The notes under the pieces were generated by a model. The model ran no database searches and was not told the DNA's origin. It saw only the letters and a program-made list of their open reading frames with translations. From Acidobacteriota bacterium (GTDB lineage: Bacteria > Acidobacteriota > Blastocatellia > Chloracidobacteriales > Chloracidobacteriaceae), in assembly GCA_016208495.1 (NCBI GenBank), contig JACQXX010000093.1, positions 1 through 52,826 of the forward strand: DNA of 52,826 nt, written 5' to 3'. The translations under genes and the position numbers were made by a program. This document shows, one piece after another, positions 1 through 52,826 of the stretch; within the stretch, counting starts at the first letter, position 1, and the number at the start of each line of letters is the position of its first letter.

Positions 1-110
1 TCCACGAAAAACGAGATCAACCCAGCTTCCAGCGCCCATCCGGGCGCAAACCACTGCGGACCGACGCTCCGGTGGTGTGCCCAAAGCGGCAAACCACCGG
101 CTATTGTCCG

Positions 111-177
111 GCGCCCATCCGGGCGAAAGCCAATTCGGAATCACCGAAATTCCATCCCCTATTTATGGGGACTTGTA
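111..177. repeat. 67-bp dispersed intergenic repeat, copy 1
   Basis: This stretch recurs at 7816-7882 with one mismatch in 67 positions. It begins with the short hairpin GCGCCCATCCGGGCG, which also occurs alone at 32-46. The rest of 1-281 holds no gene I can support and appears to be intergenic repeat sequence ahead of the first TPR-CHAT gene. High identity between copies about 7.7 kb apart suggests recent spread or gene conversion. Confidence 0.75.
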
Positions 178-225
178 GTTAGGGATTGGGGCTGAAGACT
201 CTCTTTCACGTGTAGGTTTTTGGTT

Positions 226-254
226 TTGCACCCCGAAGATTGCGATAATATAAA
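226..254 (+). promoter_or_regulatory. Possible sigma-70 promoter of the first TPR-CHAT gene
   Basis: A -35-like TTGCAC (226-231) is followed after 17 bp by TATAAA (249-254), 28 bp before the ATG at 282. The -10 matches 5 of 6 consensus bases and the -35 only 3 of 6. The short leader would leave just enough room for the ribosome site. Inferred from sequence alone. Confidence 0.3.
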
Positions 255-281
255 GCCATAAAAAATCAGGGAGGGGCGGCA

Positions 282-3200
282 ATGATGAAAAAAATCAGAA
301 TAATCATCGTGTTGAGTCTCGCAAGTTGTGTGGTTGCTCCGACACTTCACTTCTTGCCAGTCACTCAGGCGAGTAGCCATTCAATCGGAACTCCTCCCAT
401 TTTAACCCAGAACCCTCAACCCCACGTCTTCAGCCCCAAGTCTTCAGCCCCAAGCCCTGGTGTTCAATCCCTGAACCCTGGGGAGAAGCACCAGTATCCG
501 CTCGAACTCAACTCCAACAGTTTTCTGAGGGTGCTGGTTGAGCAAAAAGGCATTGATGTCGTCGTGCGTCTGCTTGGCCTGGATGGAAACCCCGTTCAGG
601 AAGCCGACAGCCCCAACGGTACCAACGGCTCGGAGTTACTTTCCCTGATCGTTGACCAGGCTGGAAACTACATTCTGGAAATTGAATCCCTAAATAAAAA
701 GGCTCAGCCAGGAAAGTATGAGATCAAAATTGAGGCGATGCGGGTTGCTACGGACCAGGATCGCGCGCAGGTTGAGATCCAAAAGCTCGTTTTGGAAAGT
801 GACCAGCTTCGACTGGCCGGAAAGTATGATCAGGCGCTTCCGCTTATCCAACAGGCATTGGAAAAGAGTCAAAAAGTCTTTGGACCAGAGTATTCTTTGG
901 TCGCTTCCAATCTCGACAACCTGGCAGGGCTTTACCAGGCCAAAGGCGACTATGCACAAGCCGAGCCGCTTTTTCAGCGTTCCCTGGCAATCCGTGAGAA
1001 AGCATTGGGACCTGACCACCCGGCGGTTGCCAACAGCCTGAATAACCTGGCAGGGCTTTACCAGGCCAAAGGCGACTATGCGAGGGTTGAACCACTGTAC
1101 CGCCAGGCGCTGGCAATCCAGGAGAAAATCTTGGGTCCTGACCACCTCATCATCGCTTACAGCCTCAATAATCTGGCAGCAATCTATGGGATCAAAGGCG
1201 ACTTTGGAAGCGCCGAGCAATTGTACCGGCGCTCTCTGGCGATCCAGGAAAAAGCACTCGGGCCAAGTCACCCGGCGGTTGCCAACTGTCTGAATAACCT
1301 GGCCGTGATTTACAAAGTCAATGGTGACATGGCAAAAGCTGAGCCACTCTTCCAGCAAGCACTGATCATTTTGGAGAAAGCGGTGGGCCCTGACCACCCA
1401 CTTGTCGCGACTACTCTCTACAATCTGGCTGGACTGTATGTTTCTCAAGGCGGATTCACAAAAGCTGAGTTGCTCTATCAACGTGCGCTGGCGATTCGTG
1501 AGAAAACGCTCGGCTCTGATCACCCGGATGTTGCACTTTGTCTGAACAGCCTGGCCTTGCTCTACTGGGCGGTCGGCAACATGACTCAAGCCATTCAATA
1601 TCAAATCCGTAGTAACGAAACAACTGAGCACGACCTGATCCGGAATCTCGTGGCTGGGTCTGAAAACCAAAAAATGCTATATCTGAAAAAAACGAGAGCA
1701 TACACGGATCAAACAATCTCTTTGCATGTCCAGGCCGCACCGGGTGACTCAGCCGCCATCAAGGCTGCCTTGATGGTGATTCTGCGTCGTAAAGGGCGGG
1801 TCCTTGATGCCATGGCCAGTGCCATAGCCGGATTGCGGAATCAAAGTGATCCCGAGATACAAAAACTACTGGATGGCTATGCGAGTCTTGTTAACCAGAT
1901 TTCAGTCCTGACGCTCCGAGGTCCAGGCAAAAAAAACTCCCCAGACCATTTTGCCGACTTGCAGTCACTGGAAGCGCAAAAAGAAAAGCTCGAAGCGGAG
2001 ATCAGTCGTCGTAGTGTAGAATTTAAGACCCAAATCACTCCGATCACGCTCGAAAATGTTCAAAAGCTGATTCCGGCAGATGCCAGTCTGGTCGAATATG
2101 CCGTTTACCGGCCCTATGACCCAAGAACCGGTAAGGCTGAAAATGTTCGGTACGTGGCCTATGTGTTAAAGCCATCGGGTTCCGGCCCTGAATTCAATTC
2201 AAGCGAAGACTTAAGATTTGCTGGGCGAAGGCAAACTCAAACGAAACAATCCCCACCTGACAAAGTGAAACCCGGAACCCGGAACCCGGAACCTGGAGCC
2301 CTGCACTGGGTTGACCTTGGTGAAGCAAAACCGATTGAGGAAGCCGTCAATGCTTTCCGGCAGGTGGTCCGCACCCGGTTGAGCCCGGATGTCGCTCCGG
2401 GCAGGAGGCACGCCGGGCAGGAAGCCGAGACACAAGGTGTCAAAGTTCTGGGGCGGAAGCTGGAAGCCTTGATTTTCGAGCCGCTCCGAAAAGTGCTTGG
2501 CCCAACCAGGCGGGTGCTGTTGTCGCCAGATGGAGTGCTCAACCTGGTGCCCTTTGACGCATTGGTCACTGAAAAAGGCACTTACCTGGTCGAGGGTTAC
2601 GAGTTTTCCTATCTGACGAGCGGGCGTGATCTGCTCCGGCTGCAAAACGGAATCCAGAGTGAACAGCCTCCGCTGGTGGTCGCAAACCCGGACTATGCCG
2701 ACGGCTCAGGCCCACATCTACTGGGGCACCAGTTTTCCCGATTAAACCGACTGGCGGGTACTGCTTCCGAGGCGAAGCAACTCAAGGCTCTGTTTCCCAA
2801 AGCGATGGTGTATCTCAACGATCAGGCGGCTGAAACCGTGGTGGCCCAGGCCAGGCGACCAGAATTTTTGCATATCGGTACCCACGGGTACTTTTTTACC
2901 GATGTTGAACCCGAACCAGTGGTCGCTGCTGAGTCTGATCAGATGTCAAAACCCACTAAGCGCTTCGTCGAAGTGAAATCAGCCAACCAGGAAAACCCGT
3001 TGCTGCGGTCTTGCCTGTTTTTGGCTGGCGCCAACAAAGCCAGTGACGAAACGAGCGACGGCATCCTGACGGCGCTGGAAACCGCAACGCTTAATTTGTG
3101 GGGCACCAAACTGGTTGTGCTCTCTGCCTGCGACACTGGTGTGGGCGATGTTAAAAACGGCGATGGGGTGTATGGACTACGGCGCGCACTGGTGCTGGCC

Positions 3201-3434
3201 GGGTCCGAAAGCCAGATGGTCAGCCTGTGGCCGGTTTCGGATACCGGGACGCAAGATTTGATGATTCGATATTACCAGTTGCTCAAAAACGGTGCTGGTC
3301 GGTCAGCGGCACTCCGTCAGGTGCGGCTGGAATTTCTGAAAAACCCACGGCGGCGGCATCCATTTTACTGGGCAAGTTTTATCCAATCAGGGGAATGGAG
3401 ACCGTTAGAGCGAAGTAGCGAAATAGCGAGGTAG
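282..3434 (+). CDS. Exported TPR-CHAT domain protein (6 TPRs)
   Basis: A 1050-residue protein. The start follows a GGGAGGGG ribosome site. Residues 1-30 form a signal peptide (MMKK, hydrophobic core, VTQAS). Residues about 60-145 look like a small beta-sandwich of the PPC type. Six 42-residue kinesin-light-chain-type TPRs (LNNLAGLYQ...GPDHP) span about 165-445, then a helical linker, then a C-terminal CHAT domain (about 690-1040). The CHAT family is a caspase-like cysteine protease clan. The dyad is present as H868 (THG) and C950 (SACDTG). The TPRs probably recognise a partner that controls the protease. It lies directly upstream of a longer paralog at 3594. Compared with that paralog it has an insertion of about 45 residues near residues 635-680, encoded by repeat-like DNA. 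The substrate is unknown, and the export prediction rests on the signal peptide only. Confidence 0.93.
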   Translation: MMKKIRIIIVLSLASCVVAPTLHFLPVTQASSHSIGTPPILTQNPQPHVFSPKSSAPSPGVQSLNPGEKHQYPLELNSNSFLRVLVEQKGIDVVVRLLGLDGNPVQEADSPNGTNGSELLSLIVDQAGNYILEIESLNKKAQPGKYEIKIEAMRVATDQDRAQVEIQKLVLESDQLRLAGKYDQALPLIQQALEKSQKVFGPEYSLVASNLDNLAGLYQAKGDYAQAEPLFQRSLAIREKALGPDHPAVANSLNNLAGLYQAKGDYARVEPLYRQALAIQEKILGPDHLIIAYSLNNLAAIYGIKGDFGSAEQLYRRSLAIQEKALGPSHPAVANCLNNLAVIYKVNGDMAKAEPLFQQALIILEKAVGPDHPLVATTLYNLAGLYVSQGGFTKAELLYQRALAIREKTLGSDHPDVALCLNSLALLYWAVGNMTQAIQYQIRSNETTEHDLIRNLVAGSENQKMLYLKKTRAYTDQTISLHVQAAPGDSAAIKAALMVILRRKGRVLDAMASAIAGLRNQSDPEIQKLLDGYASLVNQISVLTLRGPGKKNSPDHFADLQSLEAQKEKLEAEISRRSVEFKTQITPITLENVQKLIPADASLVEYAVYRPYDPRTGKAENVRYVAYVLKPSGSGPEFNSSEDLRFAGRRQTQTKQSPPDKVKPGTRNPEPGALHWVDLGEAKPIEEAVNAFRQVVRTRLSPDVAPGRRHAGQEAETQGVKVLGRKLEALIFEPLRKVLGPTRRVLLSPDGVLNLVPFDALVTEKGTYLVEGYEFSYLTSGRDLLRLQNGIQSEQPPLVVANPDYADGSGPHLLGHQFSRLNRLAGTASEAKQLKALFPKAMVYLNDQAAETVVAQARRPEFLHIGTHGYFFTDVEPEPVVAAESDQMSKPTKRFVEVKSANQENPLLRSCLFLAGANKASDETSDGILTALETATLNLWGTKLVVLSACDTGVGDVKNGDGVYGLRRALVLAGSESQMVSLWPVSDTGTQDLMIRYYQLLKNGAGRSAALRQVRLEFLKNPRRRHPFYWASFIQSGEWRPLERSSEIAR

Positions 3435-3460
3435 CGAGTAGTCAGAAAAATAAGCGATTT

Positions 3461-3558
3461 AGGCCCGCAGGGTCGCTGTATAATAGCCGTGGCACGAAGC
3501 CCACGGATTTAGGGCCCGCAGGGTCGTCAGGTAATAGCCGTGGTGTTCCAGCCCACGG
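3461..3558. repeat. Two direct core fragments of the TIR element family
   Basis: Two consecutive fragments (3461-3506 and 3511-3558) match the core of the 156-159 bp element described at 29403-29558. Each has GCAGGGTCG, then TAATAGCCGTGG, then GCCCACGG, and the last two words can pair as a hairpin. The terminal inverted repeats are missing. They fill most of the 159-bp gap between the two TPR-CHAT genes. Confidence 0.75.
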
Positions 3559-3593
3559 AGTAGCGAATAGAAAAATCATGAGAGGTGTAGTCA

Positions 3594-6500
3594 ATGGGGA
3601 AAAACATCCGAGCGGTGATGGTGGCAAGTCTTCTGAGTTTGGGACTGGTCCAATTTCTTTCTCTACCATCAGACACCAGGGCGAGCTTTAAGGTGACGGC
3701 AATTTGTCCGACGTCAACCCGGAACCCGGTTTTCCAGACCCTGGCGACTGGCCAGACACTGGAACGTGAATTCAAAGGTGGGGAAACCCATGTCTATCCA
3801 TTGAAGCTGAAAGCCGGTTTTTTTCTTGATGTTGAGGTGAAACAGCAAGGAATCAATGTCGTGGTTCGGCTGATTGGACCGGATGGGAAAAACGCCGGTG
3901 AAGCCAACAAATCCGCTGGAACAAAGGGGCCCGAGTCCCTGACTTTGATCACTGACAAGGCAGGCACCTATCGGCTTGAAGTCGAACCGGTTGAAAAAAA
4001 TGCGCTCGCCGGAAAGTATGAGATCAAACTCGAAGCACTCCGCGTGGCCACCGCCCAGGATCAGGTCCAGATTGAGATCAATGACCGGCTGGCTCAGGTT
4101 GAAACGTTCCTCAATGATGGAAAACTTGATGAAGCTCTGGCCGTGGCACAGTCAGCAACTGAGAGAGCTGGGCAGGTTTTCGGCGCCGAATCAGTTCAAG
4201 CCGCTACCTGCCTCAACTCACTGGCCATTTCGCACTGGTTTAAGGGAGATACCGCAAGGGCTGAGACACTTTTTCAGCAATGTCTGGCCATCCGTGAAAA
4301 ACTCCGGGGGGCGGAACATCTGGAAACCATTGAAAGTCTCAATGGGTTAGGTGCCCTCTATCAAACCCTCAAAAAAGTTGAGCAGGCGAAACTGTTGCTC
4401 GAACGAGCCCTGGCTGCACGTGAAAAAGTATTGGGAGATGATGACCCAGAAGCAATTGAGACCCGCAATCGGTTGGGGTTGATGTATTCAAACCAGCGCG
4501 ACTTCGCCAAAGCTGAGCCGTTGCTCGTCAAAAATTTGACCATCAGTGAAAAAGTATTGGGACCTGATCACCTGCAAACCGCCACCTATCTCAACAATCT
4601 GGCTCAGTTGTACCAGTTCAAAGGCGAATACCAGCGGGCGGAACCGCTCTATCAGCGGGCAATCGCGAATCGAGAAAAAAACCTGGGGCCAGACCATCTG
4701 GAAGTTGCGACCACGCTCAACAATCTGGCTCACATGTATCTCAACCAGTTTGAATTTGCGAAAGCTGAGCCGCTCCTGCGCCGGGCGCTGACCATACGGG
4801 AAAAAGCACTTGGGCCAGACCATTCAGAGACCCTGGTTCTCGTGGCCAATCTCGCCATTGTTTCCTGGGGAAATGGTAACTATGAGCAGGCGGAAACACT
4901 TTTTCGACGCTGTCTTGCGAGTCAGGAAAAAACACTCGGCCCCACCCACCCACGGGTTGTCTCGATCCTGAACAATCTGGCAATGGTGTACAGAGACAAA
5001 GGTGACTTGACCCAGGCTGAACAGTTGTATCAGCAGGCGTTGCTCATCAAGGAAAAAACTTTACCACCCACTCATCCTGACCTTGGTCTGGCCTATAGCA
5101 ATCTGGCCATGGTCTATTTTGAAAAAGGGGAGTATCCCAAAGCCGAAAATCTGTTTTTGAAGGGGGCAGCCATCCGGGAAAAAGTACTTGGACCCAATCA
5201 TCCCGATCTTGGGCAAACGCTCAACAACCTGGCTGTCCTTTACAAAGAGAAAGGTGATTTTGCGAGTGCTGAGCCATTGTACCGCCGGGTGTTGGAGATC
5301 AATGAAAAAGCCCTTGGGTCGGAAAATACCAACGTTGCCGTCAGCCTCAATAACCTGGCGGTGCTCTATGATGAAAGCGGTGAGTTTTCCAAAGCGGAGC
5401 CGTACCTGAAACGGGCGCTGGCGATTTGGGAAAAAACCTTTGGCCCTGACCATCCGAATGTCGGTCTGGCGTTACGAAACCTGGCTGGTCATTACGACGA
5501 TATTGATGACACTGAGGCGGCAGAGCGCCTGTACCAGCAAAGCCTGAGTATTCTTGAAAAAGCACTCGGACCCGATCACATCGAAGTTGCCGGCACGCTC
5601 AGCAATCTGGGCAGTATCTACCAGAAAAAGGGAGACGAAAAAGCGGAGCCGCTCTTTGAGCGTGCGCTTGGTATCCTGGAAAAGGCTCTGGGGCCAGATC
5701 ATCCAGATGTCGCGCAAACACTTGGGAAGCTGGCTGGAATTTCCTGGGCGAAAGGGAACACAACGGAAGCGCTCAACTATCTAGTTCGATCCAATGAGAC
5801 GATTGAACGAGACCTGAAACGCAATCTTATTTCCGGCTCTGAGCGACAAAAAGTACTGTATTTAAGGAAAACGAGTGGGTTTTTGGATTCCACGCTTTCT
5901 CTGCAGGCTGAGGTTGATCCAGGCAACCAGGAAGCACTTCGAGCTGCAATGACGGTTGTGCTTCGGCGCAAAGGCCGGGCGTTGGATGCGATGGCCGAAA
6001 CGTTTGCCACCTTGCGTCGTCAGAGCGATCCTGAAACCCAGACCTTGCTCGATGAGTATGCAAACTTGACCAGCCAGATTTCGACACTGACTCTGAAAGG
6101 CCCTGGGAAAAATAAACCTGAAGAGCATCAGGCATATATCAAGAAGCTTGAAGTCCAGAAAGAGAAACTGGAAAACGATATCAGCCGCCGGAGTGTTGAA
6201 TTTGCCGTCCAAACCAGACCTGTGACGGTTGAAGCCGTGCAGCAACTCATTCCAGCCGACGCCGCACTGGTGGAATTTGCCGTCTATCGTCTGTATGACG
6301 CCAAAACCCAAACCTATGGCGCTCCGCATTACGGTGTCTATGTGTTGACCAGCCAGGGCGTGATCAAGAGTGCCGATTTAGGGGAAACCGAACCGATAGA
6401 TGCGGCGATTGCCCAACTGCGGCAGGCGTTGCGCAATTCAAAAATGACGCTTGGCGACCGGCGAAATTTGATCAATGTGACTGGAACTCCTCAGACTTCG

Positions 6501-7466
6501 GAAACGGTGATGGTCAAGGCCCGAGTCATAGACCAGTTGATTCTGGCACCGGTCCGCAAGCTGATCGGCGCCCAAACCCGGTTGCTGATTTCACCAGATG
6601 GCGACCTGAATCTCATTCCCTTTGCGGCACTGGTGACGGAACGCGGGAAATTCCTGGTCGAAGACTACCTGATTACTTATCTGACCAGCGGGCGCGATTT
6701 GCTGCGCTTACAGACAAAACTTCCTTCCCAGCAACCCCCGCTCGTCGTGGCCAATCCAGATTATGCCGTCGGAACTGGACCAAAGGTAGCTGGCCAGTCG
6801 GTCAATCCATTATCGCCGCTTCCTGGAACTGGCCGGGAAGGGCTGGCAATCCAGAAATTATTTGCCGATACCCGGCTGGTGCTCCAGGCTGATGCCACCA
6901 CGGATGTGGTCAAAAATGTGCATCGGCCCGAACTCTTGCATATCGCCACCCACGGCTATTTTCTCAAAGATGTTCAAAAACCAGCTTCAGGTGAGGTTGA
7001 ACGGGGCGCCGGCCAAAATCGCTCGCTCGTACCTGGAACCCTGAGCGTTGAAAACCCGCTGCTTCGGTCATGTTTGTTTTTTGCGGGTGCCAATCGCGGC
7101 GGGGAAACCAACAACGGCATTCTGACCGCGCTGGAAGCGGCTCAGCTTGATTTATGGGGCACAAAACTGGTGGTGCTTTCAGCCTGCGACACCGGCGTGG
7201 GCGAAGTCAAAACCGGTGATGGTGTTTATGGAATGCGCCGGGCCCTGGTGCTGTCTGGGAGCGCCGCGCAAATGATCAGCCTCTGGCCAGTCTCGGATCT
7301 CGGAACACGAGAATTGATGGCTGAATACTACACCCGCCTCAAAGCCGGGGAAGGCCGTTCCGAAGCCCTGCGTCACACCCAGATCAAAATGCTCAAAGAC
7401 CCACGGCGGCGACATCCTTTTTACTGGGCAAGTTTTATTCAATCGGGTGAGTGGAGGCCGCTTTAG
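3594..7466 (+). CDS. Exported TPR-CHAT domain protein (13 TPRs)
   Basis: A 1290-residue paralog of the preceding gene with the same order of parts: signal peptide (1-30), PPC-like sandwich (about 45-135), TPR array, linker and CHAT domain (about 930-1285). The TPR array has about 13 repeats of 42 residues, against 6 in the neighbour, so the genes differ mainly by repeat gain or loss. The CHAT dyad is intact: H1120 (HIATHG) and C1198 (LSACDTG). The ATG at 3594 follows GAGAGGTGTAG. The 159-bp gap could allow co-transcription with the upstream gene. CHAT peptidases are known from separase-like and gasdermin-linked bacterial systems, but no such partner is encoded here. I infer a periplasmic or surface protease of unknown target. 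Confidence 0.93.
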   Translation: MGKNIRAVMVASLLSLGLVQFLSLPSDTRASFKVTAICPTSTRNPVFQTLATGQTLEREFKGGETHVYPLKLKAGFFLDVEVKQQGINVVVRLIGPDGKNAGEANKSAGTKGPESLTLITDKAGTYRLEVEPVEKNALAGKYEIKLEALRVATAQDQVQIEINDRLAQVETFLNDGKLDEALAVAQSATERAGQVFGAESVQAATCLNSLAISHWFKGDTARAETLFQQCLAIREKLRGAEHLETIESLNGLGALYQTLKKVEQAKLLLERALAAREKVLGDDDPEAIETRNRLGLMYSNQRDFAKAEPLLVKNLTISEKVLGPDHLQTATYLNNLAQLYQFKGEYQRAEPLYQRAIANREKNLGPDHLEVATTLNNLAHMYLNQFEFAKAEPLLRRALTIREKALGPDHSETLVLVANLAIVSWGNGNYEQAETLFRRCLASQEKTLGPTHPRVVSILNNLAMVYRDKGDLTQAEQLYQQALLIKEKTLPPTHPDLGLAYSNLAMVYFEKGEYPKAENLFLKGAAIREKVLGPNHPDLGQTLNNLAVLYKEKGDFASAEPLYRRVLEINEKALGSENTNVAVSLNNLAVLYDESGEFSKAEPYLKRALAIWEKTFGPDHPNVGLALRNLAGHYDDIDDTEAAERLYQQSLSILEKALGPDHIEVAGTLSNLGSIYQKKGDEKAEPLFERALGILEKALGPDHPDVAQTLGKLAGISWAKGNTTEALNYLVRSNETIERDLKRNLISGSERQKVLYLRKTSGFLDSTLSLQAEVDPGNQEALRAAMTVVLRRKGRALDAMAETFATLRRQSDPETQTLLDEYANLTSQISTLTLKGPGKNKPEEHQAYIKKLEVQKEKLENDISRRSVEFAVQTRPVTVEAVQQLIPADAALVEFAVYRLYDAKTQTYGAPHYGVYVLTSQGVIKSADLGETEPIDAAIAQLRQALRNSKMTLGDRRNLINVTGTPQTSETVMVKARVIDQLILAPVRKLIGAQTRLLISPDGDLNLIPFAALVTERGKFLVEDYLITYLTSGRDLLRLQTKLPSQQPPLVVANPDYAVGTGPKVAGQSVNPLSPLPGTGREGLAIQKLFADTRLVLQADATTDVVKNVHRPELLHIATHGYFLKDVQKPASGEVERGAGQNRSLVPGTLSVENPLLRSCLFFAGANRGGETNNGILTALEAAQLDLWGTKLVVLSACDTGVGEVKTGDGVYGMRRALVLSGSAAQMISLWPVSDLGTRELMAEYYTRLKAGEGRSEALRHTQIKMLKDPRRRHPFYWASFIQSGEWRPL

Positions 7467-7517
7467 AGCTGAAGAAGGCGGGCTGAAATCAAAAGATAAA
7501 AAAGTCACCTGTTCCCC

Positions 7518-7537
7518 CATAAGCGCCAAGATAAGGA
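7518..7537. repeat. Solo end of the 156-159 bp TIR element
   Basis: CATAAGCGCCAAGATAAGGA matches the terminal inverted repeat of the element at 29403-29558 with one or two differences. No opposite end or core follows, so this is a remnant. Confidence 0.55.
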
Positions 7538-7599
7538 AAAAACTGTGATTTCGAGGTGATTTTATACCATTTAGGGCTGAGGGTATCGGGCTAAGGGCT

Positions 7600-7713
7600 A
7601 AGTACCTTACCGAAAATTTCCAGACATTTTGAACCACGAAACACACGAAATACACGAAAAAAATCAAACACTTACCAAATCCAATATCTCAGAAAACTTA
7701 TGACAAGGTACTT
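7600..7713. repeat. 114-bp element with inverted ends, copy 1
   Basis: The element starts with AAGTACCTT and ends with its exact reverse complement, AAGGTACTT. It matches 31812-31924 along its full length at roughly 90 percent identity by eye. It encodes nothing. Size, defined ends and a second copy 24 kb away fit a MITE-like or REP-like mobile unit. Confidence 0.75.
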
Positions 7714-7815
7714 AAGTACAAGTCACCATAAAAGAGGGATGAAATTCGGCCACTCAATGGGGAGGGTCCCGGTTTTCGTGGAATTTTCGGCTGCTGGCTC
7801 ACGACGCCTGTTCCA

Positions 7816-7882
7816 GCGCCCATCCGGGCGAAAGCCAATTCGGAATCACCGAAATTCCATCCCCTATTTATGAGGACTTGTA
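7816..7882. repeat. 67-bp dispersed intergenic repeat, copy 2
   Basis: Same orientation as the copy at 111-177, with 66 of 67 positions identical. The shared block ends with ACTTGTA in both places. Confidence 0.75.
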
Positions 7883-7939
7883 CTAAGGGAAATACAATTC
7901 TATCAATAACTTAACCTCTTATTAATACGATAGGATCAT

Positions 7940-8064
7940 TCCAAAATGGTATTAACATCGCCCTTGCCAGGCTTGGGTCTCGTCTTGGCCGTGACCGTGG
8001 GCTTCACACCACAGCTATTCCGCGACGCCCGTGCCGGGCTAAAAACCTTATCCAGGCGCTTATG
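7940..8064. repeat. Decayed TIR element (right part)
   Basis: The segment from about 7940 matches the internal and right-hand part of the 156-159 bp element, including TGGCCGTGACCGTGGGCTTC and the terminal GGCGCTTATG at 8055-8064. The left inverted repeat cannot be recognised. It is more diverged than the copies at 19669, 29403 and 49610, so probably an older insertion. Confidence 0.6.
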
Positions 8065-8253
8065 CCGCTTCCCCCTCTCCGTTTTGGACCGGGCCAATAT
8101 CATGCCCTTGGGACAAAGGTCTGTTTGATGAGACCAGTCTGAAACGGCTGTGAGGGTGGGTGTCAGGCCGACCAAAAAGTGTACCAAAACCAAAAATTCC
8201 TTTTTCCGTTCTGGTTTTCCGCTTTTTTTTAACCGGTAGCTCCCTGCAACTAC

Positions 8254-8280
8254 TTGACAGATATTCGGTTACCACATACT
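8254..8280 (+). promoter_or_regulatory. Possible promoter of the HU gene
   Basis: A perfect TTGACA (8254-8259) lies about 100 bp before the HU start. The best -10 nearby is CATACT (8275-8280, 4 of 6), giving a 15-bp spacer that is shorter than ideal. Weak to moderate support. Confidence 0.3.
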
Positions 8281-8360
8281 CTTCGGGCTTGCTTCATCTA
8301 CTCAACATAAACAAATAACCTCAATAGGTCTTCAATTTTTCGAATCTTGATGGAGGATCC

Positions 8361-8624
8361 GTGATCAAGCTCGACATCGTCAATCGTGTTGCCGATAAAA
8401 CTGGCGTCCCAAAAACCAAAGCAGAAATTGCTGTTGAAGCACTGCTTGAAACCATGAAGAAAGCCATGAAGGAAGGTGAACGCATCGAACTGCGCGGCTT
8501 TGGCGTGTTTGTTGTCAAACCCCGCAAGCGTGGCATCGGGCGCAACCCGCGTACCGGTGAAGTCACCGACATTCCACCCGGCAAAACCATCCGCTTCAAA
8601 CCGGGCAAAGAACTTTGCCAATAA
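8361..8624 (+). CDS. HU/IHF-family DNA-binding protein
   Basis: An 87-residue protein of normal HU length. It starts at GTG, supported by GGAGG at 8352-8356 with ideal spacing. The fold is visible: an N-terminal helical dimerisation part (IVNRVADKTGVPKTKAE), the GFGVF strand, and the DNA-contacting arm with RNPRTGE and the helix-capping PPGKTIRFKPGK. HU-type proteins bend and compact DNA and act in the nucleoid as homo- or heterodimers. The gene stands alone between repeat-rich gaps and is followed by replication and transcription genes. It could equally be named an IHF-like subunit; sequence alone does not separate these. Confidence 0.95.
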   Translation: MIKLDIVNRVADKTGVPKTKAEIAVEALLETMKKAMKEGERIELRGFGVFVVKPRKRGIGRNPRTGEVTDIPPGKTIRFKPGKELCQ

Positions 8625-8641
8625 GGTAGGAAGGATGAATT

Positions 8642-8699
8642 TTGAATTATGAACCAATCCAACCGGTGTGGTTCAACCTGAATCACTTTTCATAATTCT
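8642..8699 (+). repeat. Inverted repeat downstream of HU, with CATTCTT tandem units
   Basis: GAATTATGAA (8642-8651) pairs perfectly with TTCATAATTC (8690-8699). Tandem CATTCTT heptamers follow directly. It may end or stabilise the HU transcript, but no clean T-tract follows the stem, so I do not call it an intrinsic terminator. Confidence 0.35.
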
Positions 8700-8878
8700 T
8701 CATTCTTCATTCTTCATTTGATTTTCACCCCACCCAGGGCTTGAGTATTTGAGTTATTTCACCCCGGTTTGTGCTTCACGCCACCGGTTTTTGGAATTTG
8801 CTCTTGCACTCAAGCCCTCTTTTTTCTTCAATTCAACAACTCCCTCACTTTACCATTTCAATCTGGATTCAATTTTTT

Positions 8879-10600
8879 ATGCGTTTTCAAAATCGGCTGC
8901 GGGTCGCAGCTTCGGTGGCGGTATTGGCTCTTTTCTTGACTTTTTCAACGAATCTGGTGCGTTCAATCCAGGCAAGCACGTCCGAACCGGACATCCAAAA
9001 ACCGGCACCCCGGAGCACGGCACCCCCAGCAGTCACGACAAAGGTCACGACAAAGTATGCCCCGAGCGGTGGACCAGCGACGCTGACCTACTCTGAACTC
9101 ATCAAATTGAGTGAGGTAAACAAACGGTTGTCGCCAGGGTTGCAGGCCAAAATGGACCGCCTGCTCAAAACGCCATTTATCTGGAATGGCGCCACTCCTC
9201 AGCCCCGATTTCCAACCGACCCCAAAGTAGGCAAAGTTCTGCGGGTGGCCGAATGGAATATCGAACGTGGCTTAAACTTCGACCTGGTGGTGGCGGCTCT
9301 TTCCGGGCCTGAAAGTTTCGCCAAATGGATTGATCTTGAAAAATATCCGGTCGGCGGCAAGGAATACCAGGCCGCCATTGATCAGGCCAGACTCCTGCAG
9401 GACGCCGATGTGCTGGTTCTCAACGAACTGGATTGGGGCGTCAAGCGAACCGACTATCGCAACGTCGCCAAAGAACTGGCCACAGCCCTCAACATGAATT
9501 ATGCCTACGGGATCGAATTTCTTGAAATTGACCCGGTTCAGGTCGGAACTGAAGAATTCGAAGGCTTGCCGGATGCGGATCGCGCCCAACTCAAAAAGGA
9601 AATCGCGGTTGATAAAAAACGGTTCCTTGGAATGCACGGGACAGCAGTCCTGGCCCGCTTCCCGATCCTGAATGCCAGCATTCTGCGGTTGCCGGTCGCC
9701 TATGACTGGTTTAAAGAAGAACAAAAGACCGTTTCCTTGCCTGAAAAGGCCAAACGGCAGGCGCTTGATAAGATCTTTTTGGAAAAAGTCCTGCGCGAAA
9801 TTCGGCGTGGCGGACGTAACCTGCTCCGGGTTGACCTGGAAGTACCAGAACTGGCGGAAAAAACCCTGACCGTGCTGGCGCTTCATACCGAAAATAAGTG
9901 CAAACCCGATGGACGGCAAAAACAACTCCAGGCCGTGCTCGAAACGGTAAAATCAATCTCCAACCCGGTGGTTCTGGCTGGCGATATGAACACCACCTTG
10001 AGCGATGGAACACCGACTTCGATCAAACGTGAAATCACCAAGCGCCTCGGCAGTAAACAATTTTGGACCGTTCAGGGAATCAAATATGCCACCGGCGTTG
10101 GTCTGGTGTGGGATGTCGTCACTGGCGGCATCAATTTTCTGAAAAATCAGCACGATCCAACCGCGCGACATATTCCAGTGGTCGCACCCAATCCCGAAGT
10201 CAAATTCTTTGAAATGCTTGAAGGGTTTCGTTTTGACGATGGCTATGCCTTTGATTTTCGAGGGAATTCAGATCGAACCGTGGATGGCCGCAAAGGGACA
10301 CTCGCCAATTCAAACCAGCGAGGAGGGAAAGGCTTTACCACGACGTTTGCCGTCGAACGCACGATTGGTCCGGCTGGACGGTATAAGCTGGACTGGGTGT
10401 TTGTGAAAGCCTACTCAAAATCACCTCGGGATGGAGCTCAGCCCTATAAATTTGCACCTCATTTTCCTCGGACAATGGCCGAAATCAATGACGTCACCAG
10501 GGAACGCATCTCAGACCATTGCCCCATGACCGTTGAACTACCCCTGACCGAACCCAATATCGCCACCGGTGAACCAACCGAAGATGAAGCAGCCGAATAA
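8879..10600 (+). CDS. Exported endonuclease/exonuclease/phosphatase family protein
   Basis: A protein of 573 residues from the ATG at 8879. An in-frame GTG at 8771 would add 36 residues ahead of what is clearly a signal peptide (MRFQNRLRVAASVAVLALFL), so the later start is preferred, although no strong ribosome site is seen. The EEP fold motifs appear in order: RVAEWNIERG with the metal-binding Glu, DVLVLNELDWG, GTAVLARFPI, LALHTENKCKPDG, VVLAGDMNT (catalytic Asp/Asn), and LDWVFV followed by SDHCPMTVEL (catalytic His). The family hydrolyses phosphodiester bonds in DNA, RNA, phospholipid or inositol phosphates. The substrate here is unknown. A signal peptide and a long insertion between the core motifs point to an extracytoplasmic enzyme. 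Confidence 0.85.
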   Translation: MRFQNRLRVAASVAVLALFLTFSTNLVRSIQASTSEPDIQKPAPRSTAPPAVTTKVTTKYAPSGGPATLTYSELIKLSEVNKRLSPGLQAKMDRLLKTPFIWNGATPQPRFPTDPKVGKVLRVAEWNIERGLNFDLVVAALSGPESFAKWIDLEKYPVGGKEYQAAIDQARLLQDADVLVLNELDWGVKRTDYRNVAKELATALNMNYAYGIEFLEIDPVQVGTEEFEGLPDADRAQLKKEIAVDKKRFLGMHGTAVLARFPILNASILRLPVAYDWFKEEQKTVSLPEKAKRQALDKIFLEKVLREIRRGGRNLLRVDLEVPELAEKTLTVLALHTENKCKPDGRQKQLQAVLETVKSISNPVVLAGDMNTTLSDGTPTSIKREITKRLGSKQFWTVQGIKYATGVGLVWDVVTGGINFLKNQHDPTARHIPVVAPNPEVKFFEMLEGFRFDDGYAFDFRGNSDRTVDGRKGTLANSNQRGGKGFTTTFAVERTIGPAGRYKLDWVFVKAYSKSPRDGAQPYKFAPHFPRTMAEINDVTRERISDHCPMTVELPLTEPNIATGEPTEDEAAE

Positions 10601-10675
10601 TGTCAGTACCACCCGCGTCAGTGGGTGGATTGGGGATCACTCCTGGCCCACCCGCTGACGCAGGTGGTACTGACA
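10601..10675. repeat. Palindromic repeat (28-bp arms) between EEP gene and dnaG
   Basis: The arms 10601-10628 and 10648-10675 pair at 26 of 28 positions around a 19-bp loop. Both mismatches can become G-U pairs on one strand. It begins right after the stop codon of the preceding gene. Half of the same element, CCCACCCGCTCACGCGGG plus TGGTACTGACA, occurs at 25355-25383. The RNA hairpin would be strong, but there is no T-tract. Confidence 0.8.
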
Positions 10676-10697
10676 AACCAATTCCAGGGGTGCCGCA

Positions 10698-12614
10698 ATG
10701 TCCTATCCGCAACATGTTGTTGATGAAGTCCGCTCGCAAGCCGATATCGTTCGGGTGGTTGCGGATTATGTCGCGCTCAAAAAGCGTGGGGCGGCCTACA
10801 TTGCCTGCTGCCCGTTTCATCAGGAAAAAACCCCCAGCTTTAATGTCCATCCTGGAAAGCAACTGTTTAAATGCTTTGGCTGTGGGGTGGCGGGGAATGT
10901 GTTCTCGTTTGTGATGAATATCGAACATGTTCCCTTTCCCGAAGCCCTCAAGATCGTGGCTCAGAAATGCGGCATTCCGTTGCCGGAACGTGAGTTCACG
11001 CCCCAGGCCCGCGAAGCTGAACTGGAGCGCGAACGCCTCCTGGAATTAAACGAATGGGCCTGCCAGTTTTTTGAAGCCCAGTTAACCCGGCCTGAAGGAA
11101 AAATTGCCCTTGACTATCTCACCGAGCGAACCATTTCAGCCGAAACTCGCGGCTTGCTCCGGCTAGGCTTTGCCCCGGATCGGTGGGATGCACTGAGTGG
11201 GTACTTGAAGAGTCGGGGCGCCACCGTCGGTGAAATCGAAAAAAGCGGACTGGTGACCGTCAAGGAATCTGGAAATGGTCATTATGATCGGTTTCGGGGT
11301 CGGCTGATATTTCCCATCATTGACACCCAGGGTCGAATCGTCGCTTTTGGCGGGCGAATTTTAGGTGACGGCGAGCCAAAATACCTCAATTCCCCAGAAA
11401 CCGTGGTTTACACCAAGGGCAATTTCCTGTACGGGCTGTCACTGGCCAGGGAACACGTTCGACGGACTGGATTTGCCGTGGTGGTTGAAGGCTACTTTGA
11501 TTTTGCCCTTCCGTTTCAGGAGGGAATTCGCAACGTCGTGGCCACGCTGGGGACGGCTTTGACTGAAAATCAGGTGCGGTTGATCCGACGGTTTATGGAT
11601 TCACCACGGGTCATCATCAATTTCGACCCGGATCAGGCCGGTCAGGCGGCAACCCGCCGCTCGATTGAAATCTTTCTGGAACAAGGGTTTAAGGTGAATG
11701 TGCTTCTGCTGCCATATACCGATGTCAAGTATGACCCGGATACCTATGTACGGACGTTTGGCGGGGCGGCCTACCGAACTCAATTAAAAAGCTCACAACA
11801 ATTCATCGAATATTTGATTGATCAGGGCAGTCTGGAGTTCGACACGTCGCGTCCGATTGGAAAGGTCAACGTGATTAATCGGGTGCTGCCCTATCTGGGG
11901 CGGATTCAGGAGCCGATTGAGCGGGCGATTTATACCGAATTGTTTGCTGACCGGCTCAAGATTGATGACCGATTGCTGCGGGACGAACTCAAAAAAGCGG
12001 CCTCCGGGCAACAAACCACCATTGCCACGACCCAACGCCGGATTGAACAACAAGCCTCGCTGAAACCAGTGGAACGGCGGTTGATTTCGTCACTGCTGGC
12101 AATGCCGGAACTCTGTGATTGGGGCATGCAACGACTGGCCGGCACTCAAATTTCAACCACACCGATGGGTGAAAAATTCCTGCGGGCCGTCCGGGAAGCC
12201 CATCAACGATCTCTTGCCATTGACTATGACGCGCTACGCGCTATTCTCACACAATTTCAACGCGAAGAACGTTCACCAGATACTTCAACCGAACTTCCCT
12301 TTTTCGACCCTGAAGCCCCTTCAATCACTGAAGATCCGGCCTCATTGCTGGACGAACAGGTGGAATCACTCTTAGCTGAACTCTTTCTCGAAACCGAAAC
12401 ACCAACCGATGAAGAATCTTTTCAGAAGACGTTTGAAATCCTTGAAAATTCGGTCCTGGCGTTAGAGCGTCAGTATTTGGAACAGGCTCTGGCACAACTT
12501 CAAAGTCAAATCGAGCGTTCCAGTCGAGCTGGAGACCATGAACAGGCGGCTCATTTTGCCATGCAAAAACTCGAACTCACCCGGCAGCTTGAAAAGTTCA
12601 GACGGTTCACTTGA
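10698..12614 (+). CDS. dnaG: DNA primase DnaG
   Basis: A 638-residue primase that makes RNA primers at the replication fork. The N-terminal CHC2 zinc ribbon is visible as CPFHQEKTPSF...FKCFGCG, with C38, H41, C59 and C62 as ligands. The catalytic core follows, with RFRGRLIFPI and the Toprim motifs VVEGYFD and INFDPDQAG. The C-terminal part (about 440-638) is helical and would bind the replicative helicase. Length is usual for the family. It sits 72 bp upstream of rpoD in the same direction, the classic macromolecular-synthesis arrangement but without rpsU in front. The palindrome at 10601-10675 lies just upstream and could shape its expression. Confidence 0.97.
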   Translation: MSYPQHVVDEVRSQADIVRVVADYVALKKRGAAYIACCPFHQEKTPSFNVHPGKQLFKCFGCGVAGNVFSFVMNIEHVPFPEALKIVAQKCGIPLPEREFTPQAREAELERERLLELNEWACQFFEAQLTRPEGKIALDYLTERTISAETRGLLRLGFAPDRWDALSGYLKSRGATVGEIEKSGLVTVKESGNGHYDRFRGRLIFPIIDTQGRIVAFGGRILGDGEPKYLNSPETVVYTKGNFLYGLSLAREHVRRTGFAVVVEGYFDFALPFQEGIRNVVATLGTALTENQVRLIRRFMDSPRVIINFDPDQAGQAATRRSIEIFLEQGFKVNVLLLPYTDVKYDPDTYVRTFGGAAYRTQLKSSQQFIEYLIDQGSLEFDTSRPIGKVNVINRVLPYLGRIQEPIERAIYTELFADRLKIDDRLLRDELKKAASGQQTTIATTQRRIEQQASLKPVERRLISSLLAMPELCDWGMQRLAGTQISTTPMGEKFLRAVREAHQRSLAIDYDALRAILTQFQREERSPDTSTELPFFDPEAPSITEDPASLLDEQVESLLAELFLETETPTDEESFQKTFEILENSVLALERQYLEQALAQLQSQIERSSRAGDHEQAAHFAMQKLELTRQLEKFRRFT

Positions 12615-12686
12615 TGCCAGGACGACTGCGTAATCAAACAGTCATTCACCCAACTACCAACACCTGGGCACTTATCAAAACACGTT

Positions 12687-14579
12687 ATGTCCATTCACGA
12701 AAACTATCAGGATGATCTCGATAAACTCCTTGAAGGGAAGCGGAAAGACTATCTCTCCTATGATGAACTGAACCAGTTACTGCCGCCTGAGATCAATTCC
12801 GCCGAGGAAATTGAAGCCCTGTTTGATGTGCTCAGTGCCAAAGGTATTCGGTTTGGTGAGGCAGATGCCGCGGATAAATTTGGCTCAGACCTGATTGATG
12901 AAAAGAAACTTGAGGAATATGAGGAAGAGGAAGCCGAGGGACTGGACCTGTCAGCGGGTGCCGACCGGCTCAATGATCCGCTGCGCACCTATTTGCGAGA
13001 GATGTCAATTGTCCCCCTGCTCACGCGTGAAGGCGAAGTCGCGATTGCCAAACGGATTGAACAAGGCGGCATTCGATTCCGACGCAATCTGTCGCGCTCG
13101 TTGATCGTGGCGGAAGAGGTGATTTCGATTGGTGAACAACTCGAAGCCCGCCAGCTTTCGATCCGCGATGTGATTGCAGTTCCAGAAACCGAATTGTTTG
13201 ATGAATCAGAAGTCGAAGCCGAATTGGAGGCCAAACCCGAGACACCGGAACCGACCTTGAAAGAAGTGGAAGTCGAACTGGTCGCTGAAGATGATGATGA
13301 GTCTGGTGAAGAAGATCTCGATGAACCGTTGGTCGAACCAGAACCGCTTCAACTTAAAGCTGAAGAAGAAGTTGTGATCGCGCCGCCGTCTCAAGCTTCT
13401 GAGATTGACAGTGATTCCTTGCTTGGCAAAACCCTGAAATCCATTGCCGAAATTCAAGCCGCCTTTTTTGAAGTCCTCACCTTACGCAAGGCTTTTTTAG
13501 AAGCGGGAAGAAAACCGGCGGTGCTCGTTCCGCTCAAACGGCGCTATACACGGGCGCGAGTTCAACTGGCAAAAATGATTCGCGGGGTCGAGTTTACCCA
13601 ACATATTCTGGAACTGTTGCTGGCTCGGCTGGCCAAAACGGCGCATGAAGTCCGCCGAACCCGGCTTGAAATTGGTTCGCTCCAGCAACAGGTCGAAGAA
13701 CTGGCCGAAAGCGGCGATGAAAAAGGGCTTCGAAAACGGCTCCGGACAGTTGAACGCAAACTCGCTGCCCTGGAAGAAACCCACCATTCCAGTGCCCTTG
13801 AAATTGAACGAACCTATCAGGCCGCACTCAGTGGTGAACAAACAGCCAGTTATGCCAAACGAGAACTCATCGAAGCCAACCTGCGGCTGGTGGTGTCAAT
13901 TGCCAAAAAATATACCAACCGGGGGCTGGCCTTTCTGGATTTGATCCAGGAAGGCAATCTGGGACTGATGAAAGCCGTGGACAAATTTGAGTACCAGCGA
14001 GGATATAAGTTCTCAACCTATGCCACCTGGTGGATTCGACAGGCGATTACCCGTGCGATTGCCGACCAGGCCCGGACAATTCGCATTCCGGTGCATATGA
14101 TCGAGACCATCAACAAGCTGGTGAAAACCTCGCGGCTGATGGTTCAGGAACTGGGGCGCGAACCATCACCCGAAGAAATCGCCCAGCGCATGGAGATTGA
14201 ACTTTCCAAAGTGCGCAAAATCATGAAAATCGCCCAGCAGCCCATCAGTCTGGAAACCCCGATTGGTGAAGAAGATGACTCACATTTGGGCGACTTTATC
14301 GAGGACCGGACGATTGTCAACCCGGCTGAAACGCTGACGCTGGTGAAACTGCGCGATACGATTGATGACCTGTTGAAAACGCTCACACCCCGTGAAGAAA
14401 AGGTCATCAAGATGCGATTTGGACTTGATCCCGGCGGTTCAGAGCATACCCTCGAAGAAGTCGGCAAACATTTTGCCGTCACCCGTGAACGCATTCGTCA
14501 AATTGAAGCGAAAGCGTTGCGCAAATTGCGCCACCCTTCGCGCAGCCGCAAGCTCAAGTCATTTATGGAGGGAATCTGA
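12687..14579 (+). CDS. rpoD: Primary sigma factor RpoD (sigma-70/SigA)
   Basis: A 630-residue housekeeping sigma factor. Region 1.1 is at about 8-75, region 1.2 at about 94-128 ([20 protein letters not shown]), then an acidic non-conserved stretch (about 165-245, rich in Glu and Asp). The conserved part runs from about 385: region 2 ([30 protein letters not shown]), region 3 ([13 protein letters not shown]) and region 4 ([33 protein letters not shown]). The complete region 1.1 marks it as a primary sigma and not an alternative one. It follows dnaG closely and is probably co-transcribed. A G-rich heptamer array begins directly after the stop codon. Confidence 0.97.
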
Positions 14580-14582
14580 GGC

Positions 14583-14684
14583 AGGGTTCAGGGTTCGGGG
14601 TTTGGGGTTCAGGGTTTGGGGTTTGGGGTTTGGGGTTCAGGGTTTGGGGTTTGGGGTTTGGGGTTTGGGGTTCAGGGTTCAGGG
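14583..14684 (+). repeat. G-rich heptamer array (GGGTTCA / GGGGTTT units)
   Basis: About 14 tandem 7-bp units mix GGGTTCA and GGGGTTT variants. The coding strand has many runs of three or four G separated by three or four bases, the pattern of intramolecular G-quadruplexes. It starts four bases after the rpoD stop, so the RNA 3' of rpoD would carry it. Confidence 0.85.
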
Positions 14685-14706
14685 AAAAGACAAAAGGGAC
14701 GAAAAG

Positions 14707-14945
14707 GACGAAAAGGACATAAATTCGAAAATCCCGAACCGCGAATCCTGACAATGTGACCAACTGACAAGGTGACAAGGTGATTTCTTTCATCCCTCAT
14801 CCCTCATCCCGACGAAAAGGACATAAATTCGAAAATCCCGAACCGCGAATCCTGACAAGGTGACAAGGTGACAAGGTGACCAACTGACAAGGTGACAAGG
14901 TGATTTCTTTCATCCCTCATCCCTCATCCCTCATCCCTCATCCCT
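14707..14945. repeat. Tandem duplication of a ~105-bp composite repeat
   Basis: The unit 14707-14810 is repeated from 14811. Each copy carries GACGAAAAGGACATAAATTC, a GACAAGGT octamer run, then TTTCTTTCATCC and tandem CCCTCAT heptamers. The second copy has more octamer and heptamer units. The latter half recurs as a reverse complement at about 19831-19925. Confidence 0.8.
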
Positions 14946-14974
14946 TCCGAAAACCCCTAACCCCTATCTCTGCT

Positions 14975-15553
14975 TCATCCCCGCTTTGGCTTTTTTGGTT
15001 TAGCCTTTTTCTTCGGTCCAATCTCTTTCAATTCACTGCGCGTGAAATATTTTGCAATTGAGGCTGGAATAAAATAATCCCACCGAAAAAACAAACCCGA
15101 GAGCTCCAGGACAATCGTTTTCAATCGGGCTGCAACATGGTTGCCAATCCCCTGGTTTTCCACAAAAGACAGGGTATCTTGATATAAATGTTCAAGTTTT
15201 TCAGTGAAGGTCTCATCCGTGGGCCGGAACTTTCGAGCAAATTTGACACTTTCCTCCAGGGCATACACCATCAGTTCGGCAATGTACTCAGGGGCCTGGG
15301 CTGATTTCCGGAACCTCATGATGACGTCTTGAACAAGTTCCAGATTTGGGAGGTCGGTCACTGATTGAACCTTGAACACTTCACTGATGGCTTTTTTATA
15401 CTTCTTCAGTTGGCGAACAATCGCATCGGCCTGCATTTTTGCCTCAAAATGCTCCTGGACCGTGTCATATTCGTTTGAAAGTTGAATGATTTCCTCCATC
15501 AGTTCTTTTTTTGATTTGGTCTTTAAGTACCGCTCAAATTTGCGTTTATCCAT
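14975..15553 (-). CDS. Small cytoplasmic protein, DUF6155-like
   Basis: 192 residues starting at the ATG at 15553 (MDKRKFERYLKTKSKKEL). A further in-frame Met 11 codons upstream is less likely, because GGGGAACT sits just before the 15553 ATG. The N-terminal pattern of a basic helix with KKELMEEIIQL, and the later helices (AELMVYALEESVKFARKF, LEHLYQDTLSFVENQGIG), resemble the DUF6155 family as I remember it; this was not searched. The protein is all-helical, with a lysine-rich C-terminal tail (KKKAKPKKPKRG). No signal peptide or membrane segment is visible. Function unknown. It is transcribed away from the first receptor kinase, with 286 bp between the two starts. Confidence 0.75.
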   Translation of the reverse strand: MDKRKFERYLKTKSKKELMEEIIQLSNEYDTVQEHFEAKMQADAIVRQLKKYKKAISEVFKVQSVTDLPNLELVQDVIMRFRKSAQAPEYIAELMVYALEESVKFARKFRPTDETFTEKLEHLYQDTLSFVENQGIGNHVAARLKTIVLELSGLFFRWDYFIPASIAKYFTRSELKEIGPKKKAKPKKPKRG

Positions 15554-15754
15554 AGTTCCCCACAGTCCTGAAATGGCCTGAACCACGATTTTGGCAGCTT
15601 CCGGTTTTTGTCAGATGTTCACTGTATTGAAGCAGACAAAGAGAGTGAAGACCAGTCTCCGCAATTGAGGGTTGACTCATTCAGGTTTCTCCCCGCCTGA
15701 GAATTCAACCGCAATAAACTGCTGGAGTTGTCTCAAAAATAGGACGTCGGAAAC

Positions 15755-15782
15755 TTGCGAAAATTTCACGTAACCCTATACT
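15755..15782 (+). promoter_or_regulatory. Possible promoter of receptor kinase 1
   Basis: TTGCGA (15755-15760, 4 of 6) and TATACT (15777-15782, 5 of 6) are separated by 16 bp. They lie 58 bp before the ATG at 15840, in the only intergenic region available to this gene. Confidence 0.4.
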
Positions 15783-15839
15783 GTCCCTCACTTAAGTCAA
15801 TTCCCCGCCACCTGACTCCATTTCTTCCTGAAAAATCAA

Positions 15840-18800
15840 ATGATGTTTGCGCGAATATTGAGGCTGAGCTTGAGCTTTCTGCTCCTGGTCCTGGGATTGG
15901 GCCTGGGGTCGTGCCACGTTTTGGCCACACCGCCCACAGCGCAAATCAAATTCCATACCCTCTCAATCGAGCAAGGGCTTTCGCAAAGCTCGGTTCTCTG
16001 TATCTGGCAGGATCAAGATGGGTTTCTCTGGTTTGGAACCCAGGATGGACTGAATCGCCATGATGGATACCATTTCCTGGTGTATCGCCACGATCCGCAA
16101 AACTCGACCAGCCTGAGCAGCAATCGAGTCGTTACTCTGTTTCAGGATCAATCCCGGAGACTGTGGGTCGGCACCAACCATGGGCTCAACCGATTTGACT
16201 CGGCAACCGGTACCTTTACTCGATTTTTGAATCGGCCACAGGATCCAACCAGCCTGAGCAGCAATCGTATTTCGGCGATTTGTGAAGATCACTCCGGAAG
16301 ATTATGGATCGGTACCGCGGATCAGGGACTGAACTGGCTTGAGTCCGAAACCGGATTCAAACGCTTTCAAAATAATCCCCAAAATTCCAGTAGCCTGAGC
16401 AGTAACCAAATCTCGGCTTTGTTTTGTGACCGGGCAGGTGTGATTTGGGTTGGTACAGATCAGGGAGAACTCAACCGGTTTGACCCAACGACCGGAAACT
16501 TCATTCGGTATCCGACACAGCCTCAAAATCCATTTGGGGGGATCAAGAGCCAGATTCGGATGATACTTGAAGATCAAGCTGGCTTCCTGTGGGTTGGGAC
16601 GGCAGGTCAGGGACTTTTTCAGGTAGACCGGGTCACGGGGACCGTCACTTCCTTTGCACATGACCCAGGCAACATACTTAGTTTAAGCAATAACAGTGTT
16701 CGCGCCTTGCTCCTGGATCAAAAAGGAAGGCTCTGGATTGGAACCGACACCGGGTTAAACCGGTTTGACCCAGCCAGTCAAACTTTTTCCCGGTTTGTGA
16801 ATGATCCGAGAAATCCATTGAGCCTCAGCCACAATGATGTTCGCTCACTGTATGAAGACCAGGCTGGCTCACTCTGGGTCGGCACGCTGGGCGGTGGTGT
16901 CAACCGACTGGATCAAAACACCCGGACGTTTGTCCACTATTTCCATGATCCTCAGAGCCCCCAAAGCTTAGGCCACAATGGTGTTCGCAGCCTGTATTCA
17001 GACGCCGAAGGGATCGTCTGGATTGGGACCAATGGTGGTGGATTGGATCGGCTGGACCGCACCACCGGTCAGATTCGACATTTCACCAGTCTGCCAAATC
17101 AACCGAACAGCTTGAGCAGTAACCGCATCTGGGCGATTTGCCCGGATAAAAGTGGTGACCTCTGGATTGGAACTTTGGGTGGAGGACTGAACCGCTTTAA
17201 CCGAAAATCGGAAACGGCACTTGTTTACACCTCGGACCCCAATACCCCCACGACGCTCAGCCACAATACGGTCGTGGCCCTGTGCCCCAGCCGAAAAGGT
17301 GGAGTCTGGGTTGGCACGTCTGGCGGCGGCCTTAATTATCTTGACCCGGACACAGGTATTTTTACCCGATTCCCAGTTGATCCCCAAAATCCACAGGGGT
17401 TGAGCAGCAATGACATTCTGGCTCTTTATGAAGACAAACGGGGACTGGTATGGATTGGGACCTCGGATTCCGGCTTAAATTGCTACGATCCCCAAACCGC
17501 TGTTTTCACCCGCTTTCAGCCCACGGCGGGAGATTCCAAAAGCATTAACAGCAGCAGCATTCGGGCTCTCTACGAGGACCGGGCGGGTGTGTTGTGGGTC
17601 GGCACCGACAGCGGACTCAACCGGTTTGACCGTGAAACCAAAACGTTTACAGCCTTTACCATTGCCGATGGGCTTCCGAATAATGTTATTTACGGCATTC
17701 TTGAAGACTGGGCGGGGAATTTGTGGCTCAGTACCAATAATGGCTTGTGCAAATTTCACACGGTTACGCATGCCTGTCACAATTATGACCTCCGTGACGG
17801 GTTGCAAAGCAATGAGTTCAATACCGGCACCTGTTTTCAAAATGCCCAGGGGGAAATGTTCTTTGGCGGCATCAACGGGTTTAATGTATTTCACCCGGAA
17901 ACGATTCAGGATAACCCATTTATCCCGCCGATTGTCATTACCAGTTTTCGCAAGCTTGATCGTCAGATCAATAGCTCGAATGCCCAAAATGTGATCGAAC
18001 TCCGCTATTTTGAAAATCTTATTGCGTTTGAATTTGCAGCCCTGAATTACACACTTCCAGAAAAAAATCAGTACGCCTACCGGCTTGTCGGATTTGATAA
18101 GGACTGGATTTTTTGTGGTGATCGCCGCTATGCCAGCTACACCAACCTGGAACCAGGCGACTATGTGTTTTGGGTCAAAGGTTCAAACAACGATGGGGTG
18201 TGGAATGAAACCGGGGTCAAAGTTCGGCTGCGAGTGATTCCGCCGCCCTGGAAAACCTGGTGGGCGTACGGTTTTTATCTGGTATTGACCAGTCTGGCGG
18301 TTTTTGGCGGGTATCGCTTCCAGGTCAATCGGGTCCAGGCCCGCGTCCGATTGCAGGAAGCCCGATTACGAGCTGAAACGGCGGAAGCCCAGGCCCAAAG
18401 TGCCCAGGCAAAAGCCGAAGCGATTCAGATTGAAGCCCGAGCCGCCGCCAAACTGGCTGAGCAAAATGCGGTGTTGGATCGCAAAAACAAAGAACTTGAG
18501 CGAAAAAACGAAGAATTGATTGCTTCTCAACAACAGGCGGATCGGATCTTTTCCGCCCTGGCGGAAGCCTTGCCCGGGACGGTTCTGGATGGGAAATATC
18601 GCCTTGACGAAAAAATCGGGGCGGGCGGGTTTGGCGCCGTGTTTCAGGCCACACATCTCCAACTCAATCGGTTGGTGGCGGTCAAAGTGTTTAAGCCCAA
18701 ACCCGGAAACGACAGTGCCGATGCCATCGAACGTTTCAGACAAGAAGGCATTTCGACCTCGCGCCTCAATCACCTCAATGCCATTCACGTCCTGGATTCA

Positions 18801-19586
18801 GGTATTTCCAGCGAAGGGATCGCCTATCTGGTCATGGAATTGCTTCAAGGTCACACCCTGGCAGATGAAATCAGAAAACACCATCTGTTACCGTTGCACC
18901 GATGTGCTGAAATCACGGCCCAGATCTGTGAAGCACTTGCGGAAGCCCACCGATTGGGAATTATTCATCGCGATATCAAACCCGAAAATGTGTTCCTGAA
19001 CCAGACGCCCACTGGGGAAATTGTCAAGGTGCTTGATTTTGGAATCGCCAAAATGCTGAGCGAAGACACTGATGAAGAGATGGCCCATCTCACGGCGACT
19101 GGCGGGCTGGTTGGGACGCCGCTCTATATGGCGCCCGAACGGCTGGAGCGAAAACCCTATGATGGCCGGTCTGATGTCTACAGTGTGGGCATCATGGTCT
19201 ATGAAATGTTGACCGGGAAGACCCCGTTTGACCCTGGATCTAAAGGGTTAATCGGGATTGTGATGGCTCACCTCAAACAAACACCGCCCCCCTTGAGACA
19301 GTTCTTTGTTGATCTGCCACCCGATATTGAAGCAATCGTGATGTCAGCCCTTGAGAAAAACCCGGAAAAACGACCTCAAGCGAAGGAGTTTGGCGAGCAA
19401 TTTTTAAAAACGGTTCGCACTCTCGAATCTTCCCAGGAACTCACCATTGTTGTTCGACCAGGCACCACGACAGAAAACACCAACATGCCCACGGTGAGTC
19501 TTCAGTTTTCAACCATTTCCGACGTCCCCACCGGAACCCCAATGGCAAACCATCTCGATATCCAGCCGTCATCAGACCAGGAGTGA
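15840..19586 (+). CDS. Reg_prop / Y_Y_Y receptor with cytoplasmic Ser/Thr kinase (receptor kinase 1)
   Basis: 1248 residues. Signal peptide 1-32. A periplasmic Reg_prop beta-propeller at about 35-690 has roughly 14 repeats of the type LWVGT..GLNRFD...F..DP.NP.SLS. A Y_Y_Y Ig-like domain is at about 710-798, ending WWAYG. One membrane helix is at about 803-826, an Ala/Glu/Gln-rich coiled coil at about 829-907, and a PknB-type kinase at about 917-1180. Kinase motifs are complete: GAGGFGAVF, AVKVF, HRDIKPEN, DFGIAKM and APERLE. Known Reg_prop/Y_Y_Y receptors of Bacteroidetes usually end in histidine kinases; here the output is a Ser/Thr kinase. The tail after 1180 is Ser/Thr-rich and could be autophosphorylated. 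Ligand unknown; saccharides are typical for relatives, but no polysaccharide-degradation genes are nearby. Confidence 0.92.
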   Translation: MMFARILRLSLSFLLLVLGLGLGSCHVLATPPTAQIKFHTLSIEQGLSQSSVLCIWQDQDGFLWFGTQDGLNRHDGYHFLVYRHDPQNSTSLSSNRVVTLFQDQSRRLWVGTNHGLNRFDSATGTFTRFLNRPQDPTSLSSNRISAICEDHSGRLWIGTADQGLNWLESETGFKRFQNNPQNSSSLSSNQISALFCDRAGVIWVGTDQGELNRFDPTTGNFIRYPTQPQNPFGGIKSQIRMILEDQAGFLWVGTAGQGLFQVDRVTGTVTSFAHDPGNILSLSNNSVRALLLDQKGRLWIGTDTGLNRFDPASQTFSRFVNDPRNPLSLSHNDVRSLYEDQAGSLWVGTLGGGVNRLDQNTRTFVHYFHDPQSPQSLGHNGVRSLYSDAEGIVWIGTNGGGLDRLDRTTGQIRHFTSLPNQPNSLSSNRIWAICPDKSGDLWIGTLGGGLNRFNRKSETALVYTSDPNTPTTLSHNTVVALCPSRKGGVWVGTSGGGLNYLDPDTGIFTRFPVDPQNPQGLSSNDILALYEDKRGLVWIGTSDSGLNCYDPQTAVFTRFQPTAGDSKSINSSSIRALYEDRAGVLWVGTDSGLNRFDRETKTFTAFTIADGLPNNVIYGILEDWAGNLWLSTNNGLCKFHTVTHACHNYDLRDGLQSNEFNTGTCFQNAQGEMFFGGINGFNVFHPETIQDNPFIPPIVITSFRKLDRQINSSNAQNVIELRYFENLIAFEFAALNYTLPEKNQYAYRLVGFDKDWIFCGDRRYASYTNLEPGDYVFWVKGSNNDGVWNETGVKVRLRVIPPPWKTWWAYGFYLVLTSLAVFGGYRFQVNRVQARVRLQEARLRAETAEAQAQSAQAKAEAIQIEARAAAKLAEQNAVLDRKNKELERKNEELIASQQQADRIFSALAEALPGTVLDGKYRLDEKIGAGGFGAVFQATHLQLNRLVAVKVFKPKPGNDSADAIERFRQEGISTSRLNHLNAIHVLDSGISSEGIAYLVMELLQGHTLADEIRKHHLLPLHRCAEITAQICEALAEAHRLGIIHRDIKPENVFLNQTPTGEIVKVLDFGIAKMLSEDTDEEMAHLTATGGLVGTPLYMAPERLERKPYDGRSDVYSVGIMVYEMLTGKTPFDPGSKGLIGIVMAHLKQTPPPLRQFFVDLPPDIEAIVMSALEKNPEKRPQAKEFGEQFLKTVRTLESSQELTIVVRPGTTTENTNMPTVSLQFSTISDVPTGTPMANHLDIQPSSDQE

Positions 19587-19668
19587 ACCCATTGAGGGTC
19601 ATACGTGCCAGGATAAGGGAACAACATCCGACCTGGACAAGAAGACAAGGAGACAAGGAGATAACGGG

Positions 19669-19827
19669 CATGAGCGCCAGGATAAAAACCTCCGTGTCCT
19701 TTCCGGTGGCATTGAACGACGATCTTGTACGGGGGTGGATCTTGCCCTGGCCGTGACCGTGGGCTTCGGCACCACGGCTATTACACAACGACCCTGCGGG
19801 CCTGAAATCCTTATCCTGGCGCTTATG
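19669..19827. repeat. TIR element, full copy B (159 bp)
   Basis: The left end CATGAGCGCCAGGATAA and the right end 19808-19827 (TCCTTATCCTGGCGCTTATG) are inverted repeats. The interior matches 29403-29558 in the same orientation, including the CCGTGGGCTTCG hairpin region and CGACCCTGCGGG. GGG borders both ends. Confidence 0.85.
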
Positions 19828-19830
19828 GGG

Positions 19831-19925
19831 ATGAGGGATGAGGGATGAGGGATGAGGGATGAGGGATGAAAGAAATCACCTTTTCACCTTGTCAGTTGGT
19901 CACCTTGTCACCTTGTCACCTTGTC
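19831..19925. repeat. Inverted copy of the composite heptamer/octamer repeat
   Basis: Tandem GGGATGA heptamers run into AAGAAATCACCTTTTCACC and CACCTTGT octamers. This is the reverse complement of the second half of the duplicated unit at 14811-14945. It supplies a spurious in-frame ATG (19866) ahead of receptor kinase 2. Confidence 0.8.
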
Positions 19926-20084
19926 ACTCTGTCACCCTGGTTATTGAAGGCTGGGGCACATCCTGCTACCCTCACCAGTGATTTCACTCAACCTTCCATC
20001 CATTTTCGAAACCATCGGCGTGCAACTCACGGGAACACTGTCAATCAGGCATTACCTTGGGGACTGGAGGTGAATCCGCATCGT

Positions 20085-23000
20085 ATGGATTGCTTTAACC
20101 ACTCCGCCAGAAAAAGAATTTCCGTCTGGGGATGGTTTCTCCTGGGGTTTTTGCTCTTTCCCCCATCGGTTCTGGGGATCAATCCCGACAAAGCCATCAC
20201 TCAGTATGTGATCAAAACATGGCAGGACGAATTGCCCCAAAACTCGGTCAATGCCATTGCCCAAACCGCTGACGGATATCTCTGGTTTGGGACCTATGAA
20301 GGTCTGGTCCGGTTTGATGGCGTTCGGTTTACCGTTTTTGATCGGAGCAATACCCCTGAATTTCAATCCAATCACGTCTGGCGATTATTTGTTGACAGCC
20401 AAAACCGACTCTGGATTGGGACCCTTGGAAGCGGCCTGTATTGCTACGAAAACGGGCGATTTACCCACATCGGCAGTGCTGATGGGTTGCTGAATAATTT
20501 TATCCGAACGCTTGCCGAAGGCCCAGACCACAGTCTCTGGATTGGCACTGATGGCGGTTTACACCGCTATCGGAATGGCCAGGTCACCGGGTTCACTGAA
20601 GCTCAAGGCTTGAAAAGCAATCTGGTAACGTCGTTTTGGACTGATCATTCAGGCGCCTTTTGGGTTGGCACCGACAAAGGGTTGAATCGGTTAAGCTCAG
20701 ATGGTCTTCGACTGATTCCGTTTGCGGATGAGCTTCTGTCCAAACGAATTTTTTATCTTTCGGAAGACCCTTCGGGCACGCTCTGGGCCGGGACAACCGA
20801 TGGTGTCATCCTCATTGATGCCAATCGAACCCAGGGTACCCGGCACCCGAAGCTGTCTGGGCTGCGGGCCAATGCCATCTGCCGGGACCGTGACGGCTGC
20901 GTGTGGTTTGGGGTATCGGGAGAGGGCGTTTTTCGGTTTACTGAGAAAGGGCTCAGTTCATTGTCAACCAAAAATGGGTTGGTCAACGACCGAATCCGAA
21001 ATATTTTCGAAGACCGTGAAGGAAATATCTGGATTGGTACTGGCGGTGGCGGTGTTACCTGTTTGTCTGATGGAAAGTTTGTCAATTATACGGTCAAGGA
21101 AGGGCTAAGTACTGACAGCATTCGGGCTGTGTATGAAGGTCTGGACGGTGCCATCTGGATCGGAACCGACAGCGGCGGGGTATGTCGGTATCAAAACGGG
21201 GAATTTCAAACTTTTTCCACTCAGGATGGCTTGCCTGGTGATATTGGTCGGGCCATCGTCCAATGTCGGGATGGGACGCTGTGGGTGGGGACTTCGCAAG
21301 GGTGTGCCTGGCGTAAGGATGGCAAATTTACCCCGTTGATTCTTCCTGGCGGGTTTGAATGTAATATTATTTCGGCACTGTGTGAAGATCGAAACGGCGG
21401 CCTGTGGATTGCTTCGTTTGAAGGATTATTTTTCCTGAAAGATGGAAAATTGAGTGTTTTCACCACCGCCAATGGATTGCAGGACAATGAAATCCGGTCA
21501 CTGTATCAAGACCGCCAGGGCACGTTGTGGGTCGGAATGTACGGCGGAGGGATTGATTGCATTCGAGATGGAAAAATAACCAAATATCCGCTTCCAAATA
21601 CCTCAGGCCAGGCCAGTTCAGTCTGGGCCTTTCATGAAGATCAGGCTGGAAATCTCTGGATTGGGACCGATGCCGGATTGCTCAGACTGCGGCCAGGAAT
21701 ATTGAACCGCCTGACCACCAGCCAGGGACTCTTTAGCGATACCATTTTCCAAATTCTGGAAGATGGCCGGCACAATCTCTGGATGACGTGCAACCGGGGG
21801 ATTTTTTCGGTTCCCAAGGCGGAGATTGAAGCGGTTTTCACCGGTGAGGCCGCCTCAGTTGGCTGTACTGTGTATGACAAACTCGACGGGTTAAATTCCA
21901 ATCAATGTAACGGCGGTACTCAACCTGCTGGTTGGAAAACCAGGGATGGAAAATTGTGGTTCCCGACATTGCGCGGTGTGTCAGTGATTGACCCGGAGCG
22001 GATTTCCAAAAACCTGAAGCCTCCGCCAGTGGTGATTGAACAGGTCCTGGTTGATGGCCGACCGGTCCCAGTCGCCGAAACATTGACCATCCCTCACACC
22101 ATGGAGCAGGTTGAATTTACCTACACCGGGTTAAGCCTGATTGTCCCCGAGCGAATCAAATTCAAATATATTCTGGAAGAGTATGACAAAAACTGGGTTG
22201 ATGCCGGCACCCGCCGGACGGCCTATTACACCAAAATCCCGCCCGGGAACTATCGGTTTCGACTCATTGCCTGCAACCAGGATGGGATCTGGAACGAGAC
22301 TGGGGCGGTGCTTTCGATTCGAGTGCCGACGCCACTGTGGCGGACGTGGTGGGCAATTTGTTTGTATGCTATTGGAAGCCTTGGACTTGGGTGGGGTGGG
22401 GTGCGTTTTCGGATTCGAACGCTCCAGCGGCAAAATGAAATCCTCGAATCCAAAATCGTCCAGCGAACGGCTTTGATCGAAGAGCAAAAAGCCAATCTGG
22501 CTCAGCAAAAAGCTCGACTTGAAAACCAGAATCAGCAACTGGAACAAAAGAATCAGGAGCTGGAGGCGTCACATCAGCAGGCCGACCGTATCTTCTCCGC
22601 CCTGGCCGAGGCATTGCCCGGAACGGTGCTTGATGGCAAATACCGCCTGGAAACCAAAATCGGCGCCGGTGGATTTGGCGTGGTGTTTCGCGCCACCCAT
22701 TTGACCTTAAACCTCCAGATTGCCGTCAAGGTTTTTAAACCACTTCACGGGAATGACAGCGCCAAAGCCGTCGAACGGTTTAAACGCGAAGGGATTTCGG
22801 CGTCGAGACTGAGCCATCCAAATGCAATTCGGGTGCTTGATTCAGGAATTTCAGATGAAGGCATTGCCTATCTGGTCATGGAATTTTTGCGTGGCTGCAC
22901 GCTGGCCCAGGCCATGCGTCGTCAGTCGCGGTTTTCGATCCAGCAGTGTATTGAAATTCTGGTTCCCATTTGCGAAGCCCTGGCCGAAGCCCACCAGTTG

Positions 23001-23663
23001 CAAATCATCCACCGGGATATCAAGCCGGATAATATTTTTCTCAATCAGACGATTGAAGGTGAAGTGGTCAAAGTGGTGGACTTCGGGATCGCCAAAATGG
23101 TCGGCGATGAATCCGGCGGGGAAATGGAAAAACTAACCCAAACCGGAGGCTTTCTGGGGACGCCGCTCTATATGGCACCTGAGCGGTTTTTGGGCCAGGG
23201 CTACGATGGGCGGTCCGATGTGTACAGCGTCGGTGTGATGTTTTATGAAATGCTCAATGGGAAAGTGCCGTTTCCCGTCGGACCGTCGGGGATAGTTGGG
23301 GTGATGATGGCACACTTTAATCAACCGCCTCCGTCATTGCGGTTGACGGATCCTGAAATTCCAGAGGTCGTTGAAGCCTTGATTGAGCAAACGCTGGCCA
23401 AAGATTCCACGAACCGGATGGATGCCAGAGAGCTGGCTCACCGCCTGCGCCAACTGGCTGAAATGCTTCCCGCCAATGTACTGAATCGAGTCCCCGGCAG
23501 GACAACTCAAGGCATTGCCGATACTGCGATTGAAGAAGCCGAAACGCTGGGGAATTCACTGATTCATCTGGCCGAGACTGTGACGATTGGTACGGCGGAT
23601 AAATCTGACAAAACCACCGTCGTTGGGAAACAAGCGGATCTGGAAACCGATCCAGACGGATAA
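20085..23663 (+). CDS. Reg_prop / Y_Y_Y receptor with cytoplasmic Ser/Thr kinase (receptor kinase 2)
   Basis: 1192 residues from the ATG at 20085, chosen because a signal peptide follows (ISVWGWFLLGFLLFPPSVLG) and GGAGG lies 14 bp upstream. The in-frame ATG at 19866 lies in a repeat. Parts: Reg_prop propeller (about 35-640; LWIGT..GL repeats with DGLP/NGL turns), Y_Y_Y domain (about 655-748), membrane helix (about 750-772), Gln/Glu-rich coiled coil (about 780-838), kinase (about 845-1100) with GAGGFGVVF, AVKVF, HRDIKPDN, DFGIAKM and APERF. The start of the protein after the signal (ITQYVIKTWQDELPQNSVNAI) is typical of Reg_prop receptors. It is a paralog of the gene at 15840, tandem in the same direction. 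The C-terminal tail contains scattered Thr and Asp. Confidence 0.91.
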   Translation: MDCFNHSARKRISVWGWFLLGFLLFPPSVLGINPDKAITQYVIKTWQDELPQNSVNAIAQTADGYLWFGTYEGLVRFDGVRFTVFDRSNTPEFQSNHVWRLFVDSQNRLWIGTLGSGLYCYENGRFTHIGSADGLLNNFIRTLAEGPDHSLWIGTDGGLHRYRNGQVTGFTEAQGLKSNLVTSFWTDHSGAFWVGTDKGLNRLSSDGLRLIPFADELLSKRIFYLSEDPSGTLWAGTTDGVILIDANRTQGTRHPKLSGLRANAICRDRDGCVWFGVSGEGVFRFTEKGLSSLSTKNGLVNDRIRNIFEDREGNIWIGTGGGGVTCLSDGKFVNYTVKEGLSTDSIRAVYEGLDGAIWIGTDSGGVCRYQNGEFQTFSTQDGLPGDIGRAIVQCRDGTLWVGTSQGCAWRKDGKFTPLILPGGFECNIISALCEDRNGGLWIASFEGLFFLKDGKLSVFTTANGLQDNEIRSLYQDRQGTLWVGMYGGGIDCIRDGKITKYPLPNTSGQASSVWAFHEDQAGNLWIGTDAGLLRLRPGILNRLTTSQGLFSDTIFQILEDGRHNLWMTCNRGIFSVPKAEIEAVFTGEAASVGCTVYDKLDGLNSNQCNGGTQPAGWKTRDGKLWFPTLRGVSVIDPERISKNLKPPPVVIEQVLVDGRPVPVAETLTIPHTMEQVEFTYTGLSLIVPERIKFKYILEEYDKNWVDAGTRRTAYYTKIPPGNYRFRLIACNQDGIWNETGAVLSIRVPTPLWRTWWAICLYAIGSLGLGWGGVRFRIRTLQRQNEILESKIVQRTALIEEQKANLAQQKARLENQNQQLEQKNQELEASHQQADRIFSALAEALPGTVLDGKYRLETKIGAGGFGVVFRATHLTLNLQIAVKVFKPLHGNDSAKAVERFKREGISASRLSHPNAIRVLDSGISDEGIAYLVMEFLRGCTLAQAMRRQSRFSIQQCIEILVPICEALAEAHQLQIIHRDIKPDNIFLNQTIEGEVVKVVDFGIAKMVGDESGGEMEKLTQTGGFLGTPLYMAPERFLGQGYDGRSDVYSVGVMFYEMLNGKVPFPVGPSGIVGVMMAHFNQPPPSLRLTDPEIPEVVEALIEQTLAKDSTNRMDARELAHRLRQLAEMLPANVLNRVPGRTTQGIADTAIEEAETLGNSLIHLAETVTIGTADKSDKTTVVGKQADLETDPDG

Positions 23664-23766
23664 TACTTTTTAGGGTTCCGGGTTCCGGGTGTTCGAAGCG
23701 GGCGCGGTTCAGAGCAACAGCGCCCTTACACCTTATTACTCCGTCACCTTGTCATCCTGTCATTGT

Positions 23767-23808
23767 GTCCTGGTTTTTGCCGCGTCGCGGCGGCTGAATT
23801 GAGGCAGG
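23767..23808. repeat. ~42-bp palindromic repeat, copy 1
   Basis: This block (GTCCTGGTTTTTGCCGCG ... GAATTGAGGCAGG) matches 26642-26682 in reverse complement with a few differences. Its centre, CCGCGTCGCGG, is self-complementary. Upstream (about 23670-23760) are short GGGTTCCG and CACCTTGTC-like repeat remnants. Confidence 0.6.
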
Positions 23809-23889
23809 TCGTTGACGGCTTGCGGCTGTGATATAGTTGGGTTATGAACGGTTTTTCTGAAAGTCCACATCCAAACAGGTTCAAAATTT

Positions 23890-24591
23890 ATGTCAACACC
23901 AGCCAAACCACTGATTCAAACTGAAATTTATTATCCGGAAAGCGATGGTCAACCAATGGCGGACAATACGCTCCAATTTGAATGGATTGTAACGATTAAA
24001 GAAGGACTCGACGTGATGCTTCCCGATGATTTTGTCGGCGGGAATATCTTGTGGTATCCGATAGAAGGCAGCCCGTTTCTGAAAGTTGCGCCGGATGTGC
24101 TCGTGGCGCTTGGCCGACCCAAAGGTGACCGAAGTTCCTACAAACAATGGGAAGAAGGTCATATTGCTCCGCAGGTCGTGTTTGAAGTTCTCTCGCCTGG
24201 CAATACGTTTGAAGAAATGCAGGACAAACAAGGATTTTATGAAGAGCACGGTGTGAGTGAATATTACATTTACTCTCCGCATCGAAACACGCTCTGGGGA
24301 TGGCGGCGGATGGAAAACCGTCTGGAACCCATTGCCGGGATGAGCGGATGGGTCAGTCCACGATTGGGAATCCGGTTTGAACGGACACCGGAAACCCTGC
24401 ATATTTTTAAACCCAACGGAGAGCGGTTTTTGACCTTTGCCCAACTCGAAGCCGAACGCCAACGCGAACGGGCTGAGAAAGAACACGAACGGGCTGAAAA
24501 GGAGGCGCTCCAGGTCAAGCTTGCCGAGCAGGAGCAGGAACTTGAACGCCTGAAGCAAAAGCTCAAAGACCATGGCCTGACGGTGGAATAG
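23890..24591 (+). CDS. Uma2-family (PD-(D/E)XK-like) protein with C-terminal coiled coil
   Basis: 233 residues. The Uma2 restriction-endonuclease-like domain fills about 20-180. Visible motifs are APDVLVALG, VVFEVLSPGNT (the E and preceding acidic residues fit a nuclease-like core), and KQGFYEEHGVSEYYIYSP. The C-terminal 45 residues form a charged coiled coil (AERQRERAEKEHERAEKEA). Uma2 proteins are abundant in cyanobacteria, Acidobacteria and Chloroflexi, often in many copies, and their role is unsettled. There is no methyltransferase or toxin partner nearby. The gene converges with the cupin gene at 24654. The ATG at 23890 is used; no strong ribosome site is seen. Confidence 0.88.
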   Translation: MSTPAKPLIQTEIYYPESDGQPMADNTLQFEWIVTIKEGLDVMLPDDFVGGNILWYPIEGSPFLKVAPDVLVALGRPKGDRSSYKQWEEGHIAPQVVFEVLSPGNTFEEMQDKQGFYEEHGVSEYYIYSPHRNTLWGWRRMENRLEPIAGMSGWVSPRLGIRFERTPETLHIFKPNGERFLTFAQLEAERQRERAEKEHERAEKEALQVKLAEQEQELERLKQKLKDHGLTVE

Positions 24592-24644
24592 AAAAAATGT
24601 GGAGTGCGGCGGCTTGACGCCGTTTTGCAAGCCCGCCGCACTCC
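24592..24644 (-). terminator. Intrinsic terminator for the cupin gene
   Basis: The inverted repeat GGAGTGCGGCGGCTTG (24601-24616) with CAAGCCCGCCGCACTCC (24628-24644) forms a stem of about 16 bp with one bulge. On the minus strand it is followed by a run of six T (24592-24597). It lies 10 bp after the cupin stop and directly after the convergent Uma2 stop, so it may also block plus-strand read-through. Confidence 0.75.
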
Positions 24645-24653
24645 GAAAAATCA

Positions 24654-25031
24654 TCAGGCTTGCCAGGGAAGTGGAATGACTTCTCCGGTTTCTGTCTCAA
24701 CCCGAACTGGGGACATTCCGAGCGTCGCCACCAGAAACATCGGTTCTTGACCGGTATTGATCAGTTGGTGAACCGCGTTCGGCGGTACAATCAGAGTTGA
24801 ATTTGGACCAAAGTCAGTGGTTTGACCATCAATTGTAACGATCCCAGAACCTTTTAAAACCACAATCACTTCCTCACAGTCGTGGCGATGAACTGGGGTT
24901 CCCGCCTGCGGTTCAATCGTTTGCATCCAGGTTTCCATCGTCGTAACGCCCTGGGGACGTCCGGCAAGCGTCTGGTGCTGGAGTCCCGGCAACACAAATG
25001 TTTCAATCTCAGAATGTTGAATAACCGGCAT
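24654..25031 (-). CDS. Small single-domain cupin protein
   Basis: 125 residues from the ATG at 25031, which has AAAGGA at good spacing. A TTG 15 bp further upstream overlaps that site and is rejected. The cupin double-stranded beta-helix is clear: motif 1 GTPVHRHDCEEVIVVLKGSG (two His and a Glu as metal ligands), then VPPNAVHQLINTG as motif 2, which keeps a His. Proteins of this size bind a divalent metal and act as isomerases, dioxygenases or sensors of small molecules. No partner gene indicates a substrate. Cytoplasmic, with no signal peptide. Confidence 0.88.
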   Translation of the reverse strand: MPVIQHSEIETFVLPGLQHQTLAGRPQGVTTMETWMQTIEPQAGTPVHRHDCEEVIVVLKGSGIVTIDGQTTDFGPNSTLIVPPNAVHQLINTGQEPMFLVATLGMSPVRVETETGEVIPLPWQA

Positions 25032-25627
25032 AAATGTTCCTTTCAAAAAAGTATTTGGAATGAATGATGTCCAGTCCTGACCAGTGTGGTCGGGTGGTGC
25101 GACTGGCGTATAACCCCAATTCGGCCAGAGTTGTTTCGAGTTTTTTCAGCTCATTCTTCATTCCCTAAATTTCGCCCAAAATACTGACCACTTCCTCAGT
25201 TTTAGCCTCAAATGCGGTTGACCCAGCCCAAACCAAAGGACATAAGGGACATAAAGGACATAAAAGACCTGGTGGAAGTCGGTTTTGTGGGAGTGACACC
25301 GAAGAGTTTGGTGAATTTTCCTACTTCTAGTGGGTGGGCCTTATTGATTCCAAACCCACCCGCTCACGCGGGTGGTACTGACAAATCCTTTGTTTCCAAC
25401 CACTAACCACTAACCACTAATCACTAACCACTTTTTTCATTCTCAATTCTTCATTCGTTTTTTGATCCTCTCCGCAAAAAATACGAAGTTCTACGTAGGG
25501 GTTCTAAGTAGTCTTGCGAATGTTCACTTTCCGGTCTTTTGTCCATACTCCGTGCCGAACCAAAAAGGCAGAGTTGATACCCTCTGGCATTGAAATCCAC
25601 TGACTTGTTATGGAGAGGACACCGAAC
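25032..25627. other. Gene-free interval upstream of the CAP gene
   Basis: These 596 bp carry no convincing gene. They hold 9-bp tandem units GGACATAAA (about 25238-25265), half of the palindromic repeat (25330-25383), AACCACT-type heptamer repeats (about 25400-25431) and CATTCTT-like words near 25440. Confidence 0.6.
25330..25383. repeat. Truncated copy of the 10601-10675 palindrome
   Basis: The right arm (CCCACCCGCTCACGCGGG then TGGTACTGACA, 25355-25383) matches the element before dnaG. The left arm is reduced to GTGGGTGGG (25330-25338). Confidence 0.65.
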
Positions 25628-26641
25628 ATGACCCGACTTCAATTGAAACTCATGGCGCTCATCCTGTTTTTGCTGGGTTCGACCCTGGCGGCTCAAGCGC
25701 AAACCACGTACTGGCTCGCCAGCCGGGACGGCGACCAGTTGCGGTTTGAAGTACAGGTGCCTCCCGATGCGGTAAAGCTCATTTTGCACAAAGACAAAGC
25801 GCCAAAAGGGGGCGACGACACCACACCGCGCTATCGGACGTTTACCCACACCATTGACGGCAAAGCCATTCGTTTTCACAGCAATGAACTTGGATGGGAG
25901 ACGCCGAAATTGCAGGAAGGGAGTTTTACCTGGGTTACCGGTTCCGGCATGGGGGCTGACTGGAAGGAATGTAACACCAAAGATGCACTCTGGCCGGACT
26001 TTGCCGATGCCTTGGCCAGTTTGGCGACCAGTGCCGAAGGTTGGAGTTCAGCGAAAGTGATCATTGCGGAAAGCAGCGGAACAGAAGCCCCCAGCGTTCG
26101 CCTCAATCTGGATGGTTCTGCTGGTACGCCTTCCGAAGAGAAAGTGGCGCTCTGGCGACTCGCCGACATGACCTCGAAAGATCATCTTTCATCCGAGGAA
26201 CTTGAGGAAGCACGCGGGTTTATGCTGGCTGTTGCCAATGCTGGTCGCGCCAACCCAAACTACCGCCGGGAAATGGGCAGCAAAACAGCGCTCACTTTGC
26301 CCAAAAACTTGAAACCGCTGGAGTTAGACGAAAAATTGAATGAAGCGGCTCAACATCAGGCCGACTATTGCGCCAAAGTCAAAGAGCCAACCCACGATCA
26401 GGACGATCCGAAATATGCCACGCTCGGAGATCGGCTCAAAGTGTTCACCGGGAGTGAGATCGCCGGTGCCGAAGCGGCAGGTGCCGGAGGGCTCCAGGAT
26501 TACCCAACCGGCTGGATGAAAAGCGAAACCCATTACCGCCCATTTTGGAATCTCGAAGGACCGATCACCCATGTCGGTTTTGGCATTGCCAAAGGCAGTG
26601 ATGGAAACTGGTATATGGTGGCTGTGTTTGCCAACCAATAA
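25628..26641 (+). CDS. Exported CAP/SCP-domain protein
   Basis: 337 residues from the ATG at 25628, preceded by GGAGAGG with 9-bp spacing. An earlier in-frame ATG at 25610 overlaps that site and is rejected. Residues 1-25 are a signal peptide ending AAQAQ. Residues about 25-185 form a domain I do not recognise. The C-terminal part (about 195-337) is a CAP domain: ARGFMLAVANAGRANP, then LDEKLNEAAQHQADYCA with the family His, and the strand THVGFGIAKGSDGNWYMVAV. CAP proteins are secreted and their bacterial roles are mostly unknown. It heads a same-strand cluster with the ankyrin gene and the protein at 27808. Confidence 0.85.
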   Translation: MTRLQLKLMALILFLLGSTLAAQAQTTYWLASRDGDQLRFEVQVPPDAVKLILHKDKAPKGGDDTTPRYRTFTHTIDGKAIRFHSNELGWETPKLQEGSFTWVTGSGMGADWKECNTKDALWPDFADALASLATSAEGWSSAKVIIAESSGTEAPSVRLNLDGSAGTPSEEKVALWRLADMTSKDHLSSEELEEARGFMLAVANAGRANPNYRREMGSKTALTLPKNLKPLELDEKLNEAAQHQADYCAKVKEPTHDQDDPKYATLGDRLKVFTGSEIAGAEAAGAGGLQDYPTGWMKSETHYRPFWNLEGPITHVGFGIAKGSDGNWYMVAVFANQ

Positions 26642-26682
26642 CCTGCCTCAATTCAACCACCGCCACGCGGCGAAAACCAGGA
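26642..26682. repeat. ~42-bp palindromic repeat, copy 2 (inverted)
   Basis: Reverse-complement counterpart of 23767-23808 (CCTGCCTCAATTCA ... AAAACCAGGAC). It starts one base after the CAP gene's stop codon. Confidence 0.6.
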
Positions 26683-26696
26683 CCAACCCATATTCG

Positions 26697-26774
26697 AAAC
26701 CCTGAACCCTGAACCCTGAACCCTGAACCCTGAACCCTGAACCCTGAACCCTGAACCCTGAACCCTGAACCCTG
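26697..26774. repeat. (CCCTGAA)n heptamer array, about 11 units
   Basis: A near-perfect array of the 7-bp unit CCCTGAA. Because 7 is not a multiple of 3, the plus strand has a TGA in each frame every 21 bp, so nothing can be translated through it from left to right. The minus strand is open and yields the low-complexity peptide FRVQGSG, which is not a gene. Confidence 0.9.
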
Positions 26775-26800
26775 CCAGCTTTGCACAAGACGATGAACAA

Positions 26801-27772
26801 TTGAAGAAAGCCTTACTGGAGGCCGCGAAAGCCGGCAACGCTCCGAAAATTAAAGAATTACTTGATCAGGGCGCCTTTATGGCTGCACGGGATGAACAAA
26901 CCGGGAAAACCGCATTACATCTCGCCGTCGCCAGCGGAAATGTGGATTCGATTAACCATATGCTCTATGCCTATCGGTCATTCACGGTTGACAAAGCTTC
27001 CTTTCAGCAAATGAAACCCGAAGACCGACAAGGCTGGATAAACGGTTTGAAGGATTTTGTATTGGATCGTGACGGAAATACCCCCCTGGCGGATGCCATG
27101 AAAAGTGGTAAATCCGAAGTGCTGCAACTGGTTCTTTCCGCAGGGTTTATGACGCCAGACCTCGTCAATCTTCCGAATAACGGTACCAATCCGGTGTTAT
27201 TGGAAACGGTCAAGCAGGGGGATTTGAATATGGTGCGCCTGTTGATCGAGAACGGCGCGAATGTCAATGCGACTGACTCCCTGGGCGTGACGGCTTTAAT
27301 GCATGCGGCGCAAATGGACCGGGTTGATCTGGCCAGTTTGCTGATTGAGAAAGGCGCAAACGTCAATGCGAAGAGCAAAAGCGGATGGCCGATTCTGGCC
27401 GGTATTGCCGAAAAAGGGCCGTCAACGGAAATGGTGCGGTTGCTGCTTGAGAAAGGAGCCAACGTCAACGAGGTCGCACCCCAGGGGGCAACGGCACTGC
27501 TTCAGAGTTTGCGGAGCAACCGACAAACGATGGCTGTCCTTCAACTTATGCTTGATAAAGGTGCCAATGTGAATGCAGCGGATATTGGCGGCACGACGCC
27601 TTTGCACCGGGCTGCTTTCCACGCCAATGGAGAAGAATTCGTTAAATTACTTCTGGACCGAAACGCCGATCCGAATCTGAAAAACAATGCTGGCCAAACG
27701 CCGCTGACGATTGCGATCAAATCTGGCAATACAAAATCGGCGGAATTGCTCAAAGCGCGGGGCGGGCAGTAA
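26801..27772 (+). CDS. Ankyrin-repeat protein with damaged or unusual 5' end
   Basis: Up to 323 residues if started at TTG 26801. About eight ankyrin repeats are visible (TALHLAVASGNVDS, NGANVNATDSLGVTALMHAA, KGANVNAADIGGTTPLHRAA, NAGQTPLTIAIKSGN), suited to protein binding. The frame is open upstream only to a TGA at 26759-26761 in the CCCTGAA array. The codons between read NPASFAQDDEQ, which looks like the cleavage end of a signal peptide (ASFA, then Q). So the original start and signal peptide seem to have been replaced by the array. No ribosome site precedes TTG 26801. It is either a 5'-truncated pseudogene or uses a weak or non-standard start. It lies between two exported-protein genes on the same strand. 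Confidence 0.75.
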   Translation: MKKALLEAAKAGNAPKIKELLDQGAFMAARDEQTGKTALHLAVASGNVDSINHMLYAYRSFTVDKASFQQMKPEDRQGWINGLKDFVLDRDGNTPLADAMKSGKSEVLQLVLSAGFMTPDLVNLPNNGTNPVLLETVKQGDLNMVRLLIENGANVNATDSLGVTALMHAAQMDRVDLASLLIEKGANVNAKSKSGWPILAGIAEKGPSTEMVRLLLEKGANVNEVAPQGATALLQSLRSNRQTMAVLQLMLDKGANVNAADIGGTTPLHRAAFHANGEEFVKLLLDRNADPNLKNNAGQTPLTIAIKSGNTKSAELLKARGGQ

Positions 27773-27807
27773 GCCGCCCGCAAAGAGGGGCTTCAAGGAG
27801 AGAATGT

Positions 27808-28779
27808 ATGCACAAATTGAAAATCATGGTACTGCTGGGTGTGCTGCTGTTGATGGCGGCGTTGGCCGAACGTGTTTCAGCTCAGTCATTGGAAGGTGTG
27901 TGGGAAGGCCACGTCCTCAGTGTGAATCGGACTGGGAAAATCCCGGCCAATGCGGCCTTCGACTGGGGAAAAAACCGGTGGGGACTCACGTTACCGGCCA
28001 ATTCCTGGGCGAGTTACGATGCCAAACTGGACATCTCGGGCACCTATCGCAACCTGACAGGGAATTATTCGGCGGATGATAAGAACAACCCCAAAAATTC
28101 CGGTCACTATGCCTTTACTGGTAACTTCAACTTCGACCAGAAGTTAATGGTCTGGCAACCCCAGCAAAAGATTGGTGGCCAGACTGATTATGCCAAAACA
28201 ATTATTCGTTCGTTGACCTACAGCCACGAAGATGGTGACGAGTTCGAATATCTAAAAGGGCGGTGGGCGGCTCCGGACGGAGGCACCGGCATTATGGAGT
28301 TCCGTCGCAAATACAGCGGGACGCCTCTGAAAGATGACAACGTTGAATCGGACTTCGTTCTGGTTGAAACGGGCGACCATGTCTACACGATCAAAAAAGA
28401 CGACTTCTACCTGGCGCTCAACGACGACAAATCGGGGATTCTTTCAAAGAAGGATGTCGGAGAAGAGGCTCGAAAATGGAAGTTTGAAGCCGCTCCGTCT
28501 CAATTCACCAAAGCCTTTCGCATCGTTCCCGTCGGGAAAGACGACCATTGCCTCAAGGCAGACGACAGTGATGATGGTTCAGTCAGTCTGGTTGAAAAGA
28601 CCGACAATCCTGAAGGCGAACAGTACTGGAGGTTTGAACGAAGCGGCGGCGGAGTCATTCTGGTCAATGTCAAACTCGGTGGGCGAGGGATATATATTAA
28701 TGATGAGGATTCCGGACAAACCATTCTGCGTTCACGCAACGAAGCGCAACACGCTGAATGGAAACTGGAAAAGGAGTAA
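27808..28779 (+). CDS. Exported protein of unknown function
   Basis: 323 residues. AAGGAG sits at good spacing before the ATG at 27808. Signal peptide 1-26 (MHKLKIMVLLGVLLLMAALA...VSA, then Q). The mature protein begins SLEGVWEGHV. A beta-rich N-terminal half (about 27-170, IMEFRRKYSGTP at its end) resembles small ligand-binding barrels. The C-terminal half (about 180-323) has repeated short motifs (YLALNDDKSG, HCLKADDSDDG, RGIYINDEDSG) about 50 residues apart that hint at a beta-trefoil. I do not recognise a family. Only 35 bp separates it from the ankyrin gene, so they are probably co-transcribed. Confidence 0.75.
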   Translation: MHKLKIMVLLGVLLLMAALAERVSAQSLEGVWEGHVLSVNRTGKIPANAAFDWGKNRWGLTLPANSWASYDAKLDISGTYRNLTGNYSADDKNNPKNSGHYAFTGNFNFDQKLMVWQPQQKIGGQTDYAKTIIRSLTYSHEDGDEFEYLKGRWAAPDGGTGIMEFRRKYSGTPLKDDNVESDFVLVETGDHVYTIKKDDFYLALNDDKSGILSKKDVGEEARKWKFEAAPSQFTKAFRIVPVGKDDHCLKADDSDDGSVSLVEKTDNPEGEQYWRFERSGGGVILVNVKLGGRGIYINDEDSGQTILRSRNEAQHAEWKLEKE

Positions 28780-28783
28780 CACC

Positions 28784-28862
28784 AGGGTTCAGGGTTCAGG
28801 GTTCGGGGTTCAGGGTTCAGGAGTAACACCAGGGTTCAGGGTTCGGGGTTCAGGGTTCAGGG
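28784..28862 (+). repeat. GGGTTCAG heptamer array with internal duplication
   Basis: Units of GGTTCAG and GGTTCGG start right after the stop codon of the 27808 gene. The sequence GGAGTAACACC, which includes that stop codon (28773-28783), is copied 47 bp downstream at 28820-28830, so part of the gene end was duplicated along with array units. Confidence 0.8.
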
Positions 28863-28922
28863 AAATACAATTGTTTCAATAGTTTGACCTTTTGCCCAAC
28901 CGAGGTAATGATTTCAAGATGG

Positions 28923-29039
28923 TATAATCTGGAGTTCGAAAAACAAGGGCTGAAAGATTTCGGGCTGAAGAAAGCGGGCTTGGGGCTGAGGGTGAAAATC
29001 CCCGGCTTCTTGAACCCGAGATCTTCAGCCCGTTTTTTT
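28923..29039 (+). ncRNA. Candidate small RNA with promoter box and terminator-like end
   Basis: A perfect TATAAT (28923-28928) is followed by about 105 bp ending in a hairpin and T-tract. CGGGCTGAAGA (28961-28971) pairs with TCTTCAGCCCG (29022-29032), and seven T follow (29033-29039). Inner sequences (AAGAAAGCGGG with CCCGGCTTCTT) can extend the stem. No good -35 box is seen at the right distance. Similar words at 7483, 7570 and 31937 suggest part of it is a dispersed repeat. It may simply be a stray terminator. Confidence 0.3.
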
Positions 29040-29059
29040 AGCTCCGGGATACGGGTTTT

Positions 29060-29106
29060 AGACCCGCAGGGTCGTTGTGTAATAGCCGTGGTGTGCCAGC
29101 CCACGG
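29060..29106. repeat. Core fragment of the TIR element family
   Basis: Matches the internal hairpin part of the 156-159 bp element (GACCCGCAGGGTCGT, TAATAGCCGTGG, CCCACGG) without either inverted terminus, like the pair at 3461-3558. Confidence 0.7.
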
Positions 29107-29402
29107 TCTGATGCGAATTGAGAGTTGAAAAAATAAGCGGTTTTGAGCCCAGGAATTGGGCGGAAGAGTTAAAGCCTCGGGTGGAGCGCAGCGGAATCCG
29201 TGGAAAACAGAATCAGGCGCAACGGAAAACAGAATCCGTGGGGATGAAATCCTCCTCGCCCTGGTGTGCGTTGCCCGGTGATGGACGCCACGGATTCCAT
29301 TCGCTGACGCTCATTCCACCCGAGGCTTTAAAAATGTCACCCGCTTCGCGGGTTCAAATCCGGACGGGAAGTGGTTGGCGAGCGGCGGGGACGACCAGAG
29401 GG

Positions 29403-29558
29403 CATAAGCGCCCGGATAAGGAAACAGAGCCCTTTCCGTTGGTATTGAATGACGTTCTTGTTGGGTTTGGGTCTCGTCCTGGCCGTGACCGTGGGCTTCG
29501 CACCACGGCTATTACACGACGACCCTGCGGGCCTGAAATCCTTATCCTGGCGCTTATG
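29403..29558. repeat. TIR element, full copy A (156 bp)
   Basis: The termini 29403-29422 (CATAAGCGCCCGGATAAGGA) and 29539-29558 (its reverse complement with one mismatch) enclose a non-coding interior. That interior has a strong hairpin (CCGTGGGCTTCGCACCACGG) and the motif CGACCCTGCGGG. Related full copies are at 19669-19827 and 49610-49767. There is no transposase, so if mobile it is moved in trans. GGG borders each end here. Confidence 0.85.
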
Positions 29559-29609
29559 GGGTTGGATCTGGCAGCTATTCGAGTGAAAACTGACTTTTCC
29601 GCAACGGAG

Positions 29610-31634
29610 CTATTTAAGAGTTGACTGCAACCTGATAAGTGCTTTGTCTGGTATAGCTGATTCAGGATCGGCCTGTTTCTTTTGCTGGTAATAACGGATC
29701 AGGTGTTTCCGCATACCCAGTGCAACCAGTTTGGGCAGCTCTGTGAGACTGCGTGGGTCAAACTCTTCTTTTCGGGCCCACAACCGCAATGCTTCATCAA
29801 ATGCCTTATGCTGGGCAGCCATCACAACCAGTTCAACGCAATCTTCAGAAAAATAAGGGTTTCTATCGCTCCGTGAACGGCCATAGATAAGGAATTCGGC
29901 TGATTTCCAATCGGCGATTTTGAGGTATGAATCCCACAGGAGTTTGGATACTTCCCAGGGATTTTCTGGTTTGCACGTGTGAACCACGGGTTTCAGCAAT
30001 GAAATCGCTTGCTGGTACAGCTTGTTCTGAAAATAGGCTTGACCCAACAAATACTGTTTTTTTGGATCATTTTTGGCCAATCGCTCCAGCCGCGAGCAGA
30101 TTTTCTTTCGCTGGTCTGGCTGTGCTTTTCGGATCTGGTTCCACATTTCATCTTGCTTCCCATACCAGGATGAGCCTGTGGCTAACGTTTTCCACATGCG
30201 TCCGTTGGGAAACACCCAATACTGATCTGGGTTCTTCAAGTACGGTTTTACCTGTTGATAGAGGAAAAAGGCATAGTCCGTATGATCAATCGGCGCCGTT
30301 TCAAATTCCTGAACCCAGCGGCTTATTCTTGGGTTGATATCAATATTCCATTTGGATTGAGCCGTTTTCAACCACTGGAAATAAAATTCGAGGATTTGGA
30401 TTCGCTTTTGAGTTTCATAGAAATCTGGACGAAAAGGAAACCGGGCAATAGCCTGATCAATTGTTTCTTCAAAAAGTTTGAGTTCCTGACGTCCCAGATA
30501 ATAGCTGGCACGGGAAATCCAGTATTCAGGTTTTTGTTGATGGGCTTCTTCATTTTCAAGGATTGATTGTTCAATGACCCGTGCTCCAGATATCCTCTGA
30601 ACTGTGCCGGCAGAAAAAGCAAAATCACCCAGTGGAATTCCTTGCGGCTTGAGCCGGGCAACTTTCTCCATCAATGGTTGTGCTTTTTCGGGCTGACCTT
30701 CCTTGAGGTAGATTTCTGCCAGCCCATGGTTCACCTTTGCCCAAAATAAATGTTCCCAGTTGATGTCAGGCAGTTGGGCAGAGAACCATTTTTGTATCCA
30801 CACTTCGTCGGCGGGGGTGAACGGACGGGTCAAGGCCAGTTCCAAAAAGTATTTCTGGATGATTGGGAAGGAGAGTCTGCCTTCCATCTGAGCCGCAAGC
30901 TCATAACAATCGGAGGCCAGTGCCGGGCGGCAAACACTGGTCATCCAGTCCAGAGATTCCTCACTGTGTGCAATATTCCAGTACTCAACATAACGACAGG
31001 CACGCTGTCCATCTTCGGGATGTTGTTCAACTTCAGCGCGGAGCTGAGCCAGGAACGGCCTGACGTCGCCATGGTGTCTCAGAAATATCAGGCGATAGAT
31101 CAGCCAGCCTGGGTTCAGTTTGACCATCCTGGCCAACCAGGCGTCGGTTTCCTGAACAGAACTGGCTGTCCTGAGTAAATCTAAAAATTCAGTTGCCGGG
31201 ATGCGACTGACAGGCACAGACCCTGGGTCGGATTCAATCAATTTTTTGACCAGTTGGAACTCGCCGAAATACATCAAATCATCAAAAAGGCCGCAAGTCA
31301 GCGATTCATCGCTGAGTTTGATGGACGGAGCTGCCTGGATGGCCTTTTCGATCCGGAAAAAGTGACCAGCCTGGGCATACACCCGTAATCGAAAAAGGAA
31401 TTGGGCCGGAGTGTCTGAGGTGGGTGGTTCCGCTGCAATGTGATTTGCCAGCGTTGTCAAATCATACTTGAGAAGCCAGTGTCCAAGGTTGAGATCCTGT
31501 TTCCAGTTTATTTTTTGGTTGGTCGGTTGCGTCGTTGCGGATTGAGCTGTGAAAATTGGTTGGGCATGCGCCATAGTTCTGAGCATTAAAACAACGCTCA
31601 AGGCTGCAAACCATACCATCCAAAAGAATTTCAT
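29610..31634 (-). CDS. Exported helical-repeat (TPR-like) protein of unknown function
   Basis: 674 residues. The ATG at 31634 follows GAGGT with 7-bp spacing. Signal peptide 1-24 (FFWMVWFAALSVVLMLRTMAHA, then Q). The rest is almost entirely helical, with TPR-like helix pairs, for example LAEIYLKEGQPEKAQPLMEK, LLGQAYFQNKLYQQAISLL and LWDSYLKIADWKSAEFLI, plus further degenerate repeats in the N-terminal half. No catalytic domain is visible. Such proteins usually act as periplasmic scaffolds. It is followed on the same strand, after repeat DNA, by no close partner; the upstream neighbour at 32008 is 373 bp away. Confidence 0.82.
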   Translation of the reverse strand: MKFFWMVWFAALSVVLMLRTMAHAQPIFTAQSATTQPTNQKINWKQDLNLGHWLLKYDLTTLANHIAAEPPTSDTPAQFLFRLRVYAQAGHFFRIEKAIQAAPSIKLSDESLTCGLFDDLMYFGEFQLVKKLIESDPGSVPVSRIPATEFLDLLRTASSVQETDAWLARMVKLNPGWLIYRLIFLRHHGDVRPFLAQLRAEVEQHPEDGQRACRYVEYWNIAHSEESLDWMTSVCRPALASDCYELAAQMEGRLSFPIIQKYFLELALTRPFTPADEVWIQKWFSAQLPDINWEHLFWAKVNHGLAEIYLKEGQPEKAQPLMEKVARLKPQGIPLGDFAFSAGTVQRISGARVIEQSILENEEAHQQKPEYWISRASYYLGRQELKLFEETIDQAIARFPFRPDFYETQKRIQILEFYFQWLKTAQSKWNIDINPRISRWVQEFETAPIDHTDYAFFLYQQVKPYLKNPDQYWVFPNGRMWKTLATGSSWYGKQDEMWNQIRKAQPDQRKKICSRLERLAKNDPKKQYLLGQAYFQNKLYQQAISLLKPVVHTCKPENPWEVSKLLWDSYLKIADWKSAEFLIYGRSRSDRNPYFSEDCVELVVMAAQHKAFDEALRLWARKEEFDPRSLTELPKLVALGMRKHLIRYYQQKKQADPESAIPDKALIRLQSTLK

Positions 31635-31709
31635 AACTTGACCTCATCAATGATGAACTAAAACCGGCTTCTGTGGTGTGCGGGAATGTGTCACCGCTTT
31701 TCTATTAAG

Positions 31710-31793
31710 AGCGACTTGTCGCTAGCTGACTTTTGTCTTGCCGCATAGTACAGCGATAAGTCGCTATCTGACAAAGCTGCAACAAGTTGCAGC
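31710..31793. repeat. Cluster of three short palindromes
   Basis: AGCGACTTGTCGCTAGCTGAC (31710-31730) and AGCGATAAGTCGCTATCTGAC (31752-31772) are near-identical direct copies, each containing a palindrome. A third perfect hairpin follows at 31776-31793. They lie upstream of the minus-strand gene starting at 31634 and resemble REP-type sequences. Confidence 0.65.
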
Positions 31794-31811
31794 ACGCCAA
31801 AAGAAATATTT

Positions 31812-31924
31812 AAGTACCTTACCGAAAATTTCCAGGCATTTTAACCACGGAAACCACGGAAACCACCAAAAAAATCAAATACTTACCAAATCCAATGTCT
31901 CAGAAAACTTATGACAAGGTACTT
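31812..31924. repeat. 113-bp element with inverted ends, copy 2
   Basis: Starts AAGTACCTT and ends AAGGTACTT, as at 7600-7713, in the same orientation. The most variable part is the AACCACGGAAACCACGG region in the middle. Confidence 0.75.
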
Positions 31925-32007
31925 ATCTGAATGTTATAGGGACTGGGGGTGAAAATCCCTGGTTTCTTTTTCTGACGTGGGTACAAACAACCTTGTGTTT
32001 GTATCGG

Positions 32008-34680
32008 TCAGGACAACAGACGTACCGTTCCCATCGTCCCGTTGACTTCCACCATCTCGCCGTCGCGCAGTTTTGCCATTACCTGGTCAATCCCCACGAC
32101 ACATGGCTTTCCATACTCTCGCGCCACCACAGCTCCATGCTGGAGCGCTCCTCCAACCTCAAGCACAATCGCAGCCGCATTCACAAACAACGGTGTCCAG
32201 CCTGGGTCGGTGGTATAGGCAACCAGGATGTCACCTTTCTCCACGTGTTTCTCGTGAGGATTGTGGAGAACCTTGACCGGCCCGGTTACTACGCCAGTTG
32301 ATACGGGCATCCCGGTCAGAAGGCCAGGTACGGGTTTGATGGGACGGGGGCGCAAAATCCGACCGCGCGAGTCAATTACTGGCGGGAATGACCGCACGTG
32401 GGTATCCAGTTTCCTTCGGAAGTTCATCCGCTGTTCGCGGAGTTTCCGCAGGTCGAGCGTGGCATCCCTGGCCGCTGCCCGCAGGTCGTCAAACGTCAAG
32501 TCAAAAATGTGCTCGGCGGCATCGAGCCGGTCTTCCTGCCTCAAGCGTCGGCCTTCGTTCAGCGCACGTTTGCGGATGGCGTAATTCAATAAAATGATCA
32601 GGTGCTTTGGCGTATCACGAGTTCCGGCAAACAGGGTATTGAGGCGAAAGATCCGACGCAGAAACGCCCGCCGCAGGGGCCCCGACCTGTGCAGCAACGC
32701 TTCGGTGGCGTGCTCTCGCTCTTTGATCTGATGGTTGTGGGTGGCTTCTGGATCAAACCCATCCGTGACAGCCATGAAGGACATTTGCCTGAGCGCAAGG
32801 TGTGGGTCATCGGCGTAGCGCGGGCTGGCCAGGTCCATTTCAAGCGGACCTCGCCAGCCGAATCGAGCCAGAAAGTCGTCCCAGGCATTCAGGAACTCCG
32901 GTGACAGGGCGCGGTGCTCAATCCGCTTGCTCAACCGGGTTAAATCTTCAAACTCAGATCGGTCCAGGAGGTGAGCCAGCCGATGTAGTGTCATCCCCAT
33001 CTCGACGACTACGTTGCCTGTGACGCCGCGCCTGGTTTTTTCCATAAGTAGCTGGACTTCATCACTTTTTCCCCAGACGAACGGATCCGGTGAGATGAGT
33101 CCGACGATGAGTGCTGACATGAGCACATCAAACTTTTGTGCAATGCGAACCTCATATGTCCGACGGAAATCTTCGAGGGGAAGGTTGGTGTCGAGATTCG
33201 CACGCAATTCCGCTTCAAAGGCGCTGGTTGTTTCCTGGTACCGCTGGTAGGCACGCTCCGGAAAGAGAAGGGTGCTGAGTGTATGCCAAAAGAAGCCGCG
33301 CATATTCCAGAAGACACGGGGAATAACCCAGAGGTATCGGAACTTCAGCCAGGGGGGGCGGGTGAGGGCGCGGTACCGGGTGGCATCAACATTGGCCAGA
33401 ATGTCCGCCATCAAGGTATCACTCGGAGCGCTGCTTTGCGCCAGCATTTTCGGGCTTGCAAACCACATCACATTTGAGAGGTTCATATACATTCGATTGC
33501 CCGCGAAGAGGTGCAGTGCCTCCGCTGGTGGAAGGTCGCGTGTCACCGGGCCAACCCAGGATTCGATGATCGCCGAAAACAGGTGATTGACCTCATCCAG
33601 CCCCAGTGGCGAGATGGGTTTGTTCGTGGTGATACCCTTTGACAACGCCGCATCCATATAAAGCCGCCGGCGTTCGCCCGGTTGCGTCATCATCTCGGGT
33701 GGGAGGGGCACGTAGGTGGTAATTGGGCGAGCCTGCAGGAGGTGGAGTTTCTCACTAGCGTATGCCCACTCGATGTCAACTGGCGCGTCGTAAAGTGTTT
33801 CGACCCGGCTCAGCAGGTCGGTCAATTCGTGGAGCTGGGCGGTGCTCAAGGTTCGTTCCGCCGAGCGATACTTTTCTCGGGCGAGGGTGCCACCTGTGGC
33901 GTCAAGCCAGACCGAGACCTGTTTGGAACCGTGTGACTCCACCACCACCTGGCGGGTTACTTTGTTCACGACGAAGTGGTCTGGGGTGGCCTGCCCCTCG
34001 ACGACTGACGTTCCCAGTCCCCAGTTCGCGTCAATGACCGCTTCGTCATAGTCGTTGGTCAGTGGATTGAGTGAGAATCCGACACCAGCGATTTCACTGT
34101 CAATCTGCCGCTGCACAACGACCGCGATGGATGGTGACCACACATTGAAACCTTGCTGCTGTTTATAGATAAACACACGCGCATCCAGGCTTGATGTAAA
34201 GCAAGCACGGATGGCACGTTCCAGATCAGCCCGGCGCACTCCCAGTTGTGTTTCATACCCTCCAGCAAAGGAGGCTGAGGCCAGATCTTCCTCGGGTGAG
34301 GATGAACGCACCGCAAAGCGATCCTCGGGGTTGAGGTCCCCAAGGTCGCGGAGTAATGCGTCAAGTGCGGCGCGTTGTGTTTCCGTCAATGGAAGAATCA
34401 GGGCACGTTCCTTCAGTTCGTTACACAGCGAAGCCCACTCATCCGAAGGCGACTTACTCAGCTTGCCCCAGGTCGGGGACTTTTTGACTTCGTCAAACCA
34501 CGGCACGAAGAACAGGGTGGTGAGGATCACGCCGGGTGGAACCGGTAAGCCTGCCTCGCTCATCGAGATCAGGGAGGCGGCCTTTCCTCCTACGTTACTG
34601 CGGGTGGTCTGCCCAGTACCGGGAAACCAAACAAGCAAGGGGTCGCCCACAAGATCTTGAGACCGTTTCAAGTTTTTCAT
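32008..34680 (-). CDS. PEP-utilizing enzyme, rifampin phosphotransferase-like
   Basis: 890 residues. The ATG at 34680 follows AAGGAG. The N-terminal ATP-grasp (PPDK_N) domain, about 25-330, shows NVGGKAASLISMSEAG, GLPVPPGV, FAVRSSSPEED, GVGFSLNP and IEWAY...LLQARPIT. A long central helical domain (about 340-770) includes AAEHIFDLTFDDLRAA, a pattern also seen in the drug-binding domain of rifampin phosphotransferases. The C-terminal swivelling domain (about 790-890) carries the phospho-accepting His in GGALQHGAVVAREYGKP (H848). The PEP-binding TIM barrel of PEP synthase and PPDK is absent, which favours a small-molecule phosphotransferase. Rifamycin is only one possible substrate; most relatives are untested. 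It is followed on the same strand by the 29610 gene, but not tightly. Confidence 0.85.
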   Translation of the reverse strand: MKNLKRSQDLVGDPLLVWFPGTGQTTRSNVGGKAASLISMSEAGLPVPPGVILTTLFFVPWFDEVKKSPTWGKLSKSPSDEWASLCNELKERALILPLTETQRAALDALLRDLGDLNPEDRFAVRSSSPEEDLASASFAGGYETQLGVRRADLERAIRACFTSSLDARVFIYKQQQGFNVWSPSIAVVVQRQIDSEIAGVGFSLNPLTNDYDEAVIDANWGLGTSVVEGQATPDHFVVNKVTRQVVVESHGSKQVSVWLDATGGTLAREKYRSAERTLSTAQLHELTDLLSRVETLYDAPVDIEWAYASEKLHLLQARPITTYVPLPPEMMTQPGERRRLYMDAALSKGITTNKPISPLGLDEVNHLFSAIIESWVGPVTRDLPPAEALHLFAGNRMYMNLSNVMWFASPKMLAQSSAPSDTLMADILANVDATRYRALTRPPWLKFRYLWVIPRVFWNMRGFFWHTLSTLLFPERAYQRYQETTSAFEAELRANLDTNLPLEDFRRTYEVRIAQKFDVLMSALIVGLISPDPFVWGKSDEVQLLMEKTRRGVTGNVVVEMGMTLHRLAHLLDRSEFEDLTRLSKRIEHRALSPEFLNAWDDFLARFGWRGPLEMDLASPRYADDPHLALRQMSFMAVTDGFDPEATHNHQIKEREHATEALLHRSGPLRRAFLRRIFRLNTLFAGTRDTPKHLIILLNYAIRKRALNEGRRLRQEDRLDAAEHIFDLTFDDLRAAARDATLDLRKLREQRMNFRRKLDTHVRSFPPVIDSRGRILRPRPIKPVPGLLTGMPVSTGVVTGPVKVLHNPHEKHVEKGDILVAYTTDPGWTPLFVNAAAIVLEVGGALQHGAVVAREYGKPCVVGIDQVMAKLRDGEMVEVNGTMGTVRLLS

Positions 34681-35095
34681 TCTGGGAATCTCCTTTTCGG
34701 GGCGACTCTATCATCATTTGAACCAGCAGGTTCGTCTTTCGGCGCAGGTTAGAGCTTTTCAGAAAAAGATTCCTTCTGTAAATTTTTCCGTGATGAGTTC
34801 CTGCAAAACAGGTTGGAAATTCAGGGGGTTCGGTTTGAATTTCCAAACCGTCTCTACAGAATCCAGTACAAAAGAATTTATAGAAAGCATTTTTGCAGTG
34901 AATGCCTCGGATGAGAAGACTGTCAAATGATTCAATCAAATGAGCTTAGCGAACCATTGACCACTGACGACTGACGACTGACTACCTTTAACAATTGTTT
35001 GACAAATGGCTCATTCGAAAGGATTATTCCACATCGCACTGCCGTACACTGTTGCTGTGAATCACTCCCAACCTACTCCACAGAGGAAACAGTTT
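34681..35095. other. Divergent intergenic region before the WD40 protein
   Basis: The 415 bp separate two divergently transcribed genes. A good promoter for the WD40 gene lies at 34999-35027. Tandem ACGACTG heptamers are at about 34960-34984. The block near 34755-34790 shares words (TTTTCAGAAAAAGA) with 39914-39930. No gene seen. Confidence 0.55.
34999..35027 (+). promoter_or_regulatory. Promoter of the WD40-ROC-phosphoesterase gene
   Basis: A perfect TTGACA (34999-35004), a 17-bp spacer and GATTAT (35022-35027, 4 of 6). Transcription would start near 35034. That is downstream of the in-frame ATG at 35006 and so supports the start at 35096. Confidence 0.5.
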
Positions 35096-38000
35096 ATGTC
35101 TGATGAAATGATGCCAAATGATGATGCACAAACACTGCATGTGGTCCAGGTACTGGGCCGGAAATCGCATACCATCAACAGCCTTGCCTGGTCACCGGAT
35201 GGCAAAACCATTGCGACGGCAGGAAATGATTGCACCATCTGGCTTTGGGATGTAATGACGGGAAATATGAAGCAGATTTTGGAAGGGCATATGGATTGGG
35301 TAATGAGTGTGAGTTGGTCGCCGGATGGGAAATGGTTGGCGAGCGGTGGGAACGACGGGAAGGTGAAGGTATGGGAGGTGGAGAATGGGCAGGTGAGGCA
35401 CGAGTTGGAAGGACACAGTGGGAGTGTATGGAGTGTGAGCTGGTCGTCGGAGGGGAAGTGGTTAGCGAGCGGTGGGTCTGACGGGAAGGTGAGGGTATGG
35501 GAGGTGGAGACGGGGAAGGAGAGGCAGGCGCTGGAAGGTCACACGGCGAGTGTGTGGAGCGTGGGTTGGTCACCGGACGGGAAGTGGTTGGCAAGTGGCG
35601 GGGACGATGGGAAAGTGAAAGTGTGGGAAGTGATGACCGGGAAGATCAGACAAGATCTCGAAGAATATACGAGAAGTGTGTTAACCGTGAGTTGGTCGTT
35701 AGATGGGCAGATGGTAGCAAGTGGCACAGTGGATGGAAAGCTGAAGGTGTCAGAAGTGATGACAGGGAAAATGAAGCAAAATCTGGGAGGGCATTTAGGG
35801 AGTGTGTGGAGCGTGAGTTGGTCGCCCGATGGTAAGTGCCTGGCGAGTAGCGGGGATGATCAGAAGGTGCGGGTGTGGGAAGTGGCGACAGGTAAGATGA
35901 GACAAGAGTTGGGAGAGCACACAAGTTGGGTGAGGAGCGTGAGTTGGTCACCAGACGGAAAGCGTCTAGCAAGCGGAGAGTTTGACCAAAAGGTGAAGGT
36001 GTGGGAAGTGGCAACCTGGAAGGTAAAGCAGGAAATGAAAGGACATACGGATTGGATGGAGAATGTGAGCTGGTCCCCGGATGGTGAGTGGCTAGCAAGT
36101 AGTGGGGGAGATCAGAAAGTAAGGGTGTGGGAGGTAGCGACAGGTAAAGTAAAGAAGGAGTTAGATGGACATAAAGATTGGATGAGAAGCGTGAGTTGGT
36201 CTCCAGATGGTGAGTGGTTGGTGACGGGTGGTTTCGACCAAAAGCTGAGGATATGGGAAGCGGCGACAGGGCAAATAAAGCAAGAGCTAGAAGGACATAG
36301 GGATTGGGCAAGGAGTGTGAACTGGTCTCCAAATGGGAAGTGGTTGGTGAGCGGAGCAGGCAATGGGGAAGTGAGGGTATGGGAGGTGGCGACAGGTAAA
36401 GTGAAACAAGAGCTAGATCGGTATCCGGGGAGTGTATTGAGCCTAAGCTGGTCGCCAGATGGGGAGTGGCTAGCAGGTGGTGGGGCCGGTGGGAAGGTAT
36501 GGGTGTGGGAAGTGGCAACAGGTAAGGTGAGGTGGACGCTGGAAGGATTCACGGACAATGTGTGGAACGTAAACTGGTCACCAGATGGGACAATATTAAT
36601 ATTTGCACCGTTTAGAGGAGATGTGATTATCTGGAATTTAGGATCGGAAAAGTTAAGTTCAAGTATTATTGCTCGTTACCCACTAGATAAACCTAAATAT
36701 CACAGTGCAGGGGTTTTCTTTTTTCAAGGTCCAGATCGCCAGGTTTCACCAGTATTTGATTCTGAAGCCGGTATCATCCGACACTGGAAATTTGACCCAA
36801 AGAGTTTGCCACTTCAGGCACAAGCGACGAAAACGGTGGTTTCAACAACGGCTAAAGTGGTTTTGGTTGGTGAAAGCCGCGTTGGAAAATCGTGTCTGGC
36901 ACTCCAAATGGCGGAAAAGCGCTATGAAGAGCAGGATACAACCCATGGCATGAAAATCTGGTCGTTGAAACCAGAGGACCTTTGCTCAGAGCAGGTGACT
37001 CCAGTAGATGAAAACCGCGAAATTGTGCTTTGGGATTTGGGCGGGCAGGATGAATATCGGCTGGTACATCAACTCTTTTTGCACGACACGTCGCTGGCAC
37101 TGGTGTTGCTTGATCCAATCCGAGGTCGTGACGCCTTTGAAGAAGTTGAAGCCTGGAATGTTCGGCTCAAGAAACAACTCAAAGGCCGATCAGCAACCAA
37201 ATTTCTGGTTGGAACAAAACTGGACGAGCCAGGAACGGCCATTGACCGGCCAGGACTCAATCAGTTGATGCACAACGGCGGGTTTGTTGAGTTTTATGAA
37301 ACCAGTGCCAAAAATGGGCGTGGCGTGCCGGAACTTTGCAAAGCTCTTTCAGAAATAATTGATTGGAAAGCGTTTACCAGAGTCAGTCGGACAGTGCTTT
37401 TCCAGACCATCAGGGATGAGATCCAAAATCACCAGCAACAGGGTGAAGTCGTTTTGCTCTATTCCGACCTGGAAAAACGCATCCAGGCAAAGAATCTGGA
37501 AACGTTTACACCGGCTGCCGTCAATGCTGTTGTTGAGCAAATGGCTGCCCAGGGACTGATTGTTGATACCCGGATGGTAGGCGGAGCACGGGTACTGGTG
37601 TTACAAATTGACGTAGTTGAGCGCTACGCCGGGTCATTGATTTTTGCGGCTCGAAATAACCCGCGTGGGCTCCCAGCACTGGAAATTCAGCAGGTGGCTT
37701 TGGGAAAAATGAATTTCCCTCGTTTGAAAGAAAGCGAGCGGTTAAATCCTGTCCAGGAACTGACGATAGTGAATTGCGTGGTGGAACTCTTGATTGAGCA
37801 TGGTATCTGCCTGCAACACGAAGGGTTATTGATTTTCCCAGCGCTTTTCCCATCGGTGAAAGCTGGCGATGGAGAAGAATCTCCACATTCACCCTCGCTG
37901 AAATATGGCTTCACTGGGGCGATAGGTAATATTTATTCAGCACTGATCGCCAGGCTGGAATATAGCGACCGTTTTGGCCGGATTCGTCTCTGGGAAGACC

Positions 38001-39502
38001 GGGCTGAATTTGAAAAGCCTGGCTCTGGTGTGTGTGGGGTGCAAAAAGTGGTTCACAAGAGCGGGCGTGCCTGCCTGGATTTATTTTTCAGCGAGCAAAC
38101 ACCAACGGAAATTCGTGATTTGTTTACTGTTTTTGTAGAAGATCATATCCGGCGTGAAGGGGTGGAAATCACTGAGGTTCAAGAGATTATCTGTTCGTGT
38201 GGTTATCGCTTTGACCAGGATACAGTTCAGGAATATGTTGACGCCGACGAAATTGAGATCGTTTGTTTGCGTCCAAAATGCCGAAAACCAAACCGAATTG
38301 GCCAGCGAGCGTCCAAAATTCGCGATACTTCGCCAGGGATTGAAAAAGAACTCAGTGCGATCAAAACCACCATTGAAAAAAGGAGCAAAGCCGAAGTGGC
38401 AACCTATATGCAAACTTCAAACCGGGCCCAAATTGAAAAAGAAAAACAATCATCAGAAAACCCTATCCGGATTTTGCATTTGAGCGACATCCACGTAAAT
38501 CCCGACACCGATCCACTTTCCAGATTGCAGCCGTTGATGAGTGATTTGCGGGATAAAGACGAAGGCTTGGGCACTGAGCAGCTTGATTATCTGGTGATTT
38601 CAGGTGATTTAACCGACAAAGCGCAGCCCGAAGAGTTTGAAAAAGTGCATGAGTTCCTTTCACGCCTGATCGAACAATTTCAACTTTCAGCCGAACGGTG
38701 CATCATTGTGCCCGGCAATCACGATTTGAGCTGGTTTTCTGGATGCTATGAATGGAAAGACAGGCGTGTGGTAAATGTAAAAGCCTTAAAACCTGGAAGT
38801 TACAAAGAACAAAGCGACGGGTATCTGGTTCGCGTCAATGATAAATACCCACACCGGTTTGAAAACTTCGGCAAGTTTTACCATCAACTGGTGCAAAAGC
38901 CATATCCAACCGACGCCACCAAACAAGGTCTGTCATTCCTTTTCGAAGAACACGGCCTTCAATTCCTGGCGCTCAATTCAGCTTCTGAAATAGACGAGTA
39001 TTTCCCAGAGCGGTCAAGCATCAACGAAGGCGCACTTTCCAAAGGATTAGCTGACGCTGACAATCAGATCAAACAGGCCAAAAAAGAAAACCGGCTTGCG
39101 CACGATGCTGAAATTTTACGGATTGCGGTCTGGCATCACCCGGTGACGACCGACAAGGAACCGACCATGGACGCCGCTTTTCTGGAGCGACTTCAGAAGG
39201 AAAAATTCAAACTGTGCCTGCACGGGCACGTTCACGAAGACTGTGCTGACCTAGTTAGGTATTTGCATCCTACGCGACAGCTTCACATTGCCGGGGCTGG
39301 TTCATTTGGAGCGGCCAAAGACCAGCGACCTGAATCAATGCCCCGGTTGTACAATCTGATTGAAATAGAACGTGACCATAGTTTGATTCGCATCCACACG
39401 CGCTGTATGAAAAAGAACCTGAGTGCGTGGGAAGGCTGGGCCGTCTGGCCAAGCGACAAACCGCATGAAAAGCGGTCGTATTACGAGATTCGTTTAAAGT
39501 AA
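35096..39502 (+). CDS. WD40 - ROC GTPase - COR-like - metallophosphoesterase protein
   Basis: 1468 residues from the ATG at 35096 (AGAGGAAAC upstream; the 35006 ATG lies ahead of the predicted transcript start). Residues about 25-520 hold 12 WD40 repeats, eleven of them (R2-R12) starting exactly 42 residues apart (VSWSPDGKWLASGG...VRVWEVATGK), plus a degenerate blade to about 570. A ROC-type GTPase follows: P-loop GESRVGKS (592-599), DLGGQDEYR (near 647), GTKLD in place of NKxD, and ETSAK. A COR-like winged-helix region runs about 770-960. A zinc ribbon (CSCGYRF...CLRPKC, about 1032-1063) leads to a calcineurin-like phosphoesterase (about 1125-1440) with LHLSDIHV, ISGDLTD, PGNHDLS, WHHP and HGHVHED, all metal ligands present. 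No signal peptide, so cytoplasmic. The layout (sensor repeats, NTPase switch, enzymatic effector) resembles bacterial conflict/NLR-like proteins. Substrate unknown. Confidence 0.92.
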   Translation: MSDEMMPNDDAQTLHVVQVLGRKSHTINSLAWSPDGKTIATAGNDCTIWLWDVMTGNMKQILEGHMDWVMSVSWSPDGKWLASGGNDGKVKVWEVENGQVRHELEGHSGSVWSVSWSSEGKWLASGGSDGKVRVWEVETGKERQALEGHTASVWSVGWSPDGKWLASGGDDGKVKVWEVMTGKIRQDLEEYTRSVLTVSWSLDGQMVASGTVDGKLKVSEVMTGKMKQNLGGHLGSVWSVSWSPDGKCLASSGDDQKVRVWEVATGKMRQELGEHTSWVRSVSWSPDGKRLASGEFDQKVKVWEVATWKVKQEMKGHTDWMENVSWSPDGEWLASSGGDQKVRVWEVATGKVKKELDGHKDWMRSVSWSPDGEWLVTGGFDQKLRIWEAATGQIKQELEGHRDWARSVNWSPNGKWLVSGAGNGEVRVWEVATGKVKQELDRYPGSVLSLSWSPDGEWLAGGGAGGKVWVWEVATGKVRWTLEGFTDNVWNVNWSPDGTILIFAPFRGDVIIWNLGSEKLSSSIIARYPLDKPKYHSAGVFFFQGPDRQVSPVFDSEAGIIRHWKFDPKSLPLQAQATKTVVSTTAKVVLVGESRVGKSCLALQMAEKRYEEQDTTHGMKIWSLKPEDLCSEQVTPVDENREIVLWDLGGQDEYRLVHQLFLHDTSLALVLLDPIRGRDAFEEVEAWNVRLKKQLKGRSATKFLVGTKLDEPGTAIDRPGLNQLMHNGGFVEFYETSAKNGRGVPELCKALSEIIDWKAFTRVSRTVLFQTIRDEIQNHQQQGEVVLLYSDLEKRIQAKNLETFTPAAVNAVVEQMAAQGLIVDTRMVGGARVLVLQIDVVERYAGSLIFAARNNPRGLPALEIQQVALGKMNFPRLKESERLNPVQELTIVNCVVELLIEHGICLQHEGLLIFPALFPSVKAGDGEESPHSPSLKYGFTGAIGNIYSALIARLEYSDRFGRIRLWEDRAEFEKPGSGVCGVQKVVHKSGRACLDLFFSEQTPTEIRDLFTVFVEDHIRREGVEITEVQEIICSCGYRFDQDTVQEYVDADEIEIVCLRPKCRKPNRIGQRASKIRDTSPGIEKELSAIKTTIEKRSKAEVATYMQTSNRAQIEKEKQSSENPIRILHLSDIHVNPDTDPLSRLQPLMSDLRDKDEGLGTEQLDYLVISGDLTDKAQPEEFEKVHEFLSRLIEQFQLSAERCIIVPGNHDLSWFSGCYEWKDRRVVNVKALKPGSYKEQSDGYLVRVNDKYPHRFENFGKFYHQLVQKPYPTDATKQGLSFLFEEHGLQFLALNSASEIDEYFPERSSINEGALSKGLADADNQIKQAKKENRLAHDAEILRIAVWHHPVTTDKEPTMDAAFLERLQKEKFKLCLHGHVHEDCADLVRYLHPTRQLHIAGAGSFGAAKDQRPESMPRLYNLIEIERDHSLIRIHTRCMKKNLSAWEGWAVWPSDKPHEKRSYYEIRLK
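35288..36660 (+). repeat. Eleven in-frame 126-bp WD40-coding repeats
   Basis: Repeats begin at 35288 and every 126 bp after it (35414, 35540, 35666, and so on to 36548), without a single indel between starts. The DNA is very purine-rich on the coding strand, with long AG-only stretches such as GTGGGAAGTG contexts, unlike the GTPase and phosphoesterase parts of the same gene. This points to recent duplication and homogenisation. The region also leaves long but meaningless open frames on the minus strand. Confidence 0.9.
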
Positions 39503-40148
39503 CTCTATTGTGGAAAGGTCGGTTTCCGCTCGCAGGGCGGTGGAAAGTAGCCGGAGGGCAGCCTGCTTTGAGGCGCACCCTCCGGAATGCAAGCCAAGAC
39601 AGAGGAAGTTCGCGGCAATCGGAGGTTGTACGGGTGAAGTTCCGTGACCTGGTCGCGTTCGTTTCTCTCTGTCGCCAGCTTCGCTGGCTGGGAGGTTGCG
39701 GCTTCAATTCCCCCGGTTGCACTGGGGACTACTGTCTGGCACCTGCTTTGCGGGCTGACACTAAATTTCCAGCGTGTTCCAAAGAAACCCATCCTGGAAA
39801 AACTTACAGAAGGAAAAATTTTCGAGCACGATGACATGGTTTGATGTGATTTCCTGCTTAAGGTCATGAAGGCAGTTCAAAACTCCTTCACGATTTTCAA
39901 AAGGAGATAGAGTTTTTCAGAAAAAGAAACCTTGCCGGAAATAGTTATCTAAACGACCTGAACTAAAGTTGATACACCACACACAGGACAGGTGTGCTTT
40001 CTGTTTGTAAGACTATAAATTGCTGAAATTGCTGAGCTTAGTGATTTTAAAAGCTTGAATTATTTACAAATGATGTATTCGTCAAACACAGATGGTGCCT
40101 CACCACAAGGAAAGCTGTGAGGACGTGGCGATTGAATGAGAGGATTTT
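39503..40148. other. Gene-free interval after the WD40 protein
   Basis: The 646 bp include a GC-rich hairpin CCGGAGGG/CCCTCCGG (39550-39557 with 39586-39593), a perfect GCCAGCTTCGCTGGC hairpin (about 39675-39689), and a TTTTCAGAAAAAGA word shared with 34755. None is followed by a T-tract. The last 200 bp are AT-rich and probably carry the promoter of the 40149 gene, though I cannot pick boxes with confidence. Short open frames here lack coding character. Confidence 0.55.
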
Positions 40149-43100
40149 ATGTCAGAGAAAAAAAACCGAATCCAAATCACCCGAACCGGGTTAACCCTGG
40201 GAATTACCCTGCTGCTTGGCTGGCTGGCCTGGATCAGTTCACCAGTTTCCCGATTAGAAACCAGGCCGACGCCTGCCAGACGTGGAATCCAAACAGGAAC
40301 GTCGGTGAAATCCAGGCCAGGTCAGGCCCAGACTACTCAGGGATTGACTTCTGAGACCCGAGGGAAATTTACCCCCAATGCCACGGTATCGGTTGAAGCC
40401 GTATCACTGGCCGTGCCGCCATTCCTTGATACCGTCAGTGGAAGGCATCTTCTACAGAAGAACGCGATGAGTTTTGATGGGCGATTTATCGTTTATAAGA
40501 GCGATTCTCCCAATCTGGTGGTGGGCCAGATTGATTCCAATTCTACCACTGATATCTTCGTTTTTGATCGGCAGACTGGAATTGCCGAACTTGTCAGTCG
40601 GGTTGCCGGGACGACCGCAACCGCAGGGAGTAGCATTTCAGATACTCCGGTCATCAGTGCCAACGGGCGATACGTTGCCTATCAGAGCTTTGCCACCAAT
40701 TTGGTGACGGGTCAGACTGATACAAATTCTCAGGTCGATATCTTTGTATTTGATCGGCAAACGGGCATCACCGAACTGGTCAGCCGGGCTGCCGGGACGA
40801 CCACGACGACTGGAAACAGTGATTCCCAGTCCCCAGTGATCAGCGATGATGGGCGCTACATTCTCTTTGTGAGCCGTGCCACGAACCTGGTACCGGGTCA
40901 AGCCGATACCAATGGGGTTACCGATGTTTTTATCTTTGATCGGCAGACGGGCACCACGGAACTGGTGAGTCGAGTTGCTGGAACAAACACAACCGCTGCA
41001 AATAATGAATCAGTTTTCCCGGTCATGAGTGTTGATGGAAGGTACATTGCATTTCAAAGCCGTGCAACGAACGTGGTTCCAGGTCAAACTGATACAAATA
41101 ATAACAGTGATATCTTTGTAATTGATCGCCAGACGGGAATCACTCAGATTGTGAGCCACGCCGACGGGGCGGGAACTACGACCGGCAATGGTGTGTCAAA
41201 TTTTCCGGTGATAAATGCCAATGGCAGATACATTGTGTTTGGAAGTACGGCGACCAACCTGGTGACAGGCCAAAGTGATGTTAATGCCGCGACCGATATC
41301 TTTGTTTTTGATCAGCTCTCGGGGACGATCACACTGGTGAGTCGAGCTGCCGGGACGACGGCCACGACGGCCAATAATCAGTCAGGCTCAGCCATTGATA
41401 TCAATGCGGACGGGAGGATCATTGTCTTTCAAAGTGTTGCAACCAATCTGGTAACTGGCCAAACGGATAGCGCCAATATCGTTGATGTTTTTGTTTTTGA
41501 TCGGCAGGCAGGAACGACCGAACTGGTGAGCCGGGCGGCTGGGACAACCACCACTGCCGGGGATGGTCATTCGTTAAGGCCGCTTGTAGATTCCAGCGGG
41601 AGATACATTGTGTTTGAAAGCCTTGCGACCAACCTCATTACAGGTCAAACAGAGGCAAACAATGGAGAGGATGTCTTTGTTTTTGATCGGCTGATGGGAA
41701 TCACCCGGTTGGTGAGTCGGGCTGCGGGAACAAGTGCCACAACGGGAAACCAGATTTCATTCTTACCCGTGATCAGCCGGGATGCAAACTCGATTGTCTT
41801 TGTGAGCGAAGCCAACGATCTGGTTTCTGGAATTGTTGATGTGCCAAGGCAGGATATCTTTATTTATGACCAAATTGGGGAAACAAATAGTGTGGTGACA
41901 CAGCATGCGCCAGGTTCCCCCAGTTTGACTGGATCTGATAGTAGTGCCTTAACAACTTTGAACTCAATCAGTCCCGATGGTCGGTACCTGGTGTTTGTCA
42001 GTACTGCCGTCAATTTGGTGTCAGGGCAGATTGATACGCTCAATACTTTTGATATTTTTGTGTTTGACCGTCAGACAGGAGCTACTGAACTGGTCAGTCG
42101 GGTGGCTGGAACCAGCACCATGGCGGGGAACGGAAATTCAAATTTGCCAGTGATCAGTGCCGATGGGAGATATATTACATTTAACAGTGACGCCTCCAAT
42201 CTGGTGTCAGGGCAGCTTGATACCAATAACGGTGCAGATGTTTTTGTCTTTGATCGTCAGACGGGAACCACTGAGCTGGTTAGCCGAGCCGTTGGAACAA
42301 ACTTCACGACTGGAAATTCACCTTCAGTTACCCCAACTATGAGTGCCGATGGCCGATATATTGCGTTCCAAAGTGATGCTACCAACTTAGTATCGGGTCA
42401 GCTTGATACCAATAACGGCGCAGATGTTTTTGTCTTTGATCGCCAGACAGGAACCAGCGAGATTGTCAGCCGGGCTGCCGGGACGAGCACTACAACTGGG
42501 AATAGAGCGTCTATTTTCCCAGTGATGAGTGCCGATGGAGGGTATATTGCGCTTACCAGTTTTGCAACCAATCTGGTCCCCGGGCAGAGTGATACCAACA
42601 ATGATACGGATGTTTTTGTCTTTGATCGCCAGACGGGAACCACTGACCTGGTTAGTCATGCTGCCGGGCAGAGCGTGGCAACTGGGAATATGGTGTCAGC
42701 CTCCCCGGTGATCAATGCTGATGGGCGATATGTTGTGTTTACCAGCAATGCCACCAATCTGGTCCCTGGCCAGAGTGATGCCAACAACGCCATCGATGTT
42801 TTTGTCTTTGATCGTCAAGGGGGAACTACGGAACTGGTCAGCCGGGCGGCTGGGTTAACCGCGACAACTGGAAATGCCAGTTCGTCAAGTGCTGTGATCA
42901 GTTCCGATGGGGGATCCATTGCCTTTCAAAGCGTTGCCACCAATCTGGTCCCCGGCCAGAATGATACCAATTCCACCTTTGATATCTTTGTCTTGAATCG
43001 CCAAACAGGAATCACTGAACTGATCAGTCGGACTCCTGGAATGAGCACCCAGGTTGGAAACGGATCGTCTATGTCGCCAACCCTGAATGCCAATGGGACT

Positions 43101-44801
43101 TTTGTGGCGTTTGTAAGCTTTGCGACTAATCTGGTACCAGGGCAAACCGATGCTCCCTCCACCTCTGATATCTTTGTGTTTGATCGAACAAACCAGGAGA
43201 TGGTGCTGCTCAGTGGGGCGGGAGGATCACCAACAATAGCTGGAAATTCAAGTTCTCAGTCTGCCGTGATCAATGCCAGTGGACAATATATTGGGTTTAG
43301 CAGCTCATCGAGTAATCTGATTGCGGGAGATTACAATCTGAGTTTAGATGTATTTCTAGCCGAATTTTGCCCAACCGTTACCGCAACTGTAGGCGGTAGT
43401 GGGCCGATCTGTACGGGAAGCTCAACCACTGTGACCGCCACGATTCTGGGTGGCACCCCACCCTATACGGTGACTTTGACCAGTGGTGGCGGCACTCAAA
43501 CCGGAAACAGCCCATTGATTTTTCCGGTGGCACCTGACGCCACCACCACCTATGCCATCCAGTCAGGAACCGATGCCAGCGGATGTCCGATCACGGGCAA
43601 TGGAAGTGTTCAGGTGATGGTTGTGCTGCCTCCGACCGTCACTGCCGGATCCGATCAAACCGTCTGTACCAGCAGTTTGCCCGCGACCCTGGCTGGATCA
43701 ATCGGCGGAAGCGCGACGATGGGAACCTGGAGCGGTGGCGGTGGAACATTTAATCCTGGGCCGACCGCACTCAATGCCCGTTACATGCCATCCGCCAGTG
43801 AAATCGCCGCTGGAATAGTGACCTTGACCTTGACCACGAATGACCCAGGCGGGGTTTGTTCGCCAGTTTCAGATACCGTGACCATCTTCATTTTGAATTG
43901 TGCGGAAACCGGCCAGTTACTGGTGGCCGATACCGCAAATAACCGGATTCAACGTTTTGATGGAACCACCTGGAGTCTGATTGGTTCAGGGGTTGTTGGT
44001 TCTGGAGCCGGCCAATTCCGCTTGCCAGAAGCGGTTACGTTTAATGGTGCCGGTCGAATCTATGTTGCAGACACCGGCAACAACCGCATTCAGTGGTCAA
44101 CCGATGATGGAGCGACCTGGGCAAATTTTGCTACCGTTGGTTCTGCCTCAAATCAAGTTCGGTCGCCACAGGGAGTATGTCTGGATTCGGCTGGGAATCT
44201 TTATGTGTCGGATACCGGAAATGGGCGGGTCGTACGCTTTAACAGTGGAACTCCTGGAGCTGGCGTGGTGATTGCAAGTAATGGCGCCGCCAGCGGGCAG
44301 GTTGGAAGTCCGCACGGGCTGGTGATTAACAGCACGTTTCGGTTGTTTGTGACGGATGAAAGTAATAGTCGAATTCTGAGTATTGCCAGTGCCAACACCG
44401 TGACGACTTCGACCAGTGGCACCATCCTTGCCTCTCAGGGAACGGGTCTAAACAAAGTCAAAAATCCGCAAGGCATTACGATTGATGAGGCAGGAACCCT
44501 GTACATTGCCGACACGGGGAATTCGCGAATTTTGCGCTGGGTGAATGCCAATCCAAACAACAGTTCAGCGCTGGCGACGATTGGATCACTTCTCGGACAG
44601 GTCAATCGGGCCGAAGGCATTACGACCAAATTCTTTACTTCCGGACCGTTTGCCGGAAGCTGGATGCTCGTGGTCGGAGATAGCGCAAATAACCGGATCC
44701 AGGGGAAATTTATCCAGGCGGGAGGCTGGTCGCTGGTGGGTGCTCCAAATAATGTCGGCTCTGGCACCGGACAATTCCGAACACCATCAAAGATTCAGTA
44801 A
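40149..44801 (+). CDS. Secreted multi-repeat propeller / adhesin / NHL protein
   Basis: 1550 residues; GAGAGGA precedes the ATG at 40149. An N-terminal hydrophobic segment (about 13-31) is a signal peptide or anchor. Residues about 100-1075 contain about 16 repeats of roughly 62 residues with the pattern GRYIAFQSDATNLV.GQ.DTNN..DVFVFDRQTG.TELVSRAAGT, a TolB/WD40-like propeller type. About 1078-1165 and 1170-1255 are Ig/PKD-like adhesin domains (VTAGSDQTVC...LTLTTNDPGGVC...VSDTVTI). From about 1258 on come NHL-type repeats (LLVADTANNRIQRFDG, IYVADTGNNRIQWS, LYVSDTGNGRVVRF, LYIADTGNSRILRW). It probably works outside the cell as a binding or surface protein. Its C-terminal modules are closely related to those of the gene at 50097. 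It ends at a strong terminator. Confidence 0.9.
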   Translation: MSEKKNRIQITRTGLTLGITLLLGWLAWISSPVSRLETRPTPARRGIQTGTSVKSRPGQAQTTQGLTSETRGKFTPNATVSVEAVSLAVPPFLDTVSGRHLLQKNAMSFDGRFIVYKSDSPNLVVGQIDSNSTTDIFVFDRQTGIAELVSRVAGTTATAGSSISDTPVISANGRYVAYQSFATNLVTGQTDTNSQVDIFVFDRQTGITELVSRAAGTTTTTGNSDSQSPVISDDGRYILFVSRATNLVPGQADTNGVTDVFIFDRQTGTTELVSRVAGTNTTAANNESVFPVMSVDGRYIAFQSRATNVVPGQTDTNNNSDIFVIDRQTGITQIVSHADGAGTTTGNGVSNFPVINANGRYIVFGSTATNLVTGQSDVNAATDIFVFDQLSGTITLVSRAAGTTATTANNQSGSAIDINADGRIIVFQSVATNLVTGQTDSANIVDVFVFDRQAGTTELVSRAAGTTTTAGDGHSLRPLVDSSGRYIVFESLATNLITGQTEANNGEDVFVFDRLMGITRLVSRAAGTSATTGNQISFLPVISRDANSIVFVSEANDLVSGIVDVPRQDIFIYDQIGETNSVVTQHAPGSPSLTGSDSSALTTLNSISPDGRYLVFVSTAVNLVSGQIDTLNTFDIFVFDRQTGATELVSRVAGTSTMAGNGNSNLPVISADGRYITFNSDASNLVSGQLDTNNGADVFVFDRQTGTTELVSRAVGTNFTTGNSPSVTPTMSADGRYIAFQSDATNLVSGQLDTNNGADVFVFDRQTGTSEIVSRAAGTSTTTGNRASIFPVMSADGGYIALTSFATNLVPGQSDTNNDTDVFVFDRQTGTTDLVSHAAGQSVATGNMVSASPVINADGRYVVFTSNATNLVPGQSDANNAIDVFVFDRQGGTTELVSRAAGLTATTGNASSSSAVISSDGGSIAFQSVATNLVPGQNDTNSTFDIFVLNRQTGITELISRTPGMSTQVGNGSSMSPTLNANGTFVAFVSFATNLVPGQTDAPSTSDIFVFDRTNQEMVLLSGAGGSPTIAGNSSSQSAVINASGQYIGFSSSSSNLIAGDYNLSLDVFLAEFCPTVTATVGGSGPICTGSSTTVTATILGGTPPYTVTLTSGGGTQTGNSPLIFPVAPDATTTYAIQSGTDASGCPITGNGSVQVMVVLPPTVTAGSDQTVCTSSLPATLAGSIGGSATMGTWSGGGGTFNPGPTALNARYMPSASEIAAGIVTLTLTTNDPGGVCSPVSDTVTIFILNCAETGQLLVADTANNRIQRFDGTTWSLIGSGVVGSGAGQFRLPEAVTFNGAGRIYVADTGNNRIQWSTDDGATWANFATVGSASNQVRSPQGVCLDSAGNLYVSDTGNGRVVRFNSGTPGAGVVIASNGAASGQVGSPHGLVINSTFRLFVTDESNSRILSIASANTVTTSTSGTILASQGTGLNKVKNPQGITIDEAGTLYIADTGNSRILRWVNANPNNSSALATIGSLLGQVNRAEGITTKFFTSGPFAGSWMLVVGDSANNRIQGKFIQAGGWSLVGAPNNVGSGTGQFRTPSKIQ

Positions 44802-44831
44802 TCGTTCCCAGACCATTCTTTGTCTTTTTTG

Positions 44832-44897
44832 TCACCACAGCGGAACACCGAGGGGCGTCAACCAGCCTCTCTGGGTTCTTCTGTGGTGAGTTTTTTT
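44832..44897 (+). terminator. Intrinsic terminator after the 40149 gene
   Basis: TCACCACAG (44832-44840) pairs with CTGTGGTGA (44881-44889), with further pairing inside (GGAAC/GTTC and GAGG/CCTC). Seven T follow (44891-44897). It starts 31 bp after the stop codon and separates the gene from the convergent sigma factor gene. Confidence 0.8.
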
Positions 44898-44922
44898 CCG
44901 AGGGCTCAACAGACTCAGAACA

Positions 44923-45489
44923 CTACCCAACCCCCTTGATTTCGCTGACCAGCCAGGCTCTGGTCAGTCGCCATTCGCGGTTCATTGTGGCCAGTGAAAT
45001 CCCAAGCACGGCGGCGACTTCTTCGTTGCTCAATCCCGCAAAGAACTTGAGTTCGACAACTTTACTTTTTCGTTGGTCGATTGCTTCGAGCTTGGTGAGC
45101 GTCTGGTTCAAGGCCAGGATTTCCCAATTTTGACGATCATCAGGCAAGCCAATGACTTCATTGAGGGTGACTTTATGCCCTCCGCCTCGCTTTTCAGTTT
45201 TGAGCGCCAGGGCGTGGTTGACCAGAATATGACGCATCATTCGTGCTGCAACCCCAAAAAAATGAGCCCGGTTTTGCCATTGTAAATCCTGTTCACCCAA
45301 TAGCTTGAGATAGGCTTCGTGGACGAGGGCCGTGGTTTGCAAGGTATGGTCAGGGCGTTCCCGGCGCAGGTAGCGGCTGGCGATTCGATGCAATTCGTCA
45401 TAGACTAAGGGAAAGAGTTTATCGAGGGCGGATGAATCCCCTTGATTCCATTCCTGTAAGATCTGAGTCATATCTGGTGGCAAACTCAT
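44923..45489 (-). CDS. ECF-type sigma factor (TIGR02999-like)
   Basis: 188 residues from the ATG at 45489, with GGAGG upstream; an in-frame start at 45567 would overlap the divergent gene. Region 2 is clear (LVYDELHRIASRYLRRE, TLQTTALVHEAYLKL, HFFGVAARMMRHILVNHA) and so is region 4 (RKSKVVELKFFAGLSNEEVA, VLGISLATMNREWRLTRAWL). The pattern matches the ECF group annotated as TIGR02999, which in Acidobacteria and Planctomycetes is often encoded beside Ser/Thr kinases. No anti-sigma gene is next to it. The divergent neighbour, 53 bp away start to start, is receptor kinase 3, so control by phosphorylation is a reasonable inference. Confidence 0.9.
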   Translation of the reverse strand: MSLPPDMTQILQEWNQGDSSALDKLFPLVYDELHRIASRYLRRERPDHTLQTTALVHEAYLKLLGEQDLQWQNRAHFFGVAARMMRHILVNHALALKTEKRGGGHKVTLNEVIGLPDDRQNWEILALNQTLTKLEAIDQRKSKVVELKFFAGLSNEEVAAVLGISLATMNREWRLTRAWLVSEIKGVG

Positions 45490-45542
45490 ACCCTTTTTTT
45501 CCTCCACATCACACCATATCGCAATCTTCTCTGGCGGAAAAG
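45490..45542. promoter_or_regulatory. 53-bp divergent control region, sigma factor / receptor kinase 3
   Basis: The starts of the two genes are only 53 bp apart, too short for two separate full promoters plus leaders. At least one promoter must lie inside the opposite coding region. No clear -35/-10 pair can be assigned by eye. Confidence 0.4.
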
Positions 45543-48500
45543 ATGCAGTGGGCTCTTTTGATTTCACTATTCCTCTTATGCTTCCACGGGTTAGCCTCTG
45601 ATGTATGTTTGGCTATCCATGGACCTGCTCTCAGCCGAGAAACTGATCTGGCGGAGCTGGCTCGACCAACCTTCCGCTTTTTCACCGACCAGGCCGGTTT
45701 GCCGCAAAACACAATCAACTGCATCACGGTTGACCGAAAAGGGTATCTCTGGGTTGGGACACAGGATGGCGCCGCTTACTACAATGGCCGCCAGTGGACT
45801 GTGGTCAATATGCCGAATCGAACGGCGTCAAACGATGTCACCAATATCCTGGCGGCTTCAGATGGAAGCCTGTGGTTTACGACCAATGGTGGTGGACTGG
45901 CCAATCTCAAAGATGGGAACTGGATCCGCTTTGACACGACCAACTCAGGTTTGCCAGATGACTCTCTGGAAGGACTGGTAGAAATTATTGAACCAGATGG
46001 ACATTCCACGCTCTGGATTGGTACGTCACAGGGATTGGTGCGATATGAACAGAACCATTGGACGGTGTTTTCGACTCAAAATTCAGGGCTTTCAGATAAC
46101 CTCATCAGTTCAATCCTCGCGGTTACCGATTCGTCGGGGAAACAATCATTGTGGATTGGGTCAAGTACCGGGTTTACCTGCTATGAATCCGGGCAGTGGA
46201 AACATTTTGAGAACCACCAGGAAGGAAGAGGCCCGGCACAGGTTTTGCAAATGTGTACTACCCGGTCCTTCACTGGAAACACTGTGCTGTGGGTCGGAAC
46301 CAATGGAAATGGATTGATCCGACACGAAGCCGGCCAGTCGGTGTTTTTGACTCCAGATAATTCAGAATTACCAGACGGTGTGATCCAGGCGCTGTGTCCG
46401 ACAATTTCACCTTCTGGAAAAGAGGCCCTCTGGGTTGGGACCGCCGGAGGTCTGGTCTGGTTGGAGGAAACTTCACAACTACAGGGGACAGGGGACAGGG
46501 TTCAGGGGTTAGAGAGTCAGGCTCTTCCGAAGTATCGCTGGAAAATCACAACCACTGAAAATTCAAATCTTTCGAGCAATTTGATTTCCAGTTTGTTTGA
46601 ACTGACAAATTCATCCGGCTGGCGGACCTTGTGGGTTGGAACATACAGCAATGGCCTAGGTCGGTTTGAAGAACAAGGGTGGGTTAGTCTCTCGGCGAGA
46701 AACTTTCCCTCCATCGGAAGCCGTGCCTATAGTTTGCTTGAAACTATTTCCCCAGCCGGGCAGTTCACGTTCTGGATTGGCACCAACAGCAATGGCCTGT
46801 TTCGCTATGAGGCCGGCCAATGGACAACCATCAATACCCAAACTTCGAATCTTCCTTCCAACCAAATTCTGAGTTTATTGGAAACCAGGTCACCTTCTCA
46901 CCCGTCCACTCTGTGGGTAGGAACTGACGGCTCTGGTCTGGCATGCCTTGAAACCAGCCGCTGGACGACGTTAACGGCTGAAAACTCAGGCTTGCCCGGC
47001 AACATTGTAAATTGCCTGTGCCGGGCGGCATCAGCTTCTGATCCGTCGGCACTCTGGATTGGAACGTTAAATGGTCTGGCACGTTTTGAGGCCGGGCAAT
47101 GGACCACATTGACCGAAGAAAATTCTGACCTTCCCAGTAACCGGGTTTTTTGTCTCCACGAAAGCCTTTCCTCGGATGGACAGCCTTGTTTATGGGTTGG
47201 GACGTTGGGTGGTGGGCTGGCAAGTCTGAAAAATGGGAAATGGACCATCTGGAACAGTGCTAGTTCGCAACTACCGAACAATTCAGTACTCAGTCTGCTT
47301 GAAACCACTGCGCCATCCGGGAAACGGGTGCTCTGGGTTGGGACATATGGTGGTGGCGTTGCCTGTTTCGAAATTGATTCTCCCGCCGCCCCCTGGCTCG
47401 TGTTGACTGACACCACCACACCTGAACTCCCAAACAACACGATTTATCAGATTTGCGAAGATGCCCAAAAACGAATTTATCTTTTGACCAACAAAGGCGT
47501 GGTTCGTCTTACGCCACGACTCCCAACTCCAGACAACCCGGCATCCTATGCGGTGTACACCTTTTCAATTGAAAACGGCTTGCCAGGCAGCGAAGGGAAT
47601 CAAGGAGCGTCGCTGGTGGATCATCAGGGGCGTATCTGGGTGGGAACAACTGGCGGAGTGGCAATGCTTGATCCGGCCAGAGCCGTTGATGACCGGTCAC
47701 CGAAGCCGCTCTATATTGAGCGATTGATCATCAACAGAACGGAACGGCGCGGGAGTGACCAGCCTTTTTCCTTGCCCTACACTGAAAACAGCCTGGCCTT
47801 CGATTTTGCGCTGTTGAGCTATTTCCGTGAAACAGACACGATGTATCAGGTTCAACTGGCTGGCTATGATTCCCAACCCACACCCTGGACTTCAGCTTCG
47901 ACCAAGGAATACACCAATCTAAAAGCTGGCGACTATATCTTCAACGTGTGGGGACGCGACTCGTTTGGGACTATCGCCGGTCCAGTGTCGGTCAGGTTTA
48001 CCATCCGACCGGCACCCTGGAATACATGGTGGGCCTATCTTGTGTATTTGCTTGGTTTAGCCGGTGCCGGCTATGGCGGAGTCCAGTGGCAACTTCGGAC
48101 GCTCCGGCGACGCAACGAGCTTTTGGAGCATAACGTCAAACTTCGTACCGAAGAACTTTCTCAACAGAAGGCTGAACTTGGTCAAAAGGTACAGGAACTC
48201 TATCAGAAAAATCAGGAACTGGTTGAATCACACCAGCGAGCTGACCGCATCTTTTCAGCTCTGGCCGAAGCCCTGCCTGGAACAGTCCTTGACGGAAAAT
48301 ATCGGCTGGATGAGAAAATCGGCGCCGGTGGGTTCGGTGTTGTTTTTCGCGGTACACATCTGACCCTTCATCATCCAATTGCCATCAAAGTATTTAAACC
48401 CTCATCGGGCAACGATTCACCAAAAGCTGTGGAACGCTTTAAACTGGAAGGCGTTACCGCCGCCAGGCTCAATCACCCAAATATTGTGAGGGTGCTCGAT

Positions 48501-49565
48501 TCGGGCATTTCAACCGACGGCATTGCCTATCTGGTCCTGGAGTTGCTCCATGGGCATTCTCTGGCTCGGGAACTTCGTGAGGTGAAAATCCTTTCACTTG
48601 AGCGAAGCGCCATGATTCTGATTTCAGTTTGCGATGCCCTGGCCGAAGCTCACCGCCAGGGGCTGGTTCATCGCGATATTAAGCCCGACAATATTTTTCT
48701 CCATCAAACACCTGACGGCGAAGTGGTTAAGGTCGTGGATTTTGGCATCGCGAAAATGTTGGAAGCCAGTAGTGACGTGAATCTCCAAAACTTGACTGTT
48801 ACTGATGGGCTGATTGGGACACCCAAATATATGTCTCCAGAGCGTTTGGAGGGAGAGTCATACGATGGTCGGTCTGATGTCTATAGTTTGGGGCTGGTGC
48901 TCTACGAAATGTTATGTGGTGAAGTGCCGTTTTATTCTCCAACCAACGGATTATTGGGAATGATCAAGCGACGCATCACCGAATTGCCGAAACCGCCAGG
49001 AGCAATCAATCCAGCACTTTCTGAAGCTGTTGAAACTGTAATGTTACAGGCGCTGGCCAGAATTCCCGATCAACGACCAACAGCCGAAGAACTGAAACAA
49101 CAATTTCTCAGTGCTTCGGGTTTGGACCTGACAACACTCAAGGCGTCATCTGTCTACTCACTGCCAGTACAAACTCTCACTGAGAATGAGCTATCACGCG
49201 ACAGCCTCAGTTCACTCATCCATTCCAGGGCCCTGGCTCATCGGATGACACACGTTGGGAATATTCTGGCTGATTTACTTGAGCGCTCACCTGGAAACCG
49301 GGAAACCGTGGTACAAGAGATTTCGACAGATGATCCTCAGTTGAAGGCCACCATCACCGCACTGGTAGCGCCCGGCGATCAAGAACTCCAGGGGGAATTT
49401 TTGACGAAGGAGCTCTGGATCAAAATTGAGAAAGTTTTTTTCTCAGTACTGAACTATCCTCCTCACCAGTGGGCGGAGGTTCTGGATGAAGAGTGTGCTG
49501 GAAATGCATTTCTCCGCCAGAAAGTTGAGCTTCTGATTGCCGCTGATTTGGAAGCCAGGGAGTAA
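45543..49565 (+). CDS. Reg_prop / Y_Y_Y receptor with cytoplasmic Ser/Thr kinase (receptor kinase 3)
   Basis: 1340 residues from the ATG at 45543, chosen because a signal peptide follows directly (MQWALLISLFLLCFHGLA). The open frame extends 37 codons further up into the sigma factor gene, without signal-like sequence. Parts: Reg_prop propeller (about 33-712, LWVGTNGNGLIR...LPDN type), Y_Y_Y domain (about 742-824), membrane helix (826-849), coiled coil (about 853-910), kinase (about 914-1186) with GAGGFGVVF, AIKVF, HRDIKPDN, DFGIAKM and SPERLE. Unlike its paralogs it has a 150-residue tail ending in WAEVLDEECAGNAFLRQKVE, a motif common in acidobacterial and planctomycete kinases. Residues about 315-330 (QLQGTGDRVQGLESQ) are an insertion encoded by repeat-like DNA. 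Confidence 0.91.
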   Translation: MQWALLISLFLLCFHGLASDVCLAIHGPALSRETDLAELARPTFRFFTDQAGLPQNTINCITVDRKGYLWVGTQDGAAYYNGRQWTVVNMPNRTASNDVTNILAASDGSLWFTTNGGGLANLKDGNWIRFDTTNSGLPDDSLEGLVEIIEPDGHSTLWIGTSQGLVRYEQNHWTVFSTQNSGLSDNLISSILAVTDSSGKQSLWIGSSTGFTCYESGQWKHFENHQEGRGPAQVLQMCTTRSFTGNTVLWVGTNGNGLIRHEAGQSVFLTPDNSELPDGVIQALCPTISPSGKEALWVGTAGGLVWLEETSQLQGTGDRVQGLESQALPKYRWKITTTENSNLSSNLISSLFELTNSSGWRTLWVGTYSNGLGRFEEQGWVSLSARNFPSIGSRAYSLLETISPAGQFTFWIGTNSNGLFRYEAGQWTTINTQTSNLPSNQILSLLETRSPSHPSTLWVGTDGSGLACLETSRWTTLTAENSGLPGNIVNCLCRAASASDPSALWIGTLNGLARFEAGQWTTLTEENSDLPSNRVFCLHESLSSDGQPCLWVGTLGGGLASLKNGKWTIWNSASSQLPNNSVLSLLETTAPSGKRVLWVGTYGGGVACFEIDSPAAPWLVLTDTTTPELPNNTIYQICEDAQKRIYLLTNKGVVRLTPRLPTPDNPASYAVYTFSIENGLPGSEGNQGASLVDHQGRIWVGTTGGVAMLDPARAVDDRSPKPLYIERLIINRTERRGSDQPFSLPYTENSLAFDFALLSYFRETDTMYQVQLAGYDSQPTPWTSASTKEYTNLKAGDYIFNVWGRDSFGTIAGPVSVRFTIRPAPWNTWWAYLVYLLGLAGAGYGGVQWQLRTLRRRNELLEHNVKLRTEELSQQKAELGQKVQELYQKNQELVESHQRADRIFSALAEALPGTVLDGKYRLDEKIGAGGFGVVFRGTHLTLHHPIAIKVFKPSSGNDSPKAVERFKLEGVTAARLNHPNIVRVLDSGISTDGIAYLVLELLHGHSLARELREVKILSLERSAMILISVCDALAEAHRQGLVHRDIKPDNIFLHQTPDGEVVKVVDFGIAKMLEASSDVNLQNLTVTDGLIGTPKYMSPERLEGESYDGRSDVYSLGLVLYEMLCGEVPFYSPTNGLLGMIKRRITELPKPPGAINPALSEAVETVMLQALARIPDQRPTAEELKQQFLSASGLDLTTLKASSVYSLPVQTLTENELSRDSLSSLIHSRALAHRMTHVGNILADLLERSPGNRETVVQEISTDDPQLKATITALVAPGDQELQGEFLTKELWIKIEKVFFSVLNYPPHQWAEVLDEECAGNAFLRQKVELLIAADLEARE

Positions 49566-50096
49566 TCGGGTTCTGGGTTCCGGGTTCAAAAACCCTAACC
49601 TGTGACCCCCATAAGCATCAGGATAAGGATTTCAGGCCCGGAGGGTCATCGTGTAATAGCCATGGTGCGAAGCCCACGGTCACGGTCCGTAGCGAGACCC
49701 AAATTCGATCAGAACACCATTCAATGCCACCAGAAAGAGCACGGGCTTTCTTATCATGGCGCATATGGGGTGCAGAGCCACCCCCAGGCTACCTTCTGGC
49801 TACCTCTGCAAGGTGTATTTACTTGTTATTGCGGCGTTTATGACCCTGAACCCCGAAAGCCTGAACCCTGTTTTGTTTCTCCAAATTGCTGGATTTTTCC
49901 CACTCACCTGTTTATTCTAGGTCCCCCGCCTGAATCGTGTATCAAATTCACTGCCGCTGAATAGAGTTATCGTATTGTGGAATCAACTCATTGATTTATC
50001 TAAGGGTTAACCTATTGAAATGATTGTGTTTCCTAAATTCTAAACCCAACCCTCAAATGGATACTACCCCATTTTTCATCTTCTGGAGCATGTTTT
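49566..50096. other. Gene-free interval with a TIR element
   Basis: The 531 bp hold remnants of GGGTTC-type heptamers (49567-49590 and about 49845-49870) and the complete TIR element at 49610-49767. The last 150 bp are AT-rich and presumably contain the promoter of the 50097 gene. No gene seen. Confidence 0.6.
49610..49767. repeat. TIR element, full copy C (158 bp, inverted orientation)
   Basis: Starts CATAAGCATCAGGATAAGG and ends TCTTATCATGGCGCATATG. The interior matches copies A and B as the reverse complement (CGGAGGGTCATCGTGTAATAG ... CCCACGGTCACGG ... CATTCAATGCCACC). It is somewhat more diverged at its termini than A and B. Confidence 0.8.
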
Positions 50097-52826
50097 ATGG
50101 CTGTGCATCGTTTCAAGCCCCATTGGCTGGCATTCATGATTGTGGTTTGCCTTGGAATTTACTGTCACGCTCAATCCTGGTTGTCAGAGCCAGCCGTTTC
50201 CGCAACTGGGGTCCCGGCTGGCGGTGGAGCCGTTTCTCTGCAAACGGGATCAAAACTTTCAAGTGAAACCCACCCGGTCGAGTTGTTTTCAGCGTTGCAG
50301 GCCCAGCTTCAGTCAGCCGATGGACCGGTGGTCGAGGCGGTGGCGACTGGATTGGAGCGGCGTCTGAGTGGGACGCCGGACAATATGACCATTGAATGGA
50401 AGGTGGTGCCGGGAGTGGATCCAGGGCAGATCGAAGTTGAGTTTCCAGAAATTGACGAGGTTGAGCAAACCGGTGACGGTCAGTTGGTGCTGCATCAGCA
50501 GCCAGACACGACGTTGCAAATTACCGGTGTGAAAGCCTGGCAGGAGACGTTTGCTCAAGTGATTGAGGTTCCCGTCACAGTGGTGTACCAGGGGAATGGG
50601 CGGGTTCAGATGAGGTTTGGGTTCTTTGTGGCCAGTAATCCGCTTCAGGTCAGCCTGCAGGTTGTAACGAGGCGGGGATTTGCTCCAAACGCGACATTGA
50701 CGGTGACAAGTGGGGGTGATAGTGGAGCTGGAACATTGCGTGACCAGATTGCGGCAGCAATGGCGGGCGATACGATTGTGTTTTCTGGGGTATCAACGGT
50801 GACATTGACCAGCGCTGAACTACTCATCAACAAGAATCTGACAATTGAGGGTGGTGCCGGGGTGACAGTGACCCGGAGCACGGCTGGTGGCACTCCGAAT
50901 TTCAGAATATTCAACATCAGCAGTGGGACTACGGCCATTTTGAACAACCTATCCGTTACCAACGGAAGAGCTGCGGATGGTGGTGGGATCAATACTGCCG
51001 GTACCCTGACCATGACCAACAGCACCATCTCGGGGAATACTGCTGCTGGGGGAGGCAATAACCGCGGAGGTGGGATTTTTAGCGCGGGCCCGGTGACCCT
51101 CACCAACTGCACCATTTCCGGCAATGTGGCTACCGGGGCGGATACCACCCAGCTCGGTAGTGGCATTTACAGCAACGGGGTCTCAATCTTCACCAACTGC
51201 ACCATTTCCGGCAATATGATCACCTCGAGTGGGAATGCTATCAGCCTTGGAGGCGGCATTTATTATCAGGGCGGATCAATCGCCCTTACCAATTGCACGA
51301 TTACCGCCAATTCCGTCTCTGGTGGTTTAACCTGTCGGGGAGGTGGCATTACCAGCAGCTCAAATGCTGTAAGTTTGCAAAATACTCTCGTTGCTGGAAA
51401 TTCAGTCACGGGATCATCACAGAATTTTGGACCAGACATAGTGGGGGCGGTGAACTCGCTGGGGTTCAACCTGATTGGCAATACCGCCAATGCCACCATC
51501 AATGGGGACCCAACCGGAAATATCCTGAACGTCAGCCCGATGCTTGGAGCACTGGCATCAAACGGCGGACCAACCCAGACACATGCGTTGCTGACCGGAA
51601 GCATGGCCATTGACGCGGGTACCGCGACGGGGACCCCGTCCTTTGACCAGCGTGGATTTGGTCGTTCGGGCAATACCGATATTGGTGCCTTTGAATTCAA
51701 TGGATTGGCTCCGACGACGGTGACTTCGATGGTGCGGGCTTCGGGAAATCCGATTTGTGCTGGAGCGTTGGTGGACTGGACCGTGACCTTTGGGGCATCA
51801 GTCACCGGAGTAACCAGTACCAACTTTGCCGTGGTCGGCGGGACGGGAACGAGCATCACCAATGTCACAGGATCGGGAACGACCTGGACGGTGACGGTCA
51901 ACACGGGAACGACGGGAACGGCGTCGCTGGGGCTGAATATGGTCAACTCAACCGGGATTGCACGACCATTAACCAATCTTCCGTTCACGGGGCAGACATA
52001 CACCGTGGATACCCCGCCAACGGTGAATGCCGGATCAGACCAGATGGTGTGTGCCAGCAGTCCGGCGGTGACGCTGGCCGGGGTGGTCGGTGGAAGTGCC
52101 AGCAACGGAACCTGGAGCGGAGGCGCTGGAATGTTTGCGCCAAATGCCACGACATTGAACGCGACCTACACGCTCTCCGCCGGGGAAGTATCAGCGGGAA
52201 TGGTGACGTTGACGTTGACGACCAATGATCCGGCTGGACCCTGTGGGCCGGTGAGCGATACGGTGACGATTACGGTGGCACCGGTTGCAACCGCCAATGC
52301 TGGACCGGACCAGTCAGTGTGCGAGAGCAGTCCAGTAGCCACACTGGCGGGCGTTGTTGGCGGAAGCGCGAGCACCGGGACGTGGAGTGGCGGCAGCGGA
52401 ACGTTCTCACCAAACAACACCACGTTGAATGCCACCTACATGCTTTCGGCGGGAGAGGTTCTGGCTGGAACGGTGACGTTGACACTGACGACCAATGACC
52501 CGGCTGGACCCTGCGGGAGTGTGTCGGATACGGTCACCATTACCATCGGAAGCTGCCTTGGATTGCTGGTGGCGGATACGACAAACAACCGAATTCAGGG
52601 CTTTAACGGGACCGACTGGAGCGTGATTGGCGTTGGAACGGTGGGTACCGGAAATGGCCAGTTCCGGTTGCCGGAAGCGGCTGTAGTTGATGGAGCGGGA
52701 CGGATCTATGTGGCGGACACGGGAAACAACCGCATCCAGTGGTCAACCGACAATGGAGCGACCTGGGCCAACTTTGCCACCAATGGCACGGCAACCAATC
52801 AGGTGAAAGCGCCGCAAGGACTGGCG
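50097..52826 (+). CDS. Secreted beta-helix / choice-of-anchor Q / NHL protein (3' end beyond window)
   Basis: The frame is open from the ATG at 50097 (TGGAG 9 bp upstream) to the last base, 910 codons with no stop, so the gene is incomplete at its 3' end. Residues 1-26 are a signal peptide (WLAFMIVVCLGIYCHAQS). About 60-190 is an unrecognised beta-rich domain. About 195-540 is a right-handed beta-helix with LTNCTISGN-type rungs ending in DQRGFGRSGNTDIGAFEF, typical of choice-of-anchor Q proteins. Then an Ig-like domain (about 542-640), two 83-residue adhesin-like repeats (GSDQMVCASSPAVTLAGVVG and a copy), and NHL repeats (LLVADTTNNRIQGF, IYVADTGNNRIQWS). The last 270 residues closely resemble residues 1170-1350 of the 40149 protein. 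Likely a surface or secreted binding protein. Confidence 0.9.
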   Translation, partial: MAVHRFKPHWLAFMIVVCLGIYCHAQSWLSEPAVSATGVPAGGGAVSLQTGSKLSSETHPVELFSALQAQLQSADGPVVEAVATGLERRLSGTPDNMTIEWKVVPGVDPGQIEVEFPEIDEVEQTGDGQLVLHQQPDTTLQITGVKAWQETFAQVIEVPVTVVYQGNGRVQMRFGFFVASNPLQVSLQVVTRRGFAPNATLTVTSGGDSGAGTLRDQIAAAMAGDTIVFSGVSTVTLTSAELLINKNLTIEGGAGVTVTRSTAGGTPNFRIFNISSGTTAILNNLSVTNGRAADGGGINTAGTLTMTNSTISGNTAAGGGNNRGGGIFSAGPVTLTNCTISGNVATGADTTQLGSGIYSNGVSIFTNCTISGNMITSSGNAISLGGGIYYQGGSIALTNCTITANSVSGGLTCRGGGITSSSNAVSLQNTLVAGNSVTGSSQNFGPDIVGAVNSLGFNLIGNTANATINGDPTGNILNVSPMLGALASNGGPTQTHALLTGSMAIDAGTATGTPSFDQRGFGRSGNTDIGAFEFNGLAPTTVTSMVRASGNPICAGALVDWTVTFGASVTGVTSTNFAVVGGTGTSITNVTGSGTTWTVTVNTGTTGTASLGLNMVNSTGIARPLTNLPFTGQTYTVDTPPTVNAGSDQMVCASSPAVTLAGVVGGSASNGTWSGGAGMFAPNATTLNATYTLSAGEVSAGMVTLTLTTNDPAGPCGPVSDTVTITVAPVATANAGPDQSVCESSPVATLAGVVGGSASTGTWSGGSGTFSPNNTTLNATYMLSAGEVLAGTVTLTLTTNDPAGPCGSVSDTVTITIGSCLGLLVADTTNNRIQGFNGTDWSVIGVGTVGTGNGQFRLPEAAVVDGAGRIYVADTGNNRIQWSTDNGATWANFATNGTATNQVKAPQGLA

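What the first reader, a model, noticed from the sequence alone, without database searches (positions are those of the whole stretch)
44923..49565. Receptor kinase 3 paired head-to-head with an ECF sigma factor
Only 53 bp separates the two starts, no anti-sigma gene is present, and the sigma factor belongs to a group often found with Ser/Thr kinases. The kinase also has the extra C-terminal tail seen in such kinases. A direct line is plausible: periplasmic signal, kinase, sigma phosphorylation, regulon.
Basis: partly seen in the sequence, partly recalled or inferred. Interest (0 to 1): 0.55.

Follow-up and report, generated by a model that had tools for sequence, protein, structure and literature searches.

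The report
Sigma-docking module on a receptor kinase
A bacterial membrane receptor kinase sits next to a transcription factor that it probably switches on by phosphorylation, and the kinase's odd tail turns out to be a small, widespread, unnamed module that seems to hold that factor.

Summary
In detail: an ECF sigma factor (44923-45489, -) and a propeller receptor Ser/Thr kinase, RK3 (45543-49565, +), start 53 bp apart. The sigma has the ECF43 signature (QTTA in region 2.2). Sigmas activated by such kinases are known (EcfP/PknT, EcfK/PknS), so the core idea is not new.

The new part is the kinase tail: two copies of a ~55-residue three-helix module without a Pfam or NCBIfam family. In this genome 13 of 13 full-length sigmas of the family sit beside a module-bearing kinase; RK3 alone has it C-terminally. 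No module was found in the ~104 other kinases. In 247 phylum genomes the two co-occur (104 both, 5 sigma only, 3 module only). Residues 8-56 of PknS, disordered in its crystal, match the module.

Module residues covary with sigma region 4 far more than the kinase domain does. Couplings found in 149 pairs, noted beforehand, replicated in 91 new pairs from nine MAGs labelled outside Acidobacteria (56 from one), rank true partners above chance within single genomes, and co-switch on a tree.

Best reading: RK3 docks its sigma through region 4 and phosphorylates Thr53. Neither step is shown. The RK3 architecture was found in one relative only.

The parts
44923..45489 (-). ECF sigma factor gene (188 aa), TIGR02999 / PF07638
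45328..45339 (-). QTTA motif of sigma region 2.2 (Q51-A54); predicted phospho-acceptor Thr53 is codon 45331-45333
   Evidence: codon positions; phospho-acceptor position by correspondence with the ECF43 motif in PMC13147305 and PMC8999054 (passages)
45067..45069 (-). Sigma Lys141, region 4, covaries with module position 10 (Glu in RK3)
44968..44970 (-). Sigma Arg174, region 4, covaries with module position 49 (Asp in RK3)
44944..44946 (-). Sigma Ser182, region 4, covaries with module positions 44 and 41; RK3's own pairs here (S-L, S-K) are not the common R-S, R-E
45490..45542 (.). 53-bp spacer between the two start codons
   Evidence: no sigma-70-type promoter or terminator-like site found in 44780-45700
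45543..49565 (+). Receptor kinase RK3 (1340 aa): leader, Reg_prop propeller, membrane-proximal region, coiled-coil-like stretch, Hanks kinase, module tail
48300..49103 (+). Hanks-type kinase domain of RK3 (aa 920-1187)
49239..49370 (+). Module copy 1, degenerate
   Evidence: E 0.034; the same weak first copy is in the relative L086
49401..49562 (+). Module copy 2 (aa 1287-1340), predicted three helices
15840..19586 (+). Receptor kinase 1: same architecture, no module and no sigma beside it (internal comparison)
19866..23663 (+). Receptor kinase 2: same architecture, no module and no sigma beside it (internal comparison)

Best explanation
RK3 and the sigma are a dedicated signalling pair of the ECF43 type. 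A periplasmic propeller senses something unknown and controls the cytoplasmic Hanks kinase. The small module at the end of the kinase (two copies, the second well kept) holds the sigma by region 4 through charge-matched contacts (sigma K141 with module E10; sigma R174 with module D49). Held there, the sigma offers Thr53 of its QTTA motif to the kinase; the phosphate supplies the negative charge that region 2.2 lacks, and the sigma can then bind RNA polymerase. Shown here: the genes, the motif, the module, its tight association with this sigma family, and repeated covariation of module and region 4. Inferred: physical docking, phosphorylation of Thr53, the order of events. Unknown: the signal and the regulon.
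For: Sigma: TIGR02999 with QTTA, the ECF43 consensus (PMC13147305). In 122 distinct sigma segments, the Thr53 position is Thr (101) or Ser (5) in all 106 readable ones with a module within 6 kb. Own genome: 13 of 13 full-length sigmas beside a kinase, all 13 of those kinases with the module, none of about 104 other kinase genes. Of 80 genome-contig loci fetched by sigma alone, 71 hold a module, 67 within 1.5 kb. Seven of seven named plasmid loci in Gemmatimonadota, Planctomycetota, Bacteroidota and Pseudomonadota have it, one only weakly. Copy numbers over 39 genomes: r = 0.984. 247 phylum genomes: 104 both, 5 sigma only, 3 module only, 135 neither. PknS, shown by others to phosphorylate EcfK directly, carries the module at residues 8-56. 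Covariation: 237 pairs, z > 6 in 10 of 10,740 sigma-module column pairs and 1 of 40,812 sigma-kinase column pairs; 30 row shuffles never exceeded 6.6 against a true maximum of 17.5. Three rules noted beforehand held in 91 new pairs: p 2e-5, 4e-7, 1e-8. Rules trained on the discovery set rank true partners above chance within genomes: n 56, p 5e-5; n 20, p 5e-5; own genome n 11, p 0.001. Co-switching on a tree: 23 of 40, 22 of 57 and 29 of 56 sigma changes fall on the branch of a matching module change, 4.3, 6.8 and 6.4 expected.
Against: No binding or phosphorylation was measured. The p values are not corrected for relatedness, and 56 of the 91 held-out pairs come from one MAG. In the held-out set the K141 rule is looser: 24 of 68 sigmas without K/R at 141 still face an acidic module residue. 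RK3's own pair at 182-44 (S-L) does not follow the common rule. The kinase alone has the same gene neighbour, so part of the covariation could be co-inheritance (the sigma-kinase comparison and the tree argue against this being all). Not every module kinase has a sigma nearby (L287, L288, L290: none within about 8 kb) nor every sigma a module (L097, L127, L165, L297-L303). In X. citri EcfK a T-to-A change at the equivalent Thr is still functional in the published work and linker sites also matter. RK3's second membrane span stayed below my hydropathy threshold.
Confidence: 0.72

Rival explanations
1. Half anti-sigma: the module is not only a handle but an inhibitor. By covering the DNA-binding part of region 4 it keeps the sigma idle at the membrane, as helices 1-3 of a class I anti-sigma domain do, and phosphorylation of region 2.2 replaces the job of the missing fourth helix, so the kinase is anti-sigma and activator in one.
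For: Passages of PMC7406223 describe helix 1 (and a specificity residue in helix 3) of class I anti-sigma domains contacting the last helix of region 4, often Arg in the sigma with Asp in the anti-sigma, and helix 4 covering region 2. The module couplings use helix 1 (10, 14) and helix 3 (41, 44, 48, 49, 52) with sigma 138, 141, 174, 175, 181, 182.
Against: No significant sequence relation to zf-HC2 anti-sigma domains: hhalign probability 1.2, P 0.046, although gapless and collinear. The published model says unphosphorylated EcfP is inactive by itself, so no inhibitor is needed. Structure comparison was uninformative.
Confidence: 0.35
2. The module is a regulatory part of the kinase (autoinhibition or dimerisation) that merely travels with this kinase subfamily; the sigma is recognised by the kinase domain itself.
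For: In PknS the segment is linked flexibly to the kinase and could act in cis (passage). Module and kinase are one protein, so co-inheritance could mimic covariation.
Against: Sigma-module column pairs exceed z 6 ten times in 10,740, sigma-kinase pairs once in 40,812. In RK3 the kinase domain belongs to a propeller-kinase family with no module elsewhere in the genome, so the module does not simply follow a kinase lineage. Its position varies: N-terminal, about 700 residues from the kinase (L015), or C-terminal.
Confidence: 0.12
3. The pair works, but the phosphosite that matters is in the linker between regions 2 and 4 (as T106 in EcfK), not Thr53.
For: Published EcfK data: phosphorylation at T51 or T106 suffices, and T51A is functional (passages).
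Against: The position of Thr53 is Thr or Ser in 106 of 106 readable module-associated sigmas. I did not test linker positions, because the EcfK sequence was not at hand.
Confidence: 0.15
4. Chance neighbours: RK3 acts on other targets and the sigma is controlled by its own expression.
For: This exact pair was found in one other genome only.
Against: 13 of 13 sigma-kinase adjacency in the genome; the same head-to-head pair with tandem C-terminal modules in G013; matched charges at 141/10 and 174/49 in both.
Confidence: 0.04

Closest known systems
EcfK/PknS of Xanthomonas citri (ECF43; PMC13147305, passages read; PDB 9EED)
   Same: Sigma with Q-x-T motif beside a Hanks receptor kinase; the kinase carries the module (residues 8-56, E 3.9e-9)
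   Different: Module N-terminal and single in the matched chain; periplasmic TPR sensor instead of a propeller; the paper says of the 83-residue segment only that it is conserved in Xanthomonadaceae and may be functional
EcfP/PknT of Vibrio parahaemolyticus (ECF43; described in passages of PMC8999054; primary paper not held)
   Same: STTA motif in place of DAED; activation by phosphorylation of the second Thr
   Different: Sequence not at hand, so the module was not tested in PknT
Class I anti-sigma domains, e.g. RseA (PMC7406223, passages)
   Same: Small helical domain coupling to region 4 by helix 1 and helix 3 positions, Arg-Asp type contacts
   Different: No conserved HxxxCxxC in the module alignment A4 (single near-invariant Cys); no significant profile match; fused to a kinase; no fourth helix seen in the 55-residue module of RK3
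Propeller receptors of the hybrid two-component kind (family features recalled from memory)
   Same: Reg_prop propeller; Y_Y_Y in RK1, RK2 and the RK3 relative L086
   Different: Output is a Hanks kinase; Y_Y_Y not detected in RK3 at 1e-3

Membership tests
ECF43 / kinase-activated ECF sigma | Sigma of the TIGR02999 / PF07638 type | tested here: met
   206.3 bits, cut-off 126.15; PF07638 1.4e-55. The formal ECF43 model was not available
ECF43 / kinase-activated ECF sigma | Region 2.2 DAED replaced by uncharged residues with a Thr (QTTA) | tested here: met
   Q51-T52-T53-A54
ECF43 / kinase-activated ECF sigma | Hanks kinase gene next to the sigma gene | tested here: met
   53 bp away; 13 of 13 paralogues too
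ECF43 / kinase-activated ECF sigma | No anti-sigma gene alongside | tested here: inconclusive
   None in the flanking gene scanned; not every neighbouring ORF was scanned
ECF43 / kinase-activated ECF sigma | Direct phosphorylation by the paired kinase activates the sigma | not testable with these tools
   Needs a bench assay
Hanks-type receptor kinase | Kinase domain with catalytic motifs | tested here: met
   Pkinase 172.5 bits; HRDIKPDN, DFG, SPE
Hanks-type receptor kinase | Membrane-spanning, sensor outside | tested here: inconclusive
   N-terminal hydrophobic leader found; the segment after the propeller stayed below KD 1.5
Class I anti-sigma domain | Contacts sigma region 4 by helix 1 | tested here: inconclusive
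   Covariation of module 10 and 14 (helix 1) with sigma 138, 141, 175; contact itself not shown
Class I anti-sigma domain | Fourth helix covering region 2 | tested here: inconclusive
   Three helices in the RK3 module; only 60 columns were analysed, so a further helix in other kinases is not excluded
Class I anti-sigma domain | Sequence family (zf-HC2 type) | tested here: inconclusive
   hhalign probability 1.2, P 0.046; no zf-HC2 hit among the 48 members of A4. Other anti-sigma families were not compared by profile
Hybrid propeller sensor family | Reg_prop plus Y_Y_Y | tested here: inconclusive
   Reg_prop 66.1 bits; Y_Y_Y not listed for RK3 but present in L086

The most novel reading that the evidence does not exclude
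The unnamed module is half an anti-sigma domain: it grips region 4 and keeps the sigma idle at the membrane, while control of region 2 has been handed from the anti-sigma's fourth helix to a phosphate. One membrane protein would then be sensor, anti-sigma and activating kinase, and hundreds of such pairs would be insulated from each other by a readable charge code. RK3 shows that the grip can be moved to the other end of an unrelated receptor kinase and still recruit a sigma.
Probability: 0.33. Interest if true: 0.82.

Novelty: new variant of a known kind. Interest (0 to 1): 0.62.

Why it matters
Kinase-activated sigma factors occur by the dozen in soil bacteria (13 here; 72 in one MAG), and how each kinase finds its own sigma is, as far as I saw, unexplained. 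The module gives a concrete answer with named residues that can be tested by charge swaps. It offers a role for the disordered N-terminal segment of PknS, gives a sequence mark for kinases that address a sigma, and suggests that receptor kinases could be rewired to new sigmas by moving about 55 residues. Searches that turned up no description of the module: in an open-licence library that lacks the primary EcfP paper and the 2021 ECF classification.

Tried and rejected
Rejected: that the tail is a plain variable extension (it is a family-wide module); that the pairing is chance; that the module is a known Pfam or NCBIfam domain (48 members scanned, only scattered weak hits of one to three members; PHROGs and PADLOC were not scanned).

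Led nowhere: structure comparison of the predicted tail (Foldseek best E 7.2; VIA-align best Z 2.4 over 9 chains); profile comparison with anti-sigma domains from 22 of 30 fetched loci, 8 dropped for lack of the motif in the frame read; promoter and terminator scan. The sigma 177 / module 54 coupling could not be tested on new pairs, because the window has a gap at that column and my script tested another column.

Against my reading: 13 of 47 module-found loci had no sigma within 1.5 kb. With wider stretches one (L284) has the sigma just beyond the kinase gene, L289, L293 and L285 have one 1.7-8 kb away, L287, L288 and L290 have none within about 8 kb, and six lie on short contigs or at contig ends. 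Four of 30 phylum sigma loci had no module within 1.5 kb; seven such sigma loci widened to about 8 kb (three of these four sites and others) still had none. Of the 80 genome-contig loci, 9 had no module, of which L131, L149 and L184 break off within 500 bp downstream, L163 within 150 bp upstream, and L110 and L158 within 1.9 kb downstream. Of 110 held-out sigmas 19 were dropped for no module within 1.5 kb; at least 6 of these have a kinase or module reaching the edge of the stretch fetched or lying further off. Three sigmas with Asn at the Thr53 position have no module in the stretch held, but they are one orthologous group, so one event. Tandem modules are not special to RK3: L444 has two at the N-terminus; the C-terminal place was seen only in RK3 and L086. 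The per-genome counts use different thresholds. The module models were built partly from the sets they were then run on; BLAST with the RK3 tail alone found 5 of the 12 other partner kinases and nothing else in those loci.
Full report
What is there. The two genes are as described: sigma 44923-45489 on the minus strand and receptor kinase RK3 45543-49565 on the plus strand, 53 bp apart between the chosen starts. The sigma belongs to TIGR02999 (206.3 bits, cut-off 126.15) and PF07638. RK3 has a hydrophobic leader, Reg_prop propeller repeats and a Hanks kinase domain at aa 920-1187 with HRDIKPDN, DFG and SPE. The window has two further receptor kinases of the same architecture, RK1 and RK2. They lack the tail module, and no sigma of this family lies beside them.

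The sigma is of the kinase-activated kind. Its region 2.2 reads QTTA where ordinary sigmas have an acidic DAED motif. In passages that I read of PMC13147305 and PMC8999054, QTTA is the ECF43 consensus, the second Thr is the phosphosite of EcfP (STTA), and PknS phosphorylates EcfK directly. In 122 distinct sigma segments of my sets, the matching position is Thr (101) or Ser (5) in all 106 readable ones with a module within 6 kb. Among 14 readable ones without a module it is Thr (10), Ser (1) or Asn (3, one orthologous group). The phosphorylation step for this pair is therefore an inference from a known mechanism.

The tail is a module. The genome has 14 matches to the sigma: 13 full-length and one fragment with a stop inside. 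All 13 full-length ones lie beside a kinase. The other 12 partner kinases begin with a segment of about 55 residues that matches the RK3 tail; in one (L015) it lies about 700 residues from the kinase domain. BLAST with the RK3 tail alone found 5 of these 12. A profile of the 13 found those 13, a weak first copy in RK3 (E 0.034) and one chance-level hit (E 0.73) in 8.4 Mb, against 122 Pkinase matches. Five genes appear to match in two pieces, so I count about 117 kinase genes, 13 with and about 104 without the module; with 105 in place of 104 Fisher's p is 1.4e-17. RK3 is one of 22 own-genome kinases with E at or below 1e-104 to its membrane-proximal and kinase region, and the only one of them with a module.

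The association is wide. Of 80 genome-contig loci fetched with the sigma alone, 71 hold a module, 67 within 1.5 kb and 63 within 500 bp. In seven named plasmid records (Gemmatirosa twice, Paludisphaera, Eleftheria, Persicobacter twice, Pseudoalteromonas) all seven have it, the last only weakly, and in Eleftheria only the second of two kinases has it. Across 39 relatives, copy numbers of sigma and module correlate at r = 0.984 (33 genomes with both, 5 with neither, 1 with module only). Across 247 genomes of the phylum 104 have both, 5 only the sigma, 3 only the module and 135 neither (p 4e-59). A profile search of PDB sequences gives 9EED at E 3.9e-9, residues 8-56. That entry is PknS(1-364), whose first 81 residues were invisible in the crystal and whose 83-residue N-terminal segment 'may play a functional role'. 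The module has no Pfam or NCBIfam family.

Exceptions. Some module kinases have no sigma close by, and some sigmas no module; numbers are under Tried and rejected. Where both kinds of orphan occur in one genome they may pair in trans; this is a guess.

The module covaries with sigma region 4. In 149 sigma-kinase pairs (dominated by Acidobacteriota; 15 pairs come from plasmids or from MAGs labelled as other phyla) the strongest couplings of all sigma columns with module or kinase-domain columns were sigma 141 with module 10 (z 13.1; K-E 37, K-D 14, Q-K 41 pairs) and sigma 182 with module 44 (z 11.8), followed by 174 with 49 (7.5) and 182 with 41 (6.9); the best sigma-kinase pair reached 6.1. 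I wrote three rules in the notebook and then fetched new loci from nine MAGs labelled Planctomycetes, Verrucomicrobia, Deltaproteobacteria, Rhodothermia, Ignavibacteriales, KSB1 and Gemmatimonadetes. In 91 new pairs (56 from one MAG, 20 from another, 15 from the rest) the rules held: K/R141 with D/E10, odds ratio 12, p 2e-5; R182 with S44, 15, p 4e-7; R/K174 with D/E49, 17, p 1e-8. These p values ignore relatedness. Eight further sigmas were left out as already in the discovery set and 19 for lack of a module within 1.5 kb.

Controls. With 237 pairs, z exceeds 6 for 10 of 10,740 sigma-module and 1 of 40,812 sigma-kinase column pairs. In the 89 held-out rows taken alone with kinase domains (88 pairs plus the window row for numbering) the top two of all column pairs are 174-49 and 141-10. 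Thirty shuffles of the pairing gave maxima up to 6.6 against 17.5. Rules trained on the discovery set rank the true partner at the 75th percentile among 56 paralogues in one MAG (p 5e-5, the floor of the test) and at the 70th among 20 in another (same p). In the own genome, trained without it, the rank is the 71st among 11 of 13 pairs (p 0.001); two pairs fell to filters. One pair of the first MAG was in the training set. On a tree made without region 4 and module, 23 of 40, 22 of 57 and 29 of 56 sigma changes share a branch and direction with the module change (4.3, 6.8 and 6.4 expected), while 21 random column pairs of similar variability gave 0-13 shared branches against 1.6-8.0 expected.

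Geometry. The prediction of the RK3 tail gives three helices for the second copy (module residues 3-16, 21-32 and 36-53) at pLDDT above 90 for nearly all blocks; the first copy is less sure. Coupled module positions 10 and 14 lie in helix 1, and 41, 44, 48, 49 and 52 in helix 3; coupled sigma positions are 138, 141, 174, 175, 181 and 182, which I place in region 4 from the Pfam match and from memory of the fold. The window pair has the matched charges K141-E10 and R174-D49, and so has its relative L086.

Conservation of the pair itself. L086 in G013 (same order; 87% complete, 5% contamination) has the sigma head-to-head with a propeller kinase that ends in the same weak-then-strong module tandem; the kinases are 37% identical. 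A search of 162 genomes of the class with the RK3 tail gave 23 genomes with a match, of which only G000 and G013 match over both copies at the C-terminus. One further long match proved to be a tandem at the N-terminus (L444).

Mechanism. Docking on region 4 explains why kinase and sigma paralogues stay matched, why the module can sit at either end of the kinase, and why a family of propeller kinases gained a sigma partner when it gained the module. Passages of PMC7406223 describe class I anti-sigma domains that touch region 4 with helix 1 and region 2 with helix 4. The module resembles the first part of that scheme, but profile comparison gives no significant kinship. Whether docking also inhibits is open.

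Verdict. A real pair of a known kind with a new part: an unnamed, widespread, probably sigma-docking kinase module, here at the C-terminus and doubled. I found no description of it in eight literature searches; the library lacks the primary EcfP paper and the 2021 ECF classification.

Noticed in passing
G384 (genome of L181), loci L309-L392: A MAG labelled Deltaproteobacteria of about 8 Mb has 72 TIGR02999 sigma matches.
   Followed up: partly
L089, L094, L110: Orthologous sigmas with Asn at the phospho-Thr position (QTNA) and no module in the stretch held; they may have escaped kinase control.
   Followed up: partly
L287, L288, L290 and L297-L303: Module kinases without a sigma and sigmas without a module within about 8 kb; possible partners in trans.
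   Followed up: partly
L444:1746-3818: A kinase with two modules in tandem at its N-terminus, sigma gene just upstream.
   Followed up: partly
window 15840-23663: Two propeller receptor kinases in tandem without module or sigma beside them.
   Followed up: partly
window 35006-39502 and 40149-44801: A large WD40-repeat protein and a PD40 plus NHL propeller protein precede the sigma gene.
   Followed up: no
L104 (Eleftheria terrae plasmid): Sigma followed by two kinases, of which only the second has the module.
   Followed up: no
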